Below the pieces are notes generated by a model. It worked only from the letters and a program-made list of their open reading frames with translations, was not told where the DNA came from and made no database searches. A stretch of DNA of 64,000 nucleotides, from NCBI GenBank assembly GCA_016879935.1, contig JAACJQ010000153.1, positions 1 through 64,000 on the forward strand, given 5' to 3'. Source of the stretch: Archangiaceae bacterium. Lineage in GTDB: Bacteria > Myxococcota > Myxococcia > Myxococcales > Myxococcaceae. This document shows, in pieces, positions 1 through 64,000 of this stretch (position 1 is its first letter; every line of letters begins with the position of its first letter). A program made the translations under genes and the position numbers.

Positions 1-845
1 GATTGGAGCGGCGGCATGTCGGCCATGCTGTTGGCGATCTGCGCGGCGAGGTTGAAGATCTTCGAGTCTTCGCTGTCGCTGTTGACGAGGCCGCCCTTCA
101 AGCGCACCTCACTGGGCGCCTCGAGGGCCGCCGACACCCGCTGCTCTCCCTGCCAGCTCACCGGCACCTTCGAGTCGACCGTCAGCACCACCGCCTGGCC
201 CGTCGTGAGCGAGCCGGCCGACTTGCCGTCTTTCGTTTCGTACGCGGCGGAGTCCGTCATCACCGAGACCGTGATGGTGCCGACCTGGTCTCCCGGAACC
301 GTCGCGGGCAACGTGCGCAGCGGCTTCTCGTCGTCGTCGAACGGCTTCATCAACTCGCCCGAGAACGCGAAGCCCTCGCTCGCGAACTGCAGGCCCGCCA
401 GCACGCCACGTCGCGTCTCGTCTTCGAGGTACTGGTACTTCCACACCACCTCGAAACGCGGCGCCTTCTTCGTCGCCCGCCACGCCGTCAGAATCGGTGC
501 CCGCTTCGTCCACCACGCGGTCAACTTCGGCTCGTCGACGGCGGTCACGAACCGGCCCATCTGATCAGGCGCGACCCGCCCGGTGATCACACACGCCTCG
601 AGCTTCGCTCGCGTCTTGTAGAAGGACGCCTGCCGCTGCACCTCGCTGGTGCTGTACGGGCTCCACTTGTGAATGAAGCGAACGTTCTCGACCGTGTCGT
701 CGGTGATGCGACAGTTCGGGGCGTCGTACCGAAGGGCGAAGGCGTAATCGCTTGCGCGGTGTTCGCAGGAGCGGCAAGCCGGCAGCACCACCATGAAGAC
801 CACGAGGAGCAGGGGTCGCACGGCCGGTATCTGGCCACCGTTCAC
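1..845 (-). CDS. Putative lipoprotein, partial (runs off window start)
   Basis: This reading frame stays open to the left edge, so the C-terminus is missing. The N-terminus is a short signal peptide with a hydrophobic core (LLLVVFMVVLP) followed by a lipobox-like ACRS, which suggests an exported lipoprotein. I chose the GTG at 845 because a GGAAG ribosome site lies 5 bases upstream; a second in-frame GTG is at 821. The mature part has about 260 visible residues, mixed and soluble, with no family I recognise. Codon third positions are strongly G/C in this frame and not in the opposite strand's overlapping frames. It is transcribed away from the PilZ gene at 906. Confidence 0.7.
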   Translation of the reverse strand, partial: MNGGQIPAVRPLLLVVFMVVLPACRSCEHRASDYAFALRYDAPNCRITDDTVENVRFIHKWSPYSTSEVQRQASFYKTRAKLEACVITGRVAPDQMGRFVTAVDEPKLTAWWTKRAPILTAWRATKKAPRFEVVWKYQYLEDETRRGVLAGLQFASEGFAFSGELMKPFDDDEKPLRTLPATVPGDQVGTITVSVMTDSAAYETKDGKSAGSLTTGQAVVLTVDSKVPVSWQGEQRVSAALEAPSEVRLKGGLVNSDSEDSKIFNLAAQIANSMADMPPLQ

Positions 846-905
846 GCCAACTTCCGAGCGGGAAAGAGGACTTCTCCGGCCAGCCAGTCCTATAGTCCGC
901 GCTCT

Positions 906-1292
906 ATGGCGGAGAAACCAGGCATCGAGGGGCGACAAGCCGTGCGCGCGCCGATCGAGCTGAAGGTCGACTACAAGAAGCTGAACTCGTTCTTTGCGGA
1001 CTACACGAAGAACATCAGCAAGGGCGGCACCTTCATCAAGACGAAGAAGCCGCTGCCCATCGGTACGCGCTTCCTCTTCAAGCTCACCGTTCCCCAGCGC
1101 AACGATCCGTTCGAGTTGCTCGGCGAAGTCGTGTGGAGCACCGTCGACGGCGAAGAGCCCGGCATGGGCATCAAGTTCGTGTACTCGGCCGACAACCAGC
1201 GCTCCGAGTTCGAGGGCGTCGTCGAGACGTTGATGTCGACCAGCCTCGGCTCCGATCTCGCGAGCAAGCTGCTCAACAAATCCGTCAAGTGA
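906..1292 (+). CDS. PilZ domain protein (myxobacterial TIGR02266-like)
   Basis: This is a 128-residue single-domain protein. The PilZ cyclic-di-GMP signature is complete: R10-x-x-x-R14, then N36-x-S38-x-x-G41, followed by the usual beta-strand pattern ending in a GMGIKFV segment. Such stand-alone PilZ proteins in myxobacteria are small receptor or adaptor proteins for motility and polarity, and this one resembles the paralogous TIGR02266 group. Its target is unknown. The start ATG follows the divergent lipoprotein gene by 60 bases. Its stop overlaps the GTG start of the DUF192 gene (GTGA at 1289-1292), so the two are probably co-translated. Confidence 0.85.
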   Translation: MAEKPGIEGRQAVRAPIELKVDYKKLNSFFADYTKNISKGGTFIKTKKPLPIGTRFLFKLTVPQRNDPFELLGEVVWSTVDGEEPGMGIKFVYSADNQRSEFEGVVETLMSTSLGSDLASKLLNKSVK

Positions 1293-1855
1293 AGCCGACC
1301 TTCACCGCGCTCCTCATCGCAGCGACGTTGCTGCTCGCGTGCCCCGGAGAGGGCAAACCTCCGCCTCCCGCACCACCTCCGACGAAGGTCGAGACGCCAC
1401 CCGCGCCGCCTCCACCGCCAGCGGTCACCGACGTCACCGCCGAGAACTACCCGATGCCGCGCCTGCCGAAGGCGAAGGTGACGGTCGCGGGAACGAAGAA
1501 GCTCGTGGTCGACGCAGAGGTCGCGCTCACGCGTGATGCACGCACGCGCGGGCTCATGTGGCGCTACGCGCTGCCCGACGGCACCGGCATGTTGTTCATC
1601 TTCACTCGCGAGCAGCCGCTCTCGTTCTGGATGCGCAACACCCTCATCCCGCTCGACATCATCTTCATCGACGGCAAGGGCAAGATCGTCAGCATTCAGG
1701 AGAACGCCGAGCCCCGCACGCTCACCTCGCGCCCCGCTGCAGCGCCCGCGACGTACGTGCTCGAGGTGCCTGGCGGTTGGAGCGCGAAGAACGGCGTGAA
1801 GGCCGGTGCCGCCGTGACGTTCGAGGGCATCACGAACCTCGTCGCCGAAGACTGA
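1289..1855 (+). CDS. DUF192 family lipoprotein
   Basis: A signal peptide ending in a lipobox (LLLACPG) is followed by a Pro-rich linker and a C-terminal DUF192 domain of about 110 residues. The family hallmark is clear: a 'TRGLMWR' segment, then 'GMLFIF', 'FWMRNTLIPLDIIFID' and 'VLEVPGG'. DUF192 proteins are small beta-rich proteins, often exported, with no established activity. The GTG start overlaps the stop of the preceding PilZ gene by four bases. The product is probably anchored in a membrane facing the periplasm. Length is normal for the family plus the linker. Confidence 0.85.
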   Translation: MKPTFTALLIAATLLLACPGEGKPPPPAPPPTKVETPPAPPPPPAVTDVTAENYPMPRLPKAKVTVAGTKKLVVDAEVALTRDARTRGLMWRYALPDGTGMLFIFTREQPLSFWMRNTLIPLDIIFIDGKGKIVSIQENAEPRTLTSRPAAAPATYVLEVPGGWSAKNGVKAGAAVTFEGITNLVAED

Positions 1856-1870
1856 AGACGGAGAGCCGTC

Positions 1871-2944
1871 ATGCGCCTGCCGATCGCGGTGCTGTTGCTG
1901 GCGTCGGCCTGCAACCCGATCACGCCGCTGAAGTCCGATGGCGGCGACGCGGGCGCTGACGATGGTGGTTCGGTCGTCGACGGAGGGTCGGGCCTTGATG
2001 CCGGGCTGTCGGGCACCGTCTTCGTCGAGCCGCTGCTCGACGCGCGCAGCCGCCTGGGGGCACGGTCGGTGGCCGGCTTCAGGCCGTGGCGCGGAGGCAT
2101 CGCCGTCATCTCGGGCTCGCTCTATTGGGTCGAGAGCGGCACCGCGGCGGGCCTCTATCGTATGCCCGTTGCTGGCTGCGCCGCCGGAACCTGCCCCGAA
2201 CGCATCACCGCGCTGACGCGCCCGAGCGTGTTCACCGCAACCTCAGACGCGGTGCTCGTCGCCGACGTGACGACGCTGAAGCGCTACGCCGCGACGGGCG
2301 GAGCCGGAGAACCGGTCGCCACCGGCAGCAGTGAGCTGGTGTTGCTGGCCAGTGACGGCGTGGCCGCGTTCTGGGCGACCGAGCGCGCGCCCATCTTCAA
2401 GACGCCGTTCGGTGGCGCGACCTCGACCATCATCAACTCGAACGGGACGCCCTTCGCGATGACCATCGCCGGCGACCGCGTGCAGTGGGTGGGCGTCGAC
2501 ATTTCGGGGCTGCAGGTGGTGATGCAGTCGATTCGCACGGCCGGCACGGGTGCCAGAGAAGAGCGCCGCTTCGGCAACGGGTTTCAGACGATGAAGGGCG
2601 ACTCGCGGTACCTGTACTTCGCGCGCGACTCGATGCCGGCGACGGTGCTGCGTCAGACGGTCAGCAACGGGCTCATCGAGACGATCGCGCTCGACGCGCA
2701 AGGCGTCACCGACTTCGCCCTCGATGATCAATACGCGTGGTGGGTCGAGCCGGGTTCCTCTGGGCTGGCGAACGGAAGGCTGCGACGCGTCGCGCACGAG
2801 TCGGTGAAGGCCGAGACGGTGGCCGAGGCCATTCCCTGGCCCGTCGGCGTCGCGGTGTCTGGTGGCGTCGCGTACGTGCTGTCGGCCGGAACTCAGGCCG
2901 AGGCCTTCGCTGATGGGAAGATCCTTCGCGTCTCGTATCGCTGA
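1871..2944 (+). CDS. Lipoprotein with probable beta-propeller-type body
   Basis: 357 residues. The signal peptide ends in a lipobox (SACN), followed by an Asp/Gly-rich spacer (residues about 17-40), typical of myxobacterial surface lipoproteins. The body contains repeated short strands of the type 'YWVESG', 'FWATERAPIF', 'LYFARDS', 'AWWVEPGSSGLANGRLRRV', about 40-50 residues apart, which suggests a beta-propeller. The function is unknown. A GGAGAG ribosome site lies just before the ATG. The gene is 15 bases after the DUF192 gene on the same strand. Its stop and that of the convergent gene share TGAGTCA at 2942-2948. Confidence 0.75.
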   Translation: MRLPIAVLLLASACNPITPLKSDGGDAGADDGGSVVDGGSGLDAGLSGTVFVEPLLDARSRLGARSVAGFRPWRGGIAVISGSLYWVESGTAAGLYRMPVAGCAAGTCPERITALTRPSVFTATSDAVLVADVTTLKRYAATGGAGEPVATGSSELVLLASDGVAAFWATERAPIFKTPFGGATSTIINSNGTPFAMTIAGDRVQWVGVDISGLQVVMQSIRTAGTGAREERRFGNGFQTMKGDSRYLYFARDSMPATVLRQTVSNGLIETIALDAQGVTDFALDDQYAWWVEPGSSGLANGRLRRVAHESVKAETVAEAIPWPVGVAVSGGVAYVLSAGTQAEAFADGKILRVSYR

Positions 2945-2945
2945 G

Positions 2946-3203
2946 TCAGGGCGCGCCGCCGTCTGCCACCCGGGCCAGGCAGTCGGTGAGCGTCTGGGTC
3001 TGGTTGAAGCCGCACGCTCCGGTTGCCTGCCGTTCGCAGCCAGCTGCCGCGAAGCACGCATAGCGCGGCGAGTATTCGCAGGTGCTCGCCACGTCGGCAC
3101 GGTCGGTACAGAGCTGGCCCTTCGAACACCCGGCGTCGCGACAGACGGCGGCGCCACAGGCACTGATGATCACGGTCACGGCAGCGATGAAGGTGAGTCG
3201 CAT
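2946..3203 (-). CDS. Small Cys-rich lipoprotein
   Basis: 85 residues from the ATG at 3203; a TTG further up at 3221 would add six residues. A signal peptide with lipobox (ISACG) precedes a mature region carrying eight further cysteines in a pattern that suggests disulphide pairs. It resembles the small 'EGF-like' Cys-rich lipoproteins common in myxobacteria. No function can be assigned. It is the last gene of a minus-strand group that starts with the VWA protein, and ends tail-to-tail with the preceding plus-strand gene. Confidence 0.6.
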   Translation of the reverse strand: MRLTFIAAVTVIISACGAAVCRDAGCSKGQLCTDRADVASTCEYSPRYACFAAAGCERQATGACGFNQTQTLTDCLARVADGGAP

Positions 3204-3295
3204 GCCCGCGATCGGTTGCAAACACGAGACCCTGTCACGCCCTTCGGACGACGGCCGTTTGCGCGACGCGGGCTCCTCAGGAATTCGTGGCGGCG

Positions 3296-4594
3296 TCAGT
3301 TCACCTTCAGCTTGTCGGGCACCGGCACCACGTCGGTCGCGCTGAGATCCGTCACGGGCACCACAGCCTGCTGCGGCTCGGGCTCGACGGGCGCAGCGAC
3401 CTGCTCCTTGGCGGCGCTCACCTGCGTAGCCGTCGCAGCGTCGGCCTTGTGGGTCTCGATGGCGGCGATCTCGGCGTTGGTGGCGACGGCGTGCGCGAGC
3501 TTGGCTTCATCGGCCTGCGCGGTCGCGAGGGCGTTCAGCTTGCGAGCGACGGCCGACATCTCGGCTGCACGCACCGTCGCGTGAGAGCTACGCATGCCGA
3601 TGAGCGCCACGCGGGCCCGCTCCAGCAACGCCACCTGCGACTTGAGTTTCGCGAGCACACGCTCGCGCTTGAGCTTCATCTCACCCAGGCGCTCGAGCTC
3701 TTCCTTCAGTGACGACGCGGCGATCTCGAGCTGCTTCTTCGCGACCGCGTCACGCGCCTTCCTCGCCGACTCGGTGAGCTCGGCGATCTCCTTCTCGAGG
3801 TCGCGATGCGCGTCATCGTGCAGCTGCGACTCCACGCCCGCCCACTCGGCGGCGAGGTCGATCGCGTCTTTCGTCAGCTTGCCGACCGTACGAGCCAGCT
3901 CTTCACGCGCTGCCTCACGGGGGAGCGACGCCAGCTGCTTGCCGCACTGCCGGTACACGCCCATCGCCTTGTTCAACTGATCTGCGAACTCGCCATCGAG
4001 CAGCGGCAGCACTTCGTCACCACGCGCCTCGACGGGGTCGGCCTTGAGCGCGATGTGAGAAGCGAGCGAACCCAGCCCCGCGAACAGCGCGATGATGGTG
4101 CCGCTCACGGCCGCGTTCAGCAGCATCGGCGTGGCAGCGTCGTGCATGCGTGACGAGAGAATCTCGGCCACCTTGAGCCCCGCGACCGACAGGCCGGCCG
4201 TTGCACCCGCCGTGGCCACGTAGTGCCCGATGCCCGGCCGCGAGGCGCCGACGGAGCCCTCTTCGCCGTACTCCGACAACCGCGACTTCACGACGATGGC
4301 TCCAGCGACGGCGCCGGCGAGGGCCACGGTCCACCCCTGCGTGAGCCCGAACAACCACGGCAGCGCAGGCAGCAGCACCGAGGCGCCCATGAGCATCAGG
4401 CGATCGAGCTTGTCTCCTCGCACGCATGCCAGGCCCATCGCCGCGATGGCGAGGAACGAGAGCGGCACCGGAACCTGCAGGCGCGTCGTGAGCCAGGCCA
4501 CCGCCCCAGCCCCGGCGCCCGCCAGCAGCGACCGCGTCACGTTGCGCTCGAAGACCTCTCGCTGCTGCAGCTGCACCACCGCGGTCGATGACAT
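3296..4594 (-). CDS. Membrane protein with C-terminal coiled coil
   Basis: 432 residues. The N-terminal half carries several hydrophobic segments (around residues 22-60, 68-100, 125-145 and 160-185), many Gly/Ala-rich. From about residue 200 onward the protein is charged and strongly helical with heptad-like Lys/Glu/Leu patterning to about residue 370, then ends in a Pro/Val-rich tail. This looks like a membrane anchor with a long cytoplasmic or periplasmic coiled coil. No family is recognised. It starts 33 bases after the stop of the VWA gene on the same strand, so the two are probably one transcript and may work together. Confidence 0.7.
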   Translation of the reverse strand: MSSTAVVQLQQREVFERNVTRSLLAGAGAGAVAWLTTRLQVPVPLSFLAIAAMGLACVRGDKLDRLMLMGASVLLPALPWLFGLTQGWTVALAGAVAGAIVVKSRLSEYGEEGSVGASRPGIGHYVATAGATAGLSVAGLKVAEILSSRMHDAATPMLLNAAVSGTIIALFAGLGSLASHIALKADPVEARGDEVLPLLDGEFADQLNKAMGVYRQCGKQLASLPREAAREELARTVGKLTKDAIDLAAEWAGVESQLHDDAHRDLEKEIAELTESARKARDAVAKKQLEIAASSLKEELERLGEMKLKRERVLAKLKSQVALLERARVALIGMRSSHATVRAAEMSAVARKLNALATAQADEAKLAHAVATNAEIAAIETHKADAATATQVSAAKEQVAAPVEPEPQQAVVPVTDLSATDVVPVPDKLKVN

Positions 4595-4627
4595 GGCGTT
4601 CGTGGTTTCCGTGGAGGAGTGGAGGAC

Positions 4628-6061
4628 TCAGTACGTCGAGCCGAAGAGACCGAAGTCGAGGCGGGCCTTCTTGCGCGCCTGCTTCGAGTAGGCGTTGATC
4701 GAGCCCTCGTCCTGCGCGGCCTCGAGGTCGTTGATGAGCTGCTCCTGCTCGGCGAGATCCTTCGCGACCGACGGCGCGCCCTGCACGCTGCCCGAGCCAC
4801 CGATGATGCGCTTGTTCGCCTCGAAGAGCTGCTTCGCCTCGGCCCGGTCACCACGACGAAGGGCATCGACGGCGGCCTGGGTGTTCGCTCCAGCCTGGGC
4901 ACGCGCGGCGAAGACGAGCGCCTCACCGTCCTGCTTCTGCTGCACGAGGGTGGTGTCGCTCGTCACGCTGGCACGCACGAAGGCGTTGGTGGTGACGGGC
5001 TGGCTCGCGAGCAGGTCGGTGTACGCGAGCGTCAGCTGGCTCACGTCGAGCGTCTGGCCGTTCGTGGTGCCATCGACCGACAGCTGCAGCACGACGCGCT
5101 CGCTGGTGCCGGCGGCGAAGTCGGGCAGGGCGAGGGTGACGAGCTCTTCGCTGCCGCTCATGGAGCGGGCGATCGGCGTGTAGCCGAGCGTACGAACGAG
5201 GCGCGCACCCGCTGGCACCTTGACGGTGATGGTCACGTTGCGGGCGACCTGCGTGCTGGCCGCGTTCAAGTCCTTCGCGAAGATCTGCTCGAGCTGCGCC
5301 GCGTCCTGGAGGTACGCATAGGCGCCGGCACCGACCTCGGCGAACGACTCCATCAGCTGCTCGTTGAAGTCCGTGCCGACGCCGATGCTCGAGACCGAGA
5401 TGCCGGCCTGGCGAACCTCTCGCACGATGTTCACGAGCGAGGCGTGGTCGGTGATGCCCTCGGTCGGCTGGCCGTCGCTGATCAGCACGATGCGGTTCAC
5501 CTTGAAGTCGTGCTTCGCCTTCAGCAGCAGGTCGCGGCCCGTGGTGAGGCCCGCGCCGATGTTCGTGCCGCCGTCGTCCCAGATGCCGTCGATGTACGCG
5601 AGCAGACGGTCGCGGTTCTCGGGCGTCGCGGAGATGCCCTCCATCGCCTTCACGTCGCTGCCGTAGTGCACGATGGTGAGCCGGTCTTCGGAGCGGAGCT
5701 GACCGACGAGCTGCCGCGCCGCCTGCTTCGCCTGGTTCAGCTTGAAGCCGCTCATCGAACCAGAACGATCGATGACGAGCGCGAGGTTCACGGGCGAGCG
5801 CGTCTGGCCGGGAACGTCGACGGCCTTGACGTCGGCAGTCACGAACACGTCGTTCGAGCCGATCATCACGAACGGGTGCGAGAGGCGCGTGGTGATCGAC
5901 AGGCTGCCGTTCGAGTTCGTCGACGGTGGCTGCGGCGTCACGATGGGCGGCGGATCACCCGCAGGTGGCGTAGTCGTACCCGTCGCTCGCGGCAGGCCAA
6001 CCACGAGGGCCACCAGGGCCAGCACTCCGGCTGCGGTGAGAAAAATGCCCGTTCTGTTCAT
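4628..6061 (-). CDS. von Willebrand factor type A (VWA) domain protein
   Basis: 477 residues from the ATG at 6061, chosen because a GGAGG site sits about 6 bases upstream; an upstream in-frame ATG at 6109 lacks this. One N-terminal membrane segment (residues about 5-23) and a Pro-rich spacer precede the VWA domain (about 90-270). The metal-binding MIDAS motif is intact: D98-x-S100-x-S102, with a Thr in 'DGGTNIGAG' and an Asp in 'ISDGQPTEG'. The C-terminal part resembles the tail of YfbK-like VWA proteins. It probably binds another protein at the cell surface through a metal ion. It heads a minus-strand group with the coiled-coil membrane gene. Confidence 0.85.
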   Translation of the reverse strand: MNRTGIFLTAAGVLALVALVVGLPRATGTTTPPAGDPPPIVTPQPPSTNSNGSLSITTRLSHPFVMIGSNDVFVTADVKAVDVPGQTRSPVNLALVIDRSGSMSGFKLNQAKQAARQLVGQLRSEDRLTIVHYGSDVKAMEGISATPENRDRLLAYIDGIWDDGGTNIGAGLTTGRDLLLKAKHDFKVNRIVLISDGQPTEGITDHASLVNIVREVRQAGISVSSIGVGTDFNEQLMESFAEVGAGAYAYLQDAAQLEQIFAKDLNAASTQVARNVTITVKVPAGARLVRTLGYTPIARSMSGSEELVTLALPDFAAGTSERVVLQLSVDGTTNGQTLDVSQLTLAYTDLLASQPVTTNAFVRASVTSDTTLVQQKQDGEALVFAARAQAGANTQAAVDALRRGDRAEAKQLFEANKRIIGGSGSVQGAPSVAKDLAEQEQLINDLEAAQDEGSINAYSKQARKKARLDFGLFGSTY

Positions 6062-6237
6062 GTGAAGCCTCCGGAATTCCGACGTTTCCAAGCCGCCCGC
6101 AAAAGACACCGTTCAGCCGCAGGTGGTTCTACGAACCAGCGACGAAGACGATCTATTGCGAGTGGTGCGCCAGCGTCGTCGGCCAGCAGGAGGACGGATG
6201 ATTGACGGATGCGAAGGCCGGTCAGACCTTCATCGGC

Positions 6238-6753
6238 CTACATGCCCGCGTCGGGCGAGCTGCCGCGGGCGCAGAAGAGCGGCGACTTCACGTTGTTGAT
6301 GATCTTGCGGGCGCCGGGGTCCTGGTTGATCGCCTCGAGGGTCTGCTCGTCGAGGAGCAGGGGGCGACAGTTGAGGCGGGTGTCGCCGCGGTCGTCGAGC
6401 TCCTTCTGGTACGAGGGGCAGGCCGCGCCGACGTCGCAGGGCTTGGAGCAGTAGCCGTAGGCCACGGCGTCGTCGCCAGCATCGGTGGTGTAGGTCGCGT
6501 CGCGAACGCAGAGCAGGTCGTCGCAGTCGAGCGAGCCGAACGCGAGGAAGTCGCGGGTCGCGTTCGAGGCCGTGCCGGTGCGGGCTCGGACTTCTTTCTC
6601 GGTGAGAAAGGTGACGCCAGCATCGGTCCGGCGCGGCATCTGGCAAGGCTTGCCGAGGTCGCCAGTGGGAGGACAGCCAAGGGTGCCAGCGCTGAAGACG
6701 ACCAGAAGACTGGCGAAGAGGCCGCGCTTCACTTCAGGTGTTGCCTTCGACAT
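6238..6753 (-). CDS. gltK: Gliding-motility lipoprotein, GltK/CglC-like
   Basis: 171 residues from the ATG at 6753 (an in-frame upstream start at 6801 would place 16 charged residues before the signal peptide). The signal peptide ends in a lipobox (TLGCPP). The mature part is Cys-containing (GKPC, DCDDLLCVRD, YCSKPCD, CRPLLL, FCARG), consistent with an outer-membrane lipoprotein. In Myxococcus, the lipoprotein gene gltK/cglC lies beside gltB, gltA and gltC; here the gene is divergent from the same trio. The name rests on this neighbourhood plus the lipoprotein character, so it is provisional. Confidence 0.6.
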   Translation of the reverse strand: MSKATPEVKRGLFASLLVVFSAGTLGCPPTGDLGKPCQMPRRTDAGVTFLTEKEVRARTGTASNATRDFLAFGSLDCDDLLCVRDATYTTDAGDDAVAYGYCSKPCDVGAACPSYQKELDDRGDTRLNCRPLLLDEQTLEAINQDPGARKIINNVKSPLFCARGSSPDAGM

Positions 6754-6928
6754 TGCGTTTTGGTCTCCGACGTCCAGCGCCCCTTCTCGACGGCGCGGCA
6801 CCGTAACACACCACTTCGCGAGATCGAGGCTTCACAGCCGCTCGTCGGTGTGTAGAGTGCGCGCGCTTCGTTTCGGCAAGGGGCCCGTCGCGTTTGCGGC
6901 GGGAGAATTCGCGGAGAGTCAAACGAAC

Positions 6929-7798
6929 ATGGTTGTCCATCGATACCTCGCGGCGGCGTCGGTCATGCTGCTGGCGATGTCTTCAGGCCGCGCGTTCGCG
7001 CAGGGCTTCGAGGGCCTCGACCTCACCGACGGCGAGAAGAAGGAAGAGAAGAAAGACCCTCCGAAGGACGAGCTCGATCTCACGGCGCCCGACAAGCCCG
7101 CGACGAAGAAGGCCGCTCCCAAGGACGACGGGCGCAAGCCCCTCAAGCCTGATCAACCCGCCGTCGAGCGTGACGTCACGCAAGACGACCGCGTGAAGAG
7201 CGTGCAGCGCAAGCTGTACATCAAGCGCGGCCGCTTCGAGCTCGCGCCAGCGGCGATCATCAACGTCAACGACCCGTACTACACGCGCGTCGGCGGCCAG
7301 ATTCGCGCGGCCTTCTACCCGGCCGACACGCTCGCCATCGCGGCGCGGTTCGCGTTGATGCAGACGCTGCCCTCAGACGACGTGCGCCAGGCCACCCGAA
7401 CGCTGCAGTCGCGCATCTTCTTCTCGGTGCCCTACTGGAACGCGATGGCCGACCTCGAGTGGAGCCCGCTCTACGGCAAGGTCTCGTTCCTCAACTCCAT
7501 TCTTCACATCGACGGCTACCTGCTCGCAGGCGGCGGCGTCGTCTTCACCGAGCGCACGGGCACGCCCGACCCGGCGAACAACGATCAGCCGCGCCCCATC
7601 AACCCGGGCTTCGATCTCGGCCTCGGTCTGCGCTTCGTCGCGAAGGACTTCGTCTCGGTGAACCTGGGCCTCGTCAACACGACCTACGTCGACACGCCTC
7701 GCGGCACGACCAAGGGCGTCACCCAGAACCTGATGATGCTCACCGTCGGTGTCTCGCTCTTCATTCCCTTCAAGTCGACGTACCGGGAGGCCGAATGA
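6929..7798 (+). CDS. gltB: Gliding-motility outer-membrane barrel candidate, GltB-like
   Basis: 289 residues. A signal peptide (cleavage after about residue 24, SGRAFA) is followed by a Lys/Asp/Pro-rich linker that opens with the motif FEGLDL. The remaining 190 residues show alternating hydrophobic strands ending in Phe ('SLFIPFKSTYREAE'), as in an outer-membrane beta-barrel. Order, size and the company of two further exported proteins match gltB-gltA-gltC of the Myxococcus gliding machinery, where the barrels carry the adhesion complex through the outer membrane. A GGAGAG site precedes the ATG. The last base pairs overlap the next start (ATGA at 7795-7798). Confidence 0.65.
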   Translation: MVVHRYLAAASVMLLAMSSGRAFAQGFEGLDLTDGEKKEEKKDPPKDELDLTAPDKPATKKAAPKDDGRKPLKPDQPAVERDVTQDDRVKSVQRKLYIKRGRFELAPAAIINVNDPYYTRVGGQIRAAFYPADTLAIAARFALMQTLPSDDVRQATRTLQSRIFFSVPYWNAMADLEWSPLYGKVSFLNSILHIDGYLLAGGGVVFTERTGTPDPANNDQPRPINPGFDLGLGLRFVAKDFVSVNLGLVNTTYVDTPRGTTKGVTQNLMMLTVGVSLFIPFKSTYREAE

Positions 7799-8568
7799 TG
7801 CGCTCCCTCTCGTCGTGGTGGCTGGTGCTGGTGTTGCTCGCCGCTCCGGCCTTCGCGCAGAAAGCCGAAGACGAAGCCGGTGACGTCTCGGAAGCCGACA
7901 AGGACTCGTCGGGTCCGCTGCGTGATCGCATTCCGCCCGTGTCGGGCCACCTGTTCTTGATGGACGGGCGCTTCGAGATCTCGCCGGGCATCGGGCTGTC
8001 GGTGCGCGACGCCTTCTTCACGAAGGTCTTCTTCGGAGCCGCGCTCACGTACCACTTCAGCGAGACCATCGGCCTGTCGCTGCGTGGCGGCTACAACCTC
8101 TCGCTCGTCTCTGGCGCCGCGCAGATCTGCACGCCGGGTGACGGCACCACGGCCGCTGGCTGCCGAAGCCCGACGGTCGAGGAGCTGACGACGCGCCTCG
8201 ACTCCACCGGCGCGCGTGTTCCCGAGAACGTCGCGTACGGCCTCAACACCGTGCTCGCGAGCCTCGACCTCCAGTGGGCCCCCATCTACGGCAAGCTGTC
8301 GCTGTCGGCCGAGCGGGTGCTCTCGTTCAACATGTACGGCCTCGTTGGCCCCGCGCTCATGATGTACGGGCCGAAGGCCGAGCTGTCGCCCGGCGGCAAC
8401 GTCGGCCTGGGCTTCCGCTTCTTCCTCAACAAGTTCCTCACCATTCGCGTCGAGCTGCGCGACACGATCTATTACGAGAACGGCTTCCCCTCGGGCTCGG
8501 TGCGCAACCAGCTGATGGCCGAGTTCGGCTTCTCGATCTTCCTCCCCACCGTCTTCCAGGAGCGGTGA
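7795..8568 (+). CDS. gltA: Gliding-motility outer-membrane barrel candidate, GltA-like
   Basis: 257 residues. A clear signal peptide (cleavage about AFA/QK) is followed by a short acidic linker and a barrel-like body with repeated strands, for example 'GRFEISPGIGLSVRD', 'GLGFRFFLNKFLTIRVELRD' and 'FGFSIFLPT'. It is a distant paralogue of the preceding protein: both contain the 'Y/DGRFE' and 'W(S/A)P(L/I)YGK(V/L)S' segments. The tandem ATGATG start overlaps the previous stop, and GGGAGG lies 8 bases upstream, so translation is coupled. Assignment as GltA is by order within the block. Confidence 0.65.
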   Translation: MMRSLSSWWLVLVLLAAPAFAQKAEDEAGDVSEADKDSSGPLRDRIPPVSGHLFLMDGRFEISPGIGLSVRDAFFTKVFFGAALTYHFSETIGLSLRGGYNLSLVSGAAQICTPGDGTTAAGCRSPTVEELTTRLDSTGARVPENVAYGLNTVLASLDLQWAPIYGKLSLSAERVLSFNMYGLVGPALMMYGPKAELSPGGNVGLGFRFFLNKFLTIRVELRDTIYYENGFPSGSVRNQLMAEFGFSIFLPTVFQER

Positions 8569-8569
8569 C

Positions 8570-10441
8570 ATGAGACTCCTGCGTGCTTTGAGTGTGGTGG
8601 TGGCAGTGACGTTCGCGGTGCCGGCGTCGGCCCAGATGAGCTTCGAAGGGCTCGATCTCGGCGGCGGCAAGAAGAAGCCGAACAAGAAGCCGCCTCCGAA
8701 GAAGAAGGGCGACGAGAAGAAGCCCGACGAGACCTCGCCGCAGCCCGACGTCGAGCTGCCGGCCGAAGGCCTCGATCTCTCCAAGCCGGCCGAGACGAAG
8801 AAGAAGCCACCTCCGCCGAAGCCCGACGAGAACAAGCCCGCGCCGACCATGTCGTTCGACGCCGTCGACGTCTCGGGCAAGACGGGCGACCGCCAGCGCA
8901 TGGACGCGGCGATCACCCAGTTCAAGGACGAGGCGTTCGAGCCGGCTGCGCTCGCGTTCTTCGAGATCTCGCAAGACCCCAAGATGGCGGCGATGCAGGT
9001 CGAGGCCGAGTACTGGCTGGGCAAGTCGCTCTACAAGCTGGGGCTCTACAACTCGTCGCTCGGCATGTTCTCGAAGGTGCTCGGCCGCGGGAGCGACAAG
9101 AACAAGTTCTTCAAGAGCTCGCTCGAGTGGCTGTTCTTCATCGCGCGCAAGACGACGAACGAGACGGTCGTGCTCGACGAGATCGCGAAGTACGCCAACT
9201 ACGAGTTCCCCGAGCGGTTCCGCAACGAGTTCCGCTACCTGCTCGCGCGCTACAACTTCGTCTACGGCAAGGCCCTCGACGACGCCGAGCGCAAGGGTGA
9301 AGCCGACAAGGCGTTCGACGAGGTCAAGCGCCTGTGCCTCATGATTCCGAAGTCCGACCCGTTCTACCCGAAGGCCAAGTACCTCGAGGGGCTCTCGTAC
9401 TTCCGCGAGAACAAGCTCGAGGCGGCGCTCGAGTCGATGAAGGAGGTCGTGCGTGCGACCCGTTCGGAAGAGGGGCGTGGCGAGACGGCCGAGGCGCGCA
9501 ACCTGAAGAACCTGCGCGAGCTCGCGTTCATGCAGCTGGCGCGTACGCACTACGGCGCGCGGCAGAACCGCTACGCGATCTTCTATCTGCAGAAGGTCGA
9601 GCGCGGCGGTCAGCAGTGGCTCGAGTCACTCTTCGAGGCGAGCTGGGCGCATTACCGCATCGGCCAGTACGAGCAGGCGCTCGGCAACCTGGTGACGCTC
9701 TCGAGCCCGTTCTTCCGTGACGAGTACTTCCCCGAAGCGCTGATCCTCAAAGCCGTCGTGTACTTCGAGAACTGCCGCTACCGCGAGTCGCTCTCGATCA
9801 TCGAAGACTTCGAGAACATCTACGGCCCCGTGCAGGAAGAGCTGAACACGCTCGTCGCCAAAGACATGGAGGCCACCGAGTACTTCAACGTGCTCGACGA
9901 GGTTCGCAAGAAGAACAAGGCCGGCCAGGTGAAGAAGGGCAGCGTCGACGAGATCCTCGAGCGCATTCTGAACCTCGCCCTGACGGACAAGGACCTGAAG
10001 AAGACGGTCGACTCCATCGGCGAGCTCGAGGGCGAGATCGACTCCTTCGGCGGCAAGAGCGACGCGTTCAAGTACTCGAACCTCTCGAAGGCGCTCATCG
10101 AGCAGATGAAGGCGCAGCGCGAAGGGCTCATCAAGAAGGCGGGCATCATGGCGAAGGCCAAGCTCGACTTCGAGAACGGGCAGCTGAAGACGCTGCGCGC
10201 CAACGGCCTGCGCATCAAGTTCGAGACGACCGATCGCGAGAAGGAGTTCCTGCAGGAGCTGCTCCAGGCCGGCGGCCAGAAGCAGATCGTGAAGGACTAC
10301 AAGTACACGGTGGCTGTGTCTGACGATCAGCTCTACTGGCCGTACGTCGGTGAGTACTGGCGCGACGAGCTGGGCACCTACCAGTACACGTTGACCAAGG
10401 GCTGCATCGAGCGCAGCTCCGGCTCCGAGCTGCGCGAATAG
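8570..10441 (+). CDS. gltC: Gliding-motility periplasmic TPR protein, GltC-like
   Basis: 623 residues. The signal peptide (cleavage near ASA/Q, residue 21) is followed by a Lys/Pro-rich linker with two copies of the 'EGLDL' motif and a related 'FDAVDV'. From about residue 110 to 400 there are degenerate helical TPR repeats ('AEYWLGKSLYKLGLYNSSLGMFSKVL', 'PKAKYLEGLSYFRENKLEAALESM'), then long helical segments to the end. In Myxococcus, GltC is the large periplasmic TPR protein linking inner-membrane and outer-membrane parts of the gliding complex. The gene follows the GltA-like gene after one base, so the trio is one operon. Confidence 0.7.
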   Translation: MRLLRALSVVVAVTFAVPASAQMSFEGLDLGGGKKKPNKKPPPKKKGDEKKPDETSPQPDVELPAEGLDLSKPAETKKKPPPPKPDENKPAPTMSFDAVDVSGKTGDRQRMDAAITQFKDEAFEPAALAFFEISQDPKMAAMQVEAEYWLGKSLYKLGLYNSSLGMFSKVLGRGSDKNKFFKSSLEWLFFIARKTTNETVVLDEIAKYANYEFPERFRNEFRYLLARYNFVYGKALDDAERKGEADKAFDEVKRLCLMIPKSDPFYPKAKYLEGLSYFRENKLEAALESMKEVVRATRSEEGRGETAEARNLKNLRELAFMQLARTHYGARQNRYAIFYLQKVERGGQQWLESLFEASWAHYRIGQYEQALGNLVTLSSPFFRDEYFPEALILKAVVYFENCRYRESLSIIEDFENIYGPVQEELNTLVAKDMEATEYFNVLDEVRKKNKAGQVKKGSVDEILERILNLALTDKDLKKTVDSIGELEGEIDSFGGKSDAFKYSNLSKALIEQMKAQREGLIKKAGIMAKAKLDFENGQLKTLRANGLRIKFETTDREKEFLQELLQAGGQKQIVKDYKYTVAVSDDQLYWPYVGEYWRDELGTYQYTLTKGCIERSSGSELRE

Positions 10442-10464
10442 CGACGTCGTTGGGGGAAGAGCAC

Positions 10465-11496
10465 ATGAGCGAGCAGCGCCCCGTCACCATTGCGTTCGAC
10501 GTCATGGGTGGCGACCACGGCCCCATCGAGGTGGTGAAGGGCGCAGCGCAGCTCACGCTCGACGCGCCGAACGTGCACGCGCTGCTGGTGGGCGATCGCA
10601 CGCTCATCGACGAGGCGCTCTCGCAGGTGAAGCACACGGCCGAGCGCATCGCGGTGCATCACGCGCCCGACTTCGTGGCCATGCACGAGAAGCCCGCGGT
10701 GGCCCTCGACGCGCGGCCCCGGTGCTCGGTGCAGGTCGCGGCAGAGCTCGTGCGTGACGGTGAAGCCGACGGCATGGTGTCGGCCGGCAACACGGGGGCC
10801 GGGGTGCTGGCCTGTGCGCGCACGTTCAAGCTGATTCCAGGCATTCGCCGCGCGGCGCTCGCGACCGTGTACCCGACGATGGTTGGGCACGGCGACAAGA
10901 ACGACCCGTTCAGCCTCATTCTCGACGTCGGCGCGACGGTCGATGCGTCGGCTGACGATCTCGTCGCCTTCGCCGTCATGGGCGCGGCGTACGCGCGCAT
11001 CATCTCGAAGAACATGGACCCGGCGGTGGCGCTGCTCTCGAACGGCACCGAGGCGAGCAAGGGCCCGGCGCGCGTGGTCGAGGCGCACCAGACGCTCGCC
11101 ACCATCAAGGGCATGCGCGTCATCGGGAACGTCGAGGGCGTCGACATTCCCAAAGGGACGGCCGACGTCGTGGTGTGCGACGGCTTCGTCGGCAACGTGT
11201 GCCTGAAGATGCTCGAGGGCGTGAGCGAGACGGTGATGGGGCTCGCGAAGTACGCGTACAAAGAGAAGCTGCTCTGGCGCGCCGGCCTCGCGATGTTGTC
11301 GAGCGGCATCGAGCGCATCAAGGAAGTCACCGACTGGGAGCAGTACGGCGGCGCTCCGATTCTCGGCTTCGACAAGTTGTTCATCAAAGCCCACGGGCGA
11401 TCGAAGTCGCGCGCCATCACCAACGCCGGCAAGGTGGCCGCGAAGGCCGTGAAGAGCGAGCTGGCGAAGGCGATTCAGAGCTCGTTGCCCAGCTGA
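10465..11496 (+). CDS. plsX: Phosphate acyltransferase PlsX
   Basis: 343 residues, normal for the family. PlsX converts acyl-ACP and phosphate to acyl-phosphate, the donor for the first acylation of glycerol-3-phosphate in phospholipid synthesis; it is a peripheral membrane enzyme. Family landmarks are visible: 'IAFDVMGGDHGP' at the N-terminus, 'VSAGNTGAG', 'PFSLILDVGATVD', 'LSNGTEASKG', 'GNVEG' and the C-terminal 'GGAPILGFDKLFIKAHGRS'. The ATG at 10465 is preferred because a strong purine-rich site (GGGGGAAGAG) lies just upstream. It follows the gltC-like gene by 23 bases; no fatty-acid genes accompany it here. Confidence 0.95.
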   Translation: MSEQRPVTIAFDVMGGDHGPIEVVKGAAQLTLDAPNVHALLVGDRTLIDEALSQVKHTAERIAVHHAPDFVAMHEKPAVALDARPRCSVQVAAELVRDGEADGMVSAGNTGAGVLACARTFKLIPGIRRAALATVYPTMVGHGDKNDPFSLILDVGATVDASADDLVAFAVMGAAYARIISKNMDPAVALLSNGTEASKGPARVVEAHQTLATIKGMRVIGNVEGVDIPKGTADVVVCDGFVGNVCLKMLEGVSETVMGLAKYAYKEKLLWRAGLAMLSSGIERIKEVTDWEQYGGAPILGFDKLFIKAHGRSKSRAITNAGKVAAKAVKSELAKAIQSSLPS

Positions 11497-11554
11497 TCGT
11501 TCTCGCGAGAGCCTTTCCCGCAGTCGCTGCCGGGCGTACAAACCCGACTGCCCC

Positions 11555-12589
11555 GTGAGCCTGACCGATCGCATCGATCCGAGACCGCCGAAGAAGATCT
11601 ACCGGTGGGATCTCGACAAGACGTACCTGCAGACGGAGTTCGACACGCTCCGGCAACTCGTGCGCACGGCGCTGCAGAAGGCCCACGAGAAGAAGGCGGT
11701 TCCCGGTGCTGCGGCGCTGATTCGCGAGCTGCGTTCGTCGGGTGACTCTCGCCTGTGCATCGTCTCGGGCAGCCCGACGCAGATGCGCGCGGTGCTCGCC
11801 GAGAAGCTGCACCTCGACGGTGTGCAGTTCGACGAGCTGGTGCTCAAGGACAACCTGAAGAACCTCGTGCGCGGGCGCTTCAAGGCCCTGCGTGGCCAGG
11901 TTGGCTACAAGCTGCCGGTGTTGCTGCGCAGCCGCGCGAACGCTCCCGCCGAGGCCGAAGAGGTGCTCTTCGGTGACGACGCCGAGGCCGACGCCTTCAT
12001 CTATTCGCTCTACGCCGACATGGTCGCGCGCCGCGTGGGTGAGCCGGTCGTCTACCAGGTGCTGCAGGCCGCCGAGGTCTACGAAGACGACATCAACCGC
12101 GTGATGAAGGTGTGGGAGTCGATTCCGCAGGCCGACCCGGTTCGCCGCATCTTCATCAACCTCGATCGCCTCACCACGCCCGCGTCGTTCGCGCACTACG
12201 GCCCGCGGCTCGTGCCCATCTTCAACTACTTCCAGGCGGCGCTCGTGTTGATGGCCGATGGCCACTTGAACGCCGGTCAGGTGCTCAAGGTGATGGTCGA
12301 GCTCGTGCAGACGTCTGGCTACAACCTCTTCACGCTGTCGAACTCGCTGCAGGATCTGCTGCGGCGCGGGTTGCCGATCGCGCAGGTCGCGCAGAGCCTC
12401 GCCGAAGCGCTTCAGGGGCCACAGGCGATGCTGCAGGTGGTTCGGCCCGTGCCCGACATCATCGCGGCGTTCACGAAGCGGGCGGCGTCACTCGGAGCGC
12501 CGCCGGCTCCGCTGCCGACGAAGGACATCGACTATTTGTCGCTGCTCGATCACGCGCGCCCGCGCACGCACAAGAAGCGGAAGATCTGA
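11555..12589 (+). CDS. HAD-type phosphatase, App1/DUF2183-like
   Basis: 344 residues, GTG start. The N-terminal region has HAD motif I 'WDLDKTY' (D-x-D-x-T), motif II-like 'IVSGSPTQMR' and an acidic 'FGDDAEADAF' corresponding to the metal-binding motifs III/IV. The arrangement resembles the catalytic domain of yeast App1-type phosphatidate phosphatases (DUF2183), which fits its position next to plsX in lipid metabolism, but the substrate is not shown by the sequence. The C-terminal 130 residues are helical with no recognised family. Its stop shares a perfect inverted repeat, ATCTGAGTCAGAT, with the convergent LysM gene. Confidence 0.7.
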   Translation: MSLTDRIDPRPPKKIYRWDLDKTYLQTEFDTLRQLVRTALQKAHEKKAVPGAAALIRELRSSGDSRLCIVSGSPTQMRAVLAEKLHLDGVQFDELVLKDNLKNLVRGRFKALRGQVGYKLPVLLRSRANAPAEAEEVLFGDDAEADAFIYSLYADMVARRVGEPVVYQVLQAAEVYEDDINRVMKVWESIPQADPVRRIFINLDRLTTPASFAHYGPRLVPIFNYFQAALVLMADGHLNAGQVLKVMVELVQTSGYNLFTLSNSLQDLLRRGLPIAQVAQSLAEALQGPQAMLQVVRPVPDIIAAFTKRAASLGAPPAPLPTKDIDYLSLLDHARPRTHKKRKI

Positions 12590-12590
12590 G

Positions 12591-13184
12591 TCAGATCGGC
12601 GCGAAGATCTTGAGGCCCGAACGCCCGCCCGCCGCGAGCGTGTTTCGCTCGATGAAGTCGCTGTAGCTGCTGCGCCCGTCGCCCGAGGTGATGGCGGTGT
12701 GCCCGTAGATGCTGCCGAGCCGGCTCGAGGTGCGCTCCCAGGTGAGAATGAGGCCCGGCGTACGCAGCGCCTCGGCGAGCGACATGTTCACCTGGCGGAA
12801 GCGGTTGCGAGGCAGGTTGTTGTCGATCTGGTTGCCGTTGCCCCAGACCTTGATGCCGTACGTGCGTTGAATCGCGCGGCTCACGCCCGTCGCGCAGAGC
12901 CCCTGGCTGTTGTACCCGCCCATGCTGCCCGCCACCGCGCGCGCGTTCGCTGCGAGGCTCGACGAACCGTGCACACCCGAGCTGCTCGGCCGAACACCGG
13001 TGGTGTGCGTCGGCTTCGCGGGCGTGAAGGAGTCGGTCGAGCCCGGAATGCGGAGCGACCGGCCCGCATAGATCAGGTTCACGTTCTTGATGCCGTTGGC
13101 CCGAGCGAGCGCCGAGACGCTCGTCTTGTAGCGGGCTGCGATGCCAGACAACGTGTCGCCACTGCGAATCTTGTAGGTTCCCAT
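12591..13184 (-). CDS. LysM protein with CHAP/NlpC-like C-terminal domain
   Basis: 197 residues. A LysM peptidoglycan-binding domain occupies residues 4-47 ('[29 protein letters not shown]'). After a Ser/Thr/Pro linker, residues 85-197 contain C97 in '[10 protein letters not shown]' and H162 in 'YGHTAI', the spacing and context of a papain-like (CHAP/NlpC) amidase or endopeptidase. There is no classical signal peptide, which is usual for some LysM proteins delivered by other routes. It may cut cell-wall peptides of the cell itself or of prey. The catalytic role is inferred from two residues only. Confidence 0.7.
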
Positions 13185-13271
13185 GCGAGAGTTCTCGACA
13201 GCGCCGCACTCTCGTTGAGCGAGAACCCTGTAAGCGGAGTTTGCGGAATCGCTGGGAAACCGAAAATCTCG

Positions 13272-14369
13272 TCAGTCAGCGCTCTCGTAGATCGCCCGCG
13301 TCGCCTTCGCGGTCTCGGCCCACGCAAACCGTGAGGCGTGCGCTCGACCCCGCGCTGCGAGCGCCTGACGTTCACTCGGGCTCGAGAGCAGCTGGTCGAT
13401 CTTCCCGGCGAGTGCGTTCACGTCGTCGACGCCGACCTGCCACGCGCCGGCACCGCACACCTCGGGCAGCGAGCCCGCGTTCGAGATGATCGTCGGCACG
13501 CCGAGCCGCATCGCTTCGAGCGGCGGCAGCCCGAAGCCCTCGTAGCGTGAGGGAAAGACGAACACGCCCGCGCGCTTCATCAGCGCGTAGAACACCGAGT
13601 CTTCCAGGTAGCCGAGGGGCCGCACGTCGACGCCGCGCTCCTTGAGCTGCAGCACCTCTGTCTCGATCGCGCCGCTCCCGAACCAGCGTTGCCCGGCGAG
13701 CACGAGCGTCGCGCGACGGCCCTGCGCGTGAAGCTGCTCCATCGCCTTCAGCACGAGGCCGACGTTCTTCCGCGCATCGAGCGAGCCCGCGTACAGCACG
13801 AAGGTCTCGGGCAGGCCGAGCGCGTCGAGCCACCTCACCGTCGTCGAATCGGGCGGCGCCACCTGCTCGACGTGATCGACGCCGTGATGAATGACGCACA
13901 CCTTCGAAGGATCGACGTCGAAGTGTTCGAGCAGGCTGTCACGCGCGACTTCGGAGACGCAGATGATGCGATCAGCCACGGTCGCCGCGCGCGCGAGCCA
14001 CAGCCGGAACTGCCAGCGAAACGCCGTCGAGACGGTCTCTGGCAGCAGCAGCGGTACGAGATCGTGCACCGTCAACACGTAGGGAACGCCGGGCACGCGA
14101 GAAAAGGGCAGGTTGAAGTTCGCGAGCGCGTGGAAGAGGCGCGGCTTGCGGCGGGCGAGCTCGAGCGCGAGGTTCACCACCGTCCACCCGGAGCGCGAGG
14201 CTCGGCCACGAGGCAGCTCTCCGCTCTTCCGCGCGCCCCAGCGTTCGACCTCGAGGCCCGAGCTCGTCAGCGCGCGATGCAGCTGCCGCGTGTACAGACC
14301 GATGCCGGTGATGGGCTCGTCCCAGAGAGAGGCGTCGAGGGCGATGGACTGCACGATGTGGGCGCCCAT
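13272..14369 (-). CDS. Family 4 glycosyltransferase
   Basis: 365 residues from the ATG at 14369. It is a GT-B fold enzyme of the GT4 type that transfers sugars from nucleotide donors with retention. The N-terminal domain has 'TGIGLYTRQLHRAL' and 'VLTVHDLVPLLLPET'; the C-terminal domain starts near 'FVLYAGSLDARKN' and contains the E-x7-E motif in 'YEGFGLPPLEAM'. The cytoplasmic enzyme probably adds a sugar during surface polysaccharide synthesis, consistent with the Wzm/Wzt exporter genes 6 kb downstream. No strong ribosome site is visible before the ATG. It is divergent from the PilZ gene at 14421. Confidence 0.88.
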   Translation of the reverse strand: MGAHIVQSIALDASLWDEPITGIGLYTRQLHRALTSSGLEVERWGARKSGELPRGRASRSGWTVVNLALELARRKPRLFHALANFNLPFSRVPGVPYVLTVHDLVPLLLPETVSTAFRWQFRLWLARAATVADRIICVSEVARDSLLEHFDVDPSKVCVIHHGVDHVEQVAPPDSTTVRWLDALGLPETFVLYAGSLDARKNVGLVLKAMEQLHAQGRRATLVLAGQRWFGSGAIETEVLQLKERGVDVRPLGYLEDSVFYALMKRAGVFVFPSRYEGFGLPPLEAMRLGVPTIISNAGSLPEVCGAGAWQVGVDDVNALAGKIDQLLSSPSERQALAARGRAHASRFAWAETAKATRAIYESAD

Positions 14370-14420
14370 AACACACGGCCGGTTACACGCTCGTGACGAG
14401 ATCGGGCAGGGTTCGCCGCC

Positions 14421-14720
14421 ATGAACGAGCGTCGCTCCCTCGATCGCAAGCCAGTTCGGTTCCTCGTGCAGCACCAGACGTCGACCGACGCCGGCTACGA
14501 GGTCGACTACGCGAGCGATCTCTCGGCGGGCGGCATGTTCATTCGGTCGAACGTCACGCCGACTCCGCACGCGACGGTTCACGTTCAGTTCGCGCCCGCG
14601 AAAGACGCTCCGCTGGTGAGCACCTTCGCGCGCGTCACGCACGTTACGCCGCACGGGTTCGGAACGGCCTTCATCGGCCTCGATGCCGAAGGCGCGCGTG
14701 CGATCTCGTCGGTGCTCTGA
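14421..14720 (+). CDS. PilZ domain protein
   Basis: 99 residues. The cyclic-di-GMP binding signature is complete: R9-x-x-x-R13 and D33-x-S35-x-x-G38, followed by the 'GTAFIGLD' strand. This is the minimal PilZ fold with no other domain, so it is a receptor whose output comes from protein contacts. It lies between two polysaccharide-related genes, divergent from the GT4 gene, so control of exopolysaccharide or surface properties by cyclic-di-GMP is plausible but not shown. It is not closely similar to the PilZ protein at 906. Confidence 0.88.
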   Translation: MNERRSLDRKPVRFLVQHQTSTDAGYEVDYASDLSAGGMFIRSNVTPTPHATVHVQFAPAKDAPLVSTFARVTHVTPHGFGTAFIGLDAEGARAISSVL

Positions 14721-14768
14721 GCTCGTCGTTTTCAGCACCAGCGCTGCGGCCTGAGCTCGATCTGCTGA

Positions 14769-17393
14769 TCAGGTCGCAAAGTGAGCGGTCGCCGACTTCA
14801 CGGCGGTCAGGCGCTCAGGCGGCACACCCGCAGCAGCTTCGACGACACACGAACGCACGACCACTGGCGACACCTTCTTCAAACGTTCGAGCGTCGCCAC
14901 GTCCCACGGGTCGATTCGGGGCATGCCCGGCTTGACCCCGACGCGCAGCTCGCCGCCGCTGAGTTCGAACGAGAAGGACGCGTTGGTCGCGGTGATGCGC
15001 TCGAGCTTCGGCAGCTGCGCGCTGGCCATCAGCAACACGTCGACCGGCAGCTCCCCGTGCTGGTTCGAGGTTCCGAGTTCGACGCGGCGCACCTTCGCGA
15101 AGAGCGGGTGCTGGAAGAGCGTCGGTGGCAACGGCACGAACATCGTGAGACCGAGACACTCGAGCTTCGGGAAGGCCTCGGCGCGCAGCGAGTCGGGCAG
15201 CTCGAAGTCGGCGAGCTCGATGCGCTCCAAAGCCCAGGGGAAGTCGCGGTTGGCTGCGAGCCCCAGCATCGCACCGCCCACGACGAGCGAACGAAGGCCG
15301 TACAGCTGGCCCTTCTCGATGAGCCGAGTGGCGGCCGGGCTGTCGACGGCGTTGGGGTGGTACTTCACCTGAAGCTCGCGAATGGTGACCCACTTCGGGT
15401 CGTCGACGAACGCGTCGAGATCGGTCACGACCTTGTACTCATCGACGCGCTCCTTCACGGGCAGACCGAGGTGGTAGTTCGAGAGTTGTTTGAAGATGCC
15501 GAGCTTGCGGGCGCAGGCGTCGTGGGCGCTCTTCACCTTCTCTCCACGTGAGAGCGCGACCGCGAGGTTGATGAACTCGGCGCGCGGGTCGCCACGCTCA
15601 GCGAGGAAGTCGGCGTAGACGAGTCGCGGCGAGGGATCGTCGGGAGCCGCGTTGATCGCCAACAGCAGGCCGAGCGCCTTGTCTGGCTGCTGCTCCGACT
15701 TCTTCGAAGCGGTCGCGCGTGCGGCGAGCTGCTCGAGCTTCGTGAGCAGCTTCGAGTCGTTGGCGAGCAGCGGCGTCGGGTTGGCGAGTCGATCGAGGTA
15801 CGGCTGCAGCGTTCGAACCGCGTGCGGTCGCTCGGCGCGGTTGCGATCGAAGTTGACCGCGTTCGTGAGCCGCTCCGCGTTGGCGCGCACCTTCTCGGCG
15901 AAGCGCGGGTCGGCGTGCGTGACGAGCAGGTCGTAGGCGCGGCTCCACAAGTTCGGCCGCGCGCCGATGTACGGGTCTCGTCCGAAGATGAGTCGTTCGA
16001 TCACACACCGGGCCACGCGTGGATCGGGTGGCCACGCCAGCATCGACTCGAGTCGGTGCTCGGTCAGCACGAGCGTTCCTTTGAGCAGCGTCGCCAACAG
16101 CGGCGTGACCAGCTTCGCGTCGAAGGGCTTCGCCGCGGCCAGCCAACGCTCGTGAAACGCGTCTGGCTTTCCCTCCTCGGTGAAGGGCACGGCACCGGCC
16201 TTCGCGAACGACTCGACCAGCTGCGCGATCTCGGGTGAGCGGGAGTGCTCCCAGGCCTGGCGCAGCGGCTCGAGGACGTCGAGTACACGACCCGCCTCCG
16301 CGTGGGCGACCGCCGCTTCGAGCGCCGCCGTCGTTCCAGCGAGCAGCGTTCGTGGCGCGTCGGGTTTCGGTGGCGCGGCCGCGACAGGTGTGGGCCCGGC
16401 GAGCAGCTTCTCGGCGTGCTTCTGCCGTTTCGCCACGCTCGCCGCCTGGGTCTTCGACAGCTCCGCAGGGGCCGGCAGGTCGTCGATGGCCCGCGAGATC
16501 CACCCCGCGAACTTCGGCCAGAACTGCGACTCGCCACCTTTCTTCTTCTTGCGAGCCTCGAGGCGCTTCGTGGCGCGCGTATCGACCACGTCGGGGAGCG
16601 CCTTGAACAACTGCGTCCACGCGGGGAAGTTGCTCGAGGCAGTGAACGGCGGCTCGTCGATCATCGTGAGGAGCGCTTCGCCGAGGCGCGGATCGGAGCC
16701 GTGGTCGAGCAGCTTGCGCAGTCGAAGCGGAATGGCCCCGACCGGGTCGTTCCAGAGCCCGGGCAGGAGCGTCGCGAGGTTCTCGGGACAGAGCTGAGTG
16801 GCGCGAGCCTTCCACTGCGCGTCGTAGTCGTCGGCCTCGGGGTCGAGCGCAGGCCAGGCGCGCGCATGGTGTTTCGAGAGCGTGTCGATGAGCGTCTCCA
16901 GCTCGGGAGCACGCGTTTGTCTCCACTCGTCGATCACGTCGGAGAGGGCGAGCGGCTCGGCGGCCGGGGTGGCGGGAGACGGTGCCGGGCGCTCCTTCGT
17001 CGCTTTCCCACGGAGCAGGGCAACGTCTTCGTCGGTGAGTTGCCTCGGCGTCTGCAGGCTCATGCCCAACGCGCCCTTCTTCGGTGCGAGCCCTTTGCCG
17101 GTCGTGAACTTCAGCTCGGAGATGAGCGCGGTGACGTCGCGCACCGCCAGCTTCGAGGGGGCGCTCCTCCACGCCTTCCCGTCGTGCTTCGGATCGACCA
17201 GCTCCCCGACGAGCCACAGCCGCTCGTCCGGAGGCCTGACCGTCACGAGGAACAGACTGCCGCCCGCCTTCAACCCGGTCAGCGCAGCGTTGGTGCTGAT
17301 GTAGCGGTCGAGCTCCAGCGCATCGCCTTCTCTGGCGTCAGGGTGGCTCGTTTCGAACTGCGCCTTGGCGATGATCGCGAGGAGGTTGGCCAT
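14769..17393 (-). CDS. Large protein with TIGR02996 repeat-companion domain
   Basis: 874 residues from the ATG at 17393; upstream in-frame starts to 17546 read through non-coding sequence. Most of the protein is helical and unrecognised. Around residue 625 it contains the short conserved block 'LLLAINAAPDDPSPRLVYADFLAERGDPRAEFI', which matches the TIGR02996 'repeat-companion' domain found in Planctomycetes and Myxococcota beside leucine-rich-type repeats. The following 230 residues have leucine-rich character ('LYGLRSLVVGGAMLGLA', 'FPKLECLGLTMFVPL', 'LPKLERITATNASF'), fitting that pairing. There is no signal peptide. The function is unknown; a scaffold or interaction role is likely. Confidence 0.75.
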   Translation of the reverse strand: MANLLAIIAKAQFETSHPDAREGDALELDRYISTNAALTGLKAGGSLFLVTVRPPDERLWLVGELVDPKHDGKAWRSAPSKLAVRDVTALISELKFTTGKGLAPKKGALGMSLQTPRQLTDEDVALLRGKATKERPAPSPATPAAEPLALSDVIDEWRQTRAPELETLIDTLSKHHARAWPALDPEADDYDAQWKARATQLCPENLATLLPGLWNDPVGAIPLRLRKLLDHGSDPRLGEALLTMIDEPPFTASSNFPAWTQLFKALPDVVDTRATKRLEARKKKKGGESQFWPKFAGWISRAIDDLPAPAELSKTQAASVAKRQKHAEKLLAGPTPVAAAPPKPDAPRTLLAGTTAALEAAVAHAEAGRVLDVLEPLRQAWEHSRSPEIAQLVESFAKAGAVPFTEEGKPDAFHERWLAAAKPFDAKLVTPLLATLLKGTLVLTEHRLESMLAWPPDPRVARCVIERLIFGRDPYIGARPNLWSRAYDLLVTHADPRFAEKVRANAERLTNAVNFDRNRAERPHAVRTLQPYLDRLANPTPLLANDSKLLTKLEQLAARATASKKSEQQPDKALGLLLAINAAPDDPSPRLVYADFLAERGDPRAEFINLAVALSRGEKVKSAHDACARKLGIFKQLSNYHLGLPVKERVDEYKVVTDLDAFVDDPKWVTIRELQVKYHPNAVDSPAATRLIEKGQLYGLRSLVVGGAMLGLAANRDFPWALERIELADFELPDSLRAEAFPKLECLGLTMFVPLPPTLFQHPLFAKVRRVELGTSNQHGELPVDVLLMASAQLPKLERITATNASFSFELSGGELRVGVKPGMPRIDPWDVATLERLKKVSPVVVRSCVVEAAAGVPPERLTAVKSATAHFAT

Positions 17394-17496
17394 GATCGGG
17401 CTGATGCTCTCAGGCCACGCGATGGATCGGAATTTCTGCCTGTGTCGTGAGCGAACGACGGGTGACGCGTGACGAACGCTCGGGTACAGCGCTCCC

Positions 17497-19728
17497 GTGG
17501 CGCGCGTGCACCAGCTCGTTCCGAACTTCCGCCCAGGCGATGCCATGGGAGCGGCGGCCGTCGGGTTTCAGCGCGCGCTGCGGCACGTGGGCATCACCGG
17601 TGAGGTGTTCGCTGGAGAAGTCGAGCCCGGCTTCGACGCGATCGTTCATCACGCCTCGAAGCTGCGGGTCGACCGAGACGACCTCGTGCTCTACCACCAC
17701 GGCATCGCATCGAGCCTCGTCGCGAAGCTGCTGCACCTGCCGTGTCGCCGCGGGCTCGTGTTCCACAACATCACGCCAGCGCGTTTTTACGCAGGCACCA
17801 GGCTGGCCGAACCGCTCGTCACCGGCCGCGCGCAGCTGACGGCGATGGCGGGGCACCTCGACGTCTCCATCGGTGTCTCACGCTACAACGCGCGCGAGCT
17901 CGAGGCGGCGGGGCACCGTGACGTGAAGGTGGTGCCGCTGCTGGTCGAGCCCGAACGGTTCACGGTCGCACAGGCAGACGGCTCGATGCTGACGCGGCTG
18001 AAGAAGCTCGACACGCCGCGCATCGTCTCGGTGAGTCGCGTCGTTCCGCACAAGCGCGTCGAAGATCTGCTGTCGCTCCATCAGGAACTCAGGCGCATCA
18101 CGCCGCGCGCGCAGCTCGTCATCGTCGGCGGGTACGACGCAGGTCAGGCCGCGTTCAAGGCGCTGGCCCGGCGCGCGAAACAGGTCGGCAACGTCACCTT
18201 CCTCGGGCGCGTCACGCACGGGCAGCTCGTCGCGGCGTATCGCTCGGCCGACTGCTTCGTCTCGATGAGCGAGCACGAAGGGGTCGGCGTTCCCCTGCTC
18301 GAGGCGTTCGCGAGCGAGGTGCCCGTCATCGCCTTCGGAGCCGCCGCCGTGCCCGAGACGATGGGTGGCCGGGGTCTGGTGTTCGACGAGAAGCACTTCG
18401 CAGCGCTCGCCGAGCTGACGGTGCAGGTCTCGACGGACGCAGCGGTGCGCGCAGGCCTCGTCGAAGGGCAGACCGAACGCCTGAAGGACTTTTCACTCGA
18501 GGCCGTGGCGAGCGCGCTCGAGAAGGCGCTGCCGCCACGACGACGGCCGACGCCGAAGAAGCGCGACACCCGCCGCGTCGCCTTCGTCGTGCAGCGCTTC
18601 GGAGAGTTCATCGTCGGCGGTGCGGAAGCGCACGCGAGACAGGTGGCGCTCAAGCTCGCGCCGCACGCCGACGTCGAGGTCTTCACCACCTGCGCGACCG
18701 ATCACCTCTCGTGGAAGAACGAGCTCGAGCCCGGCACCACGCGCGACGGCCCGCTCACGGTGCATCGCTTCCCTGCGAGCCGCTTTCGCAACATTCGCGG
18801 CTTCAATCGGCTGTCTGACTCGATGTTCGGCAAGCCGCACGATCTCGTCGGCGAGACGCGGTGGGTCGCCGATCAGGGCCCGACGGTTCCTGCGCTGCTC
18901 GAGCGCCTCGTGGCCGAACGCGAGCGCTTCGACGCCGTCGCCTTCTTCACGTACCTCTACCAGCCGACCGTCTACGGCGTGCCGCTCCTGGCTGACCGCG
19001 CCCTCGTCGTTCCCACGACGCACGACGAGCCGCCGCTCGCTTTTCATCTCTTCGCCGACGCCTTCGAGAAGCCGCGCGCGTTGCTCTGCAACACGCCTGA
19101 AGAAGAGACGCTCATTCGTGAGCGGTTTCCGAACGCGGCCCCTTCGACCATCGTCGGCGTCGGCATCGACGCGCTGCACCCAGACGAGCGGCGCTTCCGC
19201 CAGCAGACCGGCATTCACGGCCCCTACCTGCTGTACGTCGGCCGCATGGAGGCGGGGAAGGGCGTGGCCGAGTTGCTCGCGTTTCACCAGCAGCTCGTGA
19301 AGAAGTTCCACGACGCGCCGACGCTGGTGCTCGCGGGCAGTGGTGAACTCCAGGCGCGTGGGAGTCGCGTCGTGGCACTGGGCCGCGTCGACGAGCAGAC
19401 GAAGTGGGACGCGCTGGGTGGAGCGCTCGCGGTCGTGGTGCCCAGCCGGTACGAGAGCCTCTCGCTGCTCACGCTCGAGGCCTTCGCGGTCGGTACGCCC
19501 GTCATCGGCAACACCATCGGCGCCGTCGTACGCGGCCAGCTCGAGCGCAGCAGCGCGGGCGTGGGCTACGACGACGAACGCTCCTTCATCGCGGCGGTGA
19601 AAGAGGTGGGCGAGCGCCGAAAGGATCTGTCGCGGCACGCCAGGCGCTACGCCGCGAAGCACCAGTGGCAGACGGTCATCGACGCGTGGCTCACGGCCAT
19701 CGACGGCATCAAGGAGACGAAGCGATGA
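17497..19728 (+). CDS. Tandem (bifunctional) family 4 glycosyltransferase
   Basis: 743 residues, GTG start. Two complete GT4-type modules are fused. Module 1 (about 1-345) has 'YHHGIAS', a donor-binding start at 'PRIVSVSRVVPHKRV' and E-x7-E in 'HEGVGVPLLEAFA'. Module 2 (about 357-743) starts with 'RRVAFVVQRFGEFIVGGAEAHARQ', has 'YLLYVGRMEAGKG' and a second E-x7-E in 'YESLSLLTLEAFA'. It probably makes two successive glycosidic bonds of an O-antigen-like polymer in the cytoplasm, before export by the adjacent Wzm/Wzt transporter. Its stop overlaps the next start (ATGA at 19725-19728). Confidence 0.88.
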   Translation: MARVHQLVPNFRPGDAMGAAAVGFQRALRHVGITGEVFAGEVEPGFDAIVHHASKLRVDRDDLVLYHHGIASSLVAKLLHLPCRRGLVFHNITPARFYAGTRLAEPLVTGRAQLTAMAGHLDVSIGVSRYNARELEAAGHRDVKVVPLLVEPERFTVAQADGSMLTRLKKLDTPRIVSVSRVVPHKRVEDLLSLHQELRRITPRAQLVIVGGYDAGQAAFKALARRAKQVGNVTFLGRVTHGQLVAAYRSADCFVSMSEHEGVGVPLLEAFASEVPVIAFGAAAVPETMGGRGLVFDEKHFAALAELTVQVSTDAAVRAGLVEGQTERLKDFSLEAVASALEKALPPRRRPTPKKRDTRRVAFVVQRFGEFIVGGAEAHARQVALKLAPHADVEVFTTCATDHLSWKNELEPGTTRDGPLTVHRFPASRFRNIRGFNRLSDSMFGKPHDLVGETRWVADQGPTVPALLERLVAERERFDAVAFFTYLYQPTVYGVPLLADRALVVPTTHDEPPLAFHLFADAFEKPRALLCNTPEEETLIRERFPNAAPSTIVGVGIDALHPDERRFRQQTGIHGPYLLYVGRMEAGKGVAELLAFHQQLVKKFHDAPTLVLAGSGELQARGSRVVALGRVDEQTKWDALGGALAVVVPSRYESLSLLTLEAFAVGTPVIGNTIGAVVRGQLERSSAGVGYDDERSFIAAVKEVGERRKDLSRHARRYAAKHQWQTVIDAWLTAIDGIKETKR

Positions 19729-20234
19729 AGCTGTTCGGCAAGGACGTGACGGCGAAGAAGCTGCTCGACGTGGTGAAGGAGCGTCTGTCGGCGCGTGGGC
19801 TGTTGCCGCCATCGGAAGACGCAGGCCTCGATCGTGACGTCGAAGCACCGGTCGAGGCGTTCGCGTTCGCCGTGGAGTCCATGAGCGAGCACGTCGACAC
19901 CACGCGCGGACTGCCCATCGAGACGCACCGTGACGGGCTTCAAGGTCGCGCGGTCGTGCTGGCAAAGCAGACGTTCCGCAAAGTGGGGCAGCTGTTCATC
20001 AACGAAGCGCTCGCGCGGCAGGTCGTCTTCAACGGGCACGTGCTCGACGGCTACTCACAGCTCTCGGCCGAGGTGATGCGGCTGCGCTCGCGCGTCGCCG
20101 AGCTCGAGGCGGAGCTCGAACGCGCCACCACGTCCCCGAAGGCGCCCGTGCTCGAGGTGCCGAGCGTGAAGGCTGCGAAGCCCGCGGCGCCGAAGACGAA
20201 GGCCGCGAAGCCTCGAAAGCCACGCGCCCGCTGA
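19725..20234 (+). CDS. Hypothetical protein, coupled to glycosyltransferase
   Basis: 169 residues. It begins at the ATG overlapping the stop of the tandem glycosyltransferase. Residues 1-30 form an amphipathic helix ('KDVTAKKLLDVVKERLSARGLLPP'). A helical middle part leads to a short coiled coil ('SAEVMRLRSRVAELEAELERA', about 120-140) and a basic, Ala/Pro/Lys-rich tail. It has no membrane segment or signal. I do not recognise the family. Position in the operon suggests an accessory role in polysaccharide assembly, for example bringing the glycosyltransferase to a partner, but this is inference from context only. Confidence 0.65.
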   Translation: MKLFGKDVTAKKLLDVVKERLSARGLLPPSEDAGLDRDVEAPVEAFAFAVESMSEHVDTTRGLPIETHRDGLQGRAVVLAKQTFRKVGQLFINEALARQVVFNGHVLDGYSQLSAEVMRLRSRVAELEAELERATTSPKAPVLEVPSVKAAKPAAPKTKAAKPRKPRAR

Positions 20235-20298
20235 CGGTCAAAAGGCGCCTCCGCTGGTTGTGGCGGTGGGGGGCATGCTGTAAGCGCGCACGGGCCGA

Positions 20299-21111
20299 AT
20301 GATCCGCAACCTTCAGGAGCTGTACCAATACCGGGCGTTGCTCTGGGCGCTCTCGATGCGTGAACTCCGTGCGCGCTATCGCGCCTCGGTGCTCGGCTTC
20401 TTGTGGACGTTCTTGAACCCGACGTTGAGCATGGCGGTCTACGGGCTCGTCTTCGGCGTGCTGATGGAGAACCCGCCGCCGCGGTACCCGTTCTATTTGT
20501 TCTGCGGGCTGCTCCCGTGGATCTTCTTCTCGTCGTCGATTCTCGGCGGCACCACCTCGGTGAGTGACCGGAAGGATCTGCTGACGAAGGTGCGGTTCCC
20601 CGCGCAGGTGTTGCCGGCGTACGTGGTGCTCACGAACCTCATCAACTTCGTGCTCTCGCTGCCGCTCCTCTTCGTGCTCGGGCTCGCGTTTCAAGACGTG
20701 CCGTCGTGGCACCTCGTCTTCATCGTTCCCCTGCTGGCGCTGCAGACGTTGTTCACGCTCGCGATCACCTACCTGCTCTCGGCGCTCAACGTGGCCTTCC
20801 GCGATCTGCAGCACATCATGGCGAACGTGATGCAGCTGGCGTTCTTCCTCACGCCCGTGCTGTGGGACGTGCGCACCCTCAAGGGCATCGAGCGCTTCGG
20901 TGTCGCGGTGTCGGCCGAAGAGCTGCAGCGCATCGTGGTGCTGGCGAACCCGATGGCGGCGCTGATGACGGCCTGGCGTGACGTCTTCTTCACCCACCGC
21001 ATTCCCGATTGGGAGCCGCTCGCCGTCGTCGCGGGGCTCACGCTCGTGGTGCTGTGGCTCTCGACCGCCGTCTTCGAACGCCGGCGCGAAGAGTTCGCGG
21101 AGCTCGTCTAA
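20299..21111 (+). CDS. wzm: Polysaccharide ABC transporter permease (Wzm type)
   Basis: 270 residues, standard for the family. An ABC-2 type permease with about six membrane segments. The N-terminal 'ALSMRELRARYRASVLGFLWTFLNPTL' is the typical Wzm/TagG signature (the xRxRYRxSxLGxxWxxLxP block). It forms the inner-membrane channel that exports a lipid-linked polysaccharide such as O-antigen, powered by the ATPase encoded four bases later. The gene follows the glycosyltransferase pair after 64 bases. In Myxococcus the equivalent wzm/wzt genes serve O-antigen and are needed for normal motility. Confidence 0.92.
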   Translation: MIRNLQELYQYRALLWALSMRELRARYRASVLGFLWTFLNPTLSMAVYGLVFGVLMENPPPRYPFYLFCGLLPWIFFSSSILGGTTSVSDRKDLLTKVRFPAQVLPAYVVLTNLINFVLSLPLLFVLGLAFQDVPSWHLVFIVPLLALQTLFTLAITYLLSALNVAFRDLQHIMANVMQLAFFLTPVLWDVRTLKGIERFGVAVSAEELQRIVVLANPMAALMTAWRDVFFTHRIPDWEPLAVVAGLTLVVLWLSTAVFERRREEFAELV

Positions 21112-21115
21112 CGCC

Positions 21116-22402
21116 ATGTCGAACGCGCTCGTCATCGACAACGTCACGAAGCACTTCCAGAAGCGCTCGAAGCGCAACGAGATCACGACCGTCAAGAGCG
21201 AGATCGTTCGCATCTTGAAGGGCCAGCGGAAGGTGATCGAGCCGGCGACGCACATCGAGGCGCTCAAGGGCGTGTCGTTGACCGTGCCGCGCGGCGCGAC
21301 CATGGGCATCGTCGGCCGCAACGGTTCGGGCAAGAGCACGCTGCTCAAGCTGGTCACCGGCATCTACTCGCCGACGGCGGGCTCGATTCAGGTGAACGGC
21401 CGCATCTCGGCGCTGCTCGAGCTGGGCGCCGGCTTTCACCCCGACTTCACCGGGCGAGAGAACATCCTCATCAACGGCATCATCCTCGGCATGTCGCGCA
21501 CCGAGGTGAAGTCGCGCGTCGATCAGATCATCGAGTTCGCCGAGCTGGGTGACTTCATCGACGAGCCGGTGCGCACCTACTCGAGCGGCATGTTCATGCG
21601 GCTCGCCTTCGCCGTCGCCACGCACGTCGACCCCGACATCTTGATCATCGACGAGATCCTCTCGGTCGGTGACGAGCACTTCGGCCGCAAGTCGTCGGCG
21701 AAGATGAACGAGTTTCGCCAGTCGGGGAAAACGATTCTCTTCGTGACGCACGACCTCGGCCGCATCGAGACCTGGTGCGACTCCGCGGTGTGGATCGACG
21801 GTGGCCGCACCCGAATGGTCGGAGACCCTCGCCAGGTCGTCGCCGCCTACCGGCAAGCCGTCTCGGCCGCGGAAGACGAAGGCGCTCGGACCGGCCGGTC
21901 GGCGCTCTCGGCGCCTGGCGTCGCGCTCCCTCAGGTCGATGCGCCGCCCGTCGAGGCCGTGAAGTCGCCGGTGCACGTCGTCGACGTTCGGCTGCGTGAC
22001 GGTGTCGGCGCTCAGCCCTCGGCGTTCTCGGCAGAGGGCGCGCTCGACGTGCACGTCGACGTCGAGCTCTCGACCAGCGCGCGGTGTGAGCTGTCGATCG
22101 AGATCGCGACCCTCGAGGGCATCTCGTTGTTCAAGACGCAGTACGCCGCGGGTCAGCTCGAGCAGGGGACTGCGACGATGCGCCTGTCGTTGCCGCGCCT
22201 CGGCCTCGGTGATGGCGCGCACGTGCTGACCGCGACTGCCTGGAGTGACGGGTTGCCGCCGCAAGCGCTCTCGAAGTCGCTCGTCGTGGCGCCGAACCCG
22301 TCAGCGACGGGCCTCGTCAGGCCCGAGCACGCCTGGTCCACCGAGCCCCGGCGAGAGGTTGCCTCGCCCCAGCCCCTCGTGAAGCCCGCCGTTCAGGCTT
22401 GA
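21116..22402 (+). CDS. wzt: Polysaccharide ABC transporter ATPase (Wzt type)
   Basis: 428 residues. The nucleotide-binding domain has Walker A GRNGSGKST (67-75), an O-antigen-type signature YSSGM (155-159), Walker B ILIIDE (175-180) and the 'VTHD' switch. Residues from about 290 form an extra beta-rich domain ('VHVDVELSTSARCELSIEIATLEGISLFKTQ') like the carbohydrate-binding C-terminal domain of Wzt proteins that read the finished polymer end. This suggests chain-end recognition before export. It begins four bases after wzm. Its last 102 bases overlap the convergent GT87-like gene. Confidence 0.93.
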   Translation: MSNALVIDNVTKHFQKRSKRNEITTVKSEIVRILKGQRKVIEPATHIEALKGVSLTVPRGATMGIVGRNGSGKSTLLKLVTGIYSPTAGSIQVNGRISALLELGAGFHPDFTGRENILINGIILGMSRTEVKSRVDQIIEFAELGDFIDEPVRTYSSGMFMRLAFAVATHVDPDILIIDEILSVGDEHFGRKSSAKMNEFRQSGKTILFVTHDLGRIETWCDSAVWIDGGRTRMVGDPRQVVAAYRQAVSAAEDEGARTGRSALSAPGVALPQVDAPPVEAVKSPVHVVDVRLRDGVGAQPSAFSAEGALDVHVDVELSTSARCELSIEIATLEGISLFKTQYAAGQLEQGTATMRLSLPRLGLGDGAHVLTATAWSDGLPPQALSKSLVVAPNPSATGLVRPEHAWSTEPRREVASPQPLVKPAVQA

Positions 22403-23524
22403 GCCGCGCTGAGTCACCAGTAGCAGGGCCCACGTCAGCACCAGCGAGGCCAGCCGCTGGTACGGGTGCACCGGCACGGCGAACACGACGACGAAGGCGG
22501 CCACCACCGGCCAGTGCCTGACGCGGAGCCCACTCAACGCTTCGACGGCGACCGGCAACAGCACCACGAACGAGTAGTCCTTGAAGCGGGGCAGCAGCAG
22601 CGCCCACGTCACCAGCAGCAGCGAGGCGCGGCGCTCGAACGTCGCCCCGGCCGGCCACCAGCGCCAGGTCGCCACGGCAACGCCGAGCGTCGTCAGGGCC
22701 CAGGCGAACAACGCCGAAGTGCCGACTCCGAACACGTCGCGACAGAGCGCGAGCACCGTGGCGTTCTGCGGCGCCCGTTCATCGATCGCCGCCGCGGCTG
22801 AGAGCGCCTCGCGCCACGCCGTGGGGTTCGTCGCGACGAGCACCCCGCCGATGAGCGCGACGATGCCGACGGCCCCGACGATGCGCCGCCGGGCTCCACG
22901 GCTGAGCTCGGCCAGGGGCAGCAGGGCCAGCGGCGTCAGCTTCCACATCGAGCCCACTGCTAGCGCAGCGACGAAGCCGCGAGGGCGCCCAGCGCGCAGG
23001 AGCAGCAGCGCACTCCAGATGCAGAGCGCTTCGAAGGTGGCGACGTTGCCGGTGAAGAGATCGATGCGCAGCGCGAGCCGGAAGCCGACGAGGCTCGAGG
23101 CCAGGGTGATCGCGAAGACGAGCGGCCGGGCCCGGAACCAGCCGCGCCAGAGCAGGCCGAGCCCGATGACGGCGAGCGCCTTGGCCAGGGAGTACCACCG
23201 CTGCGCTGCGGGCCAGTCGAAGGTGGCGAGCAGCCTCGCGAAGGGCCAGGCCGTCGGCGGGTAGACGAACGGCGTCGAGGCGCCGCGCCGTGAGAGCACC
23301 TCGAAATCGGTCGGGTTCTCGCCCGCGAGCAACGCCAGCCCAGCTGCGTGGTAGGCGAGCAGATCGCCCGGGTGGCGGTGCTCCCGTTCGGCGGCGAACG
23401 GCACCCAGAGCAGACCGCCCAGCAGGCACGCCCAGCCGAGAATGACCGCGCCGCTGATGAGCCGTGCCTGCACAGGGGCGTGGTAGCCCGGTGCTTCAGG
23501 AAGGTGGAGCGTTTCGGTGCCCAC
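22301..23524 (-). CDS. GT87/DUF2029-like membrane glycosyltransferase
   Basis: 407 residues with about ten hydrophobic segments. The N-terminal loop after the first membrane helix has 'HPGDLLAYHAAGLALLAGENPTDFEV' and 'PFVYPPTAWPFARL', the Asp- and Tyr-Pro-Pro-containing pattern of polyprenol-phosphate-sugar-dependent mannosyltransferases (GT87/DUF2029). It would act in the membrane with a lipid-linked sugar. The start is GTG at 23524, only 17 bases from the divergent gene at 23542. The last 34 residues are Gly-rich and encoded opposite the wzt 3' end, so the extreme C-terminus may be a read-through extension. Confidence 0.78.
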   Translation of the reverse strand: MGTETLHLPEAPGYHAPVQARLISGAVILGWACLLGGLLWVPFAAEREHRHPGDLLAYHAAGLALLAGENPTDFEVLSRRGASTPFVYPPTAWPFARLLATFDWPAAQRWYSLAKALAVIGLGLLWRGWFRARPLVFAITLASSLVGFRLALRIDLFTGNVATFEALCIWSALLLLRAGRPRGFVAALAVGSMWKLTPLALLPLAELSRGARRRIVGAVGIVALIGGVLVATNPTAWREALSAAAAIDERAPQNATVLALCRDVFGVGTSALFAWALTTLGVAVATWRWWPAGATFERRASLLLVTWALLLPRFKDYSFVVLLPVAVEALSGLRVRHWPVVAAFVVVFAVPVHPYQRLASLVLTWALLLVTQRGSSLNGGLHEGLGRGNLSPGLGGPGVLGPDEARR

Positions 23525-23541
23525 GTCGCTAGAGGGCGGCC

Positions 23542-24897
23542 ATGGCGTCTCAGACCGCTCATGATCTTCGCACCGTGGTCACCCGCCGCGTCGGTGTGAA
23601 GAAACGGGTCGCCGTGCTCACGAACGATCTCGCGCTCGTGCGTGCCATCGAGGCGAACGGTTGTCTGGTGCTCGCTGACCCCGCGTCGCTCGACGAGCTC
23701 GAAGCGTTTCGTCCCGAGGTCGTGGTGCTCTTCGACGGCTTCGTGCTGGCCGATGGAGCGGCCGCGCTGCAGCGTCTCGCGCGCGCTGCAGGTCAGGCCG
23801 AGCTGGTGTGCTCGTTCGCGAACGCCGCTTCGGCCTCGCTCGCGTTGGGAAACCTCACCGGCCTCCAGCCCACACCCGCGTTCGCCGAGCCCGAGGTTCG
23901 GCGATGGCTCTCGTCGGCGGGCTACGTCGTCTCGTCGCGCGACGCCGTCATCACCGCGCCGCGCGCCACGAGCCTCAGCGCCGACACCGAGGCCGCGTTG
24001 CGTCAGGTGTTCGAGCAGCTCAACCCCGACGCTGCAGTCGACAGGTTTCTGCTCGTGGCGAAGCGCGGCGCTGAAGCGACGAAGCCCGATCGCACCGAGG
24101 GCCTCGTCAGCGTCATCGTCTCGGGCGGCACCGACGTCGCCGCGCTCGAGGGCACCATCTCGTCGCTCGCGAATCAGCAGCGCCGGCCGCTGGAGCTGAT
24201 CGTGGTTGCGCCGCTCCCTCTGGCGTCGCTCGAAGACGTCGTCACCCGCGCGCGGCGGCGGAGCGGGCTCACCGTCAGCACACACCCTTCGACCTCGGAC
24301 GACGCCAACACCCGGCTCAACGAAGGGCTCACGCACGCCCAGGGCCAGTACGTGGCCTTCGCCGAAGCGGGCGCGTTGTTCTCTCCGATGCACTTCACCG
24401 CGCTCGTGAAGCAGCTCGAAGACGGCACGCTCGCCTGGGCGATGACGACGGCGCTGCCCGGCCCCTTCTCGTTGCGAACCTGGCTCGAGGCGGGCGTGGC
24501 GAAGGAGCAGTGGTTGCTGGACGTGACGCGGCTGGGCTCGTTCAAGCTCACCTTCGCCGAAGCAGCGCCCGACGCCGATGCGGTGCTGTTCGCGCGGCTC
24601 GCGTTGCTCTTTCCTCCCGCCTTCATCACGGCGCCGTCGACGGTCGAACTCCTTCGTCAGCCCACGGTCGATCTCCCCGCGATGCTCGCGAAGCTGAAGG
24701 GCCGCCCGCTGCGGGGGCTCACCACGCTCGAGGCGTTGCTGCACACCACCCCAACGCCGCCGCTCTCCGCCCAGGTGCAGGAGCGCCTCGCCTCCATCGA
24801 TCCCCGCGCAGGCGCCGTCATCGAGCGTGCGCGTGGCCTCGCCGATCGCGTTCAGTCAGCGTGGGTCAAGGCGAAGAAGGACGCGGAGAAGAAGTGA
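23542..24897 (+). CDS. Degenerate GT2-like glycosyltransferase protein
   Basis: 451 residues. The middle part (about 185-300) resembles a family 2 glycosyltransferase N-terminal domain: 'LVSVIVSGGTDVAALEGTISSLANQQRRPLELIVVAP' followed by 'ANTRLNEGLTHAQGQYVAFAEAG', which in active enzymes ends in a D-x-D. Here the acidic pair is replaced by 'AEAG', so catalytic activity is doubtful. The first 180 residues form a separate alpha/beta domain without a recognised family. Being next to the exporter genes, it may be a non-catalytic partner. Its stop codon TGATCA is shared with the convergent gene. Confidence 0.65.
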   Translation: MASQTAHDLRTVVTRRVGVKKRVAVLTNDLALVRAIEANGCLVLADPASLDELEAFRPEVVVLFDGFVLADGAAALQRLARAAGQAELVCSFANAASASLALGNLTGLQPTPAFAEPEVRRWLSSAGYVVSSRDAVITAPRATSLSADTEAALRQVFEQLNPDAAVDRFLLVAKRGAEATKPDRTEGLVSVIVSGGTDVAALEGTISSLANQQRRPLELIVVAPLPLASLEDVVTRARRRSGLTVSTHPSTSDDANTRLNEGLTHAQGQYVAFAEAGALFSPMHFTALVKQLEDGTLAWAMTTALPGPFSLRTWLEAGVAKEQWLLDVTRLGSFKLTFAEAAPDADAVLFARLALLFPPAFITAPSTVELLRQPTVDLPAMLAKLKGRPLRGLTTLEALLHTTPTPPLSAQVQERLASIDPRAGAVIERARGLADRVQSAWVKAKKDAEKK

Positions 24898-26115
24898 TCA
24901 GCTGTGCGGGAAGCCGGCGCGGCGCGCTTCCAGCTGCTTCGCCGTGATCGCGTCGAGCACTGCGCCCATCTGATCGGGCTTCGTGTCGGGCGTGATGTGC
25001 ATGAAGCCGGCGGTCGTCTTCGGCGTCGCGCCGAACTCGCTCGCGAGGTTGTACCCGAGGAAGTTGCAGAGGTACGCGCTGCGGTCGGGCTGGTAGTTCG
25101 GGTCTGACTTGCTGGTGAAGACCTGCCGCTCGGCACCGAAGCCCTGCAGCGCCCAGTCGATCGTCTCCACGGGCAGGTCGGTCTTCAGCTCGTCAGCGCC
25201 GCCTTCGCGAACCTTGCGGTCCGTCATCATCTGGTTGTTGCCGTCGGGCGCTGCGCCGAGGTGATTCTCGGGCCGCTCCTCGACCTGCGCCTGGCCGTGC
25301 GTCACGCCCATCGAGAGGATGACGTCGGGCGGGCTCTTGCGCATCTCGGTCATGAACTGTTCGACCGCGGCGGGTGTCACGTCGAGGCGGCGGTACTCGA
25401 CGATCGCGCCCTTCACACCACGCTCGGCGAGCTTCTGCGCCATGTTCGCCGACGGGTTGTCGGTGATGCCCATGAACGCGCCGTAGCCCGTCACCACCAC
25501 CCGCATCGGCTTCTCACCCGGAGCCAGTCCCAGCGCGGCCGGCTTGTAGAGCATGAGGTGCGCAGCAGGGTCTGACTTCTTCGCGCTGCGGCCCGAGAAG
25601 CTGGCGGCGTCGTAGGGCTGCACGTCTCCACCGAGCACCACGCCCGCGAACGTCGCAGGCAGCTGCGCCTTCACCTTCTCGAGAATCTGTTGCGGCCCTT
25701 CGCCGGCCTTCACGGTCACCGAGAGCTTCTGCCCATCGACGGTCAGCTGCAGCACGCCGTCGGCCTTTGCCTTGCCCTTGAGCGCGAAGGCGTTGTCGAA
25801 GAGCCCGACGCGCGCCGAGAGCCCCGGAACGGTGAGGGTGAGGTTGGCGTAGCGGCCCTCGAGGCTGGCGAGCTGGCCCTTCGCCTCGATGTTCACCCAC
25901 GCGTTCGTCTGACCCATCGCAGCGAGGTGACTGAGCAGCCGCTGCTTCGTGCCGTCGTCGAAACCGTCTGCGGCTTTGAGGAGCGTCGCGCGCTCGGTGC
26001 TCGACAAGCCACCCGCGTCGCGCACCTGCAGCATGATGCGATCGACGTCTGCGGAGTCGACCTTGCCGTCACGTGCCGCAGTGGTCAGCGCCCGACGAAT
26101 GCCGTCAACGTTCAT
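24898..26115 (-). CDS. Pyroglutamyl-peptidase-I-like (C15) protein with N-terminal extension
   Basis: 405 residues. The C-terminal 200 residues match pyrrolidone-carboxylate peptidase (peptidase C15), which removes N-terminal pyroglutamate: start 'VVVTGYGAF' (207-214), a Glu in 'VEERPENHL' (279/280), C350 in 'AYLCNFLGYNLA' and H373 in 'GFMHITPD', which together give the Glu-Cys-His triad. Normal C15 enzymes are about 215 residues; the first 200 here form an extra region with a small helical segment ('DGKVDSADVDRIMLQV', EF-hand-like spacing) and a beta-rich part. There is no signal peptide. The extension may direct export or substrate choice. Confidence 0.8.
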   Translation of the reverse strand: MNVDGIRRALTTAARDGKVDSADVDRIMLQVRDAGGLSSTERATLLKAADGFDDGTKQRLLSHLAAMGQTNAWVNIEAKGQLASLEGRYANLTLTVPGLSARVGLFDNAFALKGKAKADGVLQLTVDGQKLSVTVKAGEGPQQILEKVKAQLPATFAGVVLGGDVQPYDAASFSGRSAKKSDPAAHLMLYKPAALGLAPGEKPMRVVVTGYGAFMGITDNPSANMAQKLAERGVKGAIVEYRRLDVTPAAVEQFMTEMRKSPPDVILSMGVTHGQAQVEERPENHLGAAPDGNNQMMTDRKVREGGADELKTDLPVETIDWALQGFGAERQVFTSKSDPNYQPDRSAYLCNFLGYNLASEFGATPKTTAGFMHITPDTKPDQMGAVLDAITAKQLEARRAGFPHS

Positions 26116-26190
26116 ATGTAGGCAATTATCGCTGATCTCGACGGGTTGGTGCGTGGGCGCGCGCTTTTCTTCTCGAACAAAGACAGCTGG

Positions 26191-27192
26191 TTAGCGCAGC
26201 TGCTTCTCTGCGTCGGGGTCGGCCAGGAAGGCTTCGCGCTGGGTCTTGAGCTGTTTGAGGTGGTCGCCCTTCGTGAGCATCGTCTTGCTGACCGAGCGCG
26301 TGTCGACGGGGTCGACCTCGAACGTCCAGCCTCTCCCTGGCGCCGCCATGCGGTCCTTCAGAAAGCGGGTGCGGGCCTCGACCATGCCGTCTTTGCGAAC
26401 CGAGACGTCTCCGCTCCACGACGGGCCTGACGGGATCAGGTTGCGTGAGGCGACCGACACGCTCTTGTCGCTGTTGAGTTCGATGGGCCCGGCGTGCGCG
26501 ACCCAGTGGTTGCTCGGGCTGGTGACGACGGTGAAGCGCGTCTCGGGCCCCAGCGTGGCGCCACGCGCCTGGAGATCGGCGACGAGCCCACCGAGCTGTC
26601 CCGGGTTGAGGCCCGCGTCGGCGTCGGGATCGTAGCGGCGGCCCACCGCGTACGCGGCCTGCTGCAGCAGGTGCACGTCGTTCAAGCTCGGGGTGCCGTT
26701 GCCGAAGTTCGTGAACGCCTGGTCGAGGGCCGCGCGATCGAGCGAGGGCGGCAGCAGCTCCTTCGCGCCCGGTGCTCCGAGTGCAGCCTTGAGCGCCTCC
26801 GCGTTCTTCTTCGCGGCCTCGGGCGTGGTGCTGTTCATGATCAGCGCGCTGACGACGGCCGCTCCGCCACAGATGTGGTTCTTGTTTCCCGCCGCTTCGC
26901 TCACGCCGTTGAGCTGCGAAGCCCCCTGCGCGAGCGCGATGCGGGCCTTCGGGTTCGAGAGATCGACGGGCGCGTTCGACGGTGCCTGCAGCGCGGGCTC
27001 CTTCGGCGGCGCGGCGACCTTCGCTCCAGCGGCCTGGGCTACGACTCGGGGGCGCGGCGCGTTCTTCGCGACCCAGGCTTCACCGCCGCTCGCGGTCTGC
27101 GGCTTCGGCGGCTCGACGACGGCGGCCTTCTGCCGAAGCGGCGCGACGGGCGCGTTGGTGCGGGTTCGCGTTGCTGAGAGCGGGGGCGCCAT
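26191..27192 (-). CDS. Unknown protein, possible cysteine hydrolase
   Basis: 333 residues. The first 80 residues are Pro/Ala/Lys-rich and probably unstructured. The folded part contains 'NKNHICGGAAVVSALI' (C108 at a helix start) and later 'SPSNHWVAHAGPIELN' (H229, H233), a Cys/His layout seen in papain-fold peptidases such as C39-like enzymes. No family is certain. There is no signal peptide. It lies directly upstream, on the same strand, of the C15-like gene, with 75 bases between; both have long non-catalytic N-terminal regions, so they may share a delivery route or pathway. Confidence 0.6.
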   Translation of the reverse strand: MAPPLSATRTRTNAPVAPLRQKAAVVEPPKPQTASGGEAWVAKNAPRPRVVAQAAGAKVAAPPKEPALQAPSNAPVDLSNPKARIALAQGASQLNGVSEAAGNKNHICGGAAVVSALIMNSTTPEAAKKNAEALKAALGAPGAKELLPPSLDRAALDQAFTNFGNGTPSLNDVHLLQQAAYAVGRRYDPDADAGLNPGQLGGLVADLQARGATLGPETRFTVVTSPSNHWVAHAGPIELNSDKSVSVASRNLIPSGPSWSGDVSVRKDGMVEARTRFLKDRMAAPGRGWTFEVDPVDTRSVSKTMLTKGDHLKQLKTQREAFLADPDAEKQLR

Positions 27193-27295
27193 GAAGACCT
27201 CGTGGTGAGCGGAACAGACTCGCGGGAGCCCCCTGAGGGGACATGCTCGCCGCTCATTCTTTCAGAGCCATCGCTCCGTGCTATCCCTCCCTGCC

Positions 27296-28960
<1,665 letters not shown>

Positions 28961-28973
28961 AAGGAACTCTCTC

Positions 28974-29447
28974 ATGACACCTCAGCCCGCTCCGCCGCAG
29001 CCGCAGCAACAGAGTTGGTTCTCGAAGAACTGGATGTGGGTCGCCGGTGGCGGCTGCCTCGTGCTCGCGTGCTGCGGCATCGCGTCGCTGTTCGCGGCCG
29101 GCGCCCTGGCCACCCAGATTCCCAAAGAGCCCATCGAGCTCGATGGCCCCGCGCCGCGGCCCGCCGGCAACGAGACCGCTGCGCGCGTCGACTGCGGCAC
29201 TCCGGGCCCGGAAGGCGTCGACTGTGAGATCAAACGCACGGGCGGCACGGCGGGCTTCCAGGCCTGCTGGGATCTCGAGATCGCCTGCGTGAACGGAGGC
29301 GTGATGGTGGGGCAGAGCTGTGGCTCCATCGCGGCCGGAGCGAAGGGCGGCACCGTCAACATGGCCGTGGCCTCGTTCTCGAATCAGGAAGGCTGCGACG
29401 CACCGAAGCAGGGCACGGTGAAGAACCTCGTCGTCACCGAAGAGTAG
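28974..29447 (+). CDS. Membrane-anchored hypothetical protein
   Basis: 157 residues. A Pro/Gln-rich start (about 14 residues) precedes one membrane helix ('MWVAGGGCLVLACCGIASLFAAGALA'), then a periplasmic domain with four to six cysteines ('VDCGTPGPEGVDCEIKRTGGTAGFQACWDLEIACVNG') that may form disulphides. Similar short proteins with the 'DCGTPGPEGVDCxxxR' pattern occur beside unrelated genes in myxobacteria. The function is unknown. An AAGGAA site lies upstream of the ATG. It follows the mutase gene by 13 bases and its stop abuts the next start. Confidence 0.65.
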   Translation: MTPQPAPPQPQQQSWFSKNWMWVAGGGCLVLACCGIASLFAAGALATQIPKEPIELDGPAPRPAGNETAARVDCGTPGPEGVDCEIKRTGGTAGFQACWDLEIACVNGGVMVGQSCGSIAAGAKGGTVNMAVASFSNQEGCDAPKQGTVKNLVVTEE

Positions 29448-30230
29448 ATGACGCTCGCCGAGGCGATGGTTCCGGTGATGAACGTCGCGCTCGTCATGGG
29501 CGTCGCGGTCGTCATGCCCATCGCCTTCGAGCGCCGGTTCACCCCGTGGCAGGTGTCGGGGCTGGCGGTGGCGGCGTCGTTGGCGGTCGCCCCCGGCTGG
29601 CCAGCGGCGATCGTGTTGCTGCCCTGGTTGTTTCTCTGCGTCGTCGAGGGCGTTCAGGCGCTGCGTCGCAAGGTGCTCGTGCACGCCGTGATGGCCGGCT
29701 TCGGAGCCACGGCAGCGCTGGCGTTGATGACCTCGCGCCTCGAGATGACGTTCTTCGACATTCCCGAGCCGATCGTGAAGCTGACGGCGCTGCACTTCTC
29801 GTTCGCCGGGGTGGGCTCGCTCTCGCTCGCGAGCCGGTTGGTGGCGAGCCGGGCGTCGGCTGCGCGACGGGTCGCGGGGCTCCTGGTGATGGTGGCTCCG
29901 CCGATCGTCGCGACGGGCTTCATCACGCGGCTGGCGCTGTTTCAGGTTGGCGGCGCCGTCGTGATGGCTGCGGGCGTGTGTGCGGTCGCGGCGCTGCAGG
30001 TGCCCGAGGCGCTCAGACGTTCGGGCTGGTCACGCGCGTTGCTGCTCGTGTCGTCCGCGTCTCCGTGGGTCGCGATGGCGCTCGGGGTTGCGTGGGCGGC
30101 GAGTCAGTACTGGCCGACGGTGCCGGCGTTGTCGGTGCCCGACATGGTGCCGACGCACGGCGCGCTCAATGCGTTCGGCTTCGTGCTCGCCGGTCATCTC
30201 GCGTGGTGGGTCGACGAGCGCGGCTGGTGA
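29448..30230 (+). CDS. YndJ-like membrane protein
   Basis: 260 residues with about eight hydrophobic segments. Two conserved patches, 'LTALHFSFAGVGSLSLASR' and 'MVPTHGALNAFGFVLAGHLAW', resemble the His-containing motifs of YndJ-like membrane proteins. The family has no firmly established activity; the conserved His residues in membrane helices suggest a metal or redox cofactor. It starts immediately after the stop of the preceding gene, so the two are probably co-expressed. Downstream lies a 660-base region without an intact gene. Confidence 0.65.
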   Translation: MTLAEAMVPVMNVALVMGVAVVMPIAFERRFTPWQVSGLAVAASLAVAPGWPAAIVLLPWLFLCVVEGVQALRRKVLVHAVMAGFGATAALALMTSRLEMTFFDIPEPIVKLTALHFSFAGVGSLSLASRLVASRASAARRVAGLLVMVAPPIVATGFITRLALFQVGGAVVMAAGVCAVAALQVPEALRRSGWSRALLLVSSASPWVAMALGVAWAASQYWPTVPALSVPDMVPTHGALNAFGFVLAGHLAWWVDERGW

Positions 30231-30269
30231 CGGAGCTCGGCTGACGGTGCCGCTGCGTCGCGAAACCTC

Positions 30270-30540
30270 TTTCGTGAACCAACAGGGCAGGGCGACGACC
30301 GACAGAACCTGCCTGCCCTGCGGCAGCGAGACCTGCAGTGACACCGCGAACGCCACCACGTGCTCCCGGATCGCCTTCCACGTGCACTGGGTGCGCAGCA
30401 GCGTCGACAGCGACATGGATGTGCGTGCTGTTCGTCGAGCCGAGGTCTTTCACGAAGATGCCGTCGGGCCGCGGCTCGAGCTGCAGCTTCGTGAGCTGCT
30501 CCCGCGACGATCGATCGAACTGTGTCCGGGCGGAGACGCC
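30270..30540 (-). pseudogene. Decayed FHA-domain gene remnant
   Basis: Within a stretch that has no intact gene, the minus strand from 30540 to about 30400 reads '...SSREQLTKLQLEPRPDGIFVKDLGSTNSTHI', which matches the core of a forkhead-associated (phosphothreonine-binding) domain including the GSTN turn. The continuation is in another frame, 30395 to 30270: 'REHVVAFAVSLQVSLPQGRQVLSVVALP', as expected for the final strands of the same domain. The pieces need at least one frameshift to join, and no start or full-length partner is visible. I read this as a dead gene fragment. Confidence 0.5.
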
Positions 30541-30542
30541 GA

Positions 30543-30645
30543 GACGCCGCCATCGACGCCAGAGTGCCGAGCTCGTTCGAGCCCCAGCACGCAAGGCCCG
30601 CGTCTTCGAGCACGGCGCAGTTGAAGTTCGAGCCCGTCGCCCGCC
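30543..30645 (-). pseudogene. RCC1-repeat fragment
   Basis: On the minus strand this stretch reads 'ATGSNFNCAVLEDAGLACWGSNELGTLA', which is a recognisable single RCC1/BNR-type repeat ('GxxHxCAL..DG.v.CWG.N..GQLG'). Full RCC1 lipoproteins of myxobacteria carry many such repeats. Only one is present and it is not followed by others in frame, so this is a gene fragment left by decay or recombination. It abuts the FHA remnant but in a different reading frame. The remaining 30646-30891 shows nothing I can identify. Confidence 0.45.
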
Positions 30646-30891
30646 AGTTCGAGCAGCGTCTGTCGAGAGGTTCAGCGGTCTCGACGCGTGCCGGAGTTCG
30701 TGGGCCCTGACGCCGGGCGATGCCCGAGCTCTTCTGCGAGCGCGGAGGTGTGCGACCTGCGTTCTGCCCGACGAACGTTGTCACCTCACGCCCATCGGAG
30801 TGCCGCGGGTCGTTCGTCTCACGGGCTTCTCAGTTCGACTCGGCGGTCGCGAGCCAACGTCTCCGCGGCATGGCTCGGCAGGGGCTTCGCC

Positions 30892-33738
30892 TCACTGCAC
30901 GGTGACTTCGAGGCTGTAGGTCATCGGACCGGAGCGGTAGCTCGACACCACCACGAACACCGTCTTCGCCGCCGTGCCCGAGTTCGTCCACGTCAGGCGA
31001 TCTTCCTGCCCGTCGCTGCCGCGATCGGCCGAAGCGAGGCAGGTCAGCGCTGGCGCGTTGCAGTTCGCCGCGGGGCCTTCGATCACGTTCAGCACGATGT
31101 CGGCCATGGCGTCGGGCACCCCGCGCACGGTGAGCGTCTGGTTCGCGCCGACCGAGAGCGAATACACACGATCGGTGCCCGACGACGACGCGCTGCAGCC
31201 AGTGCCCGACAGCGGGTAGTCGCGCGAGAACGTCGTGAGCGTCTCGGCCGGCAGCGACATTCCCGAGGTGATCGCCTGCGCGTTCTCGCAGACCTCTCCG
31301 GCGGGAATGGCGGCGCTGGTGGCCTGCAGCGAGAACGCCGTGTCGGTGTCGGCCTCGTTGTACGACCCGACGACGACGAACAGCGGCTGTGCCGTCGAGC
31401 TGGCGTTGGTGAAGCTCGCGGTCTCGGGCGCCAGACGCCCGCCGACGTCACGAGCCGCCAGGCACCGCCGCGTCGACGACTCACACGCCGCAGCAGGGCC
31501 GGCGATGAGCGAGAGCACCGGGTCGAAGCCACCGTCCATCACCGCGGGGGTCGGCGTCACCGTCACCGTCAGCCGCTGGTTCGGCTGTGCCTGCGCCACG
31601 TAGACGCGATCGACGCCGCGTGAGGCGCTCACGCACGTGTAGTCGCGCTCGAAGGTCACGCCGCCCGGCCGCAGGGTCTGGTTGGTCAGCGGTGTCGTGG
31701 CGAGCATGGTGGTGGCCGTCGCGCACACGTCGTCAGCCACGGGCGTTGCCGTCGACAACGCGATGTTGAAGTTCGCGCCAGCTCCGCTCTGCCCGTCGAC
31801 GATCGCGAAGGCGCCGAGCGCCTGGCCCGAGCCGTTCACGAACGACGCCGCGCGCGTCGCGCCGAGGGTGCTCGAGTTCGCCGAGGCGACGCAGACGCGC
31901 GGTGAGACTTCACACGCCGACGCAGCGCCCGTCACGAGGCTCACCGATGGCACATAGCCGCCGTCGGTCGCGCCGGTCAGCGTCACCTTCGCGCGCTGGC
32001 CCGTCGGAACGTTGAACGAGAAGACGCGATCGTTGCCCGTCGTGTCGAACGTCGCGCACGAAGTGGTGGTGCCGGCCGAGTAGTCGTTGGTGAAGCCGAT
32101 GGTGGTGCTCGCCACCGGCGCTCCCGACGCGAGCGCGGTCGGGTTGCTGCACGAGTCACCCGCGGGAGGATCGGTGATGACGGCCGAGAGATCGAAGGTG
32201 CCGGTGCCGGGGGCCGAGCTGTCGACGAGCACGAGCAGGTTCTGCGCGGTCGAGGTGCGGTTCGTCCACGTGACGACGTCGGGGTCGGTCGCGAGCGCGC
32301 TGGTGCTCGTCGCCACGCAGCGCAGCATTCCCGTCGCGCAGTTCGCGGTGCCATCGATGAGCGAGACCGAGGTGTTGAGGCCCGCGGTCGGCGTCGCGGT
32401 GATGGTCGCCAGCTTGTTCGGCGGAATCGTCAGCGCGTAGACGCGATCGGGCCCGCTCGAGGTGAAGCCGCAGCCCGTGCCGGAGCCGTAGTCGTTGCCG
32501 AACCCGCTGAACGTCTGACCGGTCAGCGGCGTACCGGCGGTGAGCGCCACCGCGCTCGCGCACTCGTCGCCTGCGGGGGGCATGGCCACACTCGTGGTCA
32601 GCGTGAAGTCCGTCACGGTGTCGGTCGGGTCGTACGAGCCGACGACCACGAAGACGTCTTGCGCCGTGGTGCCGCGGTTCAGGTAGTCGACCCGCTCCGT
32701 GCCGCCGACGGCGAGCGCGTCGGAGCCTCCGAGGCAGACGAGCGGCGAGGCTTCACACGACGACGACGGGCCGGCGATGAGGTTCAGGGTGACGTCGAAG
32801 CCGCCGTCATTCACCGGCGCGGCGATCGCAGTCAGGCGCTGACCTGCGGGCACGCTGAGCGCGTAGGTGCGGTCAGGCCCGTCGGAGCGCTTGCAGTTGG
32901 TGCCGAAGCCATAGTCGCCCGAGTAGCCGTCGAGGCTCTGGCCGCTGAGCATGCCGGGCGTGACGGTCGTCGCGCTGTCACACCGGTCGCCCACGGGCGG
33001 CGTCGCCACCGTGAAGCTCAGGTCGTACTTGCCTTCGTGCGTGGTGCCGTTGGTCTCGTCGGGCGCGGTGAAGAACGAGTCGACGACGACGAAGACCTCA
33101 CGCGGAGCGCCCGTGGTGTTGAGGTACGCGACGCGCTCGGGCGAGCCGGGTGGCTGATCGATGTCGGAGCCGTCGAGGCACGAGGTGCGATCGCCTGCAT
33201 CGGCCGGCGAGCACGCGGCGGCGGGACCAGCGACGAGGTAGAGCGACGGGTCGTACTGAAGGCCACCGTCGGTCGTGTCGGTCTCTTCCGGCGTGAGCGT
33301 CACCGTGAGGCGCTGCATGTTCGGCACCGTCACCACGTAGACGCGGTCGGGGCCCTGGTTGCGCGAGCCGGTGCAGCTCAGGTTCACGTCGGGCGTCGCG
33401 CCCACCGTCGTTCCCGAGAGCGTCATCGAGCCCGCGACGGTCTGCGCCATCGTGCAGCTCTCTCCGCCGGTGCCCGAGGCGCCGCCTGCCACCGCCGCGC
33501 CGCCGCCGGTCGAGCTCGAGCCGCCACCCGTGCCCGACGAGCCGCCGCCAGTTCCCGTGCTGCCTCCGCCCGTGCTCGCAGCGCCGCCGCCAGTGGTGCC
33601 TCCCACGCAGACGCCCGACACGCAGGACTGCGCGGTGGGGCACTGGGCGCTGCTCGTGCACTGGCCCGACGGCGCCGGGCAGGCAGTCGCGAGAAGGAGC
33701 ACGGCGGCAGCGATGAACGTTCTGATCACGAGAAGCAC
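30892..33738 (-). CDS. Large lipoprotein with six tandem PPC-like repeats
   Basis: 948 residues. The signal peptide ends in a lipobox (LLATACPAP). Next come a small Cys-rich block ('CTSSAQCPTAQSC') and a Gly/Ser/Thr-rich linker (about 48-90). The rest is six repeats of about 130-145 residues, each opening with 'GD/ExCxxAxxL..G', passing through 'DYxxGTGC....GPDRVYALSVP.GQ.LTVT' and closing with 'VFVVVGSY..' and 'F.L'. This is the pattern of bacterial pre-peptidase C-terminal (PPC-like) beta-sandwich domains, usually found on secreted enzymes. There is no enzyme domain here, so a surface structural or adhesion role is likely. A GTG at 33729 is an alternative start. Confidence 0.8.
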   Translation of the reverse strand: MLLVIRTFIAAAVLLLATACPAPSGQCTSSAQCPTAQSCVSGVCVGGTTGGGAASTGGGSTGTGGGSSGTGGGSSSTGGGAAVAGGASGTGGESCTMAQTVAGSMTLSGTTVGATPDVNLSCTGSRNQGPDRVYVVTVPNMQRLTVTLTPEETDTTDGGLQYDPSLYLVAGPAAACSPADAGDRTSCLDGSDIDQPPGSPERVAYLNTTGAPREVFVVVDSFFTAPDETNGTTHEGKYDLSFTVATPPVGDRCDSATTVTPGMLSGQSLDGYSGDYGFGTNCKRSDGPDRTYALSVPAGQRLTAIAAPVNDGGFDVTLNLIAGPSSSCEASPLVCLGGSDALAVGGTERVDYLNRGTTAQDVFVVVGSYDPTDTVTDFTLTTSVAMPPAGDECASAVALTAGTPLTGQTFSGFGNDYGSGTGCGFTSSGPDRVYALTIPPNKLATITATPTAGLNTSVSLIDGTANCATGMLRCVATSTSALATDPDVVTWTNRTSTAQNLLVLVDSSAPGTGTFDLSAVITDPPAGDSCSNPTALASGAPVASTTIGFTNDYSAGTTTSCATFDTTGNDRVFSFNVPTGQRAKVTLTGATDGGYVPSVSLVTGAASACEVSPRVCVASANSSTLGATRAASFVNGSGQALGAFAIVDGQSGAGANFNIALSTATPVADDVCATATTMLATTPLTNQTLRPGGVTFERDYTCVSASRGVDRVYVAQAQPNQRLTVTVTPTPAVMDGGFDPVLSLIAGPAAACESSTRRCLAARDVGGRLAPETASFTNASSTAQPLFVVVGSYNEADTDTAFSLQATSAAIPAGEVCENAQAITSGMSLPAETLTTFSRDYPLSGTGCSASSSGTDRVYSLSVGANQTLTVRGVPDAMADIVLNVIEGPAANCNAPALTCLASADRGSDGQEDRLTWTNSGTAAKTVFVVVSSYRSGPMTYSLEVTVQ

Positions 33739-33797
33739 CTCGACGAGGAAGACGCGCGTTCCCTAGCACGGGGGCATCGCTCGAACAGCGGGGTGCC

Positions 33798-34508
33798 TCA
33801 GGGCGTGTGAACGGCGGTGAACAGGGGCATCGGTTCACCCAGCAGAAAGCCCAGCTTCACCTGGAGTGGAACGCCGACTCCCATGGCGGGAACGTCGCCG
33901 CCCTGCGCGAGCGGCATCAAGAGCGCCAACTCGGGCATCACCGCCACCGCGCGTGAGAGCCGCAGCGCGACGCCAAGGCTGCCGCCCGCCATCAGCGCCC
34001 TGAACGGCAGGCGCGCACCGTCAGTGGGCAGAAAGACGAAGCCCTGTGCCCGCGGGCCGAGCACCACTTGATGTGGCCCCAGCCGAACCCCGATGAGGAG
34101 TGGGAGCGCCGCGCTGAAGAGCGACCCGGCGATCGACACCGGCTCTCCGCTCGGCGCGAGCGTCGCCGTGAGGGCCGGCGCCAGTGAGACGAGCACCGGC
34201 CACTCGCGCGGCGTGAGCATCACCTTCGTCTCGAGCCCAAGGCCCGACTGGCCTGCACGAACGCCGAGGTCGAGCCGTTCGGCCGCGCCGTAACGCACCG
34301 ACACGTCGATGAGCGGGGTGAGCGAAGACGTCTGGGTCGAGGTGCGTGGCAACAGCGCCGTGACGCCGGGCTCGACGCCCACCTGCAGCCTGCCTGCTCC
34401 GACGGTGTCGGCGGTCTGCGTGCTGCCGATGGCGGCGCAGCCCTGCCACTGCACGGCACAGAACACGAGGAAAAGCCCACGAAGGCTCGGCACGCGGCGA
34501 TTCTGCAC
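33798..34508 (-). CDS. Outer-membrane-like lipoprotein
   Basis: 236 residues from the GTG at 34508, preferred because GAAGGTGA lies just upstream; the frame stays open further up but reads basic non-coding-like sequence. A signal peptide with a lipobox-like 'WQGCAAIG' is followed by repeated amphipathic strands ('LIDVSVRYGAAERLDLGVRAGQSGLGLETKVML', 'LPLLIGVRLGPHQVVLGPRAQGFVFL') ending in 'VPLQVKLGFLLGEP'. This suggests a small beta-barrel anchored by lipid. The function is unknown. It is divergent from the J-domain gene at 34565. Confidence 0.65.
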   Translation of the reverse strand: MQNRRVPSLRGLFLVFCAVQWQGCAAIGSTQTADTVGAGRLQVGVEPGVTALLPRTSTQTSSLTPLIDVSVRYGAAERLDLGVRAGQSGLGLETKVMLTPREWPVLVSLAPALTATLAPSGEPVSIAGSLFSAALPLLIGVRLGPHQVVLGPRAQGFVFLPTDGARLPFRALMAGGSLGVALRLSRAVAVMPELALLMPLAQGGDVPAMGVGVPLQVKLGFLLGEPMPLFTAVHTP

Positions 34509-34564
34509 CAATCTCACCTTCAGTCGCCGACACGGCTGTTTGCGGGTAGGTTTCCGGGCAGCCG

Positions 34565-37114
34565 ATGAGTGACGAAGTCGTTCAAGTCTGGGTTCGCAAC
34601 GAGAAGGGCCAGGTCTTCGGCCCGCTGTCGCCATCGAGCGTCGAGCTGCTCCTCGACAACGGCGTCATCGTCGGCCGCGTCCAGGTCTCACTCGATGGCA
34701 TCAACTACGTCTTCCCGGGCCGAATGCCGGGCATTCGCATGGTCTTCCCCAAGACGCTGTGGGGCGACCAGGTCTTGCCACCCAACGAGCTCGACGACGT
34801 CTGGTCGAAAGTGGTGGCGCCGCCGCCGCTGCCCACCGCGGCGCCTCAGGCAGGGGGAGCGGGCGCGGTTCCGGGTGGCCCGGTTCCCGGAGGGCCCGTC
34901 GCAGGGCCGGGTGCCGCACCTCGAGCAGGCCCGATGGCAGGGCCAGGCGCACGGGCAGCCCAGACGCAGGTTCGGCCACCGCCTTCGGCTCAGCAGCGCC
35001 CGCCGCAGCCCCGCACTGCCCCGACGGGTGTGCCCATGGTGCAACGGCCCGGAGCGCCCGCCGCTCCCGCCAGCCTCGGCGATTCCTTGTTCGGCGACAT
35101 GCCGCAGAGCAGCCCCTCTCAGGTGATGTCGACGCCCTCCGGCATTCGGGCCGCGCCCCCTGCGGCGCCCCGGCCGGCCGCGAACTCGATGGCGTCGATC
35201 GCCGCAGCGATGGGCCAGGCGCCGATGCCACCCGCGCCGGCGCCCGTTGCGCCGCCGTTCGCGAGCTCTCCGTCGACCGCGACGGCCGCACCACCGCCAC
35301 CGCAGAGCCGCCCGTCGTCGGTCGCTGCAGCCGCCGCGCTCGAGCAGCTCCCTCAAGGCGGAACCCTCACCGACTTCACCGCGCGCCGCCTCTATTTCCT
35401 CGCCGCCGCGCAGGACACGACGGGCCTGCTCACGCTGCAGCTGCCCGACCGCGCGGTGATGCTGCACTTCCGCAAGGGCAGCCCCGACTCGGTCGAGTCG
35501 ACCCACCCCGACGACGCGCTCGCGACGTTCCTGCTGCGTCAGCGATTGGTAGGGCCCGAGCAGCTGGGGCAGGCGCAGAAAGAGGGCGCGCGCTTCGGTG
35601 GCGAGCTGCTGCCAGCGCTGTTCGGCCTTGGCCTGCTCAACCCCAACGCCGCCATCGAGGCGCTCAACCAGCGCGTGGCGGGGCTCATCGGGCTGGCGCT
35701 GCGTTCGACCGAAGGCAGCTTCACCTTCCAGGCGATCGATCTTCCCGCGCAGAAGGCGATGCCGCCGGGCAACCGATGGCAGCTCTACGTCGAGCAGCTG
35801 CGCAAGCTGTCGGTGGCCGAGCTTCGTGAGCAGCTCATCTCGGCGCTCGACTTCCCCATCATGAAGGCGAGCGGCGCGGTGGCCATCGGCGACATGCGGC
35901 TGTCACCGCAGGAGACGCGCGTGTACTCGCAGTTCGACGGCACGCGCACGCTCAACACGTTCCTCCAGGCGAACGCGCCCGAGACGGAGCACGCGCTGCG
36001 GGTCGCCTTCATGCTCGAGCCGTGCGATCTCGTCTCGTTCGCGGGAACGGTCGTGAAGACGTCGGCGCCGGCACGCAACGCGCCCCGCACACCCGCCGCT
36101 GGAGCACCGGTCGCGCCTCCGAAGCCGGTGGTGATGGCTCCCGTCGCTGCGCCGCCTCCAGTCGCTGTGCAGCCCAGTGTCGTGCCAGGCCCGCCTGTCG
36201 CACCCCGTGTTCCGTCGTACCCCGGTGCGCCGCCGCCACCAGGCGCCCAGCCGGCCCGCCCGCCCCCCGTGATGCCTCAAGCGGCGCCCGCACCGGTCGC
36301 GCCCGCTCGACCCGTCATCACGGCAGCGGGGCCCGTCATCGCCCCACCGGCGGCTGCCCCACCCGCCAACGCAGCCCCTCCACGGATCGCCGCGCCCGTC
36401 GTCGCGCCCACCGTCGCGCCTGCCGCCGTTCAGAACTTCACCGCCGACATCAAGCGGCTGACCGACCTGCTCGCGACGATGAAGAAGCAGAACCACTTCG
36501 AGGTGCTGGCCGTCACGAAGGACTCGCCCGCGAGCGCCGTGAAGGTCGCCTACTTCAAGCTCGCGAAGGATCATCACCCAGACACGGTTCCAGCCGGCGC
36601 GCCCGAAGCGCTGCACAAGCTCAAGGTCGACATCTTCGCGCGCATCGGAGAAGCGCACCGCACGCTCTCGGACGAGAACCTGAAGAAGGAATACGTCGCC
36701 GAGCTCGAGTCAGGTGGCGCAGGCGAGAAGATCGACGTCTCGAAGCTGCTGCAGGCCGAGGAGTACTTCCAGAAGGGGAAGATCCTCATTCAGGCGCGCA
36801 AGTACCCCGAGGCATTCAAGATGTTCGATGACGCCATCGCGCTCACGCCCGAAGGCGACCCCGAGGCGTACACGTGGCGTGGGTACGCGCGCTTCTTCAC
36901 GTTCCCCGACAAGAAGGCCGGGCTGGTCGAGGCGATGAAGGACGTCACCAACTGCCTCAAGCGCAACCCGAACGTGGTAGCCGCGCATTTCCACCAGGGA
37001 ATGATGCACAAGATCCTCGGAGACATGGCGGCGGCCAAGAAGCACTTCCAGGCCACCGTGAAGCTCGACCCCAAGCACATCGACGCGCAGCGCGAGCTGC
37101 GAATGATGAAGTGA
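34565..37114 (+). CDS. Multidomain scaffold: GYF-like, DUF4388, J domain, TPR
   Basis: 849 residues. Residues 1-65 resemble a GYF_2-type domain ('VWVRNEKGQVFGPLSPSSVELLLDNGVI'). A Pro/Ala-rich linker leads to a DUF4388-like region (about 258-410: 'GTLTDFTARRLYFLAAAQDTTGLLTLQL.DRAVMLHFRKG'), common in delta-proteobacterial regulators. After a second Pro/Ala linker, residues about 640-700 form a J domain with the essential HPD at about 670 ('AKDHHPDT'), and 730-845 hold TPR repeats. The J domain should stimulate a DnaK-type chaperone. Similar mosaics are frequent in myxobacteria, with roles unproven. The GTGA overlap couples it to the next gene. Confidence 0.85.
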   Translation: MSDEVVQVWVRNEKGQVFGPLSPSSVELLLDNGVIVGRVQVSLDGINYVFPGRMPGIRMVFPKTLWGDQVLPPNELDDVWSKVVAPPPLPTAAPQAGGAGAVPGGPVPGGPVAGPGAAPRAGPMAGPGARAAQTQVRPPPSAQQRPPQPRTAPTGVPMVQRPGAPAAPASLGDSLFGDMPQSSPSQVMSTPSGIRAAPPAAPRPAANSMASIAAAMGQAPMPPAPAPVAPPFASSPSTATAAPPPPQSRPSSVAAAAALEQLPQGGTLTDFTARRLYFLAAAQDTTGLLTLQLPDRAVMLHFRKGSPDSVESTHPDDALATFLLRQRLVGPEQLGQAQKEGARFGGELLPALFGLGLLNPNAAIEALNQRVAGLIGLALRSTEGSFTFQAIDLPAQKAMPPGNRWQLYVEQLRKLSVAELREQLISALDFPIMKASGAVAIGDMRLSPQETRVYSQFDGTRTLNTFLQANAPETEHALRVAFMLEPCDLVSFAGTVVKTSAPARNAPRTPAAGAPVAPPKPVVMAPVAAPPPVAVQPSVVPGPPVAPRVPSYPGAPPPPGAQPARPPPVMPQAAPAPVAPARPVITAAGPVIAPPAAAPPANAAPPRIAAPVVAPTVAPAAVQNFTADIKRLTDLLATMKKQNHFEVLAVTKDSPASAVKVAYFKLAKDHHPDTVPAGAPEALHKLKVDIFARIGEAHRTLSDENLKKEYVAELESGGAGEKIDVSKLLQAEEYFQKGKILIQARKYPEAFKMFDDAIALTPEGDPEAYTWRGYARFFTFPDKKAGLVEAMKDVTNCLKRNPNVVAAHFHQGMMHKILGDMAAAKKHFQATVKLDPKHIDAQRELRMMK

Positions 37115-37506
37115 GATTCAGCGTGGCGCTCAACGGCAAGCAGCGGCGGTACCTTCGTTCACTCGGTCATCACCTGCATGCAGTCGTGCAGGTCGGTGAC
37201 GCTGGCGTCAGCGAGGGCGTGATCTCGGCGACGGCGCAGGCGCTCGAGACGCACGAGCTGGTGAAGGTGCGCATCGCCGACGAACGTGAAGGGCGTGAGG
37301 CGGCCATCGAGCAGCTGGCCGAGGGCACGGGCTCCGAGGTGGCGCAGGTGCTGGGCCGCACGGTGCTGCTCTTCAAGCGGCGCGCGAAGAAGCCGGCGAT
37401 CAAGTTCGACGGTGAAGTGTTCCCCGTCGAGAAGGACGCGAAGGCGAAGCGCGTCGTGAAGAAGGCGAAGCCGGCTAGCCGCCGAACGCCACGAAGCCAA
37501 GATTGA
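37111..37506 (+). CDS. YhbY/CRM-type RNA-binding protein
   Basis: 131 residues from the GTG overlapping the previous stop (a second GTG at 37123 gives the more usual 'VALNGKQRRYLRS' start). The CRM fold is clear: 'LNGKQRRYLRSLGHHLHAVVQVGDAGVSEGVI', with the GxxG-like loop and 'ALETHELVKVRI'. YhbY proteins bind pre-50S ribosomes and assist ribosome assembly. The C-terminal 30 residues are basic and rich in Lys/Arg. The last 32 bases overlap the convergent gene at 37475. Confidence 0.85.
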   Translation: MRFSVALNGKQRRYLRSLGHHLHAVVQVGDAGVSEGVISATAQALETHELVKVRIADEREGREAAIEQLAEGTGSEVAQVLGRTVLLFKRRAKKPAIKFDGEVFPVEKDAKAKRVVKKAKPASRRTPRSQD

Positions 37507-37993
37507 GCGACGCGAGCCACTGCTGCTGAAGCGGCGCGCCTCCGACCGAGACCCCGAGAAAGAGCGGCCCCAGCAGCACGCGGGCGCCGACGTCACCCGT
37601 GAGCCAGGGCTGGGCGGGGCGCGAGAGATCGGCGTCGACCCCCGTCGGAGCGCGCACGACGTTGGCGGTGGCGAGCCCGAAGCCGATACCGCCGGTGAGC
37701 TGAAGCAGCGAACCGCGCGTGTGGCCGCGGAGCTCGGCCTGAATCGCCCAGGCTGATTGCGAGCCGCTCCACGGCGCGACGCTGACGAGGCGCACCGAGG
37801 GCGTGAACCAGTTCCAGAAGTCGACGCCGAGTCGGGCCGAGACGGTCGGGGTGAGATCGGAGCGCGACGTGACGCCACCCGTGACCTCGACTTCGAGCTT
37901 GGGATCGTCGGCGGTCTTCTTCACCTCGGCCGGAGCCGCGAGGGCAGCGGTGACGAGCCCCAGACTGAGCAGGGTGAGCTTGGCGGCGTGCAT
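37475..37993 (-). CDS. Small outer-membrane-like protein
   Basis: 172 residues. A signal peptide (cleavage near LAA/PAEV, residue 20) is followed by alternating strands: 'KLEVEVTGGVTSRSDLTPTVSARLGVDFWNWFTPSVRLVSVAPW' and 'GPLFLGVSVGGAPLQQQWLASLNLGFVAFGG', ending on an aromatic residue near the C-terminus as in many beta-barrels. No family is recognised. It overlaps the YhbY gene tail-to-tail by 32 bases, which suggests that the 3' ends have drifted together rather than having a shared function. Confidence 0.7.
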   Translation of the reverse strand: MHAAKLTLLSLGLVTAALAAPAEVKKTADDPKLEVEVTGGVTSRSDLTPTVSARLGVDFWNWFTPSVRLVSVAPWSGSQSAWAIQAELRGHTRGSLLQLTGGIGFGLATANVVRAPTGVDADLSRPAQPWLTGDVGARVLLGPLFLGVSVGGAPLQQQWLASLNLGFVAFGG

Positions 37994-38025
37994 GTCGTTT
38001 CTGTTGCCGGACGCCCGACGAACGA

Positions 38026-38937
38026 TCAGCGCGCTGAGGTGACAGCCCGTTGGTGGCGTTCGTTCAGGTGTTTCAACGGATCAGCAGACTCGATCCAGGC
38101 CGAGATCTGTTGCGCATCGAAGGTGATGACGAGTCGGCGGTCTGTCGACCGCTTGGCGAGTTCCTGGTGGAACTCCCACGTGAACCCGCCCACAGAAAAG
38201 TAGAAGCCAATCGAACCTCGCTCGTGTTTCGTCTCGAGCTTGCTCAAGAAGTCACGAGCCTGCGGCGCTCCACTGGGCTTCGACCAATTCTTGCACTCGC
38301 CAAAGAAGTACTGGCTCTCCTTGCTCCAGAAGGGGTCAGTGCTCGAGTTGCGAACTACGATGTCGATCTCTTCGGAGTCCGTTCGCAGATTTGCGGTGAC
38401 CTCTCCGAAGCTCGGAATCGCCCGGAAGAGAAGCTGCATGACGCGCTCGAGGAGAGCTCCCTTTCTCTGGGGGTCGAGTTCCTGCTGAGCCGATGTCCAG
38501 GCCGCCTTGAGCTGTGCTGGGCCGCGAATCGCGTTCAACCGGCGCTCAGTCGTGATCTCCACTGCGTTGCGGACTTTCGCCTTGAGCAGCGCTGCGAAGG
38601 TGCCGCTCTTTTCCAAGTAGTCGTACACGCCGGCAGCGAAGGCCGTCTCGATTGCGTCATCAGACGCATAACCGGTGACGATGATCGGCTTGGCAAAGGG
38701 CGCGAGGTTCTGAGCTGTCCGGAGCAACTCGAGTCCAGAGTCGGGGCCACCCGGGCCCTGCAGCTTTTGATCGATGAGCACGACGTCGAAGTCGGAACCT
38801 GGCTTCGAAAGAAGCTCGATGGCCTCTGCGGCCTTCGACGCCACCTCGACGGCGTGGCCAGCACCAGTGAGGATCTCGCGGTAGAGATCTACGAACCCTT
38901 TGTCGTCGTCGACGATGAGAATCTGTCCGCTGCTCAT
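38026..38937 (-). CDS. Response regulator fused to PD-(D/E)XK nuclease-like domain
   Basis: 303 residues. Residues 1-125 form a receiver domain: acidic D10-D12, phospho-acceptor D56 ('VVLID'), T88 ('IIVTGY') and K110 ('YLEKSG'). Residues about 145-285 look like a restriction-endonuclease (Mrr/PD-(D/E)XK) fold: E164 in 'GALLERVMQLLF', D192 in 'SEEIDIVV', and E214-C-K216 in 'QYFFGECKNW', the E/D...ExK metal-binding set, followed by 'KPSGAPQARDFLSKLETKHERGSIGFYFS'. A phosphorelay controlling a nuclease-like output is unusual. The start overlaps the kinase stop (ATGA at 38934-38937), so the pair is co-translated. Activity is inferred from motifs only. Confidence 0.85.
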   Translation of the reverse strand: MSSGQILIVDDDKGFVDLYREILTGAGHAVEVASKAAEAIELLSKPGSDFDVVLIDQKLQGPGGPDSGLELLRTAQNLAPFAKPIIVTGYASDDAIETAFAAGVYDYLEKSGTFAALLKAKVRNAVEITTERRLNAIRGPAQLKAAWTSAQQELDPQRKGALLERVMQLLFRAIPSFGEVTANLRTDSEEIDIVVRNSSTDPFWSKESQYFFGECKNWSKPSGAPQARDFLSKLETKHERGSIGFYFSVGGFTWEFHQELAKRSTDRRLVITFDAQQISAWIESADPLKHLNERHQRAVTSAR

Positions 38938-40364
38938 GGGGTCGGCTCCTGAAGCGGAAGGGCTATCACGAAGCGTGCTCCGCCGAGGTCGCTCCGCTCA
39001 CATCGAATCGAGCCCCCGTTCGCCATGATGACCTTCCGGGCGAAGGCCAGGCCAAAGCCCGAGCCGCCCGGTTTCGTGGTGAAGCCATCGTCGAAGACGC
39101 GTTCACGATCCTCTGCAGCGACGCCTGGCCCATCATCGTCAACGGACAACACGGCGTGGCGACCCTCGATGCGCGCAGCGAAGATGACCTGCTTCACGCT
39201 TGGGATTTGCAGCGCATTGAGGACGACGCCCGCTGCGGCTCTTCGGACGCTGTCGACGTTAAGCTTGAGTTGGCCTTCTGCCACAACGAGGCGAAGCCGG
39301 TCCGGTTCATCGGCCGCCAAACGGACACCATCCATAAGGTGTCGCACGGTGATGAGACTCGGCCGTTCACTCACCATTTCCGAGGTGATGACCATCTCGT
39401 CGATGAAGCGCAAAGTCCTCAGCACACCTTCGTGGGCTTTTCGTAGTCGTTCGGAGTCTCCGGCACGGGCTCGAAGCACCTCGGTGAGATGATGGCGCGT
39501 GGGGACGAGGGCGTTCCGAACCTCATGGGCGATCAGCCGAACCTGCTCCTGGGCGGCCTCGAGCGCGGAGGGACCCGAGAACGATGCGATCGGCGATGCT
39601 CTATCGGTGAGCGCCTGACGGGCTGCCGCTCGCCAAGGTCCATCGCGAAGAGCAACGCCAACTGATTCGAGCGAGGCTGGTGCGATGACGACTTCGTAGG
39701 GTTCTTCTGCGTTGTCGAAAAAACGCGCACGGAGTACCCCGAAGCCAGTCAGGCGGGCGAAGGGTAGAAGTGCGAACGGCCAGTAGAGGTCACCCGTCCT
39801 CGAGTTGACCTCTTGTTGGATGCCCTCGCTCAATGCGCTCAGAAGTGTCGTCGAGATCCGCTCTTCATCAGGCTCGCTTGATTGCTCTACCTCAAGAACG
39901 AGCAGCCACTTGAGCGCATCGACTTTTCCAAGCGTGACGAGTGCGCGGCCTGCTCTCCTGAGGGCCTCAGACCCACGGGCGATCAGGCCGAGGTCTTCGC
40001 AGTATGAGCGAGTGAGAACCCCGGCCGACAGGCAGAGCTGTGCGACCCTCGAGGCCTCATGTTGCTCCATCAGACTCCCGGTGCCACCTCCGTGGGCGGC
40101 GGCATCAAGCACTGCGCGAGCATACTCCTGAGTTTGTGCGAGGAGTTGATGAGGCGGCAGAGTTTCCAACGTCGTAGCGAGGTCATCCAGCCCATTTGCC
40201 CATTGAGCGTGTCGAAGAGACCCCGACCACTCACTGAGCTTCAGCAGTCTGCTTTGGAAGTGACTCCGCAAGTCCGCTCGGTCGACCTCCCAGGTCTTGG
40301 GCCCAAGCAGTTGCTTCCCATCCGAAACGTTTCTCAGGAACGCCTGAACATCTTCGACGCGCAT
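38934..40364 (-). CDS. Sensor histidine kinase, cognate of nuclease response regulator
   Basis: 476 residues from the ATG at 40364, fixed by a GGAGG site 5 bases upstream. There is no signal peptide or membrane helix, so the sensor part (about 1-265, helical, unrecognised) is cytoplasmic. H280 in 'RLIAHEVRNALVPTRHHL' is the phospho-acceptor; N383 in 'VVLNALQI', 'DDDGPG' (409-414) and 'GGSGFGLAFARKVI' (433-446) form the ATP-binding lobe. It should phosphorylate the response regulator encoded in the overlapping downstream gene. Three spaced AACCGGGGG repeats precede the gene. Codon use is less G/C-biased than in flanking regions. Confidence 0.9.
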   Translation of the reverse strand: MRVEDVQAFLRNVSDGKQLLGPKTWEVDRADLRSHFQSRLLKLSEWSGSLRHAQWANGLDDLATTLETLPPHQLLAQTQEYARAVLDAAAHGGGTGSLMEQHEASRVAQLCLSAGVLTRSYCEDLGLIARGSEALRRAGRALVTLGKVDALKWLLVLEVEQSSEPDEERISTTLLSALSEGIQQEVNSRTGDLYWPFALLPFARLTGFGVLRARFFDNAEEPYEVVIAPASLESVGVALRDGPWRAAARQALTDRASPIASFSGPSALEAAQEQVRLIAHEVRNALVPTRHHLTEVLRARAGDSERLRKAHEGVLRTLRFIDEMVITSEMVSERPSLITVRHLMDGVRLAADEPDRLRLVVAEGQLKLNVDSVRRAAAGVVLNALQIPSVKQVIFAARIEGRHAVLSVDDDGPGVAAEDRERVFDDGFTTKPGGSGFGLAFARKVIMANGGSIRCERSDLGGARFVIALPLQEPTP

Positions 40365-40386
40365 CACCGCCTCCAAACCAACCGTT

Positions 40387-40480
40387 CCCCCGGTTCCGAG
40401 TTGGCCGCAGAGCGCTGCCTGGAACCGGCCCCCCGGTTCCGACGAGCACTCGGCAGACGGGGAGAACCCTCCCCCCGGTT
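40387..40480 (-). promoter_or_regulatory. Three helically phased direct repeats upstream of histidine kinase
   Basis: On the minus strand, TCGGAACCGGGGG occurs exactly twice (40430-40442 and 40387-40399), and a shorter copy, AACCGGGGG, is at 40472-40480. The spacing is 42 and 43 bases, close to four turns of DNA, so all three face the same side of the helix. They fill the short gap between the upstream gene's stop and the kinase start at 40364. Such an array suits cooperative binding by a regulator, perhaps autoregulation. No promoter consensus is obvious. Confidence 0.4.
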
Positions 40481-41207
40481 ACTCGTTCTCCTCCTTCGGC
40501 TTCCCTTCGTCCGGAGCTGTCAGCTTCGCGCCACCGCCCGACGCGACCGGAGGAACGAGCGTCGCCGCCTCGTTGTACGTGGTGACCGCGGCGACGGCAG
40601 TACGAAGCCGCTCGTGGAGCTGCGTCACGATCGTCGCCAGCCTGTCGCGCTGGTCGCCCTCTTCGCTGTTGTCCTCACCAACGCTGCCGATTGCGGCGAG
40701 AGCCGCCTTCGCGGCGGACGAGGCGTTGCCAAGAGCGCCAGCGCCGAGCACTGACTCGGCGGCGGTCTTCATCGGAGCGAGGAGCTCGACGAGGTCGAGT
40801 ACGTCTTGAACCGTGTCGGAGACGCCCGTTCCGCTCGCGATCACCGCGACCTCGCGAGCGTCGACTTTGCCCGCCTCGGCAAATGTCTGTGCGAGGGGAA
40901 GCAGCGCACGCCGCCACTTGGTTGCTCCGTTGATGATCTCTCGCGAGCGAGCCGGACTCGAGGCGTTCTGCGCCTTGCGCTGCGCGTTCTTGAGCGCGTC
41001 GCAGAGATCGGGGAGCAACAGCAGTTCGTCGAGAGAGAACCCCGGGAACTTCTCGCGGAGGGGTCGGGCGTGCTTCTTTGCGGTCTTGAGTCCTGTGTTG
41101 CATGCGCGCTTCGCCTCGACCGGGTCGAACTGGAGGCGTACGACCTCCTTCGGTCTCAAGTCCTGCGCGCGCTCCAGGAGAGTCTCCAACGTCACCTTCG
41201 TAGCCAT
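40479..41207 (-). CDS. Unknown helical protein upstream of kinase-nuclease pair
   Basis: 242 residues from the ATG at 41207, fixed by a GGAGG site 5 bases upstream. The protein looks all-helical and soluble, without signal peptide, membrane helix or any motif I recognise. Segments include 'ALKNAQRKAQNASSPARSREIINGATKWRRALLPLAQTFAEAG' and an Ala-rich helix near residue 160; the C-terminus is acidic. It is on the same strand as the kinase and nuclease response-regulator genes, 114 bases upstream, and may be a third component of that system, or only a neighbour. Confidence 0.65.
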   Translation of the reverse strand: MATKVTLETLLERAQDLRPKEVVRLQFDPVEAKRACNTGLKTAKKHARPLREKFPGFSLDELLLLPDLCDALKNAQRKAQNASSPARSREIINGATKWRRALLPLAQTFAEAGKVDAREVAVIASGTGVSDTVQDVLDLVELLAPMKTAAESVLGAGALGNASSAAKAALAAIGSVGEDNSEEGDQRDRLATIVTQLHERLRTAVAAVTTYNEAATLVPPVASGGGAKLTAPDEGKPKEENE

Positions 41208-41346
41208 GAACGCCTCCGATCCTGAAAGTGGGAGACCGGACAATATGCGGCCCATTCGCTACGAGGAAGTTGCGTAACAGCGATGGACCCACTGGTCTCG
41301 GCGTGCTCAGGTCCTTGCGGTCTCAAGACACGCGAACGGGGGAAGT

Positions 41347-42798
41347 GTGAACTACTCGAAGATGATTGTGGTGGTGGTGATTCTGGGCGTTGGGTTGTCA
41401 AGCGCGCCAAGCGAAGCGTGCAACTACGCCAACACCGTGGTGCGGACGGCCAACGGAGAGTTGTTGATCACCGCTCCGGACTGCGGGGTGAGCAGCGGAG
41501 TCGACGTTTCCAGCTACATGATTTCGGCGAAGGGCTCCTATGCCAACGCCATGACCATCGCGAATCCTGTGCCTACGACCAACACCTGTCTCAGCTCGAG
41601 TCCCAATCTCCTAGACTGTGCTGGGTACTCGTTTGACTGCAAGGTCTGCGGCGCTGACCCAAACGGCTACCCTGGTGAGATTTCTTGCTTCTGCATCTCT
41701 CCTACGATGTTCCCCCGTAATCGTCACCGGCGTCTGCCGGAGAATCACTCGGTCGCGATCGCGAGCCAGTTGTGGGTCGATACCAATGCCGACGGACAAC
41801 TCGCATCAGGTGAGCCGGTCTTTTCTTCAAACCCGGCCGGTAACAATGGCAGCAACCAAGTCCGCTACTATGAACTGCACAATCAGCTATGGCTGGCTGA
41901 GTGGGAGGACCAGTTCATGAACGGCAACGGAGATTTTAACGACTATGCCGCTGTGATCGAGCCGCGCATTTGCAACGGCCTCCCTTTCCCCGTTCTCTAT
42001 AATGAGGGGGGCGCCTGTGCCTTTACTTGTGCTGCGGAGACAGACCCGCTTTGTGGCGAAGACATTATTCGAGCCGATGCTGTCTCGTTCCACGCGGCTG
42101 TCGGTGTCGACAGCGAAACCAGCGAAGGGGATCGCGAGGGACGAGGGCGCTTGCTGAGAGTCGCGGTGTCAACCTACTACCGTCGCTTTCTCGCGAACCG
42201 CAAGTTCGCCACTTGCCCCAGCCTCGTCGTCAAGACGAAGTCCAATACAGTTCCACCCCTCGCCGAGCGGTTCGACTACGGTGTCCAACCCAACGACGCC
42301 GGAGTTTGTCAGCCTATCGGGGCAGTTGGTGATACGCCTCAGTGTAGGACTGCTGGGCCGAACCCGTTTGCTGGAAGCGCCTATCCGATCGCGCTCGCGC
42401 GCGAGCAGTTCTACAAAGCGAGCGATGCGTGCGCGCCAAATATTCGAACTGTCAGTGACGACTTCACTGCGAGCGGGTTCGGAACGTGCAAGGAGGGACA
42501 AGAGGGCGGGCACACTGAACTGTACGAGATTAGTTTGGACATGGTGAATAACGCTGCGGCCACATCCGAGCTTGACTTCATCGACCCGGTGACTGGTCAG
42601 ATGCAGACGGCGGCGGAAATTCTCGGTCGCATCTCCTATGTGTATGTGTTGTTTGTCCAAGACCCGCCGGCAGGCTTTCATTGCCCTTCGGGAGTGAATG
42701 CTGCGATAGGTGCCTTCGACCTTGCGGGCACTGTGAACGCGTTCGACCGAACGCTGCCAGTTCCGAGTCCGAGTGTCCGCTTGTACACGAGAGACTAA
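41347..42798 (+). CDS. Secreted Cys-rich protein, DUF4114-like segment
   Basis: 483 residues, GTG start with a strong GGGGGAAG site directly upstream. The signal peptide ends near 'PSEA/CNY'. The exported part has many cysteines and a 'DQFMNGNGDFNDYAAVIE' segment resembling the calcium-binding motif of DUF4114-type domains, plus 'VDTNADGQLASGEPVF', a second calcium-loop-like sequence (D-x-N-x-D-G). It is probably a calcium-stabilised surface or secreted protein. GC content and codon use are lower and more mixed than in the flanking core genes. It may form a unit with the lipoprotein gene that starts one base after its stop. Confidence 0.75.
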   Translation: MNYSKMIVVVVILGVGLSSAPSEACNYANTVVRTANGELLITAPDCGVSSGVDVSSYMISAKGSYANAMTIANPVPTTNTCLSSSPNLLDCAGYSFDCKVCGADPNGYPGEISCFCISPTMFPRNRHRRLPENHSVAIASQLWVDTNADGQLASGEPVFSSNPAGNNGSNQVRYYELHNQLWLAEWEDQFMNGNGDFNDYAAVIEPRICNGLPFPVLYNEGGACAFTCAAETDPLCGEDIIRADAVSFHAAVGVDSETSEGDREGRGRLLRVAVSTYYRRFLANRKFATCPSLVVKTKSNTVPPLAERFDYGVQPNDAGVCQPIGAVGDTPQCRTAGPNPFAGSAYPIALAREQFYKASDACAPNIRTVSDDFTASGFGTCKEGQEGGHTELYEISLDMVNNAAATSELDFIDPVTGQMQTAAEILGRISYVYVLFVQDPPAGFHCPSGVNAAIGAFDLAGTVNAFDRTLPVPSPSVRLYTRD

Positions 42799-42799
42799 G

Positions 42800-43915
42800 G
42801 TGCGGCTTTTTTCGTTGGCCTCGGCCGCCCTTCTGGCCGCCTGCGGTTGCTCTTGCCGTGCTCCAGTTGCGGCGGACGCTGGTGCACAGCGGGGCGCTCG
42901 CTGTGTCGATGCAGGGCCTCTTGCGATATCAATTCATGAGTCGGTTGGGGCCAGCTCCAGTGTTGCGGCGTTCAGCGTGGAAGAACCGGGCGGCACCGCT
43001 GCCTGGGTGATCGTCGCAACCGACGGTGGCACGAATACCTACTCGCTTGTTGATAGTTGCAGCTTTGGAGAGCGGCTCTTGCGCGAGTTGCCAGTTCAGA
43101 GATCACAACGCGTACACATCCTGGGCAGCGTTGCTCCCGCCATCGTCTCGTCGGCAACGCCCGATGGTGTCGAGACCAGGGTCGACCTGTTTGGCGAGGA
43201 CTCAGGAGTGAGGTTTGCCGACTGCACTTCGGTCAGTGCGCCTGCTGAAGTGGCTCGACTTGCTTCGAATTCAGCCATGTTTCTTCCCGGTCTGTGCGCA
43301 GATAGCTGCGGAGCCTCAAGGCTCTTCTTCTTCTCAGGCGGAAGGGTCCTTGGGAGGCAATGCTTGCCGGGGTCGGACGACTTTGGCTGGGTTCCTTCGA
43401 GTTCGCTTGCGGCCTATTCAACTTCACTGCTTCCAGGAAACACCGCCCAGTGGCACGTGTTTGTCTCCGAGTTCGAAGTGGATGGAACGGTTCGCCAATC
43501 GACGGTGGCAGTTAGTGCTGTGCCCGTGCAAGGGTTCGTTTCGAGCCGGAGTTTCTTGAGTTGGGTCGCTCGAGATCCACGAGCTCCATTTGCACCATCT
43601 CGTATTCAGGTTGCAACGCTTGTCGACGACGGGGGCCTCGCGTTGCGAGATGACACCGAACTCGGCCAAGTCGTCCCGATTCCCGAAGTGTTTGTAGACA
43701 GCCCGTCAGCCCCGGTCGTTCTCGGACTGCAGATCGATGGAGGCGAGGCGTTGGCGGTCATGTCTGGCAACCAAGTCGTTCGTAGCGCGGTTGGCTCCAT
43801 CGCTCGTGAATGGGGCCTGGCGCGACATCGCGCGGCGCTGAGCAACGGGCTGCTGTGCAGAATTGCAAGGGGCCCGCTGGATGGTGGCGTGAGCTACTCG
43901 TTGGTTTGCGAATAG
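42800..43915 (+). CDS. Lipoprotein of unknown function
   Basis: 371 residues from the GTG at 42800. The signal peptide ends in a lipobox (LLAACGCSC). The mature protein is beta-rich with several cysteines and no family I recognise ('AAWVIVATDGGTNTYSLVDSC', 'RLFFFSGGRVLGRQCLPGSDDFGWVPSSSLAAYST'). It follows the secreted-protein gene after a single base and shares its mixed codon use, so both were probably acquired together. The last 22 bases overlap the convergent PNPOx-like gene. An upstream ATG at 42773 would spoil the signal peptide. Confidence 0.7.
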   Translation: MRLFSLASAALLAACGCSCRAPVAADAGAQRGARCVDAGPLAISIHESVGASSSVAAFSVEEPGGTAAWVIVATDGGTNTYSLVDSCSFGERLLRELPVQRSQRVHILGSVAPAIVSSATPDGVETRVDLFGEDSGVRFADCTSVSAPAEVARLASNSAMFLPGLCADSCGASRLFFFSGGRVLGRQCLPGSDDFGWVPSSSLAAYSTSLLPGNTAQWHVFVSEFEVDGTVRQSTVAVSAVPVQGFVSSRSFLSWVARDPRAPFAPSRIQVATLVDDGGLALRDDTELGQVVPIPEVFVDSPSAPVVLGLQIDGGEALAVMSGNQVVRSAVGSIAREWGLARHRAALSNGLLCRIARGPLDGGVSYSLVCE

Positions 43916-44364
43916 CCGAAGTAGTCGTCGAGGCGCAGCGGCGACGCTCTCGCGAAGCCTCCCACGTACCGAATCGATCGCACCTCGAGCGTCGCCGCTC
44001 TGAAGTCGGGGAGCGCGGCGTACTGCACGGCGTCGGGGGGGTGCTCGAGGAACCGCTGCTTCGCGCGCGCTGCGTCGTCACCGTCGAGCCAGCGCAGCTC
44101 ACCCGTCAGCGTCACGCGGAGGCGATCCATCACGCTCGACGGGCCGTGCTCTGACGCGACGAAGAGCACCGACGCCGACGGCCGCTGCTTCAGGTTCTTC
44201 GTGTGCTCCGAGAGCCCGGAGAGGAAAAAGAGTGGACGTCCCGCGCCGTCGTCAGCGGTTGCCACCAGCGTCGCGAGCGGCGAGCCGTCATCGGAGATCG
44301 TCGCCAGGGTGACCAGCGTCGTCTTCGCCACGAGCGCCCGCGCGTCTTCACTGGCCTTCGACAT
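43894..44364 (-). CDS. Pyridoxamine-5'-phosphate-oxidase-like (split barrel) protein
   Basis: 156 residues. The flavin-binding split-barrel pattern is visible: 'TTLVTLATISDDGSPLATLVATADD' followed by 'PLFFLSGLSEHTKNLKQRPSASVLFV' and 'RVTLTGELRWLD'. Members bind FMN or haem and act as oxidases, reductases or haem-handling proteins. The length fits the HugZ-like N-terminal domain alone. The ATG has an AAGGGG site 4 bases before it. It overlaps the upstream ceramidase-like gene by 17 bases on the same strand, so the two are co-transcribed, though no functional link is apparent. Confidence 0.8.
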   Translation of the reverse strand: MSKASEDARALVAKTTLVTLATISDDGSPLATLVATADDGAGRPLFFLSGLSEHTKNLKQRPSASVLFVASEHGPSSVMDRLRVTLTGELRWLDGDDAARAKQRFLEHPPDAVQYAALPDFRAATLEVRSIRYVGGFARASPLRLDDYFGYSQTNE

Positions 44365-45619
44365 GCGGCCCCTTCGGAAGCGACGTCTTCGCCACCAGCG
44401 CGCTCGCAGGAGAGAGCCAGTCGAACAGCTCCGGCCCGAACCACTGGCGCTTCGCTTCTCCCAGCCGATTGCGCACGACGTCTGCGGGCTCGAGATACCC
44501 GACGTAGCCATTCGCCAACGCCAGCACGCGCGTCGCTCCCGTCATCGCCTCGAGCTGTTGGGCGGTCGCAAACGACGGCTCCACCGGCAACGCGAGCAGC
44601 GACACACAGCCCAGGCGCAGCATCGCCACCTCGACCTCCATCTCGGCCGAGGCACACAGCGCGTTGTCGGCCGCTGCGCGAAACGGCCAGGGCGCCAACC
44701 GCGATCCATCGGGGCGGGGCAGGGCGGTGTGCGCCGTCGCGAGGCTCAACGTCGGCTCACAGCCTTCGACCTTCACCGAGTGCGTGAGCGCTTCTTTCAC
44801 CTGCGTCACCACGGCCGTCTCGGTCGGCGCGACGTCCTTGTTCAGCGACGCGTTGCCGACCGAGGTCTGCAGCACGAGCGTCACACCGTCGCCGTCTTCT
44901 GCGAGCAGGCCGGGCCAGTCCGTGTCGAACGAATCACCATGCCGGGGCGCGAGCGTCGGGTGCGCGGCCAGGAGCAGCCACCGCGCGACGCGACCACCTT
45001 CTGGCTTCACGAACGACAGCTCGAGCCCGCGCGTGTCGACGCCGTCTCCGCTGCGGGCGCGCACGAACGACGAGGTGCTGAACGAGCGGACCTCCAGGGT
45101 GACGGGAACGACCTGCTTCTTCGCCTCGGCGAGGGCGGAGCGAGCGGCCGTCACGAGCGCCGACTCCACCCGTTCGTCGAACGACCCGAGCGCCGCCACC
45201 TGACTCGCCGGCCTGCGATCGAACTGCCCGAGGGACGAGTGCGTGTGCGTCGCGGTCACGAACACCGGCAGCTCCGACCCTTCGCGAATCGCCGTCACCA
45301 GCGGCTGCGTCAGCAGCAACACCTCGAGCGACACCAGCGCGACCTTCGTTCCTCCTGCCTCGACGATCGTCGCGCGCGCGTAGACGGGGTCTCCGCTCGT
45401 GGCCGACGAGCGCAGCGGGCCGTAGCCACCGACCGTCACCGCGCCTGGAAGCACGACTGCCACCTTCGCCGCGCCCACCGACATCGAGCCGCTGCCACGC
45501 GCGACCATCGCCATCACCGGCTCCGACGACGGCCACTGCCCGCAGCGATCGGCCGACGCGAACGCGAACGCGCCCACGAGGGCAATCACCAGCACTCCGA
45601 GCACGCGGCGCTTCGTCAC
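44348..45619 (-). CDS. Neutral-ceramidase-like secreted protein
   Basis: 423 residues. One N-terminal hydrophobic segment ('VLGVLVIALVGAFAFASA') suggests export. The body resembles the N-terminal catalytic part of neutral/alkaline non-lysosomal ceramidases: 'SVGAAKVAVVLPGAVTVGGYG', 'VTATHTHSSLG' (metal-binding His pair) and 'LQTSVGNASLN' in the place of the nucleophile-bearing 'GDxSPN'. Ceramidases split the amide bond of ceramide. The protein is shorter than full enzymes and lacks the C-terminal immunoglobulin-like domain, so another amide or ester substrate is possible. Confidence 0.7.
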   Translation of the reverse strand: MTKRRVLGVLVIALVGAFAFASADRCGQWPSSEPVMAMVARGSGSMSVGAAKVAVVLPGAVTVGGYGPLRSSATSGDPVYARATIVEAGGTKVALVSLEVLLLTQPLVTAIREGSELPVFVTATHTHSSLGQFDRRPASQVAALGSFDERVESALVTAARSALAEAKKQVVPVTLEVRSFSTSSFVRARSGDGVDTRGLELSFVKPEGGRVARWLLLAAHPTLAPRHGDSFDTDWPGLLAEDGDGVTLVLQTSVGNASLNKDVAPTETAVVTQVKEALTHSVKVEGCEPTLSLATAHTALPRPDGSRLAPWPFRAAADNALCASAEMEVEVAMLRLGCVSLLALPVEPSFATAQQLEAMTGATRVLALANGYVGYLEPADVVRNRLGEAKRQWFGPELFDWLSPASALVAKTSLPKGPHVEGQ

Positions 45620-45647
45620 GGCCGCACCCTTACCCCGAAAACACGAA

Positions 45648-45675
45648 AGGCCCGACTCCGTGAGGAGCCAGGCCT
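45648..45675 (-). terminator. Probable intrinsic terminator after the GIDE-like gene
   Basis: The sequence forms a 12-bp stem with a GTGA-type loop: AGGCCTGGCTCC pairs with the GGAGTCGGGCCT arm read on the minus strand, with two wobble or mismatch positions. On the minus strand it is followed by TTTCGTGTTTTC, a moderately U-rich tail. It lies 65 bases after the stop of the minus-strand gene at 45740 and before the ceramidase-like gene, so it would end that transcript. Confidence 0.5.
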
Positions 45676-45739
45676 ATCGTCCGCACTGCATCGCCGGCCC
45701 GGTTCGATCGGCGCGAGCGCGGTCAGGGACCTTCGGGAA

Positions 45740-48040
45740 TCAGTCGGCCATGTTCTTGTTCGCGCGCTGAATCACCGGCGCGGGAGCAGCAACGGCCTTC
45801 GACGCCTTCACGGGAGCCGGCGCGGGCGCAGCGACCACCGGAGCCGGCTTCGGCGCGGGAGCGGGGGCGACGGCGACGGTGCGGGTGGCGACCGGCTGCG
45901 ACTTCTTCACCATCGGCTCGGCGACGACGGCGGGCTTGGCAGCGACGGCGACAGCCGCGGCAGGCTTCTTCGAGGCGGGGGCGTTCATCACGACGGCGGC
46001 GAGGCGGCCCGACTTCGGCGCGATCTCGAAGGCGCGAATGGCCTCGGCGGTGGCGGCATCGAAGGCCGAGCGCGTCTTGCCAGCCGGCGTGAAGGGCAGG
46101 GTGGCGACGTAGGGCTTGTTCGAGTTGCGCTCCACCGCGGTCATGTCGAGCTGGCACCAACGCGCGGTCTTGTCGCACGAGAGGTTGGTGAAGATGTACG
46201 CGAAGCCGCGGGCGCAGTGGTGCGAGGCGCAGGTCTCGTTCATCTCGACCGCCAGGGCCGAGAGGTTCTTCGCGGTGATGTCGAGCTCGACTTCTTCGGC
46301 GACGACCGGCGCAGCAGCGGGCGCGGCGACGACCTCGGCCTTCGTGACAGGAGCAGGCTCGGGAATCACGACGGGCTCGAGCGCGGCGATCTTCGTCGGC
46401 TTCACCTCTTCGACCGCCTCGGGGGCGAGGGCGAGCGTGCCCATGTTCTTCGGGCACATCATGCCGGCCGTCTTGCGCGAGAGCCCCATCGGGCCACCGG
46501 CGTAGAGCATGTTCACGTCACCCGAGTTCATCGAGCAGGCCGCGACGACGTTGTCACGCGGGCAGGCGCTCCGGGCGTACTCGCCCTTGAACATCTCGCA
46601 GCCCTTCTTCGCCGCGTCGGTGTGCGAGGCGTACTCGGTGCACGAGCCGTTCGAGGGCAGGTTGCACGAGGCGACGCCAGCACGAATCGCGAACGGGTCG
46701 GCAGGCGCAGCGACCTTCACCGGCTCTTCGGCGACGGGCTCGACGACGGCAGCCTCGGCGACGACCTCTTCCGCGGCAGGCTCTTCGGCGACCGGAGCGG
46801 CGAGCCCAGCCTTGCGCGCCTTGTACTCGGCGACCTTCTGCTTGAGCTTCTCCTGGCGCGACAGCTTCGGCGCCGACTTCGCCGCAGCGGCGACGGCGGC
46901 AGGCTTCGCGGCCGGCTTCACTTCAGGGTGCTGCTCGGCGATCTCGAGGTCGAACGACAGGCCGCCCTTCACCGTCGTGTTGTACCGGTCGGTCACCTTC
47001 ACCGTGTAGACGCCGGGCTCGAGCTCGAGGCTGCCCTTCGCCGGCTTGCCCGTCTCGGGCGAGTCCATGTCGAGGAGCAGGTTGCCCGACGCGTCTTCGA
47101 CCTGAACGATGGGGTCGATCTGAATCTTCTTGCCGGCCGCAGGCGAGACCGTGAAGTCGTAGGTGTCCTTGCGGGTGACGGTCCAGGTGAACGTCTCGCC
47201 AGCCTCGGTCGACACGCTCTCGCTGCACTTCGCGACGGCGCCGGTCAGCGTCGAGGCGCACATGCCGCCGAACACGTGGTTCGGATCAGACGGGCCCGAA
47301 TCGCTCACCGGCCCGAAGATCATCAGGGGCACCGACAGCACCGCCGCGACGCCGCCACCGATGAACGAGAACTTCTTCTTCTTGTTGATGCTGCCGATGA
47401 GGCCGTCACGGCCCTTCGCGCTGGTCATGAGCGAGCGCCAACCCGGCTTGACGATCTTGCCGCCCTCGATCTTGCCGAGCACGAACAGGCTGCCTTCGAC
47501 CGGCACGTACTTCTCGGTCGCCTTGAAGCCGATGGTGTACTTCTCGGAGTCGCTGATGACGGGCACGTCGAACGACATCTCGCCGAACTGAATCTGCGAG
47601 GCCCAGCCGCGGCCGTTCAGTTCCTTCTTGAAGCCGTCCTTGTAGTTGTCGAAGTCGGCGCCCTTGGTGACGTCGATCTGAATCGCGCCCGAGCCGTCGT
47701 CGACGCCGAAGATCGCGCCGCCCTTCACGGTGTCGAGGGTGTCGGAGCCCTTGACGGTCTTGGTGCCGTCCTGCGTGGTCTCGATCTTCTCCCACAGGCG
47801 CTCGACCTTCACTTCGTAGGCGAGGCACGGCTGCTTCGTGCAGGGCGAGAGCAGCTGCTGTGCGGGGGCGATCACCTTGCCCTCGGTCGACATCGCGCCC
47901 TTGGGGTCGGTGCTGGTCGGGTTCTTCGCGAGCTCGCCCGTCTTCTTGAAAGGCGCCGCGAGAATGCGCTTGCCCTTGAGGTGCTGGAAGAGGCCGAACG
48001 CCAGAACCGCGACGCCGACGAGAAGCAAAAGAACGCCCAT
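45740..48040 (-). CDS. Membrane protein with GIDE/MULAN-like domain
   Basis: 766 residues from the ATG at 48040, chosen for a GGAGC site 6 bases upstream and because translation then starts at the first membrane helix (residues 1-18). Residues about 25-220 resemble the GIDE domain of mitochondrial MULAN ('PFKKTGELAKNPTSTDPKGAMSTEGKVIAPAQQLLSPCTKQPCLAYEVKVE'), and a second membrane helix follows (about 225-243). Eukaryotic relatives end in a RING domain; here a large exported-type region follows instead: a beta-sandwich ('SVSTEAGETFTWTVTRKDTYDFTV'), an Ala/Pro/Lys-rich stretch and Cys-containing segments. Confidence 0.75.
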   Translation of the reverse strand: MGVLLLLVGVAVLAFGLFQHLKGKRILAAPFKKTGELAKNPTSTDPKGAMSTEGKVIAPAQQLLSPCTKQPCLAYEVKVERLWEKIETTQDGTKTVKGSDTLDTVKGGAIFGVDDGSGAIQIDVTKGADFDNYKDGFKKELNGRGWASQIQFGEMSFDVPVISDSEKYTIGFKATEKYVPVEGSLFVLGKIEGGKIVKPGWRSLMTSAKGRDGLIGSINKKKKFSFIGGGVAAVLSVPLMIFGPVSDSGPSDPNHVFGGMCASTLTGAVAKCSESVSTEAGETFTWTVTRKDTYDFTVSPAAGKKIQIDPIVQVEDASGNLLLDMDSPETGKPAKGSLELEPGVYTVKVTDRYNTTVKGGLSFDLEIAEQHPEVKPAAKPAAVAAAAKSAPKLSRQEKLKQKVAEYKARKAGLAAPVAEEPAAEEVVAEAAVVEPVAEEPVKVAAPADPFAIRAGVASCNLPSNGSCTEYASHTDAAKKGCEMFKGEYARSACPRDNVVAACSMNSGDVNMLYAGGPMGLSRKTAGMMCPKNMGTLALAPEAVEEVKPTKIAALEPVVIPEPAPVTKAEVVAAPAAAPVVAEEVELDITAKNLSALAVEMNETCASHHCARGFAYIFTNLSCDKTARWCQLDMTAVERNSNKPYVATLPFTPAGKTRSAFDAATAEAIRAFEIAPKSGRLAAVVMNAPASKKPAAAVAVAAKPAVVAEPMVKKSQPVATRTVAVAPAPAPKPAPVVAAPAPAPVKASKAVAAPAPVIQRANKNMAD

Positions 48041-48225
48041 CTGGAAGCTCCAGGTGATGCCGCTCGTGGCGGCGGTGAATTGGTTTGGGAGAGGTGAACC
48101 GCCCTCAGGTGCGGGGTAGACCCAAGACCCACCACCTGTGTGCACCAGTATTTTCAGGCGTGTTTCGGGGTTTGACGAAACGGGCTCAAAGGGTAGGGAG
48201 ATCAGTTGGTTGCGAAAGGAAAGAC

Positions 48226-48771
48226 GTGCTCCGAACAGCCTCGATGATTGCTGGCGGTCTGCTGCTTCTGGTCGTCGCAGCCATTTCGATTCTCTATGCC
48301 CTGCAGCCGAACAGCTTTCGGTTGAGCCGCTCGCGCACCATTCCCGCGTCGGCCGGAGCGATACGGCCCTGCCTCGTCGACTTGAAGGTGATGGAGCGCT
48401 GGCAGGTGCACTTCGCCGATCCGCATGATCCACCGACCGTCACGTTCTCGGCCGTGACGAGCGGCGTGGGCGCGTGGGTCGAGCGGAAGGACACGACCAG
48501 CACGGGCCGCACGACGATGGTCGAGGTGACCGACAGCACCGTTCGAATGGAGCACGTGAACGAGGGGCGGCTGGGAACGGGCAAGAGCACCGTCGAGTAC
48601 CTGCTGCGGGAGCGCGGCACGTCGACCGAGGTGGAGTACGCGATCTTCTCTCCGCTCAGCGGGCTGCCGCGGCTGTTGTGGCCGATCGCGAATCTCGAGA
48701 AGCGCATCGGGCCCGACATGGTGAAGGCGCTCGAGCAGCTCGAGACGAAGTGTGTGAACGCCACGCCTTGA
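48226..48771 (+). CDS. Membrane-anchored SRPBCC (polyketide cyclase-like) protein
   Basis: 181 residues from the GTG at 48226, preceded by an AAAGGAAAG site. One N-terminal membrane helix ('MIAGGLLLLVVAAISILYAL') is followed by an SRPBCC/START-like fold: 'FRLSRSRTIPASAGAIRPCLVDLKVMERW' at the start and a long C-terminal helix ('KRIGPDMVKALEQLETKC'). These domains bind hydrophobic ligands in a deep cavity. The ligand is unknown. It is divergent from the GIDE-like gene; no regulatory motif is evident in the 185 bases between them. Confidence 0.8.
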   Translation: MLRTASMIAGGLLLLVVAAISILYALQPNSFRLSRSRTIPASAGAIRPCLVDLKVMERWQVHFADPHDPPTVTFSAVTSGVGAWVERKDTTSTGRTTMVEVTDSTVRMEHVNEGRLGTGKSTVEYLLRERGTSTEVEYAIFSPLSGLPRLLWPIANLEKRIGPDMVKALEQLETKCVNATP

Positions 48772-48810
48772 CGCTTGAAGCGCCTGCGCCTTCCCGGCAG
48801 GGTGCGCCGC

Positions 48811-48951
48811 GTGTTGCGACGCGTCATCTGTCTCGGTATGTTGGTGCTCTCCGCCTGCGGGATCAAAGGACCACCGCGGGCTCCCCTGGAAGCCACGGCT
48901 CCTGTGCCTGACGAGGTGCCCGACGCCGGGTGCTGCCGGGAGCCGAAGTGA
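48811..48951 (+). CDS. lptM: LptM (YifL)-like small lipoprotein
   Basis: 46 residues, GTG start (a second GTG at 48802 would add three). The signal peptide ends in a lipobox (LVLSACG) and the mature protein begins 'CGIKGPPRAPLE', very close to the 'CGxKGPLxxP' start of LptM, the lipoprotein that helps the LPS translocon LptD mature. LptM/YifL is encoded near dapF/lysA in many Gram-negative bacteria, and lysA follows here with a GTGA overlap (48948-48951). The tail ends with two further cysteines (GCCREPK). Confidence 0.7.
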   Translation: MLRRVICLGMLVLSACGIKGPPRAPLEATAPVPDEVPDAGCCREPK

Positions 48952-50189
48952 ACCACTTCGACGTCATCGACGGCGCCATGCACTGCGAGGGCGTTCCGCT
49001 CTCGCGCATCGCAGCCGAGGTCGGCACCCCCACGTACGTGTACTCGACGGCCACGCTCACGCGGCACCTGGGCGTCGTGCAGCAGTCGTTCGCCGAACAC
49101 CCGACGCTCGTCTGCTACTCGGTGAAGGCGTGCAGCAACCTCGCGGTGCTCAAGCTGTTCGCGAAGGGCGGCTCGGGCTTCGACATCGTCTCGGTCGGTG
49201 AGCTCGAGCGCGTGCGGCGCGTCGGTGGAGACGTTCGCAAGGTCGTCTTCGCGGGCGTCGGCAAGTCGGAAGCCGAGATGATCGCCGCGGTGCGCGCGGG
49301 CATTCTGATGTTCAACGTCGAGAGCAGCGAAGAGCTCGAGGCGCTCGACAAGGTGGGCCGGCAACTCGGCGTGCAGGCGCCGTTCGCGCTGCGCGTGAAC
49401 CCCGACGTCGACGCGAAGACGCACAAGTACATCGCGACCGGTTTGAAGACGTCGAAGTTCGGCGTGCCGGTGGAAGAGGCCGTGGCGCTGTACGCGAAGT
49501 CGAAGCGCATGAAGGGCCTCGTCGCGAAGGGCCTCGACTGTCACATCGGCAGCCAGCTCACCGACACGCGGCCCGTGCGGCAGGCGATGGCGCGCGTCGG
49601 AGACGTCTACAAGACGCTCCAGGCGAAGGGCTTTCCGCTCACGCACCTCGACGTCGGTGGTGGGCTCGGCGTCACGTACACGACCGAGACCCCGCCCGGC
49701 GTCGCCGACTACGCGAAGGCGGTCATCGAGCCACTGCGCGGGCTCGGAGCCACGCTGGTGCTGGAGCCCGGCCGCGTGCTCGTCGCCAACGCGGGCGTGC
49801 TGCTCACGAAGGTGCTGTACCGCAAGAAGACACCCGCCAAGCACTTCGTCATCGTCGACGCGGGCATGAACGATCTGCTGCGGCCGGCGCTCTACGAGGC
49901 GCACCACGACATTCGCCCGGTCGCCGCCCGCAAGGGAAAGAAGGCCACCGTCGACATCGTCGGCCCGGTCTGTGAGTCGAGCGACGTGCTCGGCCACGAC
50001 CGCGCGATGGCCCCGCTGATGCAAAACGACCTGCTCGCGGTGATGACTGCGGGCGCGTACGGCATGTCGATGTCGTCGTCGTACAACTCACGGCCGAGGC
50101 CAGCAGAGGTGCTGGTGGACGGCGACCGCTTCCGCGTGGTGAGGACGCGAGAGACCCTGACGGACCTGATGCGAGGAGAGACCCCATGA
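48948..50189 (+). CDS. lysA: Diaminopimelate decarboxylase
   Basis: 413 residues from the GTG overlapping the lptM-like stop; GGGAG lies 5 bases upstream. LysA is a PLP enzyme that turns meso-diaminopimelate into L-lysine, the last step of the pathway. Landmarks: 'PTYVYSTATL', the PLP lysine in 'VCYSVKACSN', 'GLDCHIGSQ' with the phosphate-binding 'DVGGGLGV', 'LEPGRVLVANAG' and 'GPVCESSDVLG' with the active-site Cys. It starts a DAP-pathway operon with dapA and dapB, each joined by short overlaps or gaps. Confidence 0.97.
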   Translation: MNHFDVIDGAMHCEGVPLSRIAAEVGTPTYVYSTATLTRHLGVVQQSFAEHPTLVCYSVKACSNLAVLKLFAKGGSGFDIVSVGELERVRRVGGDVRKVVFAGVGKSEAEMIAAVRAGILMFNVESSEELEALDKVGRQLGVQAPFALRVNPDVDAKTHKYIATGLKTSKFGVPVEEAVALYAKSKRMKGLVAKGLDCHIGSQLTDTRPVRQAMARVGDVYKTLQAKGFPLTHLDVGGGLGVTYTTETPPGVADYAKAVIEPLRGLGATLVLEPGRVLVANAGVLLTKVLYRKKTPAKHFVIVDAGMNDLLRPALYEAHHDIRPVAARKGKKATVDIVGPVCESSDVLGHDRAMAPLMQNDLLAVMTAGAYGMSMSSSYNSRPRPAEVLVDGDRFRVVRTRETLTDLMRGETP

Positions 50190-51070
50190 CGAAGCTCTTC
50201 GGCTCGATGACGGCGCTGGCCACGCCCTTCAAGAACGGCGCGCTCGACGAGGCTGCGTACGAGTGGCTGGTGAACGATCAGGTGACGAACGGCACGTCCG
50301 TTCTGATTCCCATGGGCACCACTGGTGAGTCGGTGACCATGAGCGCCGCCGAACGCGCGCGCGCCATCGAGGTCTGCATCAAGGTGAACAAGGGCCGCGC
50401 GAAGGTCTACGCGGGCTGCGGCAGCAACAACACCGCCGACGTCATCGAGTCGATGAAGGTGGCGCGCGACCTCGGCGCCGACGGCACGTTGATCGTCACG
50501 CCCTACTACAACAAGCCCACGCAGCCCGGCCTCGTGGAGCACTACCGCATGCTCGCGAAGGCCCACCCGGGCTTTCCGATCATGGCCTACAACGTGCCAG
50601 GTCGAACGGGCGTCGACATGCTGCCCGAGACCGTGAAGCGGCTCTGCGACATTCCCGAGGTCGTCGCGCTGAAAGAAGCGACCGGCAACGTGCTGCGCAC
50701 GCTCGACGTCTACGAGCTGTGCGGCGATCGCATGACGCTGCTCTCGGGAGACGACTTCGTGGTGGCGCCGTTCATCGCGGCCGGTGGCCGTGGCGTCGTC
50801 AGCGTCTCGTCGAACGTGGTGCCGCGCCTGATGGCCGACCTCGTCGCCGCCGCGCTGAAGCAGGACACGAAGACCGCCCTCGAGATTCAGCTCAAGCTGC
50901 AGCCGCTGCACCGCGTGCTCTTCATCGAGTCGAACCCGATTCCCGTGAAGATGGCGCTGCACCTGATGGGCCGCTTCCAGCAGGACATTCGCGCGCCGCT
51001 CTTCCCCATGTCGGAGGCGAACACCGCGAAGCTCAAGGTCGAGCTGCAGAAGCTCGGCGTCGTGAAGTGA
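50186..51070 (+). CDS. dapA: 4-hydroxy-tetrahydrodipicolinate synthase
   Basis: 294 residues, normal for the family. DapA condenses pyruvate and aspartate semialdehyde, the first dedicated step towards diaminopimelate and lysine. The active-site residues are present: T45/T46 in 'GTTGES', Y135 in 'AYNVPGRTG' and the Schiff-base lysine K163 in 'ALKEATGN'. The start overlaps the lysA stop by four bases (ATGA). The feedback-inhibition behaviour cannot be read from the sequence. Confidence 0.97.
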   Translation: MTKLFGSMTALATPFKNGALDEAAYEWLVNDQVTNGTSVLIPMGTTGESVTMSAAERARAIEVCIKVNKGRAKVYAGCGSNNTADVIESMKVARDLGADGTLIVTPYYNKPTQPGLVEHYRMLAKAHPGFPIMAYNVPGRTGVDMLPETVKRLCDIPEVVALKEATGNVLRTLDVYELCGDRMTLLSGDDFVVAPFIAAGGRGVVSVSSNVVPRLMADLVAAALKQDTKTALEIQLKLQPLHRVLFIESNPIPVKMALHLMGRFQQDIRAPLFPMSEANTAKLKVELQKLGVVK

Positions 51071-51077
51071 GGAACGC

Positions 51078-51887
51078 ATGCCTGCTCCCGACGTGAAGAC
51101 GGTCATCACCGGCGTCACCGGCCGCATGGGCCAGATGCTGGTGAAGCTGGTGCGCGACTCCGAGGGCTTCGTGCTGTCGGGCGGCACCGAGAAGAAGGGC
51201 TCGGCGGCGGTGGGCCTCGACGTGGGGCTCGCGTGTCACCTCGGCATGCTCGAGGTGCCCGTCAGCGATTCGCTCGACGCGGCGCTCGGTGGAGCGAACG
51301 TGGTCATCGACTTCACGACACCGGAGGCATCGATCGCGCACGCGAAGAGCTGCGCGGCCAAGAAGGTTCCACTCGTCGTCGGCTCCACTGGCTTCTCGGC
51401 CGAAGCGAAGGCGCAGATCGGCGAGCTGGCGCGCGAGATTCCCATCGTGATGTCGCCGAACATGAGCATCGGCGTGAACCTCGTGATCGAGATCGCCGCG
51501 CAGCTCGCGACCCGCCTCGGCAAGGACTTCGACATCGACATTCTCGAGTCGCACCACCGCCACAAGAAAGACGCGCCCAGCGGTACGGCGCTGCGGCTGG
51601 CCGAGGAGATCGCGAAGGCCCTGCTGCGCCGCCCCGAGGAGATTCGCACCTCGCGCGTCGGCACGATCGGCGAGCGAAGACGCGAAGAGATCGGCGTTCA
51701 GACGCTGCGTGGTGGCGACGTCGTGGGCGAACACACCGTGTACTTCTTCGGCGACGGTGAGCGCATCGAGCTGACCCATCGCGCGTCGAGCCGCGAGCAG
51801 TTCGGCCGTGGAGCCCTGCGCGCCGCAAAGTGGATTCAGGGCAAGGCGCCCGGGCTGTACGGAATGTCCGATGTCCTGGGAGGCTGA
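51078..51887 (+). CDS. dapB: 4-hydroxy-tetrahydrodipicolinate reductase
   Basis: 269 residues. DapB reduces the DapA product with NAD(P)H. The nucleotide site 'VITGVTGRMGQ' is at the N-terminus and the catalytic signature 'ESHHRHKKDAPSGTALRLAEEI' is complete, with the general acid His and the Lys that bind substrate; 'FFGDGERIELTHRASSREQFGRGALRAAKW' closes the protein as usual. It follows dapA by 7 bases. With lysA and dapA it forms the core of this operon; dapC/D/E/F are not in the window. Confidence 0.97.
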   Translation: MPAPDVKTVITGVTGRMGQMLVKLVRDSEGFVLSGGTEKKGSAAVGLDVGLACHLGMLEVPVSDSLDAALGGANVVIDFTTPEASIAHAKSCAAKKVPLVVGSTGFSAEAKAQIGELAREIPIVMSPNMSIGVNLVIEIAAQLATRLGKDFDIDILESHHRHKKDAPSGTALRLAEEIAKALLRRPEEIRTSRVGTIGERRREEIGVQTLRGGDVVGEHTVYFFGDGERIELTHRASSREQFGRGALRAAKWIQGKAPGLYGMSDVLGG

Positions 51888-51888
51888 C

Positions 51889-52653
51889 GTGAGCGTGACG
51901 CGCTTTGGACGAATCGAGACTCCGGCGGGCGCGAAGTACGTCGAGGTGCAGGAGCCGCGCGTGCACGTGCTCTCCGACGCGCCCTGGGCGAAGCCGCACC
52001 GAACGGGCGAGGTGTACGAGCTGGCCGACGTGACGTGGGCGGTGCCGAGCGCGGCTTCGAAGGTCGTCGCCATCGGGCAGAACTACCGCAAACACGCCGA
52101 AGAGATGGGCAAGCCCGTGCCCGTCGAGCCGCTCATCTTCATGAAGCCGATGACGGCGCTGAACGCGCACGGCGCGCCGATTCTCATGCCGCCCGCGAGC
52201 AACGACGTGCAGCACGAGGCCGAGCTGGCGCTGGTGATTGGCCGGAAGCTCACGCGCGCGACCGAAGTCGAAGCCGCCGACGCGATCTTCGCGGTGACCT
52301 GCTTCAACGACGTCACGGCGCGCGACATTCAGAAGCGCGAGGTTCAGCACACGCGTGCGAAGTCGTACGACACGTTCGCCTGCTGCGGCCCGTTCATGGT
52401 GCGTGGCCTCGACTTCTCTGATCTGCAGGTCACCTGCCGGCTCAACGGCGAGCAGAAGCAGTCGGGCCGTACGAGCGACATGGTGCACTCGCCCGCGAAG
52501 CTCGTCGCCTTCATCTCGAACGTGATGACGCTGCTGCCGGGAGACATCATCTCCACCGGCACGCCCTCGGGCGTCGGGCCCATGAAAGACGGTGACGTCG
52601 TGGAGGTGGAGATCGAAGGCATCGGCGTGTTGCGCAACCCGGTGAAGCGGTGA
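51889..52653 (+). CDS. Fumarylacetoacetate hydrolase (FAH) family protein
   Basis: 254 residues from a GTG with GGGAGG 5 bases upstream. The FAH fold is clear: 'VAIGQNYRKHAEEMG', 'PLIFMKPMTALNAHG', the metal-binding acids in 'VQHEAELALVIGR', the Asp in 'CFNDVTARDIQKR' and the C-terminal 'GDIISTGTPSGVGPM'. Family members hydrolyse, decarboxylate or isomerise 2-oxo acids such as acylpyruvates or oxaloacetate. The exact substrate is not shown. It starts one base after the dapB stop, so it belongs to this operon by position; a housekeeping repair role is possible. Confidence 0.88.
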   Translation: MSVTRFGRIETPAGAKYVEVQEPRVHVLSDAPWAKPHRTGEVYELADVTWAVPSAASKVVAIGQNYRKHAEEMGKPVPVEPLIFMKPMTALNAHGAPILMPPASNDVQHEAELALVIGRKLTRATEVEAADAIFAVTCFNDVTARDIQKREVQHTRAKSYDTFACCGPFMVRGLDFSDLQVTCRLNGEQKQSGRTSDMVHSPAKLVAFISNVMTLLPGDIISTGTPSGVGPMKDGDVVEVEIEGIGVLRNPVKR

Positions 52654-53120
52654 CCGAGCGGGTCTTCGTCGCGCTGGGCTCCAACCTCGGAGACCGCAAG
52701 GCGGAGATCGACGAAGCCGTTGGCAGAATCGGAGCACTCCCGATGACTTCGATCGTCGGCGTCGCGCCGATCATCGAGACCGAAGCGCTGCTCCCGCCCG
52801 AGAACCCGGCGCCGCAGCCCTCGTACTTCAACACCGTCGCCGAGCTGCGCACGACGCTCGAGCCCGAGCCGCTGCTCACTGCGCTCAAGGAGATCGAACG
52901 TGCCATGGGCCGGGTGACGACGACGCGGTGGGCGCCGCGGCTGATCGATCTCGATCTCATTCTCTACGGAGCGCGCACGCATTCGAGCGAGCGACTGACC
53001 CTTCCGCATCCCGGGCTTCCGCACCGTCGTTTCGTGCTCGAGCCACTCACTGCGCTCGCGCCCGAGCTCCCGCTCCCCGGCGGCTCGACGCCACGTGAAC
53101 TCCTGCGCCTGCTCCCCTGA
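52650..53120 (+). CDS. folK: 2-amino-4-hydroxy-6-hydroxymethyldihydropteridine pyrophosphokinase
   Basis: 156 residues, GTG start overlapping the FAH gene stop (GTGA). FolK (HPPK) transfers pyrophosphate from ATP to the pterin in folate synthesis. The pterin- and ATP-binding motifs are present: 'VALGSNLGDR', 'YFNTVAELRT', 'ALKEIERAMGRVTTTRWAPRLIDLDLILYG' and 'LPHPGLPHRRFVLEPL'. It is the last gene of the operon started by the lptM-like gene. Other folate genes are not present. Confidence 0.95.
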   Translation: MTERVFVALGSNLGDRKAEIDEAVGRIGALPMTSIVGVAPIIETEALLPPENPAPQPSYFNTVAELRTTLEPEPLLTALKEIERAMGRVTTTRWAPRLIDLDLILYGARTHSSERLTLPHPGLPHRRFVLEPLTALAPELPLPGGSTPRELLRLLP

Positions 53121-53205
53121 CGGCGCTGTCACACTCAGTTTCCTGTGAGGCCCGCACGCTCAACCCCGCGAAACGAAGGGCACACGCGCTGGCCTGACGA
53201 ATGCT

Positions 53206-53541
53206 CTGTCGCCGCGCCTGCGCTCACTCCTCCTGCTGCTCTCGGCTCTCGCCATCACCGCCTGCGACACCACCATCGAAGCGAAGGACTACAAGCAGAC
53301 CTGCTCGGCCGACGCCGAGTGCGTTCCCGTGTTCGTCGGTCAGTTCTGCAACGGTGGCTGTGGCGGCTGCGCCAACGCGGCCATCAACCAGTCCGACGTC
53401 TCTCGCTACACCTCCGACGTGAACACCATCAGCAACGCCTGCATTCGGGTCGGCCCTCCGGTGCTCTGCGCCGCGGCCGCGTGTCGGCAGCCCGAAGCTG
53501 CCTGTGTGAACGGCACCTGCGCGCTGAAGGCCTTCCAATGA
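53206..53541 (+). CDS. Cys-rich lipoprotein without a canonical start codon
   Basis: The frame 53221-53541 encodes a convincing lipoprotein: a hydrophobic stretch 'RSLLLLLSALAITACD' with a lipobox, then about 90 residues with ten cysteines ('KQTCSADAECVPVFVGQFCNGGCGGCANAAI'). Between the upstream in-frame stop (53146-53148) and residue 'D' after the lipobox there is no ATG, GTG or TTG; only CTG codons at 53194, 53206 and 53218 are available. The first canonical start, GTG at 53329, would remove the signal. Either a CTG start is used or a small frameshift has separated the start (an ATG at 53201 is in another frame). Confidence 0.55.
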   Translation: MSPRLRSLLLLLSALAITACDTTIEAKDYKQTCSADAECVPVFVGQFCNGGCGGCANAAINQSDVSRYTSDVNTISNACIRVGPPVLCAAAACRQPEAACVNGTCALKAFQ

Positions 53542-53837
53542 AGTGGCTTGGCCTGCTGCTGCTCCTCGCGGCCTGCAACACCGGGCTGCACCGCGTCGAC
53601 TACACCGACACCTGCAACGTCGACTCCGACTGTGTCGCGGTCTTCATGGGCGACCCCTGCAACGGGTGCAGCTGTACCAACGACGCCATCAGCACCTCGT
53701 CGAAGGCGAAGTACGACGCCGACGCGCGCGCCTACGCTTCGTTCTGCTCTCCGTTTCGCCCGCAGTGCCTCGCCGATTGCGTCGCCGCGCGGGCGGTGTG
53801 TCAGGCCGGGCGATGTGCGCTCTCCACCTCCCCGTGA
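53538..53837 (+). CDS. Cys-rich lipoprotein, paralogue of preceding gene
   Basis: 99 residues. The signal peptide ends in a lipobox (LLLAACN). The mature part has eight cysteines in the pattern 'DYTDTCNVDSDCVAVFMGDPCNGCSCTNDAIS', clearly related to the preceding protein ('DYKQTCSADAECVPVFVGQFCNGGCGGC'). The two are products of a tandem duplication. The ATG overlaps the preceding stop by four bases (ATGA), so translation is coupled. The function is unknown; disulphide-stabilised small lipoproteins of this kind are frequent in myxobacteria. Confidence 0.8.
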   Translation: MKWLGLLLLLAACNTGLHRVDYTDTCNVDSDCVAVFMGDPCNGCSCTNDAISTSSKAKYDADARAYASFCSPFRPQCLADCVAARAVCQAGRCALSTSP

Positions 53838-53882
53838 GAACGGGTTGAAGCGAAGCACCGGTCCAGTGATAGGAGCGCCCTC

Positions 53883-55028
53883 ATGTCGGTCTGGTCGCTC
53901 GCCCTGAGTGTCGCCCTCGCGCAGAACGCCGCGCCCCCTGGCCCCAACCCCGAGGAGCTGATCAAGAAGATCGACTCCACGCCCGACCTGAAGGGCAAAG
54001 AGAAGCCCTTCGAGATCGCCTCGTCGCTCGCGCGCCTTTACTTCAGCCAGGGCCGCACGAAGGACGCACAGGTCTACGCGAAAGAAGCGCTGGCTTCGGC
54101 CGAACCTGCGCTGCGCTTCTACGTCGATCAGAAGAAGGCGCTGCGCAGCGGCAAACCGACGCCCGACGCCGAAGCGAAGTGCGAGGTCGAGAAGCCCAAA
54201 GAGGCGAACCTGGTGAACCTCGTCGAGCTCGCGAAGAACCAGGCGTCGAACGGCAAGACCGCGCTCGCCGTCACCTGCGCCCGCAAGGCCGTCGCCGGAG
54301 TGCCCGAGGTGCTGATGATGGATGGCAACGCCTCGTTCCTCGCCCACGACTACGCGAACGCGCGCAAGGCCTACGAGAAGGTGCTGGCCACGTTCGACGA
54401 CGTGCCCGACGCGCTCTACGCCCGCGGCGCGCTCACCATCGACGAGAAGCCAGACGACGTGAAGGCGCTCGAGAGCGCGAAGGTCGATCTCGAGAAGTTC
54501 CTCGTGGCCGCGCCCCAGGCTCGTCAGGGTCGAAACGCGAAGGCGCTGCTCGAGCGTACGAAGGCGGGTATCGCGGCCGGTGGGCTCTCGAAGCTCAAGC
54601 CCGTGCCAGCCCCCGTCGCGGCTGCGGCGCCGAACATGATGCCCGCGCTCGACAAGGCCACCATCGAGGCGTTCCAGAACGCGCCCAGCACGCCCGAGAC
54701 CGAGGCGAAGTACGCCAAGCTCATCGACGACGCCGAAGACGCGCTCTCGAAGGGCCAGTATCAAGAGGCCCTCGGCGGCTTCCGTCAGGTGATGCCCTTT
54801 CAGCCCACGAACCCGAAGCTGCGCGCCGGCATGGCCTGGAGCCTCGTGAAGCTCGGCAAGCCCATGGCCGACACCGTGTGGCGCGCCGCGCTCGAGTCGC
54901 CCGAAGCCATCGACGCGCTCGGCGATCGGCTCAAGGCCAAAGGTGACGTCGAAGGCGCGAAGGCTCTGTGGACCCGGCTGGCCGAGACCGCGCCGGGCTA
55001 TGCTCCGAAGCTCGAGGGAAAACGATGA
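53883..55028 (+). CDS. TPR-repeat exported protein
   Basis: 381 residues. A short hydrophobic N-terminus ('SVWSLALSVALAQ') may be a weak signal peptide. The rest is helical with degenerate TPR units: 'ASSLARLYFSQGRTKDAQVYAKEALA', 'NLVELAKNQASNGKTALAVTCARKAV', 'NASFLAHDYANARKAYEKVLATFDDV', and near the end 'DAEDALSKGQYQEALGGFRQVMPFQP'. It probably serves as a scaffold in the periplasm. The stop overlaps the next start (ATGA at 55025-55028), so the two proteins are made together. Confidence 0.78.
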   Translation: MSVWSLALSVALAQNAAPPGPNPEELIKKIDSTPDLKGKEKPFEIASSLARLYFSQGRTKDAQVYAKEALASAEPALRFYVDQKKALRSGKPTPDAEAKCEVEKPKEANLVNLVELAKNQASNGKTALAVTCARKAVAGVPEVLMMDGNASFLAHDYANARKAYEKVLATFDDVPDALYARGALTIDEKPDDVKALESAKVDLEKFLVAAPQARQGRNAKALLERTKAGIAAGGLSKLKPVPAPVAAAAPNMMPALDKATIEAFQNAPSTPETEAKYAKLIDDAEDALSKGQYQEALGGFRQVMPFQPTNPKLRAGMAWSLVKLGKPMADTVWRAALESPEAIDALGDRLKAKGDVEGAKALWTRLAETAPGYAPKLEGKR

Positions 55029-55444
55029 ACCGCTTCTTCCTGTTCGCAGTGATCGCCCTGGCCGCCGCGTGCGGTAAGCAGCCCGGCATTCAGACCACCA
55101 ACCGCGGCGAGCTGAAGCTCGAGCTGCCCGACGCCGGCGCCGTCTTCGAGACCAGCTACGCGTTTGGTGACGTGAAGGCGAACGAGTCGGCAAAGCTGAA
55201 CTTCACCGTCGTCAACACCGGCCTCGACGCACTCGACATTCGCGTGGTGAAGGTGATGACGGCCGACACCGGCGCGTTCTTCGTGCAGGGCGGTACGGGG
55301 TCGGTGGCACCTCAGGTCCGCCGAACCTTCAGCGTCACGTTCGCCCCTGCTCGCATGGGTGCGCACACCGGTGAGCTGGTGTTCGAGACCAACGCGAACT
55401 CCGAGAGCGCCAAGCTGACGCTCACCGGCAACGCGGTTCCGTAA
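55025..55444 (+). CDS. ASH (ASPM/SPD-2/Hydin)-domain lipoprotein
   Basis: 139 residues. A signal peptide with lipobox (AAACGK) precedes an immunoglobulin-like beta-sandwich: 'YAFGDVKANESAKLNFTVVNTGLDALDIRVVKVMT' and 'RRTFSVTFAPARMGAHTGELVFETNANSESAKLTLTGNAV', the pattern of ASH domains found in many surface proteins of Myxococcota. It likely binds another protein at the cell surface. It is co-translated with the preceding TPR gene. Confidence 0.82.
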   Translation: MNRFFLFAVIALAAACGKQPGIQTTNRGELKLELPDAGAVFETSYAFGDVKANESAKLNFTVVNTGLDALDIRVVKVMTADTGAFFVQGGTGSVAPQVRRTFSVTFAPARMGAHTGELVFETNANSESAKLTLTGNAVP

Positions 55445-55461
55445 CCCCCGGTCTTCTGCGG

Positions 55462-55480
55462 CCCGGCAGCCTTCGCCGGG
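55462..55480 (+). terminator. GC-rich hairpin after the ASH-domain gene
   Basis: CCCGGC-AGCCTTC-GCCGGG forms a perfect 6-bp stem with a 7-base loop, 17 bases after the stop of the ASH-domain gene. There is no T-run after it, so if it terminates transcription it is not a typical intrinsic terminator. Confidence 0.3.
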
Positions 55481-55569
55481 GTCATCAGCAGGCGCGAACC
55501 CAACCACCGCTCGCCTCTCGTTCGCGTCTGCGACCGTGCGCGGCGTTCGCCTTGCACAGCTCGAGGGCC

Positions 55570-56421
55570 GTGGCGTCGCTTCGGGTCATCAGCGTGACAG
55601 GTGGGAAGGGCGGGGTGGGCAAGACGCACCTCGTGGCCAACCTTGCGGTGTTGGCGGCACGGCGCGGGCTGCGCACCGTCGTCATCGACGCAGACACGGG
55701 GCTCGCCAGCGTGCACGTGCTCTTCGGGCTCTCGGCGAACCTGCACGTCGGTGACGTGCTCGAGGGCGCCGATCTCGACGAGGCGTTGCTCGAGACGCCG
55801 CACGGGCTCTCGGTGCTGCCGGCTGCGAGCGGAGAACGATCGCTCACCTTCCTCGCCGAGAGTCAGCAGCTGTCGCTGCGCAGCGTGTGGGACGAGCTCG
55901 CCGAGCGCTTCGACGTGGTGCTGATCGACTGCCCGCCCGGGCTGGGTCGTGACGCGCTCTTCGCCGCCGCGTCGGCCGAGCGCATCGTGCTGGTCGCGAC
56001 GCCCGAGCCCACGAGCTTGTCAGACGCCGCGGTGCTCGCGCAGGCGCTGCTGGAGCACACTGGCGCGCGCATCGTCGACGTCGTGGTGAACGGCACGCGC
56101 TCCGAGCGCCAGGGCCAGCTCGCCTTCGGCCGGCTCCAGGCGTGCTCGACGTCAGCGGCGACTCCGAAGCTCGTGTACCTGGGCTCGTTGCCTGACGACC
56201 ACAACGTGCGTCGGGCGGCTGCCCTGTCGCGGCCGTTGGTGACCCTCGCGCCAGCGAGCCCCGCCGCGCGCGCCATCGATCGCCTCGCGTGCGAGCTCTT
56301 CGACACCGAACCGCGGCCGCTCGAGAACCTGGGCGGCTCGACCATTGGCCTCGAGCGACGCCTGCGTGAGGCCGAGTCGACCCAGCCAGCATCACCCACC
56401 CCGGGCCGCTGGCTTGCCTGA
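55570..56421 (+). CDS. MinD/FlhG-like ParA-family ATPase
   Basis: 283 residues from the GTG at 55570 (a TTG at 55552 is possible). The deviant Walker A 'KGGVGKTH', the 'VIDADTGLASVHVLFG' switch region and Walker B-like 'FDVVLIDCPPGLG' identify the family. The second half resembles FlhG/MinD ('TPEPTSLSDAAVLAQALLE'), but the C-terminal tail is Pro-rich and lacks the membrane-binding amphipathic helix of MinD. Such ATPases place flagella, pili or chemosensory clusters. No flagellar gene is present; the next genes are signalling proteins, so a role in positioning a signalling complex is plausible. Confidence 0.85.
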   Translation: MASLRVISVTGGKGGVGKTHLVANLAVLAARRGLRTVVIDADTGLASVHVLFGLSANLHVGDVLEGADLDEALLETPHGLSVLPAASGERSLTFLAESQQLSLRSVWDELAERFDVVLIDCPPGLGRDALFAAASAERIVLVATPEPTSLSDAAVLAQALLEHTGARIVDVVVNGTRSERQGQLAFGRLQACSTSAATPKLVYLGSLPDDHNVRRAAALSRPLVTLAPASPAARAIDRLACELFDTEPRPLENLGGSTIGLERRLREAESTQPASPTPGRWLA

Positions 56422-56463
56422 CGGGCACCTGGGCGCGGCACACACGCTGCACGGAGGGACACC

Positions 56464-56823
56464 ATGAGAATTCTCGTCGTCGATGACAGCAAGGCCATGC
56501 GCTCGCTCGTCTGTCGTGCGCTGAAGGCGGCGGGGTTCGAGCAGCTGACCGAGGCCTGCAATGGGGCCGAGGCGTTGGCGACCTTCAACGCGCAGCCGTT
56601 CGACTTCGTCCTGACCGACTGGAACATGCCCGAGATGGACGGGCTGACCCTGGTGAAGACGTTGTGTGCGGGTCGCCCCGGCATGCCGATCGGCATGGTG
56701 ACGAGCGAGTGCACGGAAGATCAGATCGCCACGGCACGCGAGGCTGGCGCCCGCTTCGTGGTGAACAAGCCATTCACGGCTGAGACCCTCAAGCAGGCGC
56801 TGGAGCGGGCGACGGCGTCATGA
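56464..56823 (+). CDS. Single-domain response regulator (CheY-like)
   Basis: 119 residues. The receiver domain alone: acidic pair D7/D8, phospho-acceptor D52 ('FVLTDWNMPEMDG'), T80 ('GMVTSE') and K102 ('VVNKPF'). With no output domain, it acts by contacting another protein once phosphorylated. A GGAGGG site lies before the ATG. The stop overlaps the HDOD gene start (ATGA at 56820-56823), suggesting that the HDOD protein or a nearby receiver is its partner. Confidence 0.93.
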   Translation: MRILVVDDSKAMRSLVCRALKAAGFEQLTEACNGAEALATFNAQPFDFVLTDWNMPEMDGLTLVKTLCAGRPGMPIGMVTSECTEDQIATAREAGARFVVNKPFTAETLKQALERATAS

Positions 56824-57686
56824 CCGCGGCCGTGTCACTGCCCGTCGGCCCGGTCGCCAACGCGATCATGGAGTCGGTCGACGGGATTGGCACGGTGCCG
56901 ACGGCGGTGGCGCAGGTCTTCAGCCTCATCAACGACCCCAAAGCGTCGATGTCTGACTTCGAGCGCGTCATGCGCCCAGACGTCGGTCTCACGGCGAACC
57001 TGCTGCGCAGCGCGAACTCGGCGTACTACCGCGGCAGCCGCGAGATCACCTCGGTGAAAGACGCGATCAGCCGCATGGGCCTGCGGCGCGTGTTCGAGGT
57101 GGTGACCTCGCAGAGCTTCGCGCGCACCATTCCTCCCAAGCTCAAGGGCTACGAGCTGGCGGCCGACGCGTATTGGGGGCACTCCATCACCGTGGCCGTG
57201 TTGTCCGACCGCATCGGGCGCGCTGCGGGCTTCACGTACCCCGACCTCGCTTTCACGGGTGGACTGCTCCACGACCTGGGCAAGGTCGTCATCGCGACCT
57301 GGCTCGCGGGCGCCGGCGCGTTTCAGGTGACGCCGACGAAGGTGCTCCACAGCATCGATGACGAGCGCGAGCTGTTGTCGTTCGATCACGTCGAGGCAGG
57401 TGAAGCGCTCGCGCACAGGTGGAACCTGCCGAAGGACATCGCGGCGGCCACGCGGTGGCATCACGACCCCTCGAGCGCACCGACGGCGACGCAGCGGTAC
57501 TTCGCGACGGTGATTCAGGTGGCCGACACGTTGTCGGGGCTCGCTGGCAGCGGAGAGGGCGTCGAACAGGCGCTCGACCCGAGCTCGCTCGAGCGGCTCA
57601 ACCTGACGGAAGAGAAGCTGCTGCGCCTGGTCGAAGATGCGAAGCCGGAGATCAGCCGTACGCGTGAGCTGCTCAAGATGCGCTGA
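56820..57686 (+). CDS. HDOD-domain signalling protein
   Basis: 288 residues. The HDOD domain covers about residues 20-230: 'IGTVPTAVAQVFSLINDPKASMSDFERVMRPDVGLTANLLRSANSAYY', 'SRMGLRRVFEVV', 'WGHSITVAVLSDRIG' and 'AFTGGLLHDLGKVVIATW', with the HD-type 'LLHDLGK' but not a full HD-GYP set. These proteins are regulatory, often in cyclic-di-GMP or polar signalling (for example GsmA-like or CheY-linked proteins). It is co-translated with the CheY-like protein. A second HDOD gene lies 660 bases further on. Confidence 0.88.
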   Translation: MTAAVSLPVGPVANAIMESVDGIGTVPTAVAQVFSLINDPKASMSDFERVMRPDVGLTANLLRSANSAYYRGSREITSVKDAISRMGLRRVFEVVTSQSFARTIPPKLKGYELAADAYWGHSITVAVLSDRIGRAAGFTYPDLAFTGGLLHDLGKVVIATWLAGAGAFQVTPTKVLHSIDDERELLSFDHVEAGEALAHRWNLPKDIAAATRWHHDPSSAPTATQRYFATVIQVADTLSGLAGSGEGVEQALDPSSLERLNLTEEKLLRLVEDAKPEISRTRELLKMR

Positions 57687-57695
57687 GCGCGCCAA

Positions 57696-57899
57696 TCACC
57701 ACTCAGCAGGTTCGCCTGCGACAGGCTTCCCGCTGAGAAGGTCGCGCATCGTCTTGGTCGGCCGATTCCTGTGGGCCTTGATCACCGCTTCGAGCGACCG
57801 ATGCGTGACGACGAGCCTGGCTGGAATCACCAGCCCTGCAGGCAATTCACGCGCGGGCCGCTGCGCAGGGAACCTCGGAGTTGGAGAGCGTGGCGTCAT
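57696..57899 (-). CDS. Small hypothetical protein (weakly supported)
   Basis: 67 residues, basic and Pro-rich at the start ('MTPRSPTPRFPAQRPARELPAGLVIPARLVVTHRSLEAVIKAHRNRP'). The ATG overlaps the stop of the next upstream minus-strand frame by four bases (ATGA), as in coupled genes. Codon third-position G/C is only moderate. No family is recognised. The gene tail ends 9 bases from the stop of the convergent HDOD gene. It is either a small accessory gene or part of a decayed one. Confidence 0.4.
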   Translation of the reverse strand: MTPRSPTPRFPAQRPARELPAGLVIPARLVVTHRSLEAVIKAHRNRPTKTMRDLLSGKPVAGEPAEW

Positions 57900-58210
57900 T
57901 GACGAGAGGAGAACAACCAGAACGTCGAGAAGAGGGCCGGAACGCCCGTACGTATTCCGAAAACGACCGCTGAATTTTGCCGTGGCCCGTATGCAACGAC
58001 TCGAGAGAGCGCGGTGACGGCCGCGTGCTGCCAGTCATCCGCCTTCTGGCTCGTCCCGACTGGAACAACTGCCACGCTGGGCTCGGCAGTACGACTGCAG
58101 GTCGGAGTGACATCAGACCGGCGGAAGTAGGGTTTGAAGACCTCGGCTCGGCCCCATGCAGACGGGGTGAAGATCCACAACCGACGAGAAGAGGAAGAAG
58201 CGAGCCCCAC
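57896..58210 (-). CDS. Hypothetical protein (weakly supported)
   Basis: 104 residues from a GTG at 58210 that has AAGGG 7 bases upstream. The most protein-like stretch is 'EPSVAVVPVGTSQKADDWQHAAVTALSRVVAYGPRQNSAVVFG'. It may start further upstream, where a lipoprotein-like signal ('LAWGSLLPLLVGCG') lies in another frame, which could mean a frameshifted lipoprotein gene. Codon use is mixed, unlike the flanking HDOD genes. Together with the 67-residue frame it fills most of the gap between those genes. Nothing recognisable lies in 58211-58349. Confidence 0.35.
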   Translation of the reverse strand: MGLASSSSRRLWIFTPSAWGRAEVFKPYFRRSDVTPTCSRTAEPSVAVVPVGTSQKADDWQHAAVTALSRVVAYGPRQNSAVVFGIRTGVPALFSTFWLFSSRQ

Positions 58211-58349
58211 GCAAGCACCCTTGCGAAGGCCACCTGGTTGCGAGCACGGAAGGTCACGAGGCGGAGCTTTGTTTGGGGCATGGAGGCCACGGCCTCGATA
58301 GCCCAACTGGAGTGCTGCGTTTGCGCTCCTCGCCGTGACTTCGAGCCGG

Positions 58350-59222
58350 TCACACCATGAGCGCTTTGACGCGATCTCCGAGCCCGCCCGACAACCGCTG
58401 CAGCACGTTGTCGTCGATGCCCAGCAGCGACCGCCCAATCATCACCAGCGCGTCGACGTCGGACGCGTCGATCTTGCCGACGTAGATGCCTTCCTTCTTC
58501 GCGAGCGCATTGGCGAACCGCACGCAGTTGCCCACCGACACGCGCTCGGCCGAGTTGTACTCGCTGCAGTCTTGAATCGCCGACGCCACGGTCTCGGGCA
58601 GGCCCCACTTCTGGGCGAGCGCCACGCCGATGGGCCGGTGAACCTTCTGGAGCACGTCGACCCACGCGTCAGGGTCGATCCACACGTTGGTCCTGGTACC
58701 GACGACGTTCTTCTCGGCCTCGAGCAAGAGGAACGCGACCACGGGCTTGCCGATGTCATGCAGCAGGCCGGCGAGATACGCGGCCTCGGTCTCTGCGACG
58801 CCACACAGGGCCGCCACGTCACGCGACAGCATCGCCACCGCCAGCGAGTGCTCCCACAGCCCGCGCGTGTGTTCTCCGATGCGCGGGTCTCTCGACTCGA
58901 ACAACCGGTGGGCCGAGATCTCGACGAGCAGTGACTTGAACTTCTCCACGCCCAGCCGCGTGAGGGCCTGGGGCAGACTCCGAGCGCGCTCCATGCCGCC
59001 GTGTTGAACCGAGTTGGCCGCGCGCAGCACGCGGGCCGCGATCACCGTGTCGCGCTCGACGAGCGGCGTCGCGTCTTTCGGAGAAAACGACGGGTCACGC
59101 ACCAACTGCAGCACGCGCGTCACCACCGTCGGAGGCGCCGGCAACACCAGCGAATTGTCGGCGATCTTCTTCGAGAGGATCGCCTGCACCTGCTCGCCCA
59201 GCTTTTCTGCCACGACTGCCAT
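58350..59222 (-). CDS. HDOD-domain signalling protein
   Basis: 290 residues, with a GGGAGGG site before the ATG. The HDOD domain runs from about residue 20 to 230: 'LPAPPTVVTRVLQLVRDPSFSPKDATPLVERDTVIAARVLRAANS', 'RLGVEKFKSLLVEI', 'WEHSLAVAMLSRDVA' and 'LAGLLHDIGKPVVAFLLL'. It is only distantly related to the HDOD protein at 56820. It lies at the end of a minus-strand group, downstream of a STAS protein and a double receiver, and is likely an output partner. Confidence 0.88.
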   Translation of the reverse strand: MAVVAEKLGEQVQAILSKKIADNSLVLPAPPTVVTRVLQLVRDPSFSPKDATPLVERDTVIAARVLRAANSVQHGGMERARSLPQALTRLGVEKFKSLLVEISAHRLFESRDPRIGEHTRGLWEHSLAVAMLSRDVAALCGVAETEAAYLAGLLHDIGKPVVAFLLLEAEKNVVGTRTNVWIDPDAWVDVLQKVHRPIGVALAQKWGLPETVASAIQDCSEYNSAERVSVGNCVRFANALAKKEGIYVGKIDASDVDALVMIGRSLLGIDDNVLQRLSGGLGDRVKALMV

Positions 59223-59252
59223 GGCGAACCCTCCCTCTCTTGCTCAAGAACT

Positions 59253-59561
59253 TCAGGCCGCGCGGGCCTCCGTCACGGAGTTGCACACGGTCATCTTCGC
59301 GGTCTCGTCGAACTTCTTGAGCAGGGCGCTGTGGTCGGCTCCGGCGACGAGCTTGAGCTCGATGCCCCGCTTCTGCGCTTCCTTCTTCATGTCGATCACC
59401 AGGCGCGGCGTGCGGTCGGGCTTCAGCGGCGAGTTGGTGAGATCGATGATCACCTGATCGTGGCAGGCAGCCGCGATCTTCTCGATCTGCTCCTCGAGCA
59501 GCTTGGCCACGCGCGAGAAGTACATGTCGATGCGGTCGTCCTTGACGGCGAAGGCGCCCAC
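59253..59561 (-). CDS. STAS-domain-like protein
   Basis: 102 residues, GTG start. A single STAS-like domain: 'VIIDLTNSPLK' and 'PRLVIDMKKEAQKRGIELKLVAGADHSALLKKFDETA' follow the alternating strand-helix pattern of anti-sigma-factor antagonists. The usual phosphorylatable Ser after the DLS strand is not obvious, so it may act as a binding module only. Its start lies directly after the stop of the double-receiver gene, so the two are co-expressed. The assignment is from pattern only. Confidence 0.65.
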   Translation of the reverse strand: MGAFAVKDDRIDMYFSRVAKLLEEQIEKIAAACHDQVIIDLTNSPLKPDRTPRLVIDMKKEAQKRGIELKLVAGADHSALLKKFDETAKMTVCNSVTEARAA

Positions 59562-60386
59562 CTAGAGCAGGTTGTCGTCGGCGATGACCAGATCCTGATC
59601 GTTGAAGTAGCGAATCAGGAAGTCCTCGATGCTGTCCTTGTCGAACGGCTTGAAGATCACGTCGTCGAAGCCGAGCGCCTGCATCTCCTTCTGCACGTCG
59701 TTGGCGCTCCGCAGGGCCAACGCGAGGAAGGCAGCGTGCTGCTGGAGCGAGCGCAGCTGGTTCATCAGCGCGGCCGAGTTCACGTCGGGAATGTCGGTGT
59801 CGATGAAGACGACGCGGAAGACCTTGTCGCGGCAGGCCTGCAGGGCCGACGCCGCCGAGAGCGCCGCGCCGACCGTCACGTGCGGCGGCACGATCGTCTT
59901 CAGCTTCTTGTGCACGTTCTCCATGTCGTCGATGACGAGCACGTCGATGAACTGCTTGCCGGTCGGGTCCATTCGGCCCTGCGGCATCGCGGGCTCTCCG
60001 CTCATGGTGACGGGCATCGCCGGGGCGGCGATCTTCAGCACCTTCAGCGCCTTCGCCCGCAGCTCTTCGGGCTTGAAGGGCTTGAGCACGTAGTCCTCGA
60101 TACCCGCCTTCATCACGTCGACCATGATCGAGCGCTTCGACTCGCTGGTCAGCATGAGCACGGGCGTCTTGTTGCCCGCTTCGCGCATCTTCGCGAGCAT
60201 GCCCGGCCCGTCGAGGTTGGGCATCGTGACGTCGAGAATCACCAGGTCGAAGGTGAGCTCTTCGAGCTTGGCCAGGCCCAGCACGCCGTCTTCGGCCTCG
60301 TCGACCTCGAACCCGAGATCGAGCATCTGTTTGGTGACGATGGTTCGAATCGCCTTGCTGTCATCGACGGTGAGTACGCGTGGCAT
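59562..60386 (-). CDS. Response regulator with two receiver domains
   Basis: 274 residues. Receiver 1 (1-120) has D52 ('VILDVTMPNLDG'), T80 ('MLTSES') and K102 ('VLKPFKP'). Receiver 2 (146-265) has D153/D154 ('VIDD'), D196 ('VFIDTDIP') and K246 ('IFKPFD'). There is no DNA-binding or catalytic output, so the protein is a phosphorelay node or sink with two acceptor sites. It follows the CheX-like gene by 34 bases and precedes the STAS gene without a gap. Confidence 0.92.
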   Translation of the reverse strand: MPRVLTVDDSKAIRTIVTKQMLDLGFEVDEAEDGVLGLAKLEELTFDLVILDVTMPNLDGPGMLAKMREAGNKTPVLMLTSESKRSIMVDVMKAGIEDYVLKPFKPEELRAKALKVLKIAAPAMPVTMSGEPAMPQGRMDPTGKQFIDVLVIDDMENVHKKLKTIVPPHVTVGAALSAASALQACRDKVFRVVFIDTDIPDVNSAALMNQLRSLQQHAAFLALALRSANDVQKEMQALGFDDVIFKPFDKDSIEDFLIRYFNDQDLVIADDNLL

Positions 60387-60420
60387 GGTCGTTCCTCTGC
60401 GGTGAAAAAGGGGTGGGCGG

Positions 60421-60873
60421 TTACTCGCGCGGGTGGGTGGTGATCTGCACTTCGAGCTCGACGTCGGCCTCGGTCGCTCGCAGCGTGATGCACTGCGACT
60501 TCATGATGGCGGCCGACCACGACTCCTCGGCCGTGAGGATCTTGGGGAGCCCCAACGCCTGATCGAGCGACATCGCCCGCTTCACCTGGCCAGCGGTGAT
60601 GTTGGCGATCTCACGCAGCGTGTCCTCCATCATCGACGTGTCGACGTCGGTCGGAGACACCATGAAGAGCCGCGCGCCCAGCTTCTCGCAGCTCTGCTTG
60701 TCCGAGGTGACCACGACCGAGACTGGCGTCGCGCCGGGAATCGGCAACACCGCCCGGCGAAAGGGCACCTTCATCGTCGGCCCCCGCGCGAGCGCGAACT
60801 TGAGGTTCATCATCGTGCCCGTGACGCTGTTGACCATCGTGGTGATGGAATCTGGTGAAGGAAGTGCGCTCAC
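60421..60873 (-). CDS. CheX-like phosphatase
   Basis: 150 residues, GTG start. The catalytic signature of the CheC/CheX/FliY phosphatases is present once: E88-x-x-N91 in 'LREIANITAGQVK', with helical context as in CheX. CheX removes phosphate from CheY-type receivers, which fits its position directly before the double-receiver gene. The rest ('PVSVVVTSDKQSCEKLGARLF', 'LEVQITTHP') matches the flanking strands. A 15-base perfect palindrome lies 34 bases upstream of the start. Confidence 0.85.
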   Translation of the reverse strand: MSALPSPDSITTMVNSVTGTMMNLKFALARGPTMKVPFRRAVLPIPGATPVSVVVTSDKQSCEKLGARLFMVSPTDVDTSMMEDTLREIANITAGQVKRAMSLDQALGLPKILTAEESWSAAIMKSQCITLRATEADVELEVQITTHPRE

Positions 60874-60906
60874 AAACGCCTCTCTCGCCCGCGCGGGGCA
60901 CGCCGA

Positions 60907-60921
60907 GCGTCATCATGACGC
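60907..60921. promoter_or_regulatory. Perfect palindrome upstream of CheX-like gene
   Basis: GCGTCATCATGACGC is a perfect inverted repeat (6-base arms, 3-base centre), 34 bases upstream of the minus-strand GTG at 60873, where an operator could sit. It occurs in a 225-base gap between divergent genes. A short palindrome can arise by chance, so this is a candidate only. Confidence 0.25.
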
Positions 60922-61098
60922 CTGGTTCCCCGCCCACGCAGTCAGACACTGAGCAAGTGATGTGCCCCATCGCCCGGTAGCGAATGCCGGGGCTTGCGCC
61001 GACACGTTCATGACGAACGAGGTTTCCGACACCGCCTCAGGGGTGACCCCGACTCATGGATCAGGAAGCGCCGGCTGCCGTGGTACACCCGACCCGCG

Positions 61099-61962
61099 AT
61101 GACGTTGCTCGAGACTGCCAACCGCGCGATGCGGAAGATCCTCGTGGCCCAGGGCGTGAAGAGCCAGGTCCACTCCGTTCGCGGCCATGAGGTGCACGCG
61201 TACACCCTCGAAGGGCAGGGGCTCGGCCCACCGCTCTTCCTCGTGCATGGCCTGGGCAGCTCGGCCAACGCGTACTGGCGAACGCTCAAGCCGCTGTCGC
61301 TGCACTTCCGCCGCGTGTGGGCGCTCGACGTTCCGGGCAACGGCTTCTCTCCGACGCCGGCCACCGGCCCGCTCTCGTGGCGGGAGCAGCTCGCCACCGT
61401 GCGCGCCTTCATGGAAGAGGTCGTTCGCGAGCCCGTCTTCCTCATCGGCAACTCGCTCGGTGGCGCGATGAGCCTGTACCTCGCGCACGAGGTGCCGCAG
61501 CTCGTGAAGGCGCTCGGGCTCATCTCGCCTGCGGGCGCGAAGCTCGAAGATCAGCGCTTTCGTGATCTCGTGCGCTCCTTCGAGGTGAACACCCTCGCCG
61601 AGGCGCGCAGCATGACCCGCCGCCTGTTCGCGAAGCCGCCGCTGCCGCTGCTCCTGCTCGCGGGCGAGATGCGAAACCTCTACGCCAACCCCACCGTGAA
61701 GAGCCTCATTCGCGAGGTGCAGCCCGCCGACGCCGTGACCGAGCCCATGCTGCAGTCGCTCGCCATGCCGACGCTGCTCATCTGGGGCACCAAAGAGAAG
61801 CTGCTCCCGCGCGAAGGGCTGGCGTACTTTCGCGCACACCTGCCGAAGCACGCCGAGATCCATGAAGTCGAGGGCTTCGGCCACATGCCGCAGATGGAGA
61901 ACCCTCGGCCGCTCGTGCGACACATCATCGACTTCGCCCGCTCGAATCACCTGGCTGGTTGA
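61099..61962 (+). CDS. Alpha/beta hydrolase
   Basis: 287 residues from the ATG at 61099. The fold is clear: oxyanion 'LVHGLGSSANAYWR', the nucleophile elbow with S119 ('LIGNSLGGAMS') and the catalytic His in 'VEGFGHMPQMENP'. At the acid position the sequence is 'WGTKEKLLP', where many relatives have Asp instead of Glu. It is cytoplasmic, with no signal peptide. It may hydrolyse an ester or thioester; the substrate is unknown. It is separated from the protease gene by 45 bases and shares its direction. Confidence 0.88.
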   Translation: MTLLETANRAMRKILVAQGVKSQVHSVRGHEVHAYTLEGQGLGPPLFLVHGLGSSANAYWRTLKPLSLHFRRVWALDVPGNGFSPTPATGPLSWREQLATVRAFMEEVVREPVFLIGNSLGGAMSLYLAHEVPQLVKALGLISPAGAKLEDQRFRDLVRSFEVNTLAEARSMTRRLFAKPPLPLLLLAGEMRNLYANPTVKSLIREVQPADAVTEPMLQSLAMPTLLIWGTKEKLLPREGLAYFRAHLPKHAEIHEVEGFGHMPQMENPRPLVRHIIDFARSNHLAG

Positions 61963-62007
61963 AGCCATGGGCTGATCTTCGCGAGCCTTCCCGATTACAG
62001 TCTTCGT

Positions 62008-63318
62008 ATGCGTCGTCTTGCGGTCGTGTCGTGCCTGCTCGCCGGTTCCGTCGCGCTCGCAGGCCCTCCGGTGCCGAAGTCAGAGGCCACATACCGTCAG
62101 CTCGAGCTCTTCGCGCGCGTGCTCTCGTACGTGCAGAACAACTACGTCGAGAACGTCGACGAGCAGCAGCTCATGCAGGGCGCCATCAAGGGCATGCTCG
62201 AGACGCTCGACCCGCACACCGTCTACATGCCGCCCGACGTCTTCAAAGAGATGAAGATCGACACGTCTGGCGAGTTCGGCGGCCTGGGCATCGAGATCGC
62301 CCGCCGCAACGACGCCATCATCGTGGTGGCGCCCATCGACGACACACCGGCCCAGCGCGCCGGCATCAAGTCGGGCGATCAGCTGCTGAAGATCGACGAC
62401 GAGCCGACCCGCTCCATGGAGCTCGCGCGCGCCATTCAGAAGATGCGCGGGCCCGCCGGCAAGAAGGTGATGCTCACCATCATGCGCGAGGGGTTCTCGG
62501 CGCCGCGCGAGTTCGCGATCATTCGTGATCACATTCGCATCGCCTCGGTCGAGAGCGCGCTCTACGGCGGCATCGGCTACGTGAAGGTGAAGAACTTTCA
62601 GGAGCGCACCGACGCCTCGCTCTTCAAAGAGCTCGAGAAGCTGCGCGGGCAGAACAACGGCAAGGAGCTGCGCGGCCTCGTCATCGACCTCCGCAACAAC
62701 CCGGGCGGGCTGCTCGATCAGGCCGTCGCCATTGCCGATCGCTTCCTCCCGGGCGGCATGGCCATCGTCTCCACGCGCGGCCGTGACGGTGCGCAGGCGA
62801 CGGAAGAGCGCGCGAAGGATCGCGACACCGAGAAGCCGTACCCCATCGTCGTGCTGGTGAACGCCGGCTCGGCTTCGGCCTCGGAGATCGTCGCGGGCGC
62901 CCTGCAGGACCACAAACGTGCGGTGCTGATGGGCGTGCCCACCTTCGGTAAGGGCAGCGTGCAGACCGTCATCGAGATGGAGGACGGCTCGGGGCTCAAG
63001 CTCACCATCGCGCGCTACTACACGCCGTCTGGCCGCTCGATTCAGGAGCGGGGCATTCTCCCCGACTTCCTCGTGGGCGAATCCGAGGGCGTGCTGACGA
63101 AGACCGAGACGCTGCGCGAGAAGGACCTGAAGCGTCACTTCCGCGGAGAGGCAGAGGCGCCAGACGTCACCGCCCTCAAGCCGTCGCTGCCCGAGAACCT
63201 CAAGGCGTGGGACGTCACTGACAAGCTCACCGACTATCAGCTCAAGATCGCGCTCAACTACCTGAACGCGGCGCCGGGCACGGTCGGCAAGAACACCGCA
63301 CGCGCCACCACTCCGTAA
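62008..63318 (+). CDS. S41 C-terminal processing protease (CtpA/Prc family)
   Basis: 436 residues. A signal peptide (cleavage near ALA/GPP) is followed by a PDZ domain (about 90-170: 'GEFGGLGIEIARRNDAIIVVAPIDDTPAQRAGIKSGDQLLKIDD') and the S41 protease core: 'YVKVKNF', 'GLVIDLRNNPGGLLDQAV', the nucleophile region S288-S292 in 'VNAGSASASEIVAGALQDHK' and the general-base Lys K315 in 'FGKGSVQTV'. It cuts periplasmic proteins near their C-termini. The protein is a normal length and intact. Confidence 0.95.
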   Translation: MRRLAVVSCLLAGSVALAGPPVPKSEATYRQLELFARVLSYVQNNYVENVDEQQLMQGAIKGMLETLDPHTVYMPPDVFKEMKIDTSGEFGGLGIEIARRNDAIIVVAPIDDTPAQRAGIKSGDQLLKIDDEPTRSMELARAIQKMRGPAGKKVMLTIMREGFSAPREFAIIRDHIRIASVESALYGGIGYVKVKNFQERTDASLFKELEKLRGQNNGKELRGLVIDLRNNPGGLLDQAVAIADRFLPGGMAIVSTRGRDGAQATEERAKDRDTEKPYPIVVLVNAGSASASEIVAGALQDHKRAVLMGVPTFGKGSVQTVIEMEDGSGLKLTIARYYTPSGRSIQERGILPDFLVGESEGVLTKTETLREKDLKRHFRGEAEAPDVTALKPSLPENLKAWDVTDKLTDYQLKIALNYLNAAPGTVGKNTARATTP

Positions 63319-63362
63319 CCAACACGCGGGCAATCTCGCGTCGTGTGCTACGTCTCCCGGCC

Positions 63363-64000
63363 GTGGCGGGAGACACGAAAGAGATCCTCAAGTCGTTGGC
63401 GGTGAACGTCAGCATCGCGGTGGCCAAGGGCTTCGCGGCGGTGTTCACGGGCTCGGGCGCGATGTTGGCCGAAGCCATTCACTCCAGCGCCGACTGCATC
63501 AACCAGGTGCTGCTGCTCGTCGGCATCTCGCGCGCGAAGAAGCCGCCCGACGAGAAGTACCCGCTGGGCTACGGCCGCGCGGTCTACTTCTGGAGCTTCA
63601 TCGTCGCGTTGCTGCTGTTCTCGGGCGGCGGCGTGTTCAGCATCTACGAGGGCGTGCACAAGCTGCTCACCCCCGAGCCGGTGGAGCACGTGAGCTGGGC
63701 CGTCGGCATTCTCGGCTTCTCGTTGGTGCTCGAGGGCTGGGCGACGTACGGCAACCTCGTCGAGATGAAGAAGCGCCGCGGCAACGCCGGGCTCATTCAG
63801 TACCTGCGCGACACGAAGGACTCCGACCTCGTCGTGCTCTTCGGCGAGAACTCTGCGGCGGTGCTGGGCCTGGGCTTCGCGCTCGCCTCGCTCGGGCTGG
63901 CGGTGGCGACCGGTGACCCCCGGTGGGACGGCATCGGCTCGTTGCTCATCGGGCTCGTGCTGGTGGCGGTCGCGGTCTTCCTCGGCAACGAGGTGATGTC
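63363..64000 (+). CDS. Cation diffusion facilitator (CDF) transporter, partial
   Basis: The GTG start at 63363 opens a frame that continues past the window end (212 residues visible). Several membrane segments and the CDF metal-site pattern HxxxD in helix 2 ('LAEAIHSSADCINQVLLLVG') are present; the first loop reads 'YPLGYGRAVYFWSF'. CDF proteins export Zn, Fe, Co or Mn in exchange for protons; metal choice cannot be judged. It follows the protease gene by 44 bases on the same strand. Confidence 0.85.
   Translation, partial: MAGDTKEILKSLAVNVSIAVAKGFAAVFTGSGAMLAEAIHSSADCINQVLLLVGISRAKKPPDEKYPLGYGRAVYFWSFIVALLLFSGGGVFSIYEGVHKLLTPEPVEHVSWAVGILGFSLVLEGWATYGNLVEMKKRRGNAGLIQYLRDTKDSDLVVLFGENSAAVLGLGFALASLGLAVATGDPRWDGIGSLLIGLVLVAVAVFLGNEVM

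Follow-up and report, generated by a model that had tools for sequence, protein, structure and literature searches.

On its minus strand, the window (the whole stretch of 64,000 nucleotides that was analysed) carries a gene for a soluble histidine kinase followed directly by a gene for a response regulator, in which a receiver (REC) domain is joined through a long helix to a domain of the PD-(D/E)XK nuclease type. The genes and their features are:

38934..40364, minus strand: soluble histidine kinase, 476 aa from the ATG at 40364 (HATPase_c, conserved residues)
39579..40364, minus strand: kinase input domain, about residues 1-262, outside known families
39525..39527, minus strand: H280 codon, predicted autophosphorylation site, in 22/23 kinases
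38934..38937, minus strand: ATGA overlap of kinase stop and regulator start; 4-base overlap in 23/23 pairs
38026..38937, minus strand: response regulator gene, 303 aa, REC + long helix + Mrr-like PD-(D/E)XK domain (open reading frame, Pfam, structure, 23 homologues)
38563..38937, minus strand: REC domain, residues 1-125 (Response_reg match and invariant residues)
38770..38772, minus strand: D56 codon, predicted phospho-acceptor, invariant 23/23
38482..38598, minus strand: continuous 39-residue helix, residues 114-152, from REC to the nuclease domain (DSSP on the AlphaFold2 model)
38038..38481, minus strand: PD-(D/E)XK nuclease-like output domain, residues 153-300 (topology, VIA-align, Mrr_cat)
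38446..38448, minus strand: E164 codon, predicted metal ligand in helix A, invariant 23/23
38362..38364, minus strand: D192 codon, motif II aspartate on core strand 190-197, invariant 23/23
38290..38298, minus strand: E214-C215-K216 codons, motif III (E-x-K) on strand 210-216, invariant 23/23

A survey of other genomes for the kinase-nuclease pair, proposed in the first-pass annotation, recovered 23 homologous pairs in two groups of myxobacteria: 14 in the window's order, two in the genome of Myxococcales MAG L009, where the second pair lies elsewhere in the same genome, and seven more from 379 genomes of the phylum of that MAG. The regulator directly follows the kinase in every one of these pairs, and a 4-base overlap is kept in all of them; for the ATGA of the window, coordinates and strand agree with those given earlier. 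Such a conserved overlapping gene pair suggests that the kinase would transfer phosphate to the regulator.

A soluble histidine kinase with a fast-evolving input domain

The kinase matches HATPase_c in Pfam (E 1.3e-15), and its reading frame is likewise open from an alternative TTG start at 40376. H280 is present in 22 of the 23 kinases, the sole exception being the truncated kinase at locus L119, N383 is present in all 23, and the G1 and G2 boxes are conserved (D410-G412-G414 and G436-G438); the protein combines a phospho-His with the N, G1 and G2 boxes of the HATPase domain. No transmembrane-like segment was found in the kinase (maximum 19-residue KD 1.39), which should therefore be cytoplasmic. 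The kinase is thus as it had been described from the letters alone, cytoplasmic with H280, N383 and an intact ATP lobe.

The input domain has no Pfam match. A winged-helix assignment for it was dropped, as the only HTH_91 match falls in the ATPase region of the kinase. When compared with the kinase core, the input domain has lower identity and higher dN and is the fastest-evolving part of the system, a dN/dS pattern suggesting that the sensor may be changing faster or being exchanged. In several pairs, dS of the input domain is also above that of the kinase core and the regulator.

The regulator output is predicted to adopt a restriction-endonuclease-like fold

The N-terminal part of the regulator matches Response_reg (Pfam, E 1.2e-16 at residues 6-120). 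D10/D11, D56, T88 and K110 are unchanged in all 23 regulators of the homologous pairs, so the acidic pair, phospho-Asp, Thr/Ser and Lys of a receiver are all there, and the earlier assignment of a D56 receiver is confirmed. A plasmid search returned no match spanning 80% of the regulator; its matches were mainly to the REC part. The helix formed by residues 114-152 is a putative coiled-coil dimeriser.

The full-length regulator was modelled with AlphaFold2 on a 15-sequence alignment (mean pLDDT 84.8). DSSP assignment of this model gives the output core as helix 156-172, strands 177-185, 190-197 and 210-216, helix 224-236 and strand 243-247, an alpha-beta-beta-beta-alpha-beta order, with E164, D192 and E214/K216 in the placement expected of PD-(D/E)XK enzymes. 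The predicted model thus has both the core topology of the superfamily and the D...(D/E)xK residues on core strands. Because a full-length fold search yielded REC matches, the output domain (residues 131-303) was modelled and searched on its own (pLDDT 86.9, pTM 0.85). The top VIA-align match was the BspD6I small subunit (Z 11.8, 149 residues, 3.4 A), followed by Nt.BspD6I (Z 11.5), AF1548 (10.3), EcoT38I (9.8), FokI (9.4), MspJI (8.3) and, lower, a CRISPR ancillary nuclease and Avs4 (both 8.1); EndoMS/NucS and Can2-like ancillary nucleases were also among the matches. RPB5, which has a similar fold but is not a nuclease, reached a Z of about 9. Every Foldseek E-value against the output domain was above 0.001, and the fold call accordingly relies jointly on Z, topology and residues. 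A PDB sequence search with the output-domain profile gave nothing meaningful. The first-pass annotation had named two findings that would overturn its reading of a PD-(D/E)XK output in a two-component system, and neither was obtained: structure prediction places residues 131-303 in a restriction-endonuclease-like fold, and E214 and K216 are invariant in all 23 homologues.

Mrr_cat (PF04471) is the only Pfam family that the output domain matches recurrently. The window regulator matches it at residues 163-281 with E 0.0021 and 18.6 bits (18.9 bits for the domain alone), under the curated cut-off of 21 bits, and 14 of 14 homologous domains match it at E <= 0.1, the best at 3.7e-9. No NCBIfam model matches the domain.

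The residues first read as a metal-binding set, E164, D192 and E214-C-K216, are all present, and K159, G160, E164, E189, D192, E214, C215 and K216 are unchanged in the 23 regulators. Position 226 is Q in the window regulator and E in most homologues, so the motif IV residue is variable. In close pairs, REC and nuclease domains are both under purifying selection (omega about 0.04-0.24). Judged from the aligned sequences, conservation of both sites and of the gene overlap across 23 pairs is far more than chance would account for.

These data bear on whether the domain cuts at all. PD-(D/E)XK folds may be catalytically idle or may target RNA, inactive members exist, and most response regulators bind DNA; the domain could accordingly be a non-cleaving DNA- or RNA-binding output of an ordinary transcriptional regulator. 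However, K159, E164, D192, E214 and K216 are conserved above most of the domain, and most relatives with other fusion partners carry the same catalytic set (K/RG-x-x-E ... E-x-x-D ... ECKNW). With both active sites so strictly conserved, we consider a non-cleaving role very improbable.

A proposed model for phosphorylation-gated cleavage

We favour the interpretation that the pair is a two-component system with a phosphorylation-gated, Mrr/FokI-like PD-(D/E)XK nuclease output, and place its probability at roughly 60%. From the gene pair and the predicted fold we infer its signal, phosphotransfer, dimerisation, cleavage and substrate. A cytoplasmic signal would act on the kinase through its input domain; the soluble kinase would autophosphorylate on H280, and the regulator would receive the phosphate on D56. 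Receivers commonly dimerise when phosphorylated, and FokI-type cleavage domains function as dimers, dimerisation being the step that activates FokI. Phosphorylated REC domains would likewise dimerise, and the helix 114-152 would give each nuclease domain the partner that a FokI cleavage domain needs. The paired domains would then cut nucleic acid, most likely DNA, by means of E164, D192, E214 and K216. This phosphorylation-driven pairing of two nuclease domains is the best-supported mechanism. None of the genes beside the pairs is a conserved partner such as a methylase, and self-DNA would therefore need other protection. Candidate roles are a conditional DNA-cleaving response, in defence or as self-directed damage, and DNA processing.

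Distribution of the pair and relatives of the output domain

Within the window's order, the output domain occurs in 16 of 145 genomes, 14 of which have the full kinase/regulator pair and two only remnants; within the genus, one genome of seven has the pair. Outside myxobacteria, 247 genomes of Acidobacteria and 398 of Bacillota were searched, and there the output domain occurs without a receiver; two viral contigs encode solo versions, likewise without REC.

Two altered forms were also observed. At L041 (8194-8817), a nuclease domain that has kept its active-site residues persists as an orphan, without REC or kinase, which argues against the bare domain being strongly toxic, if it is expressed. 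At L052 (370-1187), a deletion fuses the kinase N-terminal region directly to the nuclease domain.

Other relatives have different partners. In the window's bacterial family, a gene at L053 (7590-8903, plus strand) joins HEPN_Toprim_N to this Mrr-type nuclease domain, and a STAND-Mrr nuclease gene at L054 (3986-8973, plus strand) shares a 4-base overlap with a TIR-STAND-TPR gene; by analogy, this two-gene arrangement sharing the output domain resembles conflict systems. L127 provides another STAND fusion. The STAND and HEPN/Toprim-N fusions are conflict-system architectures. In a tree of the domain, in which the very divergent rows L129 and L130 could not be placed, the REC-fused forms group separately from those that are clearly STAND, HEPN/Toprim-N or solo, with weak support at the deep forks.

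Genomic setting and possible roles

In the window, the pair lies in a region of reduced GC content:

38000..43900 (approximate), no strand: low-GC insertion with the kinase and regulator genes, a 258-aa gene, a DUF4114 gene and a 380-aa gene (GC, synteny)

Its GC is about 0.56-0.68, compared with about 0.69-0.75 in most flanking bins. The three hypothetical genes it holds beside the pair (258 aa; DUF4114-like, 483 aa; 380 aa) occupy 40479-43915. The flanks (genes for 897-aa, 423-aa and PNPOx-like proteins on one side, YhbY and DnaJ-TPR on the other) are syntenic in three genomes of the same genus, which lack the pair and the three adjoining genes between them; a fourth has different DNA at the site. 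Syntenic flanks with the pair absent in relatives point to a variable site at which it was gained or lost. The 897-aa gene (45740-48433, minus strand) occurs in same-genus relatives in several copies or fragments.

At a second site, between genes for an OmpA-like lipoprotein and a GNAT protein, six genomes have the pair (four of one genus and two of another) and five cleanly lack it. At defined sites the pair is present or missing as one unit. Pairs L121 and L122 adjoin RsmE, and the same neighbourhood is recognisable around L120 and L123. In these other lineages the pair occupies stable, conserved housekeeping sites, unlike the insertion in the window.

Directly upstream of the kinase at L119 lies a type III restriction-modification system (7996-14959, minus strand; a 948-aa methylase and a 1167-aa restriction subunit). 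The L119 kinase lacks the phospho-His and the nuclease regulator is intact; a sensor swap was ruled out, as the kinase is simply truncated just downstream of the restriction-modification system.

The first-pass annotation suggested a defence, stress-suicide or repair role, and this suggestion fares unevenly: the patchy insertion-type distribution and the STAND and HEPN/Toprim-N relatives fit defence, which the neighbourhoods, with no PADLOC matches among the window neighbours and housekeeping sites for many homologues, do not support. An anti-phage module of the abortive-infection type, in which the kinase would be the infection sensor and the nuclease would degrade the DNA of phage or host, is a possible but tentative role. 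It would explain the patchy spread of the pair in the order and genus, the low-GC insertion missing from three relatives, the fusion of related domains to a STAND NTPase, in one case beside the TIR-STAND-TPR gene, and to HEPN/Toprim-N, the fast-evolving input domain and the restriction-modification system beside one homologue. However, PADLOC finds no match among seven window neighbours, and several lineages hold their homologues at conserved housekeeping sites, unlike mobile defence islands, with regulator divergence there similar to that of neighbouring core genes; the two viral-contig matches, moreover, are solo domains.

In several lineages the pair keeps a stable chromosomal site and seems to be inherited vertically, which would fit a DNA-processing system (repair, recombination, DNA uptake or developmental DNA turnover) triggered by a stress or developmental signal. 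The soluble kinase and the presence of AF1548 and EndoMS/NucS among the structural matches also agree with such a function. Yet most relatives do without the pair, which is therefore not essential, and no repair neighbours are conserved except for a 5'-3' exonuclease in one lineage. This role appears doubtful.

Ribosome- or RNA-related genes lie near homologues at independent sites (YhbY at 36874-37506 in the window, RsmE at 9640-10368 in L121), which may be chance. The nuclease might target rRNA, tRNA or mRNA, and the switch would then stop translation instead of damaging DNA; the relative on a HEPN/Toprim-N protein and the Can2-like nucleases among the fold matches point the same way. The nearest folds, however, are restriction nucleases acting on double-stranded DNA, and we regard an RNA target as unlikely.

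Comparison with known systems

The outputs of two-component systems are overwhelmingly DNA-binding domains or second-messenger enzymes. If the phosphorylation-gated nuclease is real, DNA or RNA cleavage would come under direct, reversible phosphorylation control, and a system of only two genes, in which catalytic and phosphorylation sites are both conserved, is readily testable and possibly useful as a switchable nuclease. A bolder reading, in which a His-Asp phosphorelay directly licenses DNA cleavage as an immune or suicide switch of multicellular bacteria, with the input domain diversifying faster, is speculative and in our view rather doubtful. The papers searched, a set outside of which the main response-regulator reviews fall, contain no description of receiver-nuclease regulators. 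We treat the system as a variant of two-component systems, for which a prior description is possible and novelty not proven.

The closest known response regulator with a nucleic-acid phosphodiesterase output is PorX (REC-PglZ) of the PorXY system, which cleaves oligonucleotides through a metal-dependent phosphodiesterase domain (PMC12205998). PorX has the PglZ fold of the alkaline-phosphatase superfamily, whereas the output here is PD-(D/E)XK; the window regulator and its homologues have no PglZ match, Response_reg and Mrr_cat being their only meaningful Pfam matches. Shedu (SduA, DUF4263) also uses a nuclease effector, and the PADLOC SduA model matches the window regulator. Membership was rejected, as that match is confined to REC (residues 3-98) and the nuclease domains match Mrr_cat, not DUF4263.

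With the Mrr-type restriction endonucleases (PF04471) the output domain has in common the family match and the catalytic residues. Classical Mrr carries a DNA-binding winged helix, in place of which the N-terminal partner here is a receiver under kinase control. The cleavage domains of FokI and BspD6I match best in structure, along most of the output domain (Z 9.4-11.8), at about 10% identity; here there is no sequence-recognition domain, and REC with the helix is the proposed dimeriser. The type IV restriction systems called CoCoNuT are defence systems in which PD-(D/E)xK nucleases are accompanied by REC domains or two-component genes (PMC11090510). The tested neighbouring genes of the window match neither McrB GTPase nor McrC, and membership in CoCoNuT or McrBC was rejected. 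CoCoNuT systems have McrB GTPase/McrC, and their REC belongs to a coiled-coil protein of its own (PMC11090510), whereas here receiver and nuclease form one protein.
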